Source: Candidatus Vecturithrix granuli
Lineage (GTDB): Bacteria > Moduliflexota > Moduliflexia > Moduliflexales > Moduliflexaceae
Length of the DNA stretch: 36,516 nt
Direction: 5' to 3'
NCBI GenBank assembly: GCA_000739535.1
Contig: DF820470.1
Span: 526,920-563,435 of the forward strand
Below are positions 1 through 36,516 of this stretch, in pieces. The position numbers and the translations under genes were made by a program. How positions within the stretch are numbered: position 1 is the first letter of the stretch; every line of letters begins with the position of its first letter. The notes beneath the pieces were generated by a model. It was given only the letters and a program-made list of their open reading frames with translations, was not told the origin of the DNA and searched no databases.

Positions 1-479
1 TTCCCCAACCCCATGGCCCCGCCCATCAAAACAATCTGCGCAATCCGCGGAATAATGCGCGGTTCGCGCAGCATCGCCATGGCAATGTTCGTTAAGGGCG
101 CGGTTGGAATCAGCGTAATATCGTTATTCGATGCCAGAAACATCTCGATCAGAAAATCCACGGCATGTCCCGGATGAAATTGTAAATCCGTCGGCGGCAG
201 AATCACGCCATCCAACCCCGATTTCCCGTGCACAGCCGAAGCTGTATGTAACTCGCCGAAGAGCGGTTTCGCCATGCCTCGCACCACCGGAACTTTCCGA
301 ATACCTGCTAATCCGCAGAGTTTCAACGCATTCATCGAAGTTTTCTCAACCTCAACATTGCCGGCCACACAGGTAATACCGATCAGTTCCAATTCCGGGG
401 AACGAGCAGCCAGAATAATCGCCGCCGCGTCGTCATGCCCGGGATCGCAATCAATAATTACTTTTTTCCTTTGCATCAT
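1..479 (-). CDS. Inosine/uridine-preferring nucleoside hydrolase, C-terminus beyond window edge
   Basis: Reading the complement from ATG 479 (a second ATG at 476) gives about 159 residues that run off the left edge without a stop. The N-terminus carries VIIDCDPGHDDAAAI, the Ca2+-binding aspartate cluster (DxDxGxDD type) of the IunH/Rih nucleoside hydrolase family. LIGITCVAGNVEVEKT, LIPTAPLTNIAMAM and VLMGGAMG follow in the family order. Members hydrolyse the N-glycosidic bond of ribonucleosides for salvage, in the cytoplasm. The family usually has 310-330 residues, so roughly half is visible. No clear Shine-Dalgarno precedes either ATG. Substrate preference cannot be set from this half. Confidence 0.93.
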   Translation of the reverse strand, partial: MMQRKKVIIDCDPGHDDAAAIILAARSPELELIGITCVAGNVEVEKTSMNALKLCGLAGIRKVPVVRGMAKPLFGELHTASAVHGKSGLDGVILPPTDLQFHPGHAVDFLIEMFLASNNDITLIPTAPLTNIAMAMLREPRIIPRIAQIVLMGGAMGLG

Positions 480-650
480 GATAGTATCATAAAAAATTGA
501 GAAAGATTGGCAGAAATAACTACACGAATGAAGAATAAACAAGAATTTTCGGACGATACGCACAAGTAGAACCTTTGCATTCAGCACAAAAATATTCACA
601 GCAACAAAATATTCATGAGACAGAGGATCGCTTGTCAAGTTATTTATATT

Positions 651-752
651 AGACATTATCACGAATAAGGTTCGTAGTCAACGCTTTAGCGTTGTTCCAG
701 GCATGTTCAGAAACGCTGAAGCGTGTACTACGAGCCAAATTTCGTAATGTCT
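651..752. repeat. Palindromic MITE-like element, family 1 copy A
   Basis: The ends are inverted: agacattatcacgaa at the left, and ttcgtaatgtct at the right, which is its complement less a few bases. Inside, a second inverted pair (ttcgtagtcaacgctttagcgtt against aacgctgaagcgtgtactacga) makes a long hairpin. It has no ORF. The same end motif recurs at 35939-36066, and the inner arm recurs as a fragment at 31992-32026. The rest of the spacer 480-868 shows nothing I can name. Confidence 0.6.
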
Positions 753-868
753 CTCGATGATTTGCCTTCGCCAGCCATTTTTCCTTGACTCTGTGCCAGG
801 GACTTGCACACATGGATTGAAAGATGAAACAGAACGGTACAATGAACGGATAGTGCAAGAAGGGAGCG

Positions 869-1342
869 ATGTCTGATATGAAACATGTGCTGATCTATAC
901 GGACGGGGCTTGCGCCAACAATCCTTACGGAAATGGCGGTTATGGAACGATTATTGTCAATGGAACTCAGCGTCAGGAGTTGTCGGGAGGATTTCAAAAT
1001 ACCACCAATAATCGCATGGAAATGTACGCGGTGATTAAAGGGCTGGAAGCTTTGCAGGAACCGTGCGAAGCTACGGTGTACAGCGATTCGAAATATCTGG
1101 TTGACAGCATTGCCAAAGGCTGGGTGTATCGCTGGCAGGCGAATAATTGGATGCGGAACAAGAAAGACCCGGCCTTAAATGTTGACCTGTGGCAGCGGAT
1201 TTTAGACCTCTGTCAGAAACATAAAGTCACGTTGCAGTGGGTGCGTGGCCATGCCGGGCACCCTGAAAACGAACGCTGCGACCAATTAGCGGTCAGAGCC
1301 TTGAAGCAGGCAAACCTCCCCTCAGATTTGTCAAGTTTGTGA
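869..1342 (+). CDS. rnhA: Ribonuclease HI
   Basis: This 157-residue protein degrades the RNA strand of RNA:DNA hybrids, acting on R-loops, primers and misincorporated ribonucleotides. The catalytic carboxylates are visible: D12 in IYTDGAC, E51 in NNRMEMYAVI, D73 in VYSDSKY, and the late Asp in GHPENERCDQLA, which also holds the loop His/Glu. The basic handle region (GWVYRWQANNWMRNKK) marks the bacterial type I form. Length is normal (about 155). A purine-rich SD (AAGAAGGGAG, 857-866) lies just before ATG 869. ATG 878 is an alternative start with longer spacing. It appears monocistronic, with palindromic element A upstream. Confidence 0.96.
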   Translation: MSDMKHVLIYTDGACANNPYGNGGYGTIIVNGTQRQELSGGFQNTTNNRMEMYAVIKGLEALQEPCEATVYSDSKYLVDSIAKGWVYRWQANNWMRNKKDPALNVDLWQRILDLCQKHKVTLQWVRGHAGHPENERCDQLAVRALKQANLPSDLSSL

Positions 1343-1380
1343 GAGTACAAGGAGAAGACAGAAGAAGTGAACTTGACAAA
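1327..1380. repeat. Inverted TTTGTCAAGTTT motif around the rnhA stop
   Basis: TTTGTCAAGTTT at 1327-1338 pairs 11 of 12 with GAACTTGACAAA at 1369-1380, with a 30-nt purine-rich loop. It could fold at the 3' end of the rnhA message, but it lacks a U tract, so a terminator role is unproven. Confidence 0.3.
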
Positions 1381-1415
1381 GTAGAATAAAGATCGGTGTT
1401 TTGATGTATAAATCA

Positions 1416-1444
1416 TTGACAGAAGCTCTTGTGCCCCTTATATT
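1416..1444 (+). promoter_or_regulatory. Sigma-70-like promoter for the DUF6883/DUF4926 pair
   Basis: TTGACA (1416-1421), a 17-nt spacer and TATATT (1439-1444) form a near-consensus promoter. Initiation near 1451 would leave a short leader before ATG 1477, with GAGGG at 1460-1464 as ribosome binding site. It implies the two small genes are transcribed apart from rnhA. Confidence 0.7.
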
Positions 1445-1476
1445 TGTAGTAAAAACTATGAGGGATGCTTATTTTT

Positions 1477-1860
1477 ATGATAGATTTACCGTTTGAAGAA
1501 ATTCTGCCGAACTCGAAAAGAGCAGAAATAGACGTGGAAAAATTTTTCCATTACTCTATGGATCCCTTGAACATCGGAAATCAGAATAAATGGATGGCGT
1601 TTCAGAAAATTGGCTATCAGGTTCATTCTGCTGATAGCCGCTGGGAGGCTGCTCAAGATGTGATCCGCCAATTAAAAAAGAGTTTAGGCGAAGCTCCGGC
1701 AATACCTGGTAAGAATACCCAATATGGTCAACGCTATAAAGTTTTCACATCAATTATCGGGCCAAACGGAGATACAGGAACGCTTATCACGATCTGGCAA
1801 ATTGATAAGGGAAACACGTTCCCTCGACTTATCACAAATTGGTTGGAGGTACAGCGATAA
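1477..1860 (+). CDS. DUF6883-like small protein
   Basis: The start at ATG 1477 gives 127 residues. I prefer it to ATG 1465, which touches the GAGGG motif directly. No signal peptide or membrane segment is seen. An early NSKRAEIDVEKFFHYSMDPLNIGNQNKWMAF and a late YGQRYKVFTSIIGPNGDTGTLITIWQI..PRLITNW match the pattern I associate with DUF6883: conserved N-terminal Lys/Leu segment, 'K..F', then 'G..Y.V...I.GPNG....I.TIW....G.PRLIT'. The function of that family is unknown. A second small gene follows after 4 nt, so they are co-transcribed. Such paired DUF genes often travel as toxin/immunity or TA-like cassettes, but that is inference here. Confidence 0.72.
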   Translation: MIDLPFEEILPNSKRAEIDVEKFFHYSMDPLNIGNQNKWMAFQKIGYQVHSADSRWEAAQDVIRQLKKSLGEAPAIPGKNTQYGQRYKVFTSIIGPNGDTGTLITIWQIDKGNTFPRLITNWLEVQR

Positions 1861-1864
1861 CATC

Positions 1865-2194
1865 ATGGAAAATATACAGGTTAACACCAAAATACAAACA
1901 CGGGTTGATATTGAAAGCGATTTTTCCGATCGGATGATTCCGAAAGGAAGTATCGGAATGGTAGTTGAATGTTATGAACATCCTGTGGGCTACGCGGTTG
2001 ACATCCCTATTCCGGATGAAAATTTAGCCAGTCATTTTACCTATGAAAATGTGATTTTAACCCCTGAACAATTTGTTGTGCTCAACGAGACGCAAATGTA
2101 TCAACTACTCTTTTGGGCATACAATTCTCGGAAACCTGTGTCGCCAAACACGCTCATAGCTGAAGACGTACTGCCATTCTCAAACCTTCATTAA
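1865..2194 (+). CDS. DUF4926-like small protein
   Basis: The frame is open from 1724, but the natural start is ATG 1865, four bases after the preceding stop, giving 109 residues. TGGAGGT lies at 1844-1850, so translation may be partly coupled. IPKGSIGMVVECYEHPVGYAVDIPIPDENLASHFTYENVILTPEQFVVL follows the DUF4926 pattern: a small beta barrel with 'G..G.VVE' and a later beta-rich 'L....L' segment. The C-terminal 40 residues are longer than the usual domain. It is the partner of the DUF6883-like protein. The stop is followed by about 80 nt and the pfp terminator, to which it converges. Confidence 0.68.
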   Translation: MENIQVNTKIQTRVDIESDFSDRMIPKGSIGMVVECYEHPVGYAVDIPIPDENLASHFTYENVILTPEQFVVLNETQMYQLLFWAYNSRKPVSPNTLIAEDVLPFSNLH

Positions 2195-2278
2195 TAAGCA
2201 GATCAAAGTCTATATGGAAGCTCATCATCAAACTCAGCAATCATATAATATTACCCTACCATGATGCGGAGAAGGGAA

Positions 2279-2310
2279 AACAACCGGGTTTTTCAAAAAA
2301 CCCGGTTGTT
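2279..2310 (-). terminator. Rho-independent terminator of mce-pfp
   Basis: A perfect 15-bp stem (aacaaccgggttttt and its complement) lies 22 nt past the pfp stop. Read on the minus strand, the stem is followed by T-rich sequence. It sits between convergent genes. The core resembles three other hairpins, at 7589, 14282 and 15187. Confidence 0.8.
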
Positions 2311-2331
2311 GAGGAGAAATTGTAACGCAGT

Positions 2332-3555
2332 TTAACGCTGGTAGGCGTCTAGTTGTTTGCTGACGAAGTATTTTTGGAAACGCATATAATCCGGCAGGAG
2401 CTCCCCGGCCAGTGGTTTGGCATAGGTAATAAATTTATCATTCACAAAATTCCCTTCGGGGCTGATATAATCTGCCGGAATCACTTTTTTAGCATTGGCG
2501 ACTTTTTCAAGGGCCACCATGCCGGTCGTGCACGAATAGGGTTCATCGGATTCGCGCACAAGCGCCACCATGTAGCCGTTATGGCCTTCCACGGCATATT
2601 GTACCGCCCGCTGGCCGACTAGATAGGCTTCTTGCAAGTCCGACTGCGACGCCCCTAAAATAGAGACGCGCTGAATCGTGCCTGGCTTGTCGCAGCGAGC
2701 TTTGATGCCTAATTTTTTCTTAATCACATTTGCCAGATAATCGCCAACCCCTTCCAATTGCACATGGCCGAAGGCATCAACCGAATCTGACTTGACAAGA
2801 ATTTTCCCGTCTTTATCTCGCACTCCTTCAGATACCGCGATCAACACATGTCCGAGGCGATCATAGACCTTCTGCACGTCATTCAGGAATTTGTCTATCT
2901 CAAAGGCCACTTCTGGCAGATAGATCAACTGCGGCGCATCGTCCGGGTCTTGTTTCGCCAGCACGGTCGCCCCGGTAATCCAGCCGCTATCCCGTCCCAT
3001 AGCCTCGATGATTTTGATCGCGGTTGAAGTATTGGCAATGGCTTCCGTATCGCGTCCGGCGTCGCGCATGGCAATTGCCATCCAACGGGCAACGCTGCCG
3101 AATCCCGGACAATGATCCGTTTCTACCAGATCGTTATCAACGGTTTTAGGAATGCCCATCACATGCATCTCATATCCGGCTGCGGTCGCCATCTGACTGA
3201 TTTTGTGAGCAGTATCCATCGAATCATTGCCGCCATTATAAAAGAAATAACGGATATTGTGTGCTTTGAACACTGCTAACACTCGCTCTAAATCGGTTTG
3301 ATCGAGTTTGCGTCGGCATGACCCTAAAGCCGAAGAAGGGGTGCGGCGAAGTCTCTCAACTGTTTCCGGAGACTCTTGCGCCAGATCAATCAGATTTTCG
3401 TGCAGTACCCCCATAATGCCGTTAATTGCGCCATATACTCCCTCAACTTCACGATGTTTCAGGGCTTCTTGAATCACCCCGCAAATACTGCTGTTAATCA
3501 CAGCTGTCGGCCCACCGGATTGGGCCATCACTAATTTTCCACGTAATCCTGCCAT
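2332..3555 (-). CDS. pfp: PPi-type 6-phosphofructokinase (diphosphate-fructose-6-phosphate 1-phosphotransferase)
   Basis: It interconverts fructose 6-phosphate and fructose 1,6-bisphosphate in cytosolic glycolysis/gluconeogenesis, probably using pyrophosphate. ATG 3555 is chosen because AGGAGG (3562-3567) lies 6 nt upstream; this gives 407 residues. Visible motifs are AQSGGPTAVINSS (phosphate loop), GGNDSMDTA (108-116) and PKTVDND (136-142). The Lys in PKTVDND and the Asp in GGND replace the Gly residues typical of ATP enzymes, which is the known signature of PPi use. RDSGWITG and the SEGV segment also fit. It follows mce by 17 bp, so the two are probably one transcript ending at the 2279-2310 hairpin. 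PPi use is inferred from residues, not shown. Confidence 0.93.
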   Translation of the reverse strand: MAGLRGKLVMAQSGGPTAVINSSICGVIQEALKHREVEGVYGAINGIMGVLHENLIDLAQESPETVERLRRTPSSALGSCRRKLDQTDLERVLAVFKAHNIRYFFYNGGNDSMDTAHKISQMATAAGYEMHVMGIPKTVDNDLVETDHCPGFGSVARWMAIAMRDAGRDTEAIANTSTAIKIIEAMGRDSGWITGATVLAKQDPDDAPQLIYLPEVAFEIDKFLNDVQKVYDRLGHVLIAVSEGVRDKDGKILVKSDSVDAFGHVQLEGVGDYLANVIKKKLGIKARCDKPGTIQRVSILGASQSDLQEAYLVGQRAVQYAVEGHNGYMVALVRESDEPYSCTTGMVALEKVANAKKVIPADYISPEGNFVNDKFITYAKPLAGELLPDYMRFQKYFVSKQLDAYQR

Positions 3556-3572
3556 TATTTTCCTCCTATCCA

Positions 3573-3995
3573 TTATTCACAAATTTGATACAGTTCAATC
3601 AATACGCCTCCGGTGCTTTTCGGGTGCAGAAACGCCATTTTTTTCTTGCCATCCTCAATTTCACGCGGCTGTTCATCAATCAACTTGGCCCCACGCGCTC
3701 TCAGATCGGCCAGGGCTTGTTCAATATCGTCAACTTCAAAACAGAGATGGTGCACGCCTTCGCCGCGTTTTTCGATAAATTTTGCCACGCCGACATTCCC
3801 TTCTGTAGGTTGGACAAGTTCGATGTGGGTTTCTCCGACCGGAAAAAAGGCGGTGATCACTTTCTGCTCTTCAACCGCATGCTGCCCTTCAAGCTCCAAT
3901 CCTAACAGATCGCGATAAATTTTCAAACTTTCTTCAATATCCTTCACGGCAATTCCAATATGATTGACTTTTTTATACATAGCATTTTCAAGCAT
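3573..3995 (-). CDS. mce: Methylmalonyl-CoA epimerase
   Basis: This vicinal-oxygen-chelate fold enzyme of about 140 residues interconverts (R)- and (S)-methylmalonyl-CoA, linking propionyl-CoA and succinyl-CoA metabolism. VNHIGIAVKDIEESLKIYRDLLGL opens the first module with metal-ligand His12. GVHHLCFEVDDIEQAL opens the second, and GVLIELYQ carries the final Glu ligand. The start is ambiguous. ATG 3995 lies only 1 nt from GGAG (3997-4000), while ATG 3980 gives the more family-like N-terminus MYKKVNHIGIAV but has long SD spacing. No methylmalonyl-CoA mutase is in the window. Its co-transcription with pfp suggests tuning of propionate/succinate carbon flow. Confidence 0.93.
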   Translation of the reverse strand: MLENAMYKKVNHIGIAVKDIEESLKIYRDLLGLELEGQHAVEEQKVITAFFPVGETHIELVQPTEGNVGVAKFIEKRGEGVHHLCFEVDDIEQALADLRARGAKLIDEQPREIEDGKKKMAFLHPKSTGGVLIELYQICE

Positions 3996-4019
3996 ACTCC
4001 TTTACCGAAAGGCGTCTTA

Positions 4020-4136
4020 AGCATTATTCATCAGCATTGACCTTGTGTAGAGGAGTGTCAAAGCTCGTCTTTGGCTGTCAAAGTCGAGCTTTGACACTCC
4101 TGTTTCTGGCGTCAACTCAACTGCATAATGCTGTAA
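4020..4136. repeat. Palindromic element, family 2 copy 1
   Basis: The termini are agcattattca and tgcataatgct, with inner CATTGACC and GTCAACT. The centre holds a perfect 17-bp inverted repeat (aggagtgtcaaagctcg and its complement). It is non-coding. The family recurs at 7559-7661 and, as a right half only, at 8774-8836. It lies just upstream of mce. Confidence 0.65.
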
Positions 4137-4385
4137 TACGCCTTACGGCCAGGAGAGTCCCCTTAATTTCCCCTAATTCTATAGTGTTGGCTCAACGAGC
4201 ATTGGTATGGCGAAAACCACCTCTATCAAGTATCTTACCTCAAATCCTTGCTTATGAGAAATCCCTGTAGTTATTTATTTGAGAAAAGTCAAATATTTTT
4301 CTGAAAAATCTTTTTCTACAACCTTTACACTCTTTTTGCTTGACAGTTGTCGCTGAATTCGTTCACGATAAGAATGTTTATTTCT
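4137..4385. other. Spacer with no recognised content
   Basis: This is AT-rich non-coding sequence between two palindromic elements. A TTGACA at 4340-4345 has no convincing -10 partner. I see no gene, RNA or remnant here. Confidence 0.4.
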
Positions 4386-4462
4386 ACTTTGTTAAATTCG
4401 AAAGGCGCTCCATCTCACAGCCCTGAAAGGGCAACATGCCATGTTTTCGAATCTAACAAAGT
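4386..4462. repeat. Short palindromic element, 77 bp
   Basis: ACTTTGTTAAATTCGAAA at 4386-4403 is inverted at 4444-4462 with one mismatch in 18. A small agccctgaaagggc hairpin lies inside. It abuts the next element by 6 bp. It has no ORF. Confidence 0.5.
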
Positions 4463-4468
4463 CGTATT

Positions 4469-4609
4469 CAATAGTTCGGACAGTTTTCGTATGACCCCCC
4501 TTTATCCCCCCGTAAACGGGGGGAAACTGGAGATGGGACGTGTCCTGTCTGCTTCCCCCCGCTTGCGGGGGGATTGAGGGGGGTGGAATCAAAACTGTCC
4601 GAAGTATTG
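4469..4609. repeat. 141-bp MITE-like element with C/G-tract core
   Basis: The 19-bp terminal inverted repeats (caatagttcggacagtttt, one mismatch) lie at 4469-4487 and 4591-4609. The core carries two hairpins of the type CCCCCCGTAAACGGGGGG and CCCCCCGCTTGCGGGGGG. No ORF is present. The terminal repeats and small size suggest a non-autonomous mobile element. Confidence 0.65.
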
Positions 4610-4635
4610 ATTATAAAAGACAGTTTTATTATTTT
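4607..4635 (+). promoter_or_regulatory. Possible promoter at the element border, upstream of amrA
   Basis: TTGATT (4607-4612), a 17-nt spacer and TATTTT (4630-4635) lie 30 nt before the GTG start of the AMMECR1 gene. The -35 overlaps the last bases of the 4469-4609 element. The match is moderate only. Confidence 0.35.
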
Positions 4636-4664
4636 GGTCTGCCATAAAGGAGAGTGAGAGTATC

Positions 4665-5228
4665 GTGAGCGAAATGTCAGAATTATCGCCAGAATTACAG
4701 CAGAAATTATTGCGCATTGCCAGAGAGACGATGGAGGAATATATCCGCCATCATACAATTCCCGAATTTTCAGTCGAAGAACCGGAATTGACTCAAAAAT
4801 GCGGCGCATTTGTGACTATTAAATCCTCGCAGCGCTTACGCGGATGCATCGGTTATGTTGAGGGATTTAAACCGCTGTATCAGACCGTCATTGACATGGC
4901 CATCGCGGCTTCTACACAAGATCCGCGTTTTGAGCCGGTGCGAGAGCAGGAACTGTCGGATTTGCACCTTGAAATTTCCGTGATGAGTCCGTTGCGCAAG
5001 ATTGCTGATCCGCAAGAAGTTGTGGTTGGAGTTCATGGGATTCTGATCAAACGAGGCCCCCGTAGTGGATTATTACTGCCACAGGTGGCGACAGAATATC
5101 ACTGGGATCGCCAGACTTTTCTGGAACATACCTGCTTAAAAGCCGGATTGCCTCGTAACGCCTGGAAAGATCCGGATGTTGAGATCCTTGTGTTTAGCGC
5201 GCAGGTATTTCATGAGGCAACAGGATGA
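4665..5228 (+). CDS. amrA: AMMECR1-domain protein (AmmeMemoRadiSam system protein A type)
   Basis: The 187-residue protein is a single AMMECR1 domain. QKCGAFVTIKSSQRLRGCIGYVEGFKPLY contains the conserved LRGCIG, followed by AAASTQDPRFEPV, LEISVMSPLRKI, GILIKRGPRSGLLLPQVATEYHWDRQTFLEHTC and AGLPRNAWKDPDVEILVFSAQVF, all in family order. In many bacteria it is encoded near Memo and radical-SAM genes; neither is visible here. The start is GTG 4665 (AAGGAG at 4647-4652, 12 nt) or ATG 4674. Its stop overlaps the next start as ATGA, implying coupled translation with the PHP phosphatase. The biochemical role is not established for the family. Confidence 0.92.
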   Translation: MSEMSELSPELQQKLLRIARETMEEYIRHHTIPEFSVEEPELTQKCGAFVTIKSSQRLRGCIGYVEGFKPLYQTVIDMAIAASTQDPRFEPVREQELSDLHLEISVMSPLRKIADPQEVVVGVHGILIKRGPRSGLLLPQVATEYHWDRQTFLEHTCLKAGLPRNAWKDPDVEILVFSAQVFHEATG

Positions 5229-5995
5229 TTGATCTGCACTGCCACATTTTGCCATACATTGATGATGGCCCTGAAACGCTTCAGGAAACGCTGGAAATGT
5301 GCCGGATGGCTGTTGCGGATGGCATTACGACGATTGTCGCCACGCCTCATCAACAAAACGGCGTGTATGAAAATTCTGCGAAGGCGATTCTGAAAAAAGT
5401 TGAAGAAGTGGCTTTGGAGTTAAAGAACACGGATATTGCCCTGGAACTGCTTCCGGGAGCAGACGTATTCATTGATGTGCACACCGGCGACAAGATTGCG
5501 CAGGGAGAGATTATGACTGTGAACAATACCGGGCGTTATTTTCTCCTGGAATTCCCCGCGCATTCAATTCCACCGAATATTGAGAAGATCATTTTTAACA
5601 TATTACTAAAAAATATCACACCGATTCTGACGCACCCTGAACGGATTGCCGAAGTGCAGGAGTACCCTGACAAAATTTACAACCTGATCTGCTCAGGCGT
5701 GCTCAGCCAGATTACCGCGATGAGTTTGACCGGAGAATTTGGCCCCCGGGCGCAAAAGTGCGCGAAAATTCTGCTGAAACATCATCTGGCGCATATTATT
5801 GCCACCGATGCGCACTCTGTTGCTGGCCGGCCTCCTCTGCTTTCAAAAGCGGTAGATATGGCGAGCCGCATTGTAGGGCATGAAGAAGCCACGGAGATGG
5901 TGACGACAATTCCGCTGCAAGTCATTCGAGGAGAACCCGTGTTAAACTTACCGCCTCCTCTGCCCCTCACCCGTAAACGGTTCTGGTTTTTCTGA
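5225..5995 (+). CDS. CpsB/YwqE-like tyrosine-protein phosphatase (PHP superfamily)
   Basis: A 256-residue PHP-fold metallo-phosphoesterase. Metal-site motifs appear in order: MIDLHCHILPYIDDGP at the N-terminus, ATPHQ near residue 39, LLPGADVFID, LTHPERIAEV near residue 137 and IIATDAHSVAGRPP near residue 194. In Gram-positives, relatives (CpsB, YwqE) dephosphorylate bacterial tyrosine kinases that control capsule and exopolysaccharide synthesis. No BY-kinase is in the window, so the substrate is unknown. The ATG overlaps the amrA stop by 4 bp. Length is close to the usual 245-260. Confidence 0.9.
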   Translation: MIDLHCHILPYIDDGPETLQETLEMCRMAVADGITTIVATPHQQNGVYENSAKAILKKVEEVALELKNTDIALELLPGADVFIDVHTGDKIAQGEIMTVNNTGRYFLLEFPAHSIPPNIEKIIFNILLKNITPILTHPERIAEVQEYPDKIYNLICSGVLSQITAMSLTGEFGPRAQKCAKILLKHHLAHIIATDAHSVAGRPPLLSKAVDMASRIVGHEEATEMVTTIPLQVIRGEPVLNLPPPLPLTRKRFWFF

Positions 5996-6034
5996 GAAGA
6001 ACCTGAAAAACTGAAGTTTTGAACGAGGCGGAGG

Positions 6035-6256
6035 GTGATCGAAAAAATTGTCAAAAACGGCTATTGTCACATTGAAGATCTGCTGGAAAAAGAAACCAGC
6101 GTTGAATTGTTGAAAAGCATGGCAGCTCACGATGTCTGGCTCTATAAAACCCATGAACAGAAAATCAGCGATAATTCTCAGAGCCTCTGCCGCGCTTTCG
6201 AAAAACTAATGTATCGGCGCAATGATAACAAACAAGAAGCAAGCAGAACATGTTGA
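6035..6256 (+). CDS. Unknown small protein, possibly frameshifted
   Basis: The frame from GTG 6035 (GGAGG directly before it) encodes 73 residues with helix-like composition (HIEDLLEKETSVELLKSMAAHDVWLYKTHEQ). I do not recognise a family. Near the end, the +1 frame reads on as KKQAEHVEGSLYSKIENALLLNGGAL and stops at a TGA overlapping the next gene's ATG. That is the arrangement expected of an intact operon member, so a single-base frameshift near 6225-6235 is plausible. The gene sits between the PHP phosphatase and the AlbA_2 gene. Confidence 0.45.
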   Translation: MIEKIVKNGYCHIEDLLEKETSVELLKSMAAHDVWLYKTHEQKISDNSQSLCRAFEKLMYRRNDNKQEASRTC

Positions 6257-6310
6257 GGGAAGCCTTTATTCGAAAATTGAAAACGCGCTGCTGTTGAACG
6301 GAGGAGCGTT

Positions 6311-7474
6311 ATGATGGATGCTCGCATAGAGACTATTCTGCAAGGAGAGTCGGAAACCGTTGAATTCAAAAAATCAACGTCGTTAGTAAAGGAAGCGATT
6401 CAAACCCTGTGCGCTTTTGCCAATCATCATGGGGGATATGTCGTGTTTGGCATTGATGATCACGGGCGGGTACTTGGGCAGCAGGTAAGCGATGATACCC
6501 TGAAAAATATTGCCAATGAGGTCAAACTGAATACTGACCCGAAGTTATACCCCTCGATTGAAACGATAGAAATTCAGGGGAAAACGTGTGTTCTGGTCGC
6601 CATTGAAGAAAGCCCTCTGAAGCCGCATTTTGCGTATGGTCGTCCGTATCGCCGCGTTGGGACAGTGAATCAGCAGATTGATCGTGACATGTATGAATAT
6701 CTGTTACAACAACGCTTCAATGGATATGGGTTTGACCATCAACTCTGCCAGGGGGCCGCGCTCAAGGATCTCGATCCGGACATCATCACTTACTTTCTGG
6801 AAACTGCGAATACCGTGAGGAATTTGAATGAACAGATTTTTCTCCCTCACAATATCCTGCTTGAAAAATTAGATTTGAGCAGAGAAGGGCAATTGACGAA
6901 TGCCGCGGTATTACTATTCGGACGCAATCCCATGCATTTTTTCCTCCAGCATTATGAAACCAAGTGCGGATTATTTCCTTCGGATGAGGGCTATGATGAA
7001 ATTCTTGATGATCGCGAATGGCGATCAAACCTGCTCCTGATGTTTCTGGATGTGTTTGGGTATATGACGGAACATATTCACAAACAAACCCGGAAGAATG
7101 CTGTGTACCGCACGGAAGAGTATGAATTTCCCCTGACTGCGATCCGAGAGTGTATCGTGAATATGCTGGTGCATCGAGATTTCAGGCAGAACATCAAAAA
7201 TACGATAGAGATTCGTCCGGCCGCGATCACATTCATGAATCCGGCGCATTTATTTGCGCCAGCCATTACAATTGACCTGCTGAAAAAGCCCCATGTTTCC
7301 CGTCCGGGCAATAAGCTGATCGCCAAAATTTTTCATTTGATGGGTTTATTCGAGAGCTGGGGCAGCGGGACATTAAAAATTGTCACCGGCATTCGTCACG
7401 CCGGAAACCCCGAACCACAGTTTGATTTCGCCAACGGCCTGTTCCGTGTCATTCTGCCACGTAAGGAGGCATGA
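6311..7474 (+). CDS. AlbA_2 / Schlafen-like ATP-binding domain protein (putative transcriptional regulator)
   Basis: The 387-residue protein starts with ILQGESETVEFKKSTS and AFANHHGGYVVFGIDDHGRVLG, the hallmark of the AlbA_2 (divergent AAA-4, Schlafen-like) domain at about 5-130. A middle helical region follows. A C-terminal GHKL-like segment carries AIRECIVNMLVHRDF (about 275-290) and a late GLFESWGSGT, as in proteins often labelled 'RecG-related helicase' or 'transcriptional regulator'. GGAGG at 6300-6304 serves ATG 6311, or 6314. Relatives occur both as regulators and in anti-phage loci; nothing here decides between these. A truncated ORF overlaps its stop. Confidence 0.88.
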   Translation: MMDARIETILQGESETVEFKKSTSLVKEAIQTLCAFANHHGGYVVFGIDDHGRVLGQQVSDDTLKNIANEVKLNTDPKLYPSIETIEIQGKTCVLVAIEESPLKPHFAYGRPYRRVGTVNQQIDRDMYEYLLQQRFNGYGFDHQLCQGAALKDLDPDIITYFLETANTVRNLNEQIFLPHNILLEKLDLSREGQLTNAAVLLFGRNPMHFFLQHYETKCGLFPSDEGYDEILDDREWRSNLLLMFLDVFGYMTEHIHKQTRKNAVYRTEEYEFPLTAIRECIVNMLVHRDFRQNIKNTIEIRPAAITFMNPAHLFAPAITIDLLKKPHVSRPGNKLIAKIFHLMGLFESWGSGTLKIVTGIRHAGNPEPQFDFANGLFRVILPRKEA

Positions 7475-7533
7475 TGGATCATACTGAGGCGGCGTCGCGA
7501 TGTCTCAGCCTATTGGGGTTGGTCATGGTATAA
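7474..7533 (+). pseudogene. 5' stub of a gene cut by a family 3 element end
   Basis: ATG 7474, placed 4 nt after GGAGG and overlapping the AlbA_2 stop, encodes MDHTEAASRCLSLLGLVMV and stops at 7533. That is exactly where the family 3 terminal sequence (7533-7553) begins. The coupling looks like a real downstream operon gene whose remainder was lost at the element junction. The original product cannot be told. Confidence 0.35.
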
Positions 7534-7553
7534 TAAAGTGAGTTCGGGACAAG
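7533..7553. repeat. Solo end of family 3 element
   Basis: It matches 19 of 21 bases of the terminal inverted repeat at 8188-8208 (gtgagttcggga core). No opposite end is seen nearby. It is followed within 6 bp by a family 2 element, so insertions may be nested. Confidence 0.5.
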
Positions 7554-7558
7554 GTTTT

Positions 7559-7661
7559 TACAGCATTATTCATAACGATTGACACGGCTAAAAACCAGGT
7601 TTCTTCAAGAAACCTGGTTTTTGTGACAGGTATCAGGTCAACGGTTCTGCATAATGCTGTA
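7559..7661. repeat. Palindromic element, family 2 copy 2
   Basis: The ends are tacagcattattca and tgcataatgctgta, with inner cgaTTGACAC and GGTCAACGG, as in the copy at 4020-4136. Its centre is different, being the terminator-like hairpin at 7589-7622. It is non-coding. Confidence 0.65.
7589..7622. terminator. Bidirectional terminator-type hairpin
   Basis: A near-perfect stem (aaaaaccaggtttctt and its complement) is flanked by an A-run on the left and a T-run on the right, so it can terminate in both directions. It shares the TTTCTTsAAGAAAC core with the hairpins at 14282 and 15187. Confidence 0.65.
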
Positions 7662-7857
7662 GCCCCAGCGGGGCGGGATGTGGGTAGCACAAGAGGCATC
7701 CCCTGCTGTCCTGTTGAGTCCCGGAGGGACGGTATATGTGGAGAAGTTTAAGCACGTCGGGAACTTCCGTGCGCCCCACATACTGCCTCTCCGAGGCTCA
7801 TCAGAAATGAGGGCGCGGACAGTTTCTACACGTATAATTCTTTCCTCTGCAATGACC
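7662..7857. other. Non-coding spacer with weak palindromes
   Basis: It contains GTCCCGGAGGGAC and an imperfect hairpin at about 7733-7782 (tatgtgg opposite ccacata). The phrase 'cccgaagggacggtatatgg' type recurs at 8226-8243, so this is probably decayed repeat DNA. No gene is supported. Confidence 0.35.
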
Positions 7858-7894
7858 TCACTTTGTCCACAGGAGGTAACTGGGACAGGACGCT

Positions 7895-8091
7895 GGCCGG
7901 CCAGTATTAATAAGCACTTTCGAAGTAAATGGCTGTAATGTGATGTTACAGCTCACCGGATTTTGATCCAAATCCTGATAAAGCGTGGTGCCTAAATTGA
8001 AAACTTTGGCAGCTTTGGTGTCGTTGTAAAAGATTTCCGCATTGTTTGAAGCGCCAGGATTAAGGGTGAACCAATGCTTCAATGTCATCAT
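7895..8091 (-). pseudogene. C-terminal remnant of a right-handed beta-helix surface protein
   Basis: The minus frame reads WFTLNPGASNNAEIFYNDTK followed by AAKVFNLGTTLYQDLDQNPV and SCNITLQPFTSKVLIN. This resembles the closing strand and 'DLDGNPVSGSITLQPFTSKVLI' tail I associate with parallel beta-helix/pectate-lyase-like exported proteins. Nothing upstream (to the right) continues the fold, so only the tail survives. A short open frame runs on to 7858 but is not family-like. Confidence 0.45.
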
Positions 8092-8187
8092 TCCTTATCT
8101 ACACACGATCTTCATCTGCCTGCCAGGAGAAGATCTCGAGGTGAGTCAACTTTTTTTGCCTGGCACCTTCCGCCCAGACACCCTATG

Positions 8188-8436
8188 ATAACGTGAGTTC
8201 GGGATAAGAAAAACGCTGTAAAAGTCCCGAAGGGACGGGATATGGTAGCCCAGGGTGTCAGCCCTGGGGCTGAAAATCCGATGTGTGTGCTCTCCCCTCC
8301 CCTCCCCGTGTTCTGCCGCCGCTCGCGGCGGCAGAACACGGGGAGGGGGAACCCGTTTCTTGTCCCAGGGTTCACACCCTGGGCTACCAGATTTTGCCCC
8401 GTTGGGGCTTACAAGCTTATCCCGAACTCACGTTAT
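8188..8436. repeat. 249-bp MITE-like element, family 3
   Basis: Perfect 21-bp terminal inverted repeats lie at 8188-8208 (ataacgtgagttcgggataa plus g) and 8416-8436. Nested inside are a second inverted pair (tagcccaggg / ccctgggcta) and a central perfect hairpin of about 23 bp per arm (gtgttctgccgccgc and complement). It has no transposase ORF. It resembles a non-autonomous element or a highly structured intergenic repeat. Confidence 0.72.
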
Positions 8437-8454
8437 TTAGTACGTAGTGCTTCA

Positions 8455-8565
8455 AGTATTGTAGGAATGGCAAGCCTCTCATCAGCTTCCTGCCTACCTT
8501 GTAGCGGTTGCAGTGTGGATCGCCTATGGTGAATTGAAGGAGGGAGGCTCGCTTTTTCTACAATA
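8455..8565. repeat. Imperfect long inverted repeat
   Basis: gtattgtaggaatggcaagc near the left end pairs imperfectly with gaggctcgctttttctacaa plus tac at the right end, about 16 of 22. The interior has no ORF. It may be another decayed palindromic element. Confidence 0.35.
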
Positions 8566-8643
8566 CCGTATCGCTTACGGCGAAAAGTCTGGTAAATAGT
8601 TACATTTTTCATGAGAAATGCATGATAAGGAGTAACACAATCT

Positions 8644-8796
8644 ATGAGAACTCTGGCGTTAGATATTCCCGAAGAGGCGTTGGTTTCTGCGAAAATTCCC
8701 AGAAATCCCTGGAAAACCGATTTGAAACGTGAACTTGCGCTTCAGTTGTATCGCGAAAATATGATTTCCTTTTTGGCTGTTAAAGCCAAACTTTGA
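8644..8796 (+). pseudogene. UPF0175-family (antitoxin-like) gene truncated by a family 2 element
   Basis: ATG 8644 with AAGGAG about 12 nt upstream encodes MRTLALDIPEEALVSAKIPR, then NPWKTDLKRELALQLYRENMISF. This is the N-terminal half of the UPF0175 family (usual length about 80-90). The family sequence stops near 8770, and the rest of the frame (LAVKAKL, stop 8794-8796) is translated from the repeat at 8774-8836. UPF0175 proteins are small helix-turn-helix, antitoxin-like proteins often next to a PIN-like toxin; none remains here. Confidence 0.65.
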
Positions 8797-8836
8797 CATT
8801 CCTTGTCTAGTGTCAACAGAACTGTATAATGCTGTA
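8774..8836. repeat. Right half of a family 2 element
   Basis: ggctgttaaagccaaacttt, gacattcc, gtgtcaac and the terminal tataatgctgtaa align base for base, with few changes, to 4074-4136. The left half is absent; truncated UPF0175 coding sequence takes its place. Confidence 0.62.
8803..8830 (+). promoter_or_regulatory. Element-borne promoter for the URO-D family gene
   Basis: TTGTCT (8803-8808), a 16-nt spacer and a consensus TATAAT (8825-8830) lie inside the right end of the family 2 element, 33 nt before ATG 8863. In the other copies the -10 position reads CATAAT, so this copy has the stronger box. Confidence 0.5.
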
Positions 8837-8862
8837 ACTTGCAAGGTAGAGGAAATACTGAG

Positions 8863-9918
8863 ATGAACGAGAAACAACGAATTAAAGCGTGTATTGCTTT
8901 TCAAGAAACCGATAAATTTCCCTGGCAAATCAATTATACCTCTCAAATAGGTGCGCGACTCATGAATGATCTTGGCCTTCGAGAACAACATTATGACGTG
9001 TTAGGGAAGAATATCTATGCGTTTAATGAACTTGATAATTTCCTGGGCAATCATATTGCTGCTCGTCTTCGAACCAGGGCGGTCAATAGCGTTAATGAGG
9101 TCCAACCGGGAATGTGGCAGGATGAATGGGGCGTTGTATGGGATCGAACCATTGACAAAGACATCGGAACGCCTGTGAATTGTCCGCTGGAAAATATGGA
9201 GTTGAGTAAGCTTGTTGTGCCAGATCCTGACGATCCGCGGCGGTATGCGCACTTCGAGCCAATTATCCGGGCCAATCCGGATCGTTACTTGTTAGCGAGA
9301 CGAGCGTATTGCTTGTTTGAGAGGGCCTGGTCATTGCGAGGCATGCAAAATCTCCTGATGGATTTCATACTCAATCCCTCCTTTGTGCATGAATTATTTG
9401 AAAAAATCACAGATTTTAATCTGAGGGTTGTTAAGAACCTGACTAATTTTCCCATTGGCGGGATCTATTTTGGCGATGATTGGGGAGGACAACGCGGCCT
9501 ACTCATGAGTCCTGCCACCTGGCGCAAGTTTATCAAACCCTATATGCAGCGAATTTATGACCAGGCTCATCAGCAAGGCTATGATGTCTTTATCCATAGT
9601 TGTGGAAACAATTCGTTAATTATGGATGACCTGATCGAAATCGGAGTGAATGTCTTTAACCCCTTTCAGCCGGAAGTCATTGATGTGGCAGAACTTATAC
9701 AAAAGTATGCGCATAAGTTAGCTTTTTATGGAGGATTAAGCATTCAACACACACTTCCCTTTGGTACACCGGAGGACGTCCGGCAGGAGGTCGAACATCG
9801 TTTAGGACTTGCTCGACAATACGGAGGGCTGATCATCTCTCCCGCCCATGATATGCCACCTGATATTCCCACAGAAAATGTTCTTTCAATGCTTAAAATC
9901 CTTCACGCACAAGCGTAA
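8863..9918 (+). CDS. Uroporphyrinogen decarboxylase (URO-D) family protein
   Basis: The start at ATG 8863 (AGAGGA at 8848-8853, 9 nt) gives 351 residues; a TTG at 8839 would extend it but lies in repeat DNA. The order of LFERAWSLRGMQNLLMDFIL, GGIYFGDDWGGQRGLLMSPATWRKFIKPYMQRIYD, VFIHSCGNNSLIMDDLIEIGVNVFNPFQPEVID, LAFYGGLSIQHTLPFGTPEDVRQEV and GGLIISPAHDMPPDIPTENV is that of the URO-D superfamily. No other haem gene is present. The IHSCGN and D-W-G segments are like the corrinoid methyltransferase (MtaA/CmuA-like) and sugar-associated branch rather than true HemE. Activity is unassigned. It converges on a peptidase remnant. Confidence 0.85.
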   Translation: MNEKQRIKACIAFQETDKFPWQINYTSQIGARLMNDLGLREQHYDVLGKNIYAFNELDNFLGNHIAARLRTRAVNSVNEVQPGMWQDEWGVVWDRTIDKDIGTPVNCPLENMELSKLVVPDPDDPRRYAHFEPIIRANPDRYLLARRAYCLFERAWSLRGMQNLLMDFILNPSFVHELFEKITDFNLRVVKNLTNFPIGGIYFGDDWGGQRGLLMSPATWRKFIKPYMQRIYDQAHQQGYDVFIHSCGNNSLIMDDLIEIGVNVFNPFQPEVIDVAELIQKYAHKLAFYGGLSIQHTLPFGTPEDVRQEVEHRLGLARQYGGLIISPAHDMPPDIPTENVLSMLKILHAQA

Positions 9919-10329
9919 ATATGTGATCGGTCTTTTTCGGTGTGGGTGATGTCTGTGCAAAGCTGGATGAATTTCTCAGCGGTGATAGTAAGGGCAGGTC
10001 TTTGGTTGATGACAAAAATCATGTGATCGCTTTGATACCAGAGTTCTCCTTCATACAACTCAGAATGAGGGTTCAAGCTCTGTCGGATATGATCCGCAAG
10101 GGGTTGTGGACAGCCGTACAAGGAATAGCTGGTTTTACCGTCATAATAGCCTGCTCCGTCCAGATTGATCACAAGCTGAATCTGGTCAAACATGGCTTTA
10201 TTAGTCGTAAGATACAGTGCTTGACCAGAGGCGGCATAATAATCTTCGCCGTATTCCCAGCCAATACAGGTAAATTCAGGGTACGAGGTTTCAAAGTCGA
10301 AAGCTGCAATCGTGTTCGCAAAAAAATCC
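9903..10329 (-). pseudogene. C-terminal remnant of an M28-family peptidase
   Basis: Read on the minus strand from about 10329, the frame gives EYGEDYYAASGQALYLTTNK, then IQLVINLDGAGYYDGKTSYS, LYEGELWYQSDHMIFVINQR and ITHTEKDRSHI before the stop at 9903. This matches the second half of M28 zinc aminopeptidases: NGEDYY with a catalytic Glu, the NxDGAG segment, WYQSDH and the final ITHTxKD His ligand. The N-terminal half, with the first metal ligands, is missing, and stops close the frame just upstream, so it is a relic. Confidence 0.6.
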
Positions 10330-10332
10330 GTT

Positions 10333-10519
10333 CAACGCTACAAGCATGAAGATAATCGTGGTAAAGTGTGGTATTTTCACCGTCCAATTTTTCGGTGACA
10401 ACAATGTCCTTCAATTGTCCAAGATGCTGGATGGAATCTAACGCGATGTCACCTTCTAATCTTCCGGGTGACCGGGGTAAATTGGGTGTTCGTGGGTATT
10501 TGGTCGAATCAGAATTCAT
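10333..10519 (-). pseudogene. N-terminal remnant of an RNA ligase family gene
   Basis: ATG 10519 opens MNSDSTKYPRTPNLPRSPGR, then IALDSIQHLGQLKDIVVTEK and LDGENTTLYHDYLHA. The EKLDGEN segment is the nucleotidyltransferase motif I with the adenylated Lys of the RNA_ligase family (DRB0094-like). After about 60 residues similarity ends. The frame runs into the M28 remnant read out of frame, and stops there. The downstream motifs III-V are absent, so it cannot be active. Confidence 0.6.
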
Positions 10520-10574
10520 CCTGTTACCGGTTCAAGAGATTTTGTGGTCTTGCGCTCTGATTCTTTTACTGAGA

Positions 10575-10658
10575 GAGAAGCAACAATATGTGTTTACAGC
10601 ATCTGAAGATGATACTACCCGGGCATGGCGAGTCTTTCGTAACACTCTCAGGAGTTGA
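10575..10658 (+). pseudogene. Terminal WD40-repeat fragment
   Basis: REKQQYVFTASEDDTTRAWR followed by VFRNTLRS resembles the last blade and tail (xVxTASxDxTxRxWxVF) of a WD40 protein. Nothing upstream in this frame continues the repeats. It is tiny and may be chance, but it lies among other gene relics. Confidence 0.35.
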
Positions 10659-10714
10659 TTAATTATGCCAATGAAATCTTACCTCGTCGGCTTACATCAC
10701 AAGAAAAAAAGTAG

Positions 10715-10818
10715 TGGTTAAATGGTAAGTGATGCCCGCTCGTTGAGCGAAGTCGAAACGAGCCACTTATTGTTCCCTTCGACTTCGCTCAGGGAACGCA
10801 TCACTTACCATTTAACCA
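10715..10818. repeat. 104-bp MITE-like element, family 4
   Basis: The 21-bp perfect terminal inverted repeats (tggttaaatggtaagtgatg plus c) lie at 10715-10735 and 10798-10818. The inner arms gttgagcgaagtcga and tcgacttcgctca also pair. It has no ORF. Related pieces lie at 17005-17062 and 19678-19706. Confidence 0.72.
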
Positions 10819-10917
10819 TTACCAGAAAAAAAACAATATTTTCTGGACATGGAGTAGTGACTTGGGGGATGATGAATTAACCATTCATTTGGGTCGCAGA
10901 ATTGGGACTGAGTGTCC

Positions 10918-10952
10918 TGAGTGAGTTCCGCAGTTTATGAAACTCGCTCAGA
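10918..10952. terminator. Possible 3' hairpin after the CBM9-like gene
   Basis: ctgagtgagttcc pairs imperfectly with gaaactcgctcag, about 20 nt downstream of the minus-strand stop at 10973. There is no U tract, so its role as terminator is uncertain. Confidence 0.3.
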
Positions 10953-10972
10953 CAAGGTGATCTTCATCAGAT

Positions 10973-12178
10973 TCATTTTTGAAAGATGAGTTCTCCCAGA
11001 CTGTGACTTTCGCCCCATTTCAAGGAAGAACTGGATAGGAGTTTCTCCTGTTTGCCTTCCTGGTCGGAATCGCTGATTGTGATGGAAAAGAGCGCGGAAC
11101 CGATCTTTTTATAGCCTTGCGGCAGCAACGCAAAGGGCACTGCAAATTCCAACAAATAGCCCTGGTCTGTTAACTTCGCCGCAATTGCAATCTCTGGCAG
11201 CGGATATTCGGAGACCGGCCGCTGACCTTGATACCACAAACGAGCTTCCGGCGCGAATTCAGCAAAATTTCCGGGAGAAACGCCGATTTGGACTTTCTCG
11301 CCATCTGCACTGGCAAACCAGAGTTCAATATGGTCGCCACGCAGCATCTTATCGCCGCTATAGGCCTGACTGAACAGATCATCATAGACTTCGATGAAAA
11401 AGTAGAGCTGCTCCTGATCGTAGCCCGCGTACATTTTGGCGGAAATATCAAAATCGCTTGTCCATTTTTCAAATCCGTAAGTGATCGGATTACCGACCGG
11501 AGAATTTTTGAGGTACCCGGGGTAGGAGAAAAGCACCCATTCGTCGTCCTGGCAGTCAAGGGCGGCGTTTTTAATCGGATAAGCGGCAAAGCGGTAGTAA
11601 TAGCGGAAATAATAGAGGCGTTTTCCGCCCACCTTTTCGGCTTCGCCCAGATATTCTACATAGACCTGACCAATGGCGGCGTCGAACCAGACCTGGGCTT
11701 TGGCGTGATCTTGTTCTAAGGTCGCATTATACACAATATCCGTGAGCTTGACCGAGTTTTCAAGAAATTTAAACGTGATGGCCGCGGGTTCGTTCGCCGT
11801 AATATCTGACACCAGTTTTCTGCCGTTAAAGGGGCACAAGAGTTCAAGCCGGCCGCTGCGAATCCACAGTGCCTGGGTTTGCGCCAGTTCGGTATTATAC
11901 ACCAGGTCCAGACGATTGCCTTCAAAACGGCGAGAGATGTAGTCGTCGCGATCAGAAATCAAGACGGTCAAGCCCTGCTGCGGGCCATCGCGGTAGATCA
12001 CGGCCACGTCATCAATGTAATCGCCGTTCAGATCGCCGCCGGTCATCAGCGCAATCCGGGTTTTATCTTGCAGTAACGGTTCCCACACGGATTTACGATC
12101 TTTCCATGAACTCTGGGCCAATACGATACCCGGTAGGAAGCTTAACAGCAGGAGACAGAGAGAAAGTTTCTTTAACAT
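10973..12178 (-). CDS. Exported protein with C-terminal CBM9/DOMON-like sugar-binding domain
   Basis: The 401-residue protein has a clear signal peptide (MLKKLSLCLLLLSFLPGIVLA, cleavage likely before QSS), so it is exported. GGDLNGDYIDDVAVIYRDG near residue 48 resembles an FG-GAP/VCBS-type Ca-binding loop. From about residue 230, FDISAKMYAGYDQEQLYFFIEVYDD and GDKMLRGDHIELWF have the pattern of family 9 carbohydrate-binding or DOMON-like domains. GGAGG at 12184-12188 is 5 nt from ATG 12178. It lies 132 nt downstream of the GH1 gene on the same strand, which fits a role in polysaccharide binding. The ligand is unknown. Confidence 0.75.
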   Translation of the reverse strand: MLKKLSLCLLLLSFLPGIVLAQSSWKDRKSVWEPLLQDKTRIALMTGGDLNGDYIDDVAVIYRDGPQQGLTVLISDRDDYISRRFEGNRLDLVYNTELAQTQALWIRSGRLELLCPFNGRKLVSDITANEPAAITFKFLENSVKLTDIVYNATLEQDHAKAQVWFDAAIGQVYVEYLGEAEKVGGKRLYYFRYYYRFAAYPIKNAALDCQDDEWVLFSYPGYLKNSPVGNPITYGFEKWTSDFDISAKMYAGYDQEQLYFFIEVYDDLFSQAYSGDKMLRGDHIELWFASADGEKVQIGVSPGNFAEFAPEARLWYQGQRPVSEYPLPEIAIAAKLTDQGYLLEFAVPFALLPQGYKKIGSALFSITISDSDQEGKQEKLLSSSSLKWGESHSLGELIFQK

Positions 12179-12196
12179 TATGTCCTCCCTTGAAAA

Positions 12197-12259
12197 TGTA
12201 GCGCGAAACTCCAGTTTCGCGCATTGTTGACAGCCACGAAATGGGAGTTTCGCGGTACA
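12197..12259. repeat. Palindromic repeat (gcgcgaaactcc family), copy 1
   Basis: tgtagcgcgaaactcc at the left is inverted as gggagtttcgcggtaca at the right, with an inner gcgcgaaactccagtttcgc palindrome. It lies in the leader of the CBM9-like gene. Close relatives are at 13710-13774 and 13997-14026. Confidence 0.65.
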
Positions 12260-12310
12260 AGGTTTTCATTTTTCTTTTCGCAGTTGCTTGCTGAAATTCT
12301 GTCTAAGGAC

Positions 12311-13687
12311 TTACCTGGTCAGATGGGTTCCATTAGTGGTGATCACCTCTTTGTACCAATAGGCCGAATCTTTGAGAATGCGTTGTTGGGTGCTAAAATC
12401 CACATATACCAGCCCGAAGCGCTGGAGATAGGCTTCAGCCCATTCAAAGTTATCTATCAGGGTCCAGACAAAATAGCCGCGGGCATCCACGCCGTCGTCA
12501 ATGGCGCGTTGATATTGCAGCAGATAACGCTGTAAAAAGTCAATGCGCTGTGGATCGTGTATCTTGCCGTCCAGGGAAATCCATTCGATGTTTGACATGC
12601 CGTTTTCCGTGACAATGATAGGCAGATGATAGCGTTCCCAGAAGAATTTGGGACCCCAATACAGGGATTCCGGCGTAACCGCCCAATATTCCTTGTTGCG
12701 GTCGCGGAAGGCGGTGTGTTTATCGCCTTCCGGGAAGGGCACTTGATGGGGCTGTCCCTGCTCATCAGCGCGAACCACAATTCCCTGATAATGATTGAAG
12801 CCGAAGAAATCTAAGGGCTGGCAGATTGTTTCCAGATCGCCCGGCTGAATCTGCGGCATGGCGCCGCCAAAGATGCGCAATCCGTCTTCAGGATAAGTTC
12901 CTGACAAGACCGGGTCCATCCACCAGGTGTTATTCCAGACCGAGGGTTCAGTGATGGAGAACATCGTCTGCCGGGCAGCGTCAAGATCTTCAGGGCGATC
13001 CGTTGCCGGAATGCTGATGAGGCCGACCGGCGCAAAACCGACCCGGGCCGGAGATTGGGCGTAAGCTCGAATCATCTGGACGGATTTGCCGTGCGCCAGC
13101 AAGGCATGGTGCGCGGCGCGCAAGACTTGCGCCAATCCTAATTTGTCGCCGGGCGCGTGCACGCCGAGCTGATGTCCCAGGCCGATAAAACACTGGGGTT
13201 CGTTGAGCGTCATCCAGTGCGCGACCCGATCGGAAAGGGCGTCAACCACCACTTTTGTATATTCCGCAAACCATTCCGGGCTGTGCGGATTGAGCCAGCC
13301 GCCCTGGCAATAGAGATCGTAGGGATAATCCCAGTGAAACAGGGTGATGTAAGGCGTGATACCGGCGGTCAATAGCTCATCAACCAGACGGTGGTAAAAA
13401 TCCAATCCTTTGGAATTGACTGCGCCTGTCCCTTCCGGCAGGATGCGCGGCCAGGAAAGCGAGAGACGGTAGGCTTTTAAGCCGATGGCCTTCATGATGG
13501 CGACATCTTCTTTGTAGCGGTGATAATGATCGCAGGCGATGTCGCCGGTATGCCCCTTAAAGACCATCCCGGTTTTACGGCAAAACATATCCCAGACTGA
13601 CCAGCCCTTGCCATCTTCAAACGCGGCGCCTTCAATTTGATACGATGCGGTGGCCGCACCCCACGCAAAATTTGCTGGAAAACTCAT
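12311..13687 (-). CDS. Glycoside hydrolase family 1 beta-glucosidase
   Basis: Starting at ATG 13687 (GGAG at 13698-13701, 10 nt upstream), the protein has 458 residues, the normal GH1 length. The open frame continues upstream only through repeat DNA. MSFPANFAWGAATASYQIEGA is the typical N-terminus. WMTLNEPQ carries acid/base E163, and IIVTENG carries nucleophile E361. RLSLSWPRILPEG and FHWDYP also fit. It hydrolyses terminal beta-D-glucosyl (or galactosyl) residues with retention. No signal peptide is seen, so it is probably cytoplasmic. It is co-oriented with the CBM9-like gene, suggesting use of plant-type or biofilm sugars. Its leader is preceded by a striking repeat array (13690-14240). 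Confidence 0.95.
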   Translation of the reverse strand: MSFPANFAWGAATASYQIEGAAFEDGKGWSVWDMFCRKTGMVFKGHTGDIACDHYHRYKEDVAIMKAIGLKAYRLSLSWPRILPEGTGAVNSKGLDFYHRLVDELLTAGITPYITLFHWDYPYDLYCQGGWLNPHSPEWFAEYTKVVVDALSDRVAHWMTLNEPQCFIGLGHQLGVHAPGDKLGLAQVLRAAHHALLAHGKSVQMIRAYAQSPARVGFAPVGLISIPATDRPEDLDAARQTMFSITEPSVWNNTWWMDPVLSGTYPEDGLRIFGGAMPQIQPGDLETICQPLDFFGFNHYQGIVVRADEQGQPHQVPFPEGDKHTAFRDRNKEYWAVTPESLYWGPKFFWERYHLPIIVTENGMSNIEWISLDGKIHDPQRIDFLQRYLLQYQRAIDDGVDARGYFVWTLIDNFEWAEAYLQRFGLVYVDFSTQQRILKDSAYWYKEVITTNGTHLTR

Positions 13688-13709
13688 AGTAGTATTTCTC
13701 CTTTGAAAA

Positions 13710-13774
13710 TGTAGCGCGAAACTCCAGTTTCGCGCACCAGTGAGACGGCCGCGAAACTGGAGTTTCGCGGTACA
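13710..13774. repeat. Palindromic repeat (gcgcgaaactcc family), copy 2
   Basis: tgtagcgcgaaactcc...gagtttcgcggtaca forms a 65-bp inverted repeat immediately upstream of the GH1 ribosome binding site. It is almost identical to 12197-12259, which is at the same place relative to the next gene's start. Confidence 0.7.
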
Positions 13775-13822
13775 TCTCTCATTTTCATTGTGCCAGGGGA
13801 GCGTCCGCTCATAACCTCTCCT

Positions 13823-13933
13823 ATGAAACGACAGGGGTTTTCTGTAGGAAGGATTCCTGACAGCGAATTGGTCGGTGTGGCACCGAACCATGCCTCTGAG
13901 AATCCTTCTTACAGGAAATCCTTGTAGTTTCAT
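13823..13933. repeat. 111-bp palindromic element in the GH1 leader array
   Basis: Arms of 34 nt (atgaaacgacaggggttttc onward, and its complement ending at gtttcat) match at about 28 positions. The loop is unique. It is bounded on both sides by the same spacer type. Confidence 0.6.
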
Positions 13934-13996
13934 TGCCTCGGGTGAGCGTCAGCTCATGACAACTCCCCTGAAAATAGAATTTTCATGCGTTGTTGG

Positions 13997-14026
13997 TGTA
14001 CGCCGAAACTGGAGTTTCGGCGTACA
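13997..14026. repeat. 30-bp palindrome, copy 3 of the gaaact(cc/gg)agtttc family
   Basis: tgtacgccgaaact followed by gg and agtttcggcgtaca is a palindrome apart from the two central bases. It shares its core with copies 1 and 2. Confidence 0.65.
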
Positions 14027-14050
14027 TGAATAGCTCCTTTGAAAATACTT

Positions 14051-14109
14051 GTACCGACGAACAGCCGTATTCGTCGAAATTCTCTGCGAACAAGGCTGTT
14101 CGCAGGTAC
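14051..14109. repeat. Palindromic repeat, gtacc(g/a)acg type, copy 1
   Basis: gtaccgacgaacagcc...ggctgttcgcaggtac is an imperfect inverted repeat. It is followed by a spacer (attcattttcattgtgtcgg onward) and then by a related palindrome. Confidence 0.6.
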
Positions 14110-14180
14110 GTGTGCATCACGATTCATTTTCATTGTGTCGGGTGAGCAACACGTTTATGACCTCTCCTTTGAGAATAGTT

Positions 14181-14239
14181 GTACCAACGGACTGCCGTGT
14201 CCGTCGCAAGGTTCTGCGGACAGGGCTGTCCGCAGGTAC
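14181..14239. repeat. Palindromic repeat, gtacc(g/a)acg type, copy 2
   Basis: gtaccaacggactgcc...ggctgtccgcaggtac has the same size (59 bp) and plan as 14051-14109. The arms differ but in a compensatory way (gaaca/tgttc becomes ggac/gtcc), which indicates selection or copying at the level of base pairing. Confidence 0.6.
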
Positions 14240-14281
14240 GCTTTGCTATTTGTGAAATTTATTATTAAATCTAAAGCAGCC

Positions 14282-14313
14282 AAAAATCGGATTTCTTGAA
14301 GAAACCCGATTTT
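14282..14313. terminator. Bidirectional terminator-type hairpin
   Basis: aaaaatcggatttctt and agaaacccgatttt pair nearly perfectly, with A- and T-runs at the ends. It is the same class as 7589 and 15187. It does not sit directly behind any gene I can support. Confidence 0.55.
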
Positions 14314-14605
14314 AAGGAAATCAAGCCATGAAACAGAAAAAATATACTCCATATTTTTTTGCAAGCTTTTTCCTGGGAATTCTTTATTCAGAAAAGCGGC
14401 GGAGAAAAATAAAATTCCGCGAAAAAGTTCTTGCATGATTTCACCTGTACGAGTAAAAAAGAAACAATGAATAGCAACACTGGTTTGAGTATCAGGATAT
14501 AAAATTCAAGCAGGCCGCGTAATAGCCATATTTGAATTTGTAGAGGTTGCTGTAAGCATAGAAAGCGATTTCAGGATGAAAAGCAAAACATGGGTATGAC
14601 AAGCA
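14314..14605. other. Spacer upstream of the MNT gene
   Basis: An imperfect inverted repeat (tgcaagctttttcctgggaa near 14362 against attccgcgaaaaagttcttg near 14414) is the only structure seen. No promoter of convincing quality and no gene is found. Confidence 0.3.
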
Positions 14606-14977
14606 ATGGATCCGCAGAAAACCTATAGAGATTATTGGCGTTGTCGCATCATTGAGCAACAAGCGCAGCAACAGCAGTCCATACAACAAGCACGGAGAGA
14701 GTTGCAGCGTATTGTTGATCTCCTGGTTCGAGAATTCGGCGTCGAACGCATTATCGTGTTCGGTTCGTTAGTGCGAGGCGGATTTACGCCGGAGTCAGAT
14801 ATTGATCTGGCTGTCGCTGGTCTGCCCGTTGACGCCTATTTTACTGCAATGGCAGCCGTCAACCATATCACCGAACGTTGGGTGGATCTCAAACCGCTGG
14901 AGGATCTGCACCCCCATTTTCGTCAACGGGTATTTGAGACAGGAGAGGAAATCTATGCGAGAGATCTCTGTGAATAA
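14606..14977 (+). CDS. MNT-type minimal nucleotidyltransferase (MntA-like antitoxin)
   Basis: The 123-residue protein has a helical, Gln-rich N-terminus (about 1-40) and a polymerase-beta-like nucleotidyltransferase core: IVFGSLVRGGFTPESDIDLAVAG. This holds the GSxxRG motif and the two metal-binding Asp of SDIDL, and a later WVDLKPLE supplies the third Asp. In HEPN/MNT (type VII) toxin-antitoxin pairs, such an enzyme AMPylates and silences the HEPN RNase. Its stop overlaps the start of the HepT-like gene by 23 bp, the classic arrangement, but that toxin is broken. All catalytic motifs of this protein are intact. Confidence 0.85.
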   Translation: MDPQKTYRDYWRCRIIEQQAQQQQSIQQARRELQRIVDLLVREFGVERIIVFGSLVRGGFTPESDIDLAVAGLPVDAYFTAMAAVNHITERWVDLKPLEDLHPHFRQRVFETGEEIYARDLCE

Positions 14978-15142
14978 GTTACGTGAACTTGCAACGGATA
15001 TTGAACTCGAAATTGATCATCTGCGTCAGGTTGTGAACGCATCTTCCTTTTAATTGCCTCTGAATTGAATGGATCAACGCCTTCTGAATATGATTGGCAT
15101 AAAAGTCTCTCTCTGGCTGAACAATTGGAAGAGCAGCAATAA
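14955..15142 (+). pseudogene. HepT-like (HEPN) toxin gene, internally deleted and frameshifted
   Basis: ATG 14955 gives MREISVNKLRELATDIELEI then DHLRQVV, and stops early at 15050-15052. In the +1 frame from about 15033 it continues ERIFLLIASELNGSTPSEYD then WHKSLSLAEQLEEQQ, stop 15140-15142. The two blocks resemble the N-terminus and middle ('GLERIFELIA..DG..P.G..WH..LL') of HepT-like toxins, with roughly 35 residues missing between them. The conserved C-terminus (the R-x4-6-H RNase motif region) is absent. The toxin should be inactive. The comparison with the family is from memory. Confidence 0.65.
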
Positions 15143-15186
15143 GATTTTCATAAGTCTTTGCAGCGATATTGTTGACTACCTCAAAA

Positions 15187-15222
15187 TAAAAAAGCCGGGT
15201 GTCTTGAAGAAACCCGGCTTTT
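15187..15222 (-). terminator. Rho-independent terminator of pta
   Basis: On the minus strand, AAAAGCCGGGTTTCTTCAAG continues into the complementary arm and a CTTTTTTATTTT tract, 13 nt after the pta stop. Read on the plus strand it also follows the HepT relic, so it may serve both sides. Confidence 0.85.
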
Positions 15223-15234
15223 GACTGTAATGGA

Positions 15235-16236
15235 TTAATCGGCGGCCAGAACAGAGGTCATGGCGACCATGTCGGCGATGTCTTCAACGCTGCACCCTCT
15301 GGACAGGTCGTTGACAGGTTTGGCAAAGCCTTGCATGACTGGGCCAAAGGCTTTGGCGCCAGCCAGGCGTTCCACGAGTTTATAAGCGATATTGCCGACT
15401 TCCAAATTCGGGAAAATCAAGATATTGGCTTTGCCGGCTACAGTGCTGCCGGGAGCTTTGCGTTCGCCGATAGAAGGAATTAAAGCGGCGTCGGCCTGTA
15501 ATTCTCCATCAATTTGCAGGGAAGGGTCTTTTTCCTTTGCCAGGCGCGTGGCTTCGAGCACCTTATCAACTAATTCATGTTTCGCACTCCCTTTGGTGGA
15601 GAAAGACAACATCGCCACTTTCGGTTCCAGGCCAATGATTCGTCGGGCGCTATCCGCAGTCGCCAGGGCAATATCCGCCAGGGTTTCGGCGTCGGGATCC
15701 GGAATCAGGGCGCAATCGGCAAACACCAGGATACCTTCATATCCAAAACTCCGATCTTTGAGAATCATCATAAAAAAGCTTGATGCGGTTTTAATGCCTG
15801 GTTTGGTGCCGATCACACGCGCGGCGGCCGTAATCACTTTCCCGGTGGCGTTAATGGCCCCGGCCAGGCTGCCGGCCGCTTCCCCCAGATGCACCATCAT
15901 GGCCCCATAATAGAGCGGGTCTTTCATGGTGCTCAGGGCTTCTTCTTCGGAAACCGGTTTGCCTTTCTGGGCGCGCATCTCGCGATAGGTATTCACATAC
16001 TCCTTGAGTTGCGCGGAGGTTTCGGGATCAATAATTCGGAATTGTTCAGGGTTTACATCAAGTTCTTTGGATCGAGCCGTAATGACGGCTTCCTTACCCA
16101 GTAAAATCGGGACGGCTAAGCCATGAGATGTCACATCGGTGGTTGCTAAAATCGTGCGGTCTTCTGCGCCTTCAGGTAACACAATGATTCGCTTTCTCGC
16201 CGCAGCATTTTTGCGGACTTGTGCAATCAGATCCAT
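15235..16236 (-). CDS. pta: Phosphate acetyltransferase (short form)
   Basis: It converts acetyl-CoA and phosphate to acetyl phosphate and CoA, the first step of acetate formation. ATG 16236 gives 333 residues, the usual length of the catalytic-only Pta (the upstream open frame is not family-like). Motifs are RIIVLPEGAEDRTILATTDV, DPLYYGAMMVHLGEAAGSLAGA, TKPGIKTASSFFMMIL, FADCALIPDPDAETLADIA, MLSFSTKGSAKHELVDKV and LIFPNLEVGNIAYKLVERLAGAKAFGPVMQGFAKPVNDLSRGC. No strong SD is visible. Acetate kinase is not in the window. It lies 82 nt downstream of the coiled-coil gene, with its own terminator. Confidence 0.95.
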   Translation of the reverse strand: MDLIAQVRKNAAARKRIIVLPEGAEDRTILATTDVTSHGLAVPILLGKEAVITARSKELDVNPEQFRIIDPETSAQLKEYVNTYREMRAQKGKPVSEEEALSTMKDPLYYGAMMVHLGEAAGSLAGAINATGKVITAAARVIGTKPGIKTASSFFMMILKDRSFGYEGILVFADCALIPDPDAETLADIALATADSARRIIGLEPKVAMLSFSTKGSAKHELVDKVLEATRLAKEKDPSLQIDGELQADAALIPSIGERKAPGSTVAGKANILIFPNLEVGNIAYKLVERLAGAKAFGPVMQGFAKPVNDLSRGCSVEDIADMVAMTSVLAAD

Positions 16237-16318
16237 AATGTTGTGAGATGAGGGATTGAAATGAGATATTCGCTGTATTTTCGGGAATATCCTCACTCCT
16301 AATCGCGTACACCTCCTT

Positions 16319-16924
16319 TCAGGTTTCTTGAATCCATAATAAAAATGCTTCAAAGGCCTCAAGAAAGATTTCCTCTTTCCAGGTTCGGATCACCTTCTTT
16401 TTGAGAAGGTTATGATGCAATTCCCATAACTCGGTAAAATGTTTTTGGAGTTGGTTGCCTTGTAAATTTTCATACTCGGTTTGCAAGTGTTGAAGACTTT
16501 CTTTGACTTCTTCTGTGCGTTTCTCAAGCAGAAACGAGAAGAATTCCACAGGCTCGTCATCAAAATTTAAAAAATCCTGGACGGTCATATAGAGCACTTC
16601 ATCGTATCCGCCTTTTTGAGCCACAAAGTAATTCCAGTTACTCTGCACGCCTTCAATATCAATGTCACGCTCCTTTTCTTTGCCAGCTAACCGTTCCTGG
16701 ATATGTTCAGTAATAAATTTATCAATCGTTTCATGGGAAGCGCCAACGGTTTGCGAGGGATTTTGAATGCGAAAACTGTCCCTCAGTTCTTCAAACGTCG
16801 TTTCCATTCGCGCCAAACGACGTTCCAGTTTCGCAAGGTGCGTTTTGAAATCCTCAAAAAGCTCAGTCAGTTGAGTCTGCACCGTTTGCTGCTGGTCATG
16901 GTCATGCTCTGCTGCTTTATCCAT
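16319..16924 (-). CDS. Coiled-coil protein of unknown function
   Basis: From ATG 16924 (preceded by TGAGGG) the protein has 201 residues with no signal peptide or membrane segment. The first 60 residues are a charged heptad-like helix (LTELFEDFKTHLAKLERRLARMETTFEELRDSF). The middle is VQSNWNYFVAQKGGYDEVLYMTVQDFLNFDDEPVEFFSFLLEKRTEEV, and a second helical block follows with an aromatic-rich end (TWKEEIFLEAFEAFLLWIQET). I do not recognise a family. It lies just upstream of pta on the same strand and downstream of a repeat fragment, so it may share the pta transcript. Confidence 0.7.
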   Translation of the reverse strand: MDKAAEHDHDQQQTVQTQLTELFEDFKTHLAKLERRLARMETTFEELRDSFRIQNPSQTVGASHETIDKFITEHIQERLAGKEKERDIDIEGVQSNWNYFVAQKGGYDEVLYMTVQDFLNFDDEPVEFFSFLLEKRTEEVKESLQHLQTEYENLQGNQLQKHFTELWELHHNLLKKKVIRTWKEEIFLEAFEAFLLWIQET

Positions 16925-17004
16925 AGCCCTCAAAAACTCTCCAACTCCTCAAAGTATCTGAGTTATTTCGGGAAATGAGGTACGAATTCCCAAAATAACG
17001 GAAG

Positions 17005-17062
17005 ACTCGTTTCAACTTCGCTCAACAAGCGGACGTCACTCGCCATTTAACTACTACCAGAT
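17005..17062. repeat. Fragment of a family 4 element
   Basis: gactcgtttcaacttcgctc, aacaagcgga and cgtcactcgccatttaacta plus ctac match the reversed left half of the element at 10715-10818, with scattered changes. The other half is missing. Confidence 0.55.
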
Positions 17063-17134
17063 TTCCTTATTGCATGATCTTAGTCATAACATCAATGCGT
17101 ATAAAATTGTCAAGTTTTTGTCATCTGGTACGCA

Positions 17135-18802
17135 TTATCCGAATAAATCGGCTTCATCTTGAAGCGCCTGCTGATCTAATTCCTCGATTGAGCGATGTCC
17201 CATAATGCGGTAGAACTGGTCGTCATAATCTCGCGTGCGGATGACGACCGGCATAGGAACGGCATGTCCCATCACCAGAGCCTGCTGTTTGGAATCAAGA
17301 CTTGCCAGCACACTCCGCAATCCGCCGGTATTACTTACCCCTGTCAGCACCGATTGTATATCTTTTTCATCATTGAGCAAAGCCACAATGCGCGTACCAA
17401 TTTGAGACAGCACTTCATCATCAATGCCGGACGGGCGCTGGTCAACAATCAGCAGCGAGACAAAATATTTACGCATCTCTCGGGCAATGACGCCGAAAAT
17501 AGTTTGTTTGGCAGCGTGCGGATTTAAAAATTTATGCGCTTCTTCAATCGTAATCACTAAATGCCGCGGCCGATCGTTCGGATTCTGGGAGGCGTGATAT
17601 TGCTCGGTCTGTTTCACATAGAGTTCATGAATCCGACGCGTAATAATGCCCGCGACCAGTAAATAGGCCAGCATACTGGTTTCACTGCCGAATTCCAGCA
17701 CAATATGGATGCCCCGGTTGATGTAATCCATCATGGTAGTGACAATATCTTCACTTGATCCGCCAATCGTAATAAATTTGAAATCTTCTAAGCGACGTAG
17801 TTTCCGGTAAAGGGCTGATAAGGATTCTGCGTGCGCGCCAAGTTCTTCCGCCAGGCCTTTAATATCTTCCTTGCCGCGCATAATCAGTTCTTCAAGCCAC
17901 CTGTCTTTGTATTTATTGACCACCAGATAGGCGGCTTCAACAGCGGTCGGGTTTAAGCGCAGTTCGTCTTGTAACGGAGCAATATCTTCGACCGTAATCT
18001 GATTAGTAAAAATTTGGACTTCATAATCGGCCTGCACATTCCTGCGCCTTGTGGATTCGGGATCAAGCGTGAAAATGGCGACCTGACTGCCAAAAAGCTG
18101 CTTCAGTCCCTTCACAAAACTGCCTTTGCCCTGTCCAGCTTCCTGGGTCGCCTGCCAGCCATATTCACTGTGCATGTCGAAAATAAAATTCACGGCGCGC
18201 TGCTGTTTCATCAAGCCGCACAGGACGAGACGGGTCAAAAAAGTTTTGCCGGTGCCGGTCTTGCCAAAAATCCCGTTACTGCGTTCAACAAAGCGATCCA
18301 GATTGAGGCAAACGGGAGTGGTCATATCCAGGGGAGTGCCGATATAAAAATATTTATCATCGTGCATTTCACTACCAAAAATCTGGCTGACATCCTCTTC
18401 GGCCGCGTCATAGACATTGGAAAAATGAGCTGGCACGGTTTTCACTGGCAGAATCTCTGCGACTTCAGATGCAGCCGACTGTTCTGGCAATTGAGCAGGG
18501 TTGATGCGGCTCACCATCAGCATCGGGCGCAACATCACGGTGGCGTAGGCGCTTGTTCCAGCCAGGATTTCGCGCATCAACAGATCGTCGCGGGCTGGCG
18601 GATGCACGAGAATTTGGGGACTGGTGGTATCCAGACGCACGTCTGTAATCATGGAAAAGAAATCATTTTTTTCCCCTTCAATTACGACAAACTTCCCGGC
18701 TTTAATATCTTCAATGCTCTGATAGGGATCCAGCCGCATTTCAACCCCTTCAATCAAGGATCCGCGAGTAATTGTGCCGAGTTCTTTTATACGCATACTC
18801 AT
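17135..18802 (-). CDS. HerA-like ATPase with N-terminal HAS barrel
   Basis: The 555-residue protein has a HAS-barrel-like N-terminus (GTITRGSLIEGVEMRLDPYQ to about 100) and a FtsK/HerA-type motor. NGIFGKTGTGKTFLTRLVLCG has Walker A at 180-187. LVITIEEAHKFLNPH has Walker B and a catalytic Glu near 415-421. LLIVDQRPSGIDDEVLSQIGTRIVALLNDEKD is the sensor/arginine-finger region. HerA hexamers translocate DNA, classically with NurA nuclease in end resection, and related pairs act in anti-phage defence. The ATG overlaps the stop of the upstream gene by 4 bp. No NurA homologue is visible; the partner is the small protein at 18799-19377. Confidence 0.9.
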   Translation of the reverse strand: MSMRIKELGTITRGSLIEGVEMRLDPYQSIEDIKAGKFVVIEGEKNDFFSMITDVRLDTTSPQILVHPPARDDLLMREILAGTSAYATVMLRPMLMVSRINPAQLPEQSAASEVAEILPVKTVPAHFSNVYDAAEEDVSQIFGSEMHDDKYFYIGTPLDMTTPVCLNLDRFVERSNGIFGKTGTGKTFLTRLVLCGLMKQQRAVNFIFDMHSEYGWQATQEAGQGKGSFVKGLKQLFGSQVAIFTLDPESTRRRNVQADYEVQIFTNQITVEDIAPLQDELRLNPTAVEAAYLVVNKYKDRWLEELIMRGKEDIKGLAEELGAHAESLSALYRKLRRLEDFKFITIGGSSEDIVTTMMDYINRGIHIVLEFGSETSMLAYLLVAGIITRRIHELYVKQTEQYHASQNPNDRPRHLVITIEEAHKFLNPHAAKQTIFGVIAREMRKYFVSLLIVDQRPSGIDDEVLSQIGTRIVALLNDEKDIQSVLTGVSNTGGLRSVLASLDSKQQALVMGHAVPMPVVIRTRDYDDQFYRIMGHRSIEELDQQALQDEADLFG

Positions 18803-19377
18803 GGTCTCATCCTTCGCAATATGGATTCTAAACGATCATAATCATCTCTGAGTAAACGGGAAAGTTCCTTGCCGGCGCGGATCAGACACCTATGGCTTGA
18901 TTCTGGCTGACAGCCGCAGGTTTGTTGAATCGCGGCGATCAAGAGTTCATCGCTCAGAGTGCCGCCAACCCCGAGCAAGGTTCTGAAATAATCGAACTGC
19001 CGGGTAAAGGCCTGAACTTCTTCAGGAGTACAGATGAAGACAAAACTGTGAAGTCTGGGTGGTTGAGAGGGAAGAAGCTGTTGGACGCCATGGTCATCAG
19101 CGTAACCCACGATCTTCGCTCTGATTTCGGTGCGGAGCAATTCAAAAATCTGAGGCTGTTCCTTGCGCAGTTCGTCTTCGGTCTTGCCATAGGCGATCGG
19201 GCGACGATTCAGGTCGGCGCTGCCGGTTGAAATGTTATAAATCATGGCGAGACTTGCGGGCGAGGTGCCGGCTTTGACAAACGCACCAAAAGGGGGTGAA
19301 CCGTGCAACTTGCGCGTTTGAGCGACAAATTCCGTTGTACTACTCTCAATCACTTCGGCAATATATTCTTCGGACAT
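18799..19377 (-). CDS. HerA-linked HAS-barrel-like partner protein
   Basis: I prefer ATG 19377 (AGGA 7 nt upstream) to ATG 19404, which has no SD; this gives 192 residues. MSEEYIAEVIESSTTEFVAQTRKLHGSPPFGAFVKAG looks like the small beta barrel seen at the start of HerA-type ATPases. MIYNISTGSADLNRRPIAYGKTEDELRKEQPQIFELLRTEIRAKIVGY follows, then a helical C-terminus ending CLIRAGKELSRLLRDDYDRLESILRRM. There are no nuclease motifs I can identify. The 4-bp overlap with the HerA-like gene implies a stoichiometric complex. The function is inferred from the context only. Confidence 0.75.
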   Translation of the reverse strand: MSEEYIAEVIESSTTEFVAQTRKLHGSPPFGAFVKAGTSPASLAMIYNISTGSADLNRRPIAYGKTEDELRKEQPQIFELLRTEIRAKIVGYADDHGVQQLLPSQPPRLHSFVFICTPEEVQAFTRQFDYFRTLLGVGGTLSDELLIAAIQQTCGCQPESSHRCLIRAGKELSRLLRDDYDRLESILRRMRP

Positions 19378-19469
19378 AAAGTTTTCCTGTGCGCTATTGT
19401 TCATCGTCGTTTTTTAACGAATTCTTTTCATTATCATTTCTAAGTAACTACTACTTTGTCAAGGTTAAA

Positions 19470-19537
19470 TTGACAGATAGGAGTGTAAACTTCTGTTTAC
19501 CGTCAGTTTTTCCGGCAGGCTCAAGTTTGTATTCCTG
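19470..19537. repeat. Small palindromes upstream of the hicB remnant
   Basis: GTAAACTTCTGTTTAC (19485-19500) follows a TTGACA (19470-19475). A wider imperfect repeat pairs aggagtgtaaactt with aagtttgtattcct. The plan resembles the centre of family 2 elements. It may be an operator of the former TA gene or another decayed repeat. Confidence 0.3.
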
Positions 19538-19561
19538 CGTAGATAGTTTTTTGAACATATT

Positions 19562-19681
19562 ATGATGATGGCAATGCGAAAATCACCAGAAGTAAAATAT
19601 TTTCCAATACTGATCGAAAAAGATGAAGGTGGCTATTATATTGTGAACTGCCCGATTTTTCAAGGATGCCATTCGTGGTAG
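19562..19681 (+). pseudogene. HicB-like antitoxin, truncated by a family 4 repeat
   Basis: The frame MMMAMRKSPEVKYFPILIEK then DEGGYYIVNCPIFQGCHSW matches the N-terminal 'YFPVIIEKDEDGYYIVECPIFQGCYSQG' of HicB antitoxins. It ends at TAG 19679-19681. The TAG and the next bases belong to the repeat gtagtggtgaaattgtaagt at 19678, a family 4 end. The remaining partial RNase-H fold and DNA-binding domain, and any hicA toxin, are gone. Confidence 0.68.
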
Positions 19682-19706
19682 TGGTGAAATTGTAAGTGAT
19701 GGGTAC
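19678..19706. repeat. Solo end of family 4 element
   Basis: gtagtggtgaaattgtaagt plus gatg matches 22 of 24 bases of 10711-10734. The matching opposite end is not present; beyond it the sequence becomes GC-richer. Confidence 0.5.
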
Positions 19707-19839
19707 CCGGAACACTGCTCAACAGACAGGAGGGCGATGAGGTCATCGCATCAGGGCAAGGCCCTGAGAGGCGCGGCATCGCTGATGCCGTTGCGACGAC
19801 CTCGTCGCACTCCTGACCGCATCGTGAAGGCTGACCGGG

Positions 19840-20946
19840 TTGTTGTTCTCCTTTGCGCTGGCGGACCGGATTCAACTCCTGCGCCAGGAAAAAGACGCGG
19901 CGCACGGCTGTACCTACACGTTTAACACGGCGGACAATTGGTGGTTCGGGCCGAATGCTCTGCCCGCGATTGCCAGCGACACTACCATTGACGGCAATGG
20001 CGCGATCCTGGAGGTGGGCGCCGGCGTCACGCACCTGCGTTTTTTCTATGTCGGCGCCGACCCGGCCAAGTTTTCCAGCCCGGTGACGACCGCGGGGACA
20101 AGGGGCGCGCTCACCTTACGCCACCTCACCCTGCGCGGCGGCATCGCTAAAGGAGGCAACAGCGTCTATGGCGGCGCCGGGCTAGGCGGGGCGATCTTTA
20201 ACCAGGGGAGCGTCACGCTCGACCGCGTCACGCTCACGACCAACAGCGCCGTGGGGGGCAGCAGCAGCGGCACTTTAATGCCGGCAATTGACGCCAGTGA
20301 TGATCTTTCCTGCCCGACGACCGACCAGCGCGGCGCGGCCGGGTGGCGCAAACTGCGATATCGGTGCGTTCGAATATGTGGTGTACACTCTGGCGTATAC
20401 CGCCGGCGCCAACGGTACAATCAGCGGAACCAGCCCGCAAACCTTTGAACATGGGGCGGATGATACCGCAGTCGAAGCCGTGCCGAACACGGGCTATCAT
20501 TTTGTGCAGTGGTCGGATGACTCCACCGTCAATCCGCGCACGGATACGAACGTGACCGCGAATGTCAGCGTGACGGCGGAATTTGCCATCAACACCTACA
20601 CGCTGACCTACACCGCCGGGGAACACGGCACAATCAGCGGGACGACTCCGCAGACGGTTGAACATGGATCGAATGGAACGACGGTGGAAGCCGTGCCGAA
20701 TGCGAACTATCATTTCACACAGTGGAGCGACGGCGTGATGACGGCCTCGCGCACGGACACGAACGTGACGGCGTGACCTACACGCCGGCCGCCAACGCCT
20801 CTGGCGCGGCGACCGTCACGGTGACGCTCACAGACAATGGCGGGACGGCCAACGGCGGTGTGGATACCTCCGCGGCCCAGAACTTCACGATTACCGTCGT
20901 TGCCAATCAACCGGAGGTCAACAGCTATATTCTGTGGACCCAATAA
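19840..20946 (+). pseudogene. Decayed surface protein: beta-helix region, Listeria-Bacteroides-type repeats and Ig-like tail
   Basis: Frame 1 from about 19840 gives YTFNTADNWWFGPNALPAIA, ALTLRHLTLRGGIAKGGNSV and GGAIFNQGSVTLDRVTLTTN, a parallel beta-helix pattern. It ends at DLSCPTTDQRGAA. Frame 2 takes over at about 20330 with ARPGGANCDIGAFE and two InlB/'bacterial repeat' units (YTAGANGTISGTSPQTFEHG and [20 protein letters not shown], each followed by Y-H-F-x-Q-W-S-D), stop 20774-20776. Frame 1 resumes with [20 protein letters not shown]...NFTITV and stops at 20944-20946. At least one frameshift and two deletions are needed. It was probably an exported adhesin-like protein; the signal peptide is not recognisable. 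Composition is clearly GC-richer than the flanks. Confidence 0.65.
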
Positions 20947-21162
20947 GGCGTGCAGAGCATGCTCGCGCACGTTGCCGCAAAAGTTCGCAACACGCAGAGA
21001 ATCTTCTGTCTTCTTTTTCCTCTGCGCTCTGTGTGCTCTGTAACTCTGTGGCAACCAAATCTTGAGATTGTACGAGAAAGACAACAGGACTCAAAATCAT
21101 TACAACACGACAGGTTTCAGGAACATTCCAGGCGTCCGCAGGGCCTGAGAAGTATCTGAAGT
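20947..21162. other. Spacer between the two GC-rich pseudogenes
   Basis: It contains CT-rich sequence (cttctttttcctctgcgctc) of a kind common in repetitive spacers. I see no gene, RNA or clear hairpin. Confidence 0.3.
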
Positions 21163-21972
21163 ATGTCGCATAATCACCAGGAGAGCCGTCTGATAAGACA
21201 CCTGAATGTATTAATGATCGGCATGATCAGTGTATGGATGTGCCTGGGGCTGGCAGGGTGTCGGGAGTGATCTGAGAATCCGGTGCATCCGGTCGACGGC
21301 AGGGCCGCGTTGGATTACTCTGATGGTCGTGGACGCGGGGAAGGGGTGATCAATGCTGCGCTGGAGGAGACCGTCGGGATTGTCGCCCTGCCGGATGGGA
21401 CGTGGCGGAGTCGCTATCGGGTAGATGGGCATTGGTGGCAGATTGTGGTGCGCAGTCAGGGCCAGACTTGCCATTATAAGGGACCTCTGGGTGGTTCGGG
21501 ATGGCGTGCTGGCCTCCTGGATTCCGCCCATGGCGCGCCAGGAGTTTTGTCCGCAAGGCTCAGCGGCGACTCCCCCGGCGATCCCGACCGCGACTCCCAG
21601 AGCGATCCCGACCGCGCTCCCCCGCCGACTCCCACCTGCGGCGGTGTGGCGTTTGAGGGCTTTTGCTGGTATCTCTCTGAGGTTGTTGGGGATACCTGTC
21701 AGGCGATCTGTGAGGCGGAGGGATTGGCCGTGGACACCGCGGTGGATACGGGCGGGAATTTCTGGGATGTGCATGACGCGGCCTCCTGTCGCAGCCTTTT
21801 AATCGTGTTGCACCATCCAACGGTCGAACCGTCTTCGACGATACTCAGCTTAACGAGCGAATATGGGCTGTGCGGCGCCGCCATGACTGGCACTGTCACC
21901 AGGTTCGACGGCGGTCAACATGCGACGACCCAGGTCTTTAACAACGCTCAGGTCGCCTGTCCGTGCCAGTAG
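21163..21972 (+). pseudogene. Cys-rich lipoprotein gene with an in-frame TGA after the lipobox
   Basis: ATG 21163 encodes MSHNHQESRLIRHLNVLMIG then MISVWMCLGLAGCRE, a lipoprotein signal peptide with lipobox LAGC. An in-frame TGA (21268-21270) follows at once. The same frame then stays open for 230 codons to 21972. The last ~110 residues form a Cys-rich domain (TCGGVAFEGFCWYLSEVVGDTC...CRSLLIV...GLCGAA...QVACPCQ). In the middle (about 21550-21610) the +1 frame reads a Pro/Thr linker (TPPAIPTATPRAIPTALP), so compensated frameshifts are possible too. The reading is a former outer-membrane lipoprotein inactivated by a nonsense change. Readthrough of UGA is the less likely alternative. Confidence 0.55.
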
Positions 21973-21979
21973 TTTTTCT

Positions 21980-22026
21980 CATGGCGAACCTTGCGAAGAG
22001 GGCAAACATCGTAAGGTTCGTCATCC
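21980..22026. terminator. Hairpin between the lipoprotein remnant and mpl
   Basis: ggcgaaccttgcg pairs with cgtaaggttcgtc (one or two mismatches) across a 15-nt loop. It lies between convergent genes just past the mpl stop at 22062. The arms resemble REP-type palindromes, and flanking T-runs are short. Confidence 0.4.
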
Positions 22027-22061
22027 TATTTCTTCAATTTCAGCGGTAGTCCTCTCTTATT

Positions 22062-23474
22062 CTATCTTTCAGGGACAATCCGATGTTTGAGGGCGGTGAG
22101 TAGTTTTTCATGAATGTCGCCGAAGCCGCCATTGGACATGATAAGCACGACGTCGCCGGGGGCAAGGCGTTCGGCTAAATAATTCACAATATTTTCCACG
22201 CCGCTGATATGAAAGGCTTCCACATTGTGCTGCCGCAAATCCTGCACGAGTTGATCTGTTGATAACCGATGCCCTTCCGGGGCTTTGTCCGGCCGGTGTA
22301 CATCGGCGAAAATGACGATATCGGCGTCAAGAAAGGCGTCCACAAAATTCTGTTGGAACACGTCGCGCCGGGTGGCGGCGGTACGAGGTTCAAACACGCT
22401 CCAGACCTTTTTGCCATGATAATGTTCTTTCACCGCCTCAAGCGTGACTTTAGCCGCCGTGGGATGGTGCGCAAAATCATCAATCACGACAATATCGTTC
22501 ACAATACCGCGCACTTCCTGACGACGTTTGACACCCTGAAAGGTGCTAAATCCGGCGTCAATTTCTTGCGGTGTCAGCCCGAGGTGATTGAGAACGACTG
22601 TGGCTCCAAGTAAATTTAAAAGATTATGGCGTCCGATGAGAGATGTGTGCAATACACCAAAGGGGCGGCCCTGGCGCAAGACCGTAAATTGCGTTTCAGC
22701 ACCCTGTTTTGAAATCCCGTCAATTGTCCACTCGGCCTGAGGTGAATAGCCGTAAGTTTGTAACGGAGAGGCCGCAGAAGCAATCACTTCGCAAACGTTG
22801 GGATCGTCAACACAGGCCACGAGCAAGCCATGGTTCGGAATCAATTTCACAAACTTCCCGAATTCCTGTTTGATGCGATCCAGGTTGTCGTAAATATCAG
22901 CATGATCGTATTCGATGCTAGTGATGATGCCGGTGGTCGGACGATAATGGACAAATTTAGGCACTTTATCAAAATAGGCGGTGTCGTATTCGTCGCCTTC
23001 AATCACAAAGTGCTCGCCTTCAGCGACACTATAAGTGGAATGAAAATTATTCAGCACTCCTCCCACCAAAAATCCGGGGTCGCGCCGGGCATGAGTCAAT
23101 GTCCAGGCCAGCACGCCGCTCGTGGTGGTTTTGCCATGCGTACCGGTCACAACGACGGAATGGCGATTACGGATAAATAGTTCAGCTAAAATTTGCGGCA
23201 GCGAGGAATAGGGTATTCCGCGTTCGCGCAACGCTTCGGCTTCGGGATTGATGCGCGTAATGACATTGCCTACCACCACATGATCCGGATTCCAATCCAG
23301 ATTCGAGGCTTTGAATCCTTCAAAATAGGGGATGCCAAGTTGGGCAAGCTGGTCGCTCATCGGCGGATAGACCTGTTCGTCAGATCCGCGCACTTCGTAC
23401 CCTTTGGCTTTGAGCATACCTGCAAGTGAACCCATGGCCATGCCGCAAATCGCCATCAGATGAATTTTTTTCAT
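22062..23474 (-). CDS. mpl: UDP-N-acetylmuramate:L-alanyl-gamma-D-glutamyl-meso-diaminopimelate ligase
   Basis: A cytosolic Mur-ligase of 470 residues, used in murein recycling to attach recovered tripeptide to UDP-MurNAc. It has KKIHLMAICGMAMGSLAGMLKAKGYEVRGSDEQVYPPMSDQL (Mpl-type Rossmann start), the ATP loop VVTGTHGKTTTSG (110-119), EGDEYDTAYFDKVPKFVHYRP, EYDHADIYDNLDRI and FEPRTAATRRDVFQQ. EGDEYD with FFD/YFD-KxPKF is diagnostic for Mpl rather than MurC. ATGA overlaps the serine hydrolase stop, so it is the last gene of a coupled asnB-hydrolase-mpl operon. It implies meso-DAP peptidoglycan and import of cell-wall peptides. Confidence 0.95.
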   Translation of the reverse strand: MKKIHLMAICGMAMGSLAGMLKAKGYEVRGSDEQVYPPMSDQLAQLGIPYFEGFKASNLDWNPDHVVVGNVITRINPEAEALRERGIPYSSLPQILAELFIRNRHSVVVTGTHGKTTTSGVLAWTLTHARRDPGFLVGGVLNNFHSTYSVAEGEHFVIEGDEYDTAYFDKVPKFVHYRPTTGIITSIEYDHADIYDNLDRIKQEFGKFVKLIPNHGLLVACVDDPNVCEVIASAASPLQTYGYSPQAEWTIDGISKQGAETQFTVLRQGRPFGVLHTSLIGRHNLLNLLGATVVLNHLGLTPQEIDAGFSTFQGVKRRQEVRGIVNDIVVIDDFAHHPTAAKVTLEAVKEHYHGKKVWSVFEPRTAATRRDVFQQNFVDAFLDADIVIFADVHRPDKAPEGHRLSTDQLVQDLRQHNVEAFHISGVENIVNYLAERLAPGDVVLIMSNGGFGDIHEKLLTALKHRIVPER

Positions 23475-24586
23475 AGGTATTTGTCCATTGCGATTACGAT
23501 GGTATCGTGAATTTTGGGGCGCATGTTGATAAAGGTTTGGTTGTTTCTGGAAGGATGAACCCGGTTTGAGAAGAGCAGTATCAGCAATTTGCGTTTGAGG
23601 TCAAGCCAGATTGACGTACCGGTGAATCCGGTGTGTCCAATTGATTTTTCAGAAAGGAGCGTACCTCCTGAAAAAGTATTGTGGGAAGGCGTATCCCACC
23701 CCAACGCGCGCGTAGAGCCTTCGACAAGATTTTGGCGAGAGAAAAATTTATGAATAAGCAGTTTGGGGATCGTCTCATCTTCCCCGGTGTAGCAGTGCAA
23801 CAATTTCAGCATACAGCGCCGCACATCGTCGAGAGTGGAGAAAAGCCCGGCATGACCCGCCACGCCGCCCATCGCATACGCATTTTCATCATGGACCTGG
23901 CCGCAAATCACGCGATGCCGCCATTCACAGCGTTCGGTTGCCGCATAGTCCCCTTCTCGAATCACATTCCCTGGCTGAAAAAAAGTGCGCATCATACCAA
24001 AAGGTCGAAAGATCATTTCGTCGCAATAGGCGTCAAGGGTGGTACCGCTGATTCTTTCAATGGCATGACCTAACAGGATAATGCCCAGATCGCTGTATTT
24101 ACTGAATTGGCCGGGAGTATAAATCAATTCTGTCTGACACACTTTCTCGATTACAAATTTTTTGGCGTCAGGGCTGCCGATAAAAGATTCATCCTGTTGT
24201 CGTTCAGCTTCTTGCTGGACATCTTCGTACAATGGCAGATGATCCGTAAATCCGGCGGAATGAGTCAGAAGATGGAGAAATGTGATCTGATCGTATGACA
24301 GTTCTGGGATATATTTTTTGACCGAATCGTGCAACTTCAACTGTTTATCGCGCACCAGCAGCATCACGGCTGTTGTGGTGGCAATCACTTTGGTTAATGA
24401 CGCCAGGTCAAAGATCGTATCTTCGTGTAAATCACGATGTTCAGGGTACACCTGAGCATATCCGAGCGCCTGACGATAGACAATTTCTCCGTTATGATCA
24501 ACTAACAGGGCGATTCCGGGAGTTGCGCCATTTTCGATGGCATTGTGTAACGCTCGATCAATATAGCTAAAATCCTGTAAGCTCAT
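23471..24586 (-). CDS. Beta-lactamase-fold serine hydrolase (class C / PBP4*-like)
   Basis: A 371-residue member of the AmpC/EstB/D-aminopeptidase superfamily. The nucleophile motif is S63-LTK (FDLASLTKVIAT). The YxN position is Y164-SD, followed by LGIILLGHAIE. GHTGFTGTSIWLD supplies the KTG-equivalent HTG. TPGIALLVDHNGEIVYRQALG at the N-terminus and AYAMGGVAGHAGLFST in the middle also fit. There is no signal peptide, so a cytoplasmic peptidase or esterase is likely. It overlaps asnB and mpl by 4 bp on each side. With Mpl next door, a muropeptide-type substrate is the reasonable inference. Confidence 0.88.
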   Translation of the reverse strand: MSLQDFSYIDRALHNAIENGATPGIALLVDHNGEIVYRQALGYAQVYPEHRDLHEDTIFDLASLTKVIATTTAVMLLVRDKQLKLHDSVKKYIPELSYDQITFLHLLTHSAGFTDHLPLYEDVQQEAERQQDESFIGSPDAKKFVIEKVCQTELIYTPGQFSKYSDLGIILLGHAIERISGTTLDAYCDEMIFRPFGMMRTFFQPGNVIREGDYAATERCEWRHRVICGQVHDENAYAMGGVAGHAGLFSTLDDVRRCMLKLLHCYTGEDETIPKLLIHKFFSRQNLVEGSTRALGWDTPSHNTFSGGTLLSEKSIGHTGFTGTSIWLDLKRKLLILLFSNRVHPSRNNQTFINMRPKIHDTIVIAMDKYL

Positions 24587-26523
24587 GCGTCCTTTTCCTG
24601 CGGTTTATCTAAATATTCACGACACCATAGCTCAAATACGAGTACGGCCCAGAGCTGCGAGCTATAATCCTGAATACCTTTTTGATGTTCGTTGAGCAAT
24701 GACAACACGTATTCACTCTTGATATAGCCGCGCTGCATGGTGGTTTGATCTTGAAACACATCGGTCGTGTAAGTTTTTAAGTCTTTTTTGAACCATTCAC
24801 CGATGGGAACGGCAAATCCATGTTTACGCCGATCGATAATGCCGGATGGTAATAACGACCGCAGGGCTTCTTTCAAAATATACTTGGTCGTCAATTTGCG
24901 GATTTTCAGTTCGGCCGGAATTGAGGCGATGTATTCGACAAATTCATAATCCAGAAACGGCACACGTCCTTCAAGCGAGGCCGCCATTGTCATCCGATCT
25001 TCTTTGACGAGCAAATCCCCGGGCAGATAAGTATGAAAATCAGCATGCAAGGTGCGCGTCAGATCATCAAGCTCTTCAGATTTTTTATAATACTGGGAGA
25101 TGACGTACTCGCTCGGTGCGAGATTCTGTCCAAATCCTTCTGCAAACAGTGCTTCTTTAGCTTCGTCCTGAAAACAGGTCATCATGTTGATATGGCGCAG
25201 CATGGGAGACGTTTCCGGGCAGTCTAAAAAGCGTTTCAGTAACAGAAAATATTCTTTGACCGCTGAAGTTCTGGAAACCGGCAGGACTTTCGAGAGCGTC
25301 ATCGCCAGCGACTGCAAAAATTTCGGATATTTGTGATAATGTTCAAACAGGTTTTCGATTAAATAGCGGCGATAACCTGCGAAAATTTCATCTCCCCCTG
25401 TGCCGGATAAACAGACCGTGACGTGCTGCCGCGCCAGTTTTGAAAGATAATAGGTCGGAATCGCGGAAGAATCGGCAAAGGGTTCATCAAAATATTTGAT
25501 GAGCAGCGGAAGAATTTCCAGCGCGTTCGGTTCGACTTCAAACTCATGGTGCTCGGTATTAAATAGCGTGGCGACTTTACGCGCATATTTGCGTTCATCG
25601 TAATATCCGGCGTTCGGAAAACCAATGGAAAAGGTTTTCACCGGGGCATTTGCTGCTTGCGTCATAAGTGCGGTAATCGCGCTTGAATCAATGCCACCGC
25701 TTAAAAACGCGCCTAACGGCACATCGCTGATCATCCGGCGTCGCACCGCTTCTTGCAAACGTTCGCGCACTTCTGAAGCATAGTGCTTGATCTGGTTTGA
25801 ATCCAGTGCAGGTCTGTGCAAACCATCTTCTTCCGGTTCCGGCTTTTGATAAGGAATCGTCCAATAGCGCTGGATTGACACTTCTCCATCAACATATTCC
25901 AGGGTATGGGCCGGAGGCAGTTTTTTAATATTTTTGAAAATCGAGGATGGGTCTGGCACATAGAGAAATGAAAAATAATCACTCAGGGCTTGCAGATTTA
26001 ATTCCCGCGACACCATCGGATCATACAACAGGGATTTCATTTCTGAGGCAAAGGTCAGTTTATCACGTCCGATATGGTAAAAGAGCGGTTTAATACCGAT
26101 CCGGTCGCGCGCCAGCAGCAAGGTTTGACGTTTCGTATCCCAGATGGCAAAGGCAAACATCCCATTTAAGCGTGTGACCAGGTCGCGTCCCAACTCTTCA
26201 TATAAATGCACCAGCACTTCTGTATCCGAATCTGTTCGGAATTGATGATTCTTTTTTTCCAACTCCTGTCGCAATTCTTTATAATTATAAATCTCCCCAT
26301 TATAAGCGATCCATATCGTGCTATCTTCATTTGTGAGGGGTTGATGGCCTTTCTCCAGATCGATAATGCTTAACCGGCGAACGCCCAGTCCAACATTCGC
26401 TTTGGCATAGATGCCGACATCATCAGGTCCTCGATGTTCAAGCGCGGATACCATATTTTGCAATAATCGTTTTGAGACATCACGCTTCTGGTAATAATTC
26501 ACAATTCCAGCAATTCCACACAT
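24583..26523 (-). CDS. asnB: Asparagine synthetase (glutamine-hydrolysing) family protein
   Basis: The start is set at ATG 26523, because the amidotransferase nucleophile Cys must directly follow Met1 (MCGIAGIV); an in-frame GTG lies 6 nt upstream. The 646-residue protein has a class II glutaminase domain (RRLSIIDLEKGHQPL, IAYNGEIYNYKELR, TDSDTEVLVHLYEE) and a synthetase domain with the PPi loop LSGGIDSSAI, LSGTGGDEIFAGYRRY and EGRVPFLDYEFVEY. Family members make asparagine, but some amidate meso-DAP or other envelope metabolites. Coupling to the hydrolase and mpl genes favours a cell-wall peptide role, as inference. A promoter lies at 26601-26629. Confidence 0.93.
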   Translation of the reverse strand: MCGIAGIVNYYQKRDVSKRLLQNMVSALEHRGPDDVGIYAKANVGLGVRRLSIIDLEKGHQPLTNEDSTIWIAYNGEIYNYKELRQELEKKNHQFRTDSDTEVLVHLYEELGRDLVTRLNGMFAFAIWDTKRQTLLLARDRIGIKPLFYHIGRDKLTFASEMKSLLYDPMVSRELNLQALSDYFSFLYVPDPSSIFKNIKKLPPAHTLEYVDGEVSIQRYWTIPYQKPEPEEDGLHRPALDSNQIKHYASEVRERLQEAVRRRMISDVPLGAFLSGGIDSSAITALMTQAANAPVKTFSIGFPNAGYYDERKYARKVATLFNTEHHEFEVEPNALEILPLLIKYFDEPFADSSAIPTYYLSKLARQHVTVCLSGTGGDEIFAGYRRYLIENLFEHYHKYPKFLQSLAMTLSKVLPVSRTSAVKEYFLLLKRFLDCPETSPMLRHINMMTCFQDEAKEALFAEGFGQNLAPSEYVISQYYKKSEELDDLTRTLHADFHTYLPGDLLVKEDRMTMAASLEGRVPFLDYEFVEYIASIPAELKIRKLTTKYILKEALRSLLPSGIIDRRKHGFAVPIGEWFKKDLKTYTTDVFQDQTTMQRGYIKSEYVLSLLNEHQKGIQDYSSQLWAVLVFELWCREYLDKPQEKDA

Positions 26524-26600
26524 AGACACTCACTTTATTGTTGATTGGTTCTGTTGTTATGATTTAACAGGACATTATCCTGGTTTCGTTGGGAAGATCC

Positions 26601-26629
26601 TTTATAATCCTTCATTATGATTCTTTCAA
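26601..26629 (-). promoter_or_regulatory. Sigma-70-like promoter of the asnB operon
   Basis: On the minus strand, TTGAAA (26629-26624), a 17-nt spacer and TATAAA (26606-26601) give a good promoter, with about 70 nt of leader to ATG 26523. It lies in the 180-bp gap after the glycosyltransferase at 26704, marking the start of a separate transcript. Confidence 0.6.
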
Positions 26630-26703
26630 GTGAAGTCAAGGAGAAAATCTTTTGTCAAGATTTCTTTATGGAAATTTTGAGAAGACACAGACAATCGGTT
26701 GCC

Positions 26704-27684
26704 TCAATGAAACCATTGGCGCAAATTTCCTCTTGTCTCTGCTGTCGCAAAATGTTGGGTTCGACGCCGTTTCACAAGGATTTCAGGCCAATATCGCAAG
26801 ATTTCTCCAATGACAGACAACAAATAGGGTTCCCAAATAAGGATGTAGATGAGACTGCATATTTCATACCAGGCGATCCGGAGCAGATCAGGAGCGAAGG
26901 TGCGCCAACATTCATTTTTGAACAGCATGAGATAACGATTTTTTAAGGAATGGCGTCGAACCCATTTTGGAATATCGCCCCGTTTCCCAGTCCCCCAGGT
27001 TCGGAAATGGGTCCCGACGGCTTCCGGCGCATACATGCACTTCCAGCCTGCTAATCTGGCTCTCCATGCTAAATCGACATCCTCTTTGTATGCAAAAAAC
27101 AATTCATCCAGATACTCTTCTCCCGGATACATGATCTGGTCCAGCATGGCCTTGCGGTATAAGCAGGCGGCGCCTGATGCGCCAAACACTTCTTCCCGAA
27201 CGTCATATTGGCCCCGATCTTCTTCCCGCTGTCCCCGATCAAGAGCGCGGCGATTTTTCAAGATGACAATCCCTGTGCTATCAAGTTTGCTTGTATTTTC
27301 GCCGCTTAACAATTTTCCCAACGCAATCCCAACCATCGGATCAGAAGACATCAGATGAACCAGCCGTTCAATAAAATCTGCTGCCAAAGTGACATCCGCA
27401 TTCAGGAGCAGCACAAAATCGCCATGGGAATGCTGAATACCCTGATTATTTCCCCGGCAAAATCCGGTATTGCTGCTATTCCGAAGGAGCGTCAGTGTGC
27501 GGAGTTCCTGATGGCGGTGTTGAAATGCTTCGATCACTTGACAGGAATCATCTGTTGATGCATTATCTACGATCACGATTTCGATCGGTGTGTAGGTCTG
27601 TTGCATCAAAGCAGACAGGCATGCTGGCAAGTATTTTGCTCCATTCCAATTCACAATAATGACCGAAACCAGCGGGTGTTCCAT
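26704..27684 (-). CDS. Family 2 glycosyltransferase (rhamnosyltransferase-like, WbbL type)
   Basis: The 326-residue GT-A enzyme has VSVIIVNWNGAKYLPACLSAL, EIVIVDNASTDDS (nucleotide-binding Asp), NTGFCRGNNQGI, GDFVLLLNADV (the DxD position appears as NAD), a VFGASGAACLYRK acceptor region, YLDELFFAYKEDVDLAWRARLAGWKCMYAP (ED general base) and HSLKNRYLMLFKN. This order is typical of WbbL-like transferases that add rhamnose or similar sugars to lipid-linked or surface glycans. Hydrophobic stretches near 280-310 suggest membrane association. It begins 16 nt after the DPM1-like transferase stop. Confidence 0.9.
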   Translation of the reverse strand: MEHPLVSVIIVNWNGAKYLPACLSALMQQTYTPIEIVIVDNASTDDSCQVIEAFQHRHQELRTLTLLRNSSNTGFCRGNNQGIQHSHGDFVLLLNADVTLAADFIERLVHLMSSDPMVGIALGKLLSGENTSKLDSTGIVILKNRRALDRGQREEDRGQYDVREEVFGASGAACLYRKAMLDQIMYPGEEYLDELFFAYKEDVDLAWRARLAGWKCMYAPEAVGTHFRTWGTGKRGDIPKWVRRHSLKNRYLMLFKNECWRTFAPDLLRIAWYEICSLIYILIWEPYLLSVIGEILRYWPEILVKRRRTQHFATAETRGNLRQWFH

Positions 27685-27700
27685 TAGCAGTGATCATTGA

Positions 27701-28780
27701 TTACTGTTTACCGGGCAATCCCGGGCAATATCCCGGGAGATTCACCGTATTGGCAACGACGTAAATCGGTTTCCCCTGCGACTCATGATAGGTTCTCATG
27801 ATCACTTCGCCGAGGAGCCCCATGCCGATAAATTGGATTCCCAGGATAAAAAAGAGCACAGACAGTAAAAACATCGAATTATTGGCTATCACCATGTCAT
27901 AGCGGATACGGGTATAGACGACACCCGCCATCAACCCGACGGAACTGAACATCGAGATTAAGCCGAGCAATCCGAAAATTTGAATCGGTTTGGTCGAATA
28001 ACTCAGCAAAAACTTCACGGTCATCAAATCGAGAATCACGTGAATGGTTCGTGAAATGCCATATTTACTCTTCCCGTGGGTTCTGGCGCGATGATTGACC
28101 GGCATTTCGGTCACTTTTACGCCGATCCAACTTGCTAAGGCTGGAATAAAGCGGTGCATCTCGCCATACAATTCAATTCTTTGAAGGACTTCCCGCCGAT
28201 AGGCTTTTAACGTACAGCCATAATCATGGAGATGGACGTTTGTGGTAAGCGAAATCAGCCGGTTAGCAAGATTGGAAGGCAGGCGGCGCGTCCAATATTT
28301 ATCCTGCCGATTTATCCGCCACCCGCTGACGACATCATAGCCTTCATCAATCCGTTCAAGCAATTTGGGGATATCATTAGGATCATTTTGTAAATCCCCA
28401 TCCATCGGAATAATCACATCACCAACAGCAGCGTCAAAGCCGGCAGACATCGCTGCTGTTTGTCCAAAATTGCGGCGCAGGGTAATCAGTTTAATCTCCG
28501 GGCGCTGTTGGGCAGCTTCAGTGATAATTTTCGTGGTGTTATCGGAACTGCCATCATCAACAAAGATGATCTCGTAGGTTTTGTGTAAATTGTCCAATAC
28601 TTCCTGTAATTCAGGCAAAAGCAGGCGAATATTGGTCTCTTCATTATACACGGGAATGACAATTGAACAATCAACCGTGTGTTTTTCAGCTAAACCATTC
28701 ATACAATAAAAAAGACGCTCCAGCCTGCCCGGCCAGTCTTCCGGGCGCGGGATGTGTCTAATTTCTCCATCACAATCCAT
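27701..28780 (-). CDS. DPM1/GtrB-like polyprenyl-phosphate glycosyltransferase
   Basis: ATG 28780 shares a base with the regulator's stop (TAATG), giving 359 residues. An internal ATG at 28702 would give 333 and a more typical N-terminus. The GT2 domain shows CSIVIPVYNEETNI, YEIIFVDDGSSDNT, LRRNFGQTAAMSAGFDAAVGD, IIPMDGDLQNDPNDIP (DxD) and VSGWRINRQDKYWTRRLPSNLANRL. Two C-terminal transmembrane segments follow (IFGLLGLISMFSSVGLMAGVVY; MFLLSVLFFILGIQFIGMGLL), as in GtrB/ArnC-type enzymes that charge undecaprenyl phosphate. It likely supplies a lipid-linked sugar for the neighbouring GT2 or for export. Confidence 0.92.
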   Translation of the reverse strand: MDCDGEIRHIPRPEDWPGRLERLFYCMNGLAEKHTVDCSIVIPVYNEETNIRLLLPELQEVLDNLHKTYEIIFVDDGSSDNTTKIITEAAQQRPEIKLITLRRNFGQTAAMSAGFDAAVGDVIIPMDGDLQNDPNDIPKLLERIDEGYDVVSGWRINRQDKYWTRRLPSNLANRLISLTTNVHLHDYGCTLKAYRREVLQRIELYGEMHRFIPALASWIGVKVTEMPVNHRARTHGKSKYGISRTIHVILDLMTVKFLLSYSTKPIQIFGLLGLISMFSSVGLMAGVVYTRIRYDMVIANNSMFLLSVLFFILGIQFIGMGLLGEVIMRTYHESQGKPIYVVANTVNLPGYCPGLPGKQ

Positions 28781-29775
28781 TATTCATACAGTTCTTGAGC
28801 CAATTGTCCGTAATCTCGTGGCCCTTTTTGGTCGGAAAACATTTCCACAATTTCAACCATCCCTTTTTTGAGAAATGTGTACAGAAGTTTAGTTGTTGCC
28901 AAATAATTAATCGGACTCACATTAATCACATCTTGAATAGTGCGCTGACCATTAATCAATACCAGAACTTTTTGAGCCGCGGGTTTGGCTTCATCGGCTT
29001 TTTCAATGTCTGAGATTTTCAGCACCATGTCAAATGCGGGCATGGCCTCTTTATAACGAAGATACTCCGCCCGTTGATCAAATCCTTCCATTAATAATTT
29101 ATTGATAGGGGTGGCAATGGCGCGCGTCTCTGCCCGATCGCTTGAATCAAACTCAAACAATCCTTCTTCCCAGGCCAGGATGCGATACATGGCTTCTTCG
29201 CTTTTATACTTATCCAACGTGGCCTGAACAATTGCGCCACGATCAAAGTAGATTTTACCGACTTTATTGCCGTTGGTAATTTTTAACCCACCTGTTTTCT
29301 GGGTCATTTGCAGGGTTTGCAACACCTCGGCCAGATTTAATTGCTCTAAATTGCCTTTCAGATCGGTTTCGGGTTCCTGGGCAGGCGCAGGTGGGCGCAT
29401 ATAAGCCATGCGTTGTAAAATCGACTTAATTCTGGCGGTTACTTCTGAAATGTGAAAAGGTTTCGAAATATAATCATCCGCCCCGAGGCCGAGTCCGGTG
29501 ACACGATCTTGCAATTCGCCTTTTGCCGTCAAAAAAATGAACGGGATATTGGCGGTTTCCGGGTCATTCCGAATCTGTCTGCACAATTCGAATCCATCCA
29601 TTTCCGGCATCGCCACGTCCGCAAGAATCAGATCAGGTTTTTCGTTCCTGATGGCCTCTAATGCTCCCGCGCCATTTAGTGCCTGCGAGGTATCGTAGCC
29701 TGCCTTTTTCAGACTTGAAGATAGCAGCGTTAATACTTTTTCATCATCATCAGCGATTAAAATTCGTTGTTTCAT
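28780..29775 (-). CDS. Response regulator: receiver plus PATAN (DUF4388) domain
   Basis: The start at ATG 29775 has GGAG 8 nt upstream; the longer open frame is not family-like. The 331-residue protein begins with a receiver domain, MKQRILIADDDEKV (acidic pocket), phosphoacceptor D53 in LILADVAMPEMDG, then FLTAKGE and DYISKPF (Thr and Lys switch residues). Residues about 135-245 (LKGNLEQLNLAEVLQTLQMTQKTGGLKI..GKIYFDRGAIVQA) match the DUF4388/PATAN pattern. The C-terminus (VLVLINGQRTIQDVINVSPI...LLYTFLKKGMVEIV) looks like a winged helix. PATAN regulators commonly act by protein contact in motility or surface development. It leads the operon of two glycosyltransferases. Confidence 0.9.
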   Translation of the reverse strand: MKQRILIADDDEKVLTLLSSSLKKAGYDTSQALNGAGALEAIRNEKPDLILADVAMPEMDGFELCRQIRNDPETANIPFIFLTAKGELQDRVTGLGLGADDYISKPFHISEVTARIKSILQRMAYMRPPAPAQEPETDLKGNLEQLNLAEVLQTLQMTQKTGGLKITNGNKVGKIYFDRGAIVQATLDKYKSEEAMYRILAWEEGLFEFDSSDRAETRAIATPINKLLMEGFDQRAEYLRYKEAMPAFDMVLKISDIEKADEAKPAAQKVLVLINGQRTIQDVINVSPINYLATTKLLYTFLKKGMVEIVEMFSDQKGPRDYGQLAQELYE

Positions 29776-29848
29776 GCCTCGTTCTCCATTCCTCTCGCGC
29801 TGTTCGCGATGAACTTCCATGATAAAAAGATCTACGAGTGTTAGAGCA

Positions 29849-29877
29849 AACGTAGGAGGGAGGCCAAAACTCGTCAA
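29849..29877 (-). promoter_or_regulatory. Possible promoter of the regulator-glycosyltransferase operon
   Basis: On the minus strand, TTGACG-like (29877-29872), 17 nt and TACGTT (29854-29849) precede ATG 29775. The -10 is weak. It would be divergent from the promoter at 29940. Confidence 0.35.
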
Positions 29878-29939
29878 GGAAATTTCACCATAGAAATAGA
29901 GGAATGTACTTTTTGAAAGAAAATCCTGATGAGTTCTTC

Positions 29940-29968
29940 TTGACAAATCAGGAGGGTTTACATAAGAT
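29940..29968 (+). promoter_or_regulatory. Strong sigma-70-like promoter for the unknown gene and GT9
   Basis: TTGACA (29940-29945), exactly 17 nt, then TAAGAT (29963-29968). An AGGAGAG ribosome site at 29982-29988 and the start codon follow. It drives the operon divergent from the PATAN regulator. Confidence 0.72.
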
Positions 29969-29995
29969 ATATTCTGATTTTAGGAGAGAACGATT

Positions 29996-30910
29996 TTGCG
30001 AAACCCATTTCTGGACATTGAAGAAGGGGGCATTGTGATGGTGGAATTAAGTGTTGAGGATAAGAGTAAAGGCAAACGAATTATTACTCAGTTTTTTCGA
30101 ACCATGCCGGCGGTTCAAAAAAGTCTGATGGCGGTTTTTGAACGTGATGGGTATGAAGGGGTCGCTCGAATTCAAGGGGTCTTGTATCCGGATAATGCCC
30201 CGGACATTAATTCCGTAGATACGTTACGGAAGGGATTGAGCATGATCTTGCAGCATATCTATGGTATGCCGGTTGAAGATAAAGAAGGATATTTTCAGGA
30301 AATTCTCAAATGTCGGACCCCTGCTCAGGTGGTTCGTAAGGAAAAAGAAACGCTTATCCAGTATTTCTATCAGGATTTTTCTGAGGTAAAGCAATATTTG
30401 CTCGATAAACTCGTTGAAGAGCAGGAATATCGCTTTGTGAATAAGTTAAATCGGATATTTTTCACAGAAGGTGAAGAAATTACTGATATGCGCGGATTTA
30501 AAAACCAGATCAGGAATCTGAAAGATGCGATTGCTGAACGGATTGATTCTGGAACATCGCAAGCCGCCCTTATTGAAGAGTTTAAACAATATCAACAAGA
30601 ATTGGAAACTGAAACGGAACAACAATCATTCCTGGAACCTCAAATTGATGATACATCGTTAAGCGGCGATGAGATAGAAAAACGACAAATTATTCTGAAC
30701 ACCCTGAATGAACCGAAATATCAAGATCTTCGTAATCTGCTCCTGGAAAAAACCCTGGTTGATTCCCAATTTGCGACATTTCAACGCTACCTTGACAATA
30801 TTCTCCCTCCGTCTTCGCGGCTGGTGACAAATGATTTGCACACGTTTTCAGAAGGGGTCAAGAAGGTGAAAGAGTTTCGCGATAATCTTGAACGAGAATT
30901 GTTAGCATAA
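29996..30910 (+). CDS. Unknown, largely helical protein
   Basis: The frame from TTG 29996 (AGGAGAG 7 nt upstream) encodes 304 residues. ATG 30038, with a GGGGG stretch upstream, is an alternative start (290 residues, MVELSVEDKSKG). No signal peptide or membrane segment is seen. It is rich in charged helices: RIITQFFRTMPAVQKSLMAVFERDGYEGVARIQGVLYP, a middle KETLIQYFYQDFSEVKQYLLDKLVEEQEYRFVNKLNRIFF, and an end FSEGVKKVKEFRDNLERELLA. I do not recognise a family. It has its own promoter and lies 14 nt upstream of the GT9 gene, so the two are co-transcribed. Confidence 0.75.
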   Translation: MRNPFLDIEEGGIVMVELSVEDKSKGKRIITQFFRTMPAVQKSLMAVFERDGYEGVARIQGVLYPDNAPDINSVDTLRKGLSMILQHIYGMPVEDKEGYFQEILKCRTPAQVVRKEKETLIQYFYQDFSEVKQYLLDKLVEEQEYRFVNKLNRIFFTEGEEITDMRGFKNQIRNLKDAIAERIDSGTSQAALIEEFKQYQQELETETEQQSFLEPQIDDTSLSGDEIEKRQIILNTLNEPKYQDLRNLLLEKTLVDSQFATFQRYLDNILPPSSRLVTNDLHTFSEGVKKVKEFRDNLERELLA

Positions 30911-30924
30911 GAATTATTAACGTT

Positions 30925-31998
30925 GTGAACATTCTGGTAAGAGTACCAAACTGGCTAGGAGACTCAGTGATGAGTCTCCCTTTTTTTGATGTGTTGATTG
31001 CAGCATTTCCGCACAGCCGGATTGATATTATTGCGAAAAACACTATTCAGGATGTATTTCTGCACCACCCTGCCATTCATACTATTCATTCATTTTCCAA
31101 AAAACAGGTTCATGGAGTATTAGGATTATATCGGTATGGAAAACATGTAAGAACCCTGGGAGTTTACGATCTGTTTATCACGTTGGCACCATCGTTCTCA
31201 TCAGCGTTTATTGGCTATAGCGCAGGCTGTCGTTTTCGAATCGGATACAGACGTGAGGCGCGATCCTGGATGCTCACCCATAGTTTTTCAGAACCGCAAG
31301 GCATCCATCGTACCCACGTTTTTTGTGATCTGCTGCGCCTGTGGCTGGAACAATTGCGTGAAATACCCAATTCTCTGCCCTTTCCTGTTCCACAATTCCC
31401 AAATGTGCAGGTGCAAACAATTCGTTTCCCATTCTCAGCGCAAGAACAACAGACCATTTTTCTGCCAAAAACCGCTGATTCTGAGATGTCTATCGTGTTT
31501 AATGTGAATTCAGAAGCCCAATCACGGCGACTTCCGCTTGAAAAATGGATTGAGCTTGGAAATCGCTTGTTGGAGGATCAGACCCGAAGGAGAAAATTAG
31601 TGTTTGTCGGCGCTCCGGGAGAAGAACCACGAGTGCAGCAGGTGGTGCAAGGGATTCGCCGCCAGGAATTCATTTTGAATTACGCCGGAAAAACGTCGAT
31701 CCGACAATTCGCCATGTTATTGCGCGATGCTGACCTGGTGGTGACCAATGATTCCGGCCCCATGCACCTTGCTAATGCGGTTGGTGCGCCGATGGTCACA
31801 TTTATCGGGGCCGCTGATCCGGTAGAAACCGAGCCTTTTAACCGGGGAAATGCTCTTGTCATCAACAAGCAGCTTGCATGCAGCCCTTGCGTCAAAAATG
31901 TGTGCAAATTTTCGACTGTCCGCTGCCTTGAGCAAATTTCGGTTGAAGAAATCTATCAGGCGAGCCTGAAACTGCTACAGAAGTCAGGAGATTCGTAG
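30925..31998 (+). CDS. Glycosyltransferase family 9 (heptosyltransferase-like)
   Basis: From GTG 30925 the protein has 357 residues. MNILVRVPNWLGDSVMSLPFFDVLIAAFPHSRIDIIA is the GT9 N-terminal fold with NWLGD. SIVFNVNSEAQSRRLPLEKWIELGNRLL occupies the 'NPGA..W' position and reads NSEAQSRRLP instead. LVVTNDSGPMHLANAVGAPMVTFIGAADPVETEPF is the diagnostic DSGPMH sugar-nucleotide site. The Cys-rich end (QLACSPCVKNVCKFSTVRCLEQI) is the usual WaaF-type tail. These enzymes add heptose to lipid A inner core. The family and the Gram-negative envelope fit, but the sugar is not provable. It shares a transcript with the unknown upstream gene. Confidence 0.93.
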   Translation: MNILVRVPNWLGDSVMSLPFFDVLIAAFPHSRIDIIAKNTIQDVFLHHPAIHTIHSFSKKQVHGVLGLYRYGKHVRTLGVYDLFITLAPSFSSAFIGYSAGCRFRIGYRREARSWMLTHSFSEPQGIHRTHVFCDLLRLWLEQLREIPNSLPFPVPQFPNVQVQTIRFPFSAQEQQTIFLPKTADSEMSIVFNVNSEAQSRRLPLEKWIELGNRLLEDQTRRRKLVFVGAPGEEPRVQQVVQGIRRQEFILNYAGKTSIRQFAMLLRDADLVVTNDSGPMHLANAVGAPMVTFIGAADPVETEPFNRGNALVINKQLACSPCVKNVCKFSTVRCLEQISVEEIYQASLKLLQKSGDS

Positions 31999-32026
31999 TC
32001 ACGCTTCAAGCGATTGTCTCATGCCA
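31992..32026. repeat. Fragment of palindromic family 1
   Basis: attcgtagtcacgcttcaag then cgattgtctcatgcc resembles the inner arm of the element at 651-752 (ttcgtagtcaacgctttagc). It starts at the GT9 stop codon. The rest of the 277-nt spacer before the FIST gene is AT-rich. A TTGACG at 32188-32193 there has no good -10. Confidence 0.35.
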
Positions 32027-32275
32027 AAAGGTCTGATGTCAATTTCCAATTCCTTCTCGGCATTTTGTCTATTCTTCACTTTTTCAGCCTGCAATTCCTG
32101 AGAATACCTACTATTATAAAAATTTTAGTGAATAGTATTATTTTGAAGCATTATTTTTTTCTCTGAACAACTTTGTATGAGTTTTTGTTGACGACTTTTG
32201 TCTTTTCAAGTGTCTTAAATAACATAAAATGTTCATTATTATCCTTCTGGTCAAACCGAACAAGGAGATGAGATT

Positions 32276-33448
32276 ATGCAAATCGAACAAAGAACATGGA
32301 CAGAAGCCCATGGATGGGCACCTGAGCTTCCGGGAGGCCTTTCAGAATCTGCCCGATTGATGCTGGTCTTTGGCGCCACTTCTGTTTTGAGAAAGCAACA
32401 ACTGCTTGAACAGGTCAAAAGATACTACCCGCACGCCCACATTCTCGGCTGTTCGACCGCTGGTGAGATTTGCGGAACCCGGGTGTCAGATGATTCTCTG
32501 GTCATTACCGCAGTCAGTTTTCAGCATACATCGTTTAGAGGCGCCCAGATAGAACTGAGCCAGGTAATGGATAGTTTCCAGGCTGGTAAGCATTTGGCGC
32601 AAGCGATTCCTCCCTCGGTCCCCTCTGAAACTTCTGCTGATAAGGCTGAGGAACTGGTACATATTCTGGTGCTTTCAGATGGATTACATGTGAATGGCAG
32701 CGATCTGGTGCGTGGTTTGACGGAATATTTGCCTGAAAAGGTTACTGTGACGGGTGGGCTGGCCGGAGATGGCGCACGTTTCGGAGAGACTTGTGTATTT
32801 TGGGATCAGCCCCCTGCAAGAGACGTCGTTGCTGCCCTGGGATTTTATGGAAAGCGGTTGCGCATCGGTTTTGGCTCTTTGGGTGGTTGGGATTCTTTTG
32901 GTCCGGAAAGACTCATTACACATTCAAAGGGAAATGTCCTGTATGAAATGGACGGACATTCCGCTCTGGGATTGTATAAAAAGTATTTGGGCGAGCATGC
33001 GAAAGAACTTCCGGCTGCAGGACTTTTGTTCCCGTTGAGCATTCGCACCAGGCCAGGTGAGATCGGAGTTGTTCGCACGATTTTGTCTGTTGACGAACAA
33101 GAGCAGAGCATGACGTTTGCCGGTGATGTGCCTGAAGGCGCGTATGCGCGTTTGATGAAAGCGAATTTTGACCGGCTGATTGATGGGGCTATCGGAGCAG
33201 CTCACACAAGCTGTCAGACCATCGGTTCGATTTCCCCTGATCTGGCAATTCTTATTAGCTGCGTTGGCAGAAAACTCGTTCTGAGGCAGCGTATCGAAGA
33301 AGAGGTTGAGGGAGTGCGTGATGTCCTGGGGGAGCACACCGCCCTGACCGGGTTCTATTCTTATGGTGAGATTTCTCCGTTTACCCTCGGCTCCAAATGC
33401 GAATTACATAACCAAACGATGACGATTACCACGTTTTCGGAGGAATAA
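32276..33448 (+). CDS. FIST-domain sensor protein
   Basis: The 390-residue protein contains FIST_N (SARLMLVFGATSVLRKQQLLEQVKRYYPHAHILGCSTAGEICGTRVSDDSLVITAVSF; later LVLSDGLHVNGSDLVRGLTEYLPEKVTVTGGLAGDGARF) and FIST_C (about 220-375: GHSALGLYKKYLGEHAKELPAAGLLFPL, LISCVGRKLVLRQRIEEEVEGVRDVLGEHTALTGFYSYGEISPF). FIST is a predicted ligand-binding (amino acid-like) sensory domain found with signalling proteins. AAGGAG lies 8-9 nt before ATG 32276. Only 2 nt separate it from the histidine kinase, so it most probably feeds its signal to that kinase. It has no membrane segments, so sensing is cytoplasmic. Confidence 0.94.
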   Translation: MQIEQRTWTEAHGWAPELPGGLSESARLMLVFGATSVLRKQQLLEQVKRYYPHAHILGCSTAGEICGTRVSDDSLVITAVSFQHTSFRGAQIELSQVMDSFQAGKHLAQAIPPSVPSETSADKAEELVHILVLSDGLHVNGSDLVRGLTEYLPEKVTVTGGLAGDGARFGETCVFWDQPPARDVVAALGFYGKRLRIGFGSLGGWDSFGPERLITHSKGNVLYEMDGHSALGLYKKYLGEHAKELPAAGLLFPLSIRTRPGEIGVVRTILSVDEQEQSMTFAGDVPEGAYARLMKANFDRLIDGAIGAAHTSCQTIGSISPDLAILISCVGRKLVLRQRIEEEVEGVRDVLGEHTALTGFYSYGEISPFTLGSKCELHNQTMTITTFSEE

Positions 33449-33450
33449 GT

Positions 33451-35517
33451 ATGACACAACTCCACAGGTTGTTGCAACGACAACTCAAGCGACACTTTGG
33501 GAACGAAGCCAGTATCCCCGATGAATGGCAAGGATTTATCCGCGATGTTAGTGATGCCTATCAAGAATCTGATATTGATCGGGAAATGCTTGAACGTTCC
33601 CTCGAACTGAGTTCACAAGAATTGCTTGAAGCCAACTTGCAAATGCAAGCTGTTTTTCAAGCTCTCCCGGATCTGTTGTTTCGACTGGACAGTGAAGGGG
33701 TGATTCTTGATTTCAAAGCCGGGAAGATCAATGACTTTCTCCACCAGCCCAAAGACCTGATTGGAAAACGAATCCAGGAGGTTCCGTTCAAGCTCGTTGG
33801 CGATTTATTTCATGAAGCCATCCAGCGAATACAAAAGGAAAAATCCATAATTACTATTGAGTATTCCCTGACCCTGCAGGGGCAAGAATGTTTTTATGAA
33901 GCCCGCCTGGCGCCTTTACTTGATGCTCAAATCGTCGTCGTTATTCGAAATCTCACCCAGCGCAAAAAGATGGAGCAAGCTCTGCGCCAGGCGTACGACG
34001 AATTGGAAGAACGCGTTGAACAGCGCACGATGGAACTCAAGAAAGCTAACGAACAGTTAGCCGCGCTCTATAAGGTGGGGCAGACTATCACTGCGCCGCT
34101 GAATCTCAATGTCGTGCTCAATGTGATCGCTCGCAGTACGGTCGAACTATTGGGTACTGATACGGGGGTTATTCTGCTGTTGGATGAAACCAGAGAGATA
34201 TTGACGATCCAGGGGGCTTTCGGATTAAGCGAAAAGGTGATGAAAGGAACCCATGATCGAATTGGTGAAAGTATTGCCGGGCGGGTAGTGCAAACGGGGC
34301 AGCCAATCATTGCCAATGATCTACTCCACGATCCGCGCTTCTTTAACCCTTCTGCGGCCAATGAAGGTCTCCTGGCCTGCGCCAGTGTCCCTTTAAGTGT
34401 GGGAGGGAAAATTATTGGCACCCTGGATGTACACAGTAAATCTGATCCTTATGCGTTCAATGAGAAGCATATTCAAACCCTGAGTATGCTGGCCAGCCAG
34501 GCTGCTATCGCGATTGAGAATGCCCGGCTGTATGAACAGTTGCAATTGGCTCATGATGAACTGGAGGCGCGGGTACAACAGCGCACGGCTGAAGTGCTTG
34601 CCGCCAATATGCAATTACACGAAGAGATTGCCGAGCGCAAACGGGTAGAAGAAGCGCTCCGCAAGCTGAATGAAGAACTTGAACATCGAGTAGAAGCCCG
34701 AACAATTGAATTGAAAGAAATCAATACTGCTTTGCGAGAGTCGCTTGAAACTCTGAAGGAAACCCAAGATCAGCTTATACAGGCAGAGAAAATGGCCGCC
34801 CTGGGAGGCCTGGTGGCTGGTATCGCGCACGAAATTAATACCCCCATCGGAATCGGGGTAACAGCGGTTTCGTATCTTGAACAGAAAACGCAAGAATTCG
34901 AAAAAAAGTATGAGCGAGGTCAAATGAATCGCTCTGATCTGGAAAAGTATGTGAAAATAGCCAAAGAAGCGACAATCATGATCTTGAAAAATTTATGGCG
35001 GGCGGCGGACCAGATTCAGAGTTTTAAGCAAGTGGCGATTGATCAGACTTGCGACGAACAACGGCGATTCAAACTGAAAGCTTGCATTGATGACCTGTTG
35101 CTCAGTCTTCACCCGAAACTCAGCAAAACTCAGCATACCATAACAGTACACTGTCCTGAAGACCTTGAACTCACCAGTTATCCTGGCGTATTTTCTCAGA
35201 TTCTCACGAACCTTATTCTCAACTCGTTGAGCCACGGATTCGAACAAAAAGCTCAGGGAACGATGATGTTGCAGATCACCTGTGATCATAATATGCTGCG
35301 GTTACAATACAGCGATGATGGATGCGGGATGGCGGCAGAAACGCGTTTGCGGATTTTTGAGCCATTTTACACGACAAAACGAGGGCAGGGTGGTACCGGT
35401 CTGGGGTTACATATTGTCTATAATCTGGTGACCCAACAATTGGGAGGCAGGATCGAATGTGAGAGCACGCCGGGAATAGGCACCACCTTTCACATTCAGA
35501 TTCCTATACATCTGTGA
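33451..35517 (+). CDS. PAS-GAF sensor histidine kinase
   Basis: The 688-residue, soluble kinase has the following order. A PAS-like domain spans about 65-175 (MQAVFQALPDLLFRLDSEGVILDFKAG). A coiled coil with EERVEQRTMELKKANEQL follows. A GAF domain spans about 212-355 (NVVLNVIARSTVELLGTDTGVILLL; IAIENARLYEQL), then a second long coiled coil. The H-box LVAGIAHEINTPIG has His460. The HATPase has N-box NLILNSLSHGF (about 586), DDGCGM (about 621), IFEPFYTTK and GTGLGLHIVY (about 648). There is no receiver domain and no cognate regulator next to it; the PATAN regulator upstream is not adjacent. It is translationally close to the FIST gene. Its 3' end overlaps the converging gene by 22 nt. Confidence 0.95.
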   Translation: MTQLHRLLQRQLKRHFGNEASIPDEWQGFIRDVSDAYQESDIDREMLERSLELSSQELLEANLQMQAVFQALPDLLFRLDSEGVILDFKAGKINDFLHQPKDLIGKRIQEVPFKLVGDLFHEAIQRIQKEKSIITIEYSLTLQGQECFYEARLAPLLDAQIVVVIRNLTQRKKMEQALRQAYDELEERVEQRTMELKKANEQLAALYKVGQTITAPLNLNVVLNVIARSTVELLGTDTGVILLLDETREILTIQGAFGLSEKVMKGTHDRIGESIAGRVVQTGQPIIANDLLHDPRFFNPSAANEGLLACASVPLSVGGKIIGTLDVHSKSDPYAFNEKHIQTLSMLASQAAIAIENARLYEQLQLAHDELEARVQQRTAEVLAANMQLHEEIAERKRVEEALRKLNEELEHRVEARTIELKEINTALRESLETLKETQDQLIQAEKMAALGGLVAGIAHEINTPIGIGVTAVSYLEQKTQEFEKKYERGQMNRSDLEKYVKIAKEATIMILKNLWRAADQIQSFKQVAIDQTCDEQRRFKLKACIDDLLLSLHPKLSKTQHTITVHCPEDLELTSYPGVFSQILTNLILNSLSHGFEQKAQGTMMLQITCDHNMLRLQYSDDGCGMAAETRLRIFEPFYTTKRGQGGTGLGLHIVYNLVTQQLGGRIECESTPGIGTTFHIQIPIHL

Positions 35518-35903
35518 TAGGCTAAAAATTTGCCTGAAAACGTGGCAAAGGGAGGGATTGAACGAAATTGAAGCCTTCCATTTTCTATGCAAACGAATGA
35601 AGCCGGCCCTTGTATAGTGAAAACGCTGCGCTGTTTTAACCGTTTCAGGAGTTCCAATTCTGCAAACCTGCCTTGATCTCCGCCGCGAAGGTTCATGACT
35701 TCCAGAACAAGATCTCTGATAGGCCATTCCCTGAACATTTCAGGGATGTCATCACTGGTGACGGCTTGTACCTCTCGCAATTCTGCTTCAAGGTGCGCCT
35801 GGACGACATCCCATCCGTTCGGCATACCCCAGGCATTCATGCAATCTGCATACATTTTGGCCGCTTCTTGTAATTCATGCGTGATTGTGTAGATTGATTT
35901 CAT
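35496..35903 (-). CDS. Unknown protein, possibly degenerate at its C-terminus
   Basis: The frame from ATG 35903 encodes 135 residues. The N-terminus is helical (MKSIYTITHELQEAAKMYADCMNAWGMPNGWDVVQAHLEAEL). A central block FREWPIRDLVLEVMNLRGGDQGRFAELELLKRL has the density of conserved charged residues of a real protein. No SD is visible, and the last 25 residues (FATFSGKFLAYHRCIGI) look like frame run-on across the kinase stop. I do not know the family. The 22-nt antisense overlap with the kinase gene is unusual for two intact genes. Confidence 0.45.
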   Translation of the reverse strand: MKSIYTITHELQEAAKMYADCMNAWGMPNGWDVVQAHLEAELREVQAVTSDDIPEMFREWPIRDLVLEVMNLRGGDQGRFAELELLKRLKQRSVFTIQGPASFVCIENGRLQFRSIPPFATFSGKFLAYHRCIGI

Positions 35904-35938
35904 AATCGCAAACGAACAAAAAAATCATCCATTCAATT

Positions 35939-36066
35939 AGACATTATCGGAAATAAACTCGGAGTACAAAAAGTGTGTGTTTGTTTCTTGTATGTTGGCG
36001 CAAAAACGGACTTTTTGCACTCCGGCGATTTTGTTGATCGTCACAAAAGCTTATTTCCGGTAATAT
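35939..36066. repeat. Palindromic MITE-like element, family 1 copy B
   Basis: The ends agacattatcggaaataa and ttatttccggtaat are inverted repeats. Inside, cggagtacaaaaagt and actttttgcactccg form a second pair. The outer motif agacattatc is shared with the element at 651-752, though the inner arms differ. It is non-coding. Confidence 0.62.
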
Positions 36067-36126
36067 TTAATACATCTCGCGATTATACAGTTTTGTCAAT
36101 TATTTTATCTGCATATACCAAAGGAA

Positions 36127-36202
36127 GGTCGGGTAAGGAAGTTCCATGACTGAAATCCCATCCCCTAAGAACCGCCCGTGCGACGTTCACCGCTTCCGAC
36201 TC
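36127..36202 (-). ncRNA. Group II intron 3' remnant (domain V and part of VI)
   Basis: On the minus strand, 36202-36169 is exactly 34 nt and begins GAGTCGGAAGCGGTGAACGT, ending in CGGTTC. This is domain V of a bacterial group II intron: a GAGCC-type start, a GNRA-like loop (GAAC here) and the paired closing GGTTC. It is followed by a DVI-like stretch and ...TTACCCGACC. The catalytic triad reads AGT instead of AGC. No maturase ORF lies upstream on that strand, so only the ribozyme tail is left. Confidence 0.65.
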
Positions 36203-36336
36203 AAACCCTTGTACATCCTATCATTGGCAGATCAACCATCTGAACTATTGAGATAAAAACATTGACAAAATTTTAATACCATGATCCATGTTGCTACAAA
36301 GGGAACAACATCTTTTAAGGTTAGTTTTGTCAAGGG

Positions 36337-36366
36337 TTGTCACATTCTCTACGCAGGTTCTCTAAT
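36337..36366 (+). promoter_or_regulatory. Candidate promoter for the edge gene
   Basis: TTGTCA (36337-36342), 18 nt and TCTAAT (36361-36366) precede a perfect ACAAAAG-T-CTTTTGT palindrome (36402-36416). The palindrome could be an operator. The gene starts at 36461. Confidence 0.35.
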
Positions 36367-36460
36367 TTATTTCTTCACATGTGTGACAATTCCCTGTAAA
36401 GACAAAAGTCTTTTGTGAATCCAATCGAGAACCGGGGATATATTGCAAAAGGAGTTATTC

Positions 36461-36516
36461 ATGTGTTGTGGCAAACACACCACGGCGAATGAAAATTTTC
36501 TGTTCAGGGGAGATGG
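36461..36516 (+). CDS. N-terminus of a small protein starting MCCGKH, cut by the window edge
   Basis: ATG 36461 has AAAAGGAG 7 nt upstream, one of the best ribosome sites in the window. It opens MCCGKHTTANENFLFRGD, continuing past the edge. The Cys-Cys start suggests metal binding or lipid/thiol chemistry, but too little is seen to assign it. Confidence 0.5.
   Translation, partial: MCCGKHTTANENFLFRGD

Follow-up and report, generated by a model that had tools for sequence, protein, structure and literature searches.

A serine hydrolase-mpl pair in Candidatus Vecturithrix granuli and the probable role of Mpl as a peptide entry point where MurC and MurD are not found

Candidatus Vecturithrix granuli carries an operon in which a serine hydrolase and the murein-tripeptide ligase Mpl probably catalyze consecutive steps of murein-peptide recycling. 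Mpl is probably also the only point at which a stem peptide enters onto UDP-MurNAc in this organism, because MurC and MurD, and in its family also MurE, were not found. We analyzed a window of 36,516 nucleotides (contig DF820470.1, positions 526,920 to 563,435), which lies on a contig of 597,372 bases in an assembly of 8,384,694 bases in 21 contigs. An initial annotation of the same DNA had proposed a murein-peptide recycling and amidation operon and was silent on MurC, MurD, and MurE, which are undetected in the V. granuli genome.

The asnB, hydrolase, and mpl genes lie on the minus strand and are joined by two 4-bp ATGA overlaps, which can be read directly in the window, as first annotated (Table 1). 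At the level of sequence, the operon structure and the family assignments of all three genes are established. The 4-bp hydrolase/mpl overlap also occurs in two unrelated genomes, G045 and G155. We set the start of asnB at the ATG at 26523, and not at the GTG further upstream at 26529, because class-II amidotransferases require a Cys at residue 2 (MCGIAG). A shared promoter had also been proposed; the TTGAAA-N17-TATAAA element is present and matches the consensus at 10 of 12 positions, but the proposal found no statistical support, and a consensus promoter scan that demands a final T has no entry at 26629-26601. A promoter of asnB-hydrolase-mpl at this site is plausible from its sequence. The GT2-GT2-response regulator order upstream of asnB also occurs in the family relative G001. 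Elsewhere in the window, two overlapping plus-strand frames at 19840-20776 carry a repeated TYTAGxxGTISGTxPQT...W motif and look like one repeat protein split by a frameshift, and at 32276-35517 a FIST-domain sensor gene is followed directly by a PAS/GAF histidine-kinase-like gene.

Table 1. Features of the asnB-hydrolase-mpl locus, in window coordinates
Feature	Coordinates	Strand	Basis
asnB, long-form glutamine-dependent amidotransferase (GATase_7 + Asn_synthase), 646 aa	24583..26523	-	Pfam/NCBIfam
PF00144 serine hydrolase, cytoplasmic, YfeW/PBP4B-like, 371 aa	23471..24586	-	PF00144, 190 bits
mpl, UDP-MurNAc:murein-tripeptide ligase, 470 aa	22062..23474	-	TIGR01081, motifs, tree
ATGA stop/start overlap, asnB/hydrolase	24583..24586	-	
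ATGA stop/start overlap, hydrolase/mpl	23471..23474	-	
Promoter-like TTGAAA-N17-TATAAA 5' of asnB	26601..26629	-	by eye
GT2, GT2 (GtrB/ArnC-like), response regulator + DUF4388, upstream of asnB	26704..29946	-	

The ligase is, by its sequence, a true Mpl, with ligation of the murein tripeptide as its predicted reaction. It scores 399.5 against TIGR01081 (Mpl; cut-off 388.7) and 334.4 against TIGR01082 (MurC), below the cut-off of 335.1; the corresponding ligase of genome G002 passes the MurC model with 360.6, yet reaches 426 for mpl. Among full-length structures, Mpl 3hn7 comes closest, with 306 bits against 231 for MurC. The ligase carries EYDTAYFDK, FEPRTAATRR, and MSNGGF, all matching Mpl. 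The Mpl-specific (S/T)AFFDKRSK motif with its upstream Tyr, which we take to be absent from other Mur ligases, is present as EYDTAYFDKVPK, with substitutions that occur in other Mpls too. The His/Arg residues of the MurC L-Ala site (QPHRYxR; QPHRY/F-x-R) were not found in the ligase, where FEPRTAATRR stands in their place. The residues used in this comparison are those given in PMC3060825. In a phylogenetic tree, the ligase falls inside the Mpl clade (support 94/97, long stem of 1.32); its neighbors there are Mpls linked to the hydrolase in other phyla, and the MurCs of dcw clusters lie elsewhere. On the basis of the tree, the motifs, and the nearest structures, we rejected the reading of this ligase as a MurC. 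It shares family score, motifs, clade, and predicted reaction with the Mpls of E. coli and Psychrobacter arcticus (3hn7); however, known Mpls accompany MurC, MurD, and MurE, whereas this one is present in a single copy, and no other MurC/Mpl-type ligase was found in the V. granuli genome.

We searched the V. granuli genome (G000), its family relative (G001), and two genomes of a sister genus (G002 and G003) with TIGR01081, TIGR01082, PF08245, and TIGR01087. In these four metagenome assemblies, which represent three genera of the order, neither MurC nor MurD was found by profile search, an approach that a non-homologous substitute would escape. MurE was not found in the two genomes of the V. 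granuli family by the same searches and is kept in G002 and G003. The PF08245 matches in the V. granuli genome are Mpl, MurF, a CapB-like protein, and FolC only. A concatenated query found neither MurD nor MurI in the four genomes, while its controls matched MurD in G045 and G038 and MurI in G045; the E. coli MurI query misses the two PF01177 (Asp/Glu racemase family) proteins of V. granuli. MurA, MurB, MurF, and MraY all score above their cut-offs in V. granuli, and MurG, FtsW, FtsI, Ddl, and DapF are also present. In G001 (3.4 Mb), MurA and MurB were not found, though MurF, MurG, MraY, and Ddl are present, which may reflect an incomplete bin or sugar salvage.

The dcw remnant of V. granuli reads rsmH-ftsL-ftsI-murF-mraY-ftsW, contains no N, and leaves no space for murE or murD, with junctions of 15 bp between ftsI and murF and of 10 bp between mraY and ftsW. 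Its counterpart in G001 reads rsmH-ftsL-ftsI-(alpha/beta hydrolase)-murF-ddl-mraY-ftsW, and the cluster of G003 reads murF-mraY-ftsW-murG-DUF1611-murE. The DUF1611/DgcN-like gene between murG and the relocated murE (G003:C55:1-19000, 4259-8277; also G002:C173) scores 252 bits in G003 against a cut-off of 480 and is a candidate to provide the D-Glu or dipeptide step by another route in the sister genus. As a general substitute for MurC/MurD it was rejected, since strong matches occur only in G002 and G003. Our literature search found no report of MurC/MurD-less bacteria with Mpl, and the main text of the genome paper contains none of the terms "peptidoglycan," "mur," "murein," or "cell wall" (PMC4312070).

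The same combination recurs outside the order. We crossed by hand the murD and mpl searches, which both covered one set of 241 genomes, and counted as Mpl-bearing those with a TIGR01081 score of at least 273 bits (n = 57); 17 of the 57 have no second, MurC-type match. A MurD match over the cut-off is missing in 13 of these 17, from 10 families (G000-G003, G036, G046, G048, G092, G093, G155, G191, G214, and G219), and in 1 of the 40 Mpl genomes that have MurC. The Fisher p value for this co-absence is 1e-8, or 1e-7 without G092 and G214, which are doubtful for their sub-threshold MurD matches; both values are descriptive, as the genomes are not independent. Six ligases of further genomes were rescored, and five exceeded the Mpl cut-off; the G036 ligase is borderline (350 for Mpl, 338 for MurC).

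These absences could also be read as ordinary recycling in organisms whose MurC, MurD, and MurE exist but were lost from the assemblies or are too divergent. The genomes are metagenome bins; that of V. granuli was scored 93.8% complete and has scaffold gaps, such as an N run in the OppABC locus L289 (C11), and ten named genomes with the hydrolase beside ldcA and/or mpl hold five to seven Mur ligases. We nevertheless consider this explanation unlikely, as MurC and MurD are missing in four of four genomes from three genera, the dcw junctions are closed and gap-free, the co-absence recurs in other families, and the authors' revised completeness for V. granuli UASB270 (candidate phylum KSB3) is 99.0% (PMC4312070).

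The known biochemistry of Mpl bears on what it may ligate here. Psychrobacter Mpl (PaMpl) turns over at 260 per min on tripeptide and 0.7 on L-Ala, a preference of some hundredfold; it is slowly active on L-Ala and L-Ala-D-Glu, and E. coli mpl in multicopy can complement the loss of function in a murC(Ts) strain (PMC3060825). By analogy with these slow activities, a MurC-like role for Mpl is possible. Carried further, Mpl would have taken over the MurC (L-Ala) step or a dipeptide step, with other enzymes replacing MurD and the peptide built stepwise on the nucleotide, a scheme that the retention of MurE in G002 and G003 would suit. We regard this scheme as quite improbable: the tripeptide-site motifs are all retained and the MurC L-Ala residues absent, no MurD-like ligase was found in G000-G003, and MurE too was not found in the V. 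granuli family. Because PaMpl so strongly prefers the tripeptide, a free tripeptide pool from recycling and scavenging is the simplest reading.

The pairing of the hydrolase with mpl extends well beyond this family. Within 2.5 kb of 80 named hydrolase relatives, we counted ldcA 18 times, murQ 18, murA 11, a sodium-solute symporter 11, mpl 9, and anmK 2, with neighbor families recognized from their sequences and ldcA additionally by Pfam. Binatota, Myxococcota, and Thermodesulfobacteriota have members with the genes ordered ldcA-hydrolase-mpl, as do genomes G031, G036, G038, G045, and G155. In V. granuli, mpl lies directly 3' of the hydrolase on the same strand; ldcA is not directly upstream of the hydrolase, where asnB stands instead, and an ldcA homologue is located at G000:C19:581103. 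A hydrolase-mpl pair that acts as a murein-recycling unit, usually as ldcA-hydrolase-mpl in other phyla, is well supported by these comparisons. The recycling proposed in the initial annotation is well supported for the hydrolase and mpl, whose order is conserved in several phyla; the amidation proposed for AsnB found no support. The logic of peptide release, trimming, and religation is that of the AmpD-LdcA-Mpl route of Gram-negatives; however, an unrelated serine hydrolase here probably takes the place of AmpD, and asnB occupies the place of ldcA by position only. We rejected the idea that MurC/MurD absence is common to all carriers of the operon, given the Mur ligases of the ten named carriers.

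The hydrolase itself has the features first described for it: S63-L-T-K66, Y164-S-D, and H318-T-G lie in conserved columns, and its N-terminus has no hydrophobic signal sequence. The active-site motifs are kept across 24 aligned relatives. Its family score, SxxK and Tyr motifs, and fold all place it in PF00144, and its AF2 model (pLDDT 93) has the predicted fold of esterases, DD-peptidases (PBP), and class C beta-lactamases. Over 386 columns, it shares 31% identity with E. coli YfeW/PBP4B (E value 8e-48), and it scores 173.5 against the PBP4B equivalog NF002968, below the cut-off of 385; by sequence it is a PBP4B homologue of another equivalog. B. subtilis AmiE also belongs to PF00144 (PMC10653849) and is a MurNAc-L-Ala amidase encoded in a murQ cluster (PMC5061867), and E. 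coli yfeW lies in the order murQ-murP-yfeW. The hydrolase shares with YfeW (PBP4B) and AmiE (YbbE) the PF00144 fold, SxxK, YSD, and murein-recycling neighbors, AmiE being likened by description only, and with YfeW also the GQVHDE...GGVxGHAGLFS and GHTGxTGT motifs. Unlike them, it has no signal peptide and is partnered with mpl instead of murQ/murP.

Most likely, the hydrolase would be an AmiE-like MurNAc-L-Ala amidase. DD-carboxypeptidase activity has been reported for E. coli PBP4B (Vega and Ayala 2006, as cited in PMC5061867), and DD-peptidases are among the fold neighbors, so that a DD-carboxypeptidase or another peptidase that trims the stem peptide deserves consideration. We judge a trimming enzyme to be the less likely candidate, since the murQ, anmK, and murA neighborhoods point toward sugar release and trimming is already covered by LdcA in the common ldcA-hydrolase-mpl operon.

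In the mechanism that we propose, the hydrolase would free or trim the stem peptides of imported muropeptides in the cytoplasm, Mpl would use ATP to ligate free L-Ala-gamma-D-Glu-mDAP to UDP-MurNAc, and MurF, MraY, and MurG would then complete lipid II. In G002 and G003, the dipeptide may be the entry, because MurE is kept there. Here we infer the bond that is cut, the direction of flux, the role of Mpl as sole entry, and the source of the peptide. A closed recycling loop cannot sustain net growth, and therefore an unseen peptide source is required; the cell would depend on recycled and scavenged, or otherwise preassembled, peptide. Two further loci of V. granuli were noted. A gene of the GH25 lysozyme family, whose product begins with a lipoprotein-like stretch, lies 3' of ftsW in the dcw remnant (G000:C20, L105 5883-6839), and OppA-OppB-OppC-type peptide transporter genes are followed by an enolase-superfamily epimerase (G000:C11, L289 4510-10519), which scores 217 bits against the L-Ala-D/L-Glu epimerase model (cut-off 500). 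As predicted from sequence, the GH25 gene and the transporter/epimerase genes would fit peptide scavenging.

The part of AsnB is less clear-cut. Its N-terminal Cys2 is intact, and its best model is TIGR03108 (XrtA/PEP-CTERM amidotransferase) at 638.9 bits, under the cut-off of 816.9; it scores 547 against TIGR01536 (cut-off 267). It has the class-II glutaminase and long-form Asn synthetase domain of the XrtA/PEP-CTERM amidotransferase and of AsnB/LtsA, but differs from the former in falling below the TIGR03108 cut-off. The V. granuli genome encodes five long AsnB paralogues, this one included, and all are nearest to the XrtA/PEP-CTERM model and below its cut-off. The asnB-hydrolase-mpl order recurs in G001, of the same family, where the co-located AsnB is 70% identical, so the order is not unique to V. 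granuli, but it was found in no genome outside the family. Nor is this AsnB close to that of E. coli (36% identity), and on these two points the initial annotation is not refuted.

Amidation of mDAP by AsnB, as first suggested, would act on the recycled peptide before its religation by Mpl. The translational coupling kept in G001 would favor it, and the replacement of E. coli AsnB Glu348 by Thr (SGTGGDE) and an insertion in the synthetase domain loosely recall the criteria for mDAP amidotransferases, namely, that residues for Asp binding are lost and an additional substrate loop is present (PMC8554201). However, the insertion is common to all five paralogues, the best model is an exopolysaccharide amidotransferase, and no asnB adjoins the hydrolase-mpl pair outside the family. 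We consider mDAP amidation very unlikely, and infer that AsnB is a co-translated, family-specific addition that would form an amide on an unassigned substrate.

By standard teaching, the stem peptide is made along a near-universal route, MurC to MurF, whose enzymes are antibacterial targets, and Mpl has long been regarded as a dispensable recycling enzyme. We tentatively suggest, as a possibility short of a probability, that several bacterial lineages, that of V. granuli among them, build peptidoglycan without MurC/MurD. In these, the stem peptide, or the L-Ala-D-Glu with which it starts, would be assembled away from the nucleotide or acquired from other bacteria, and Mpl would be the essential loading step. 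MurF and MraY are confirmed in the lineage of V. granuli, which is among the genomes that combine Mpl with missing MurC and MurD. If the suggestion is true, the recurrence of such genomes would mean either a second route to the wall peptide or a dependence on neighbors for it.
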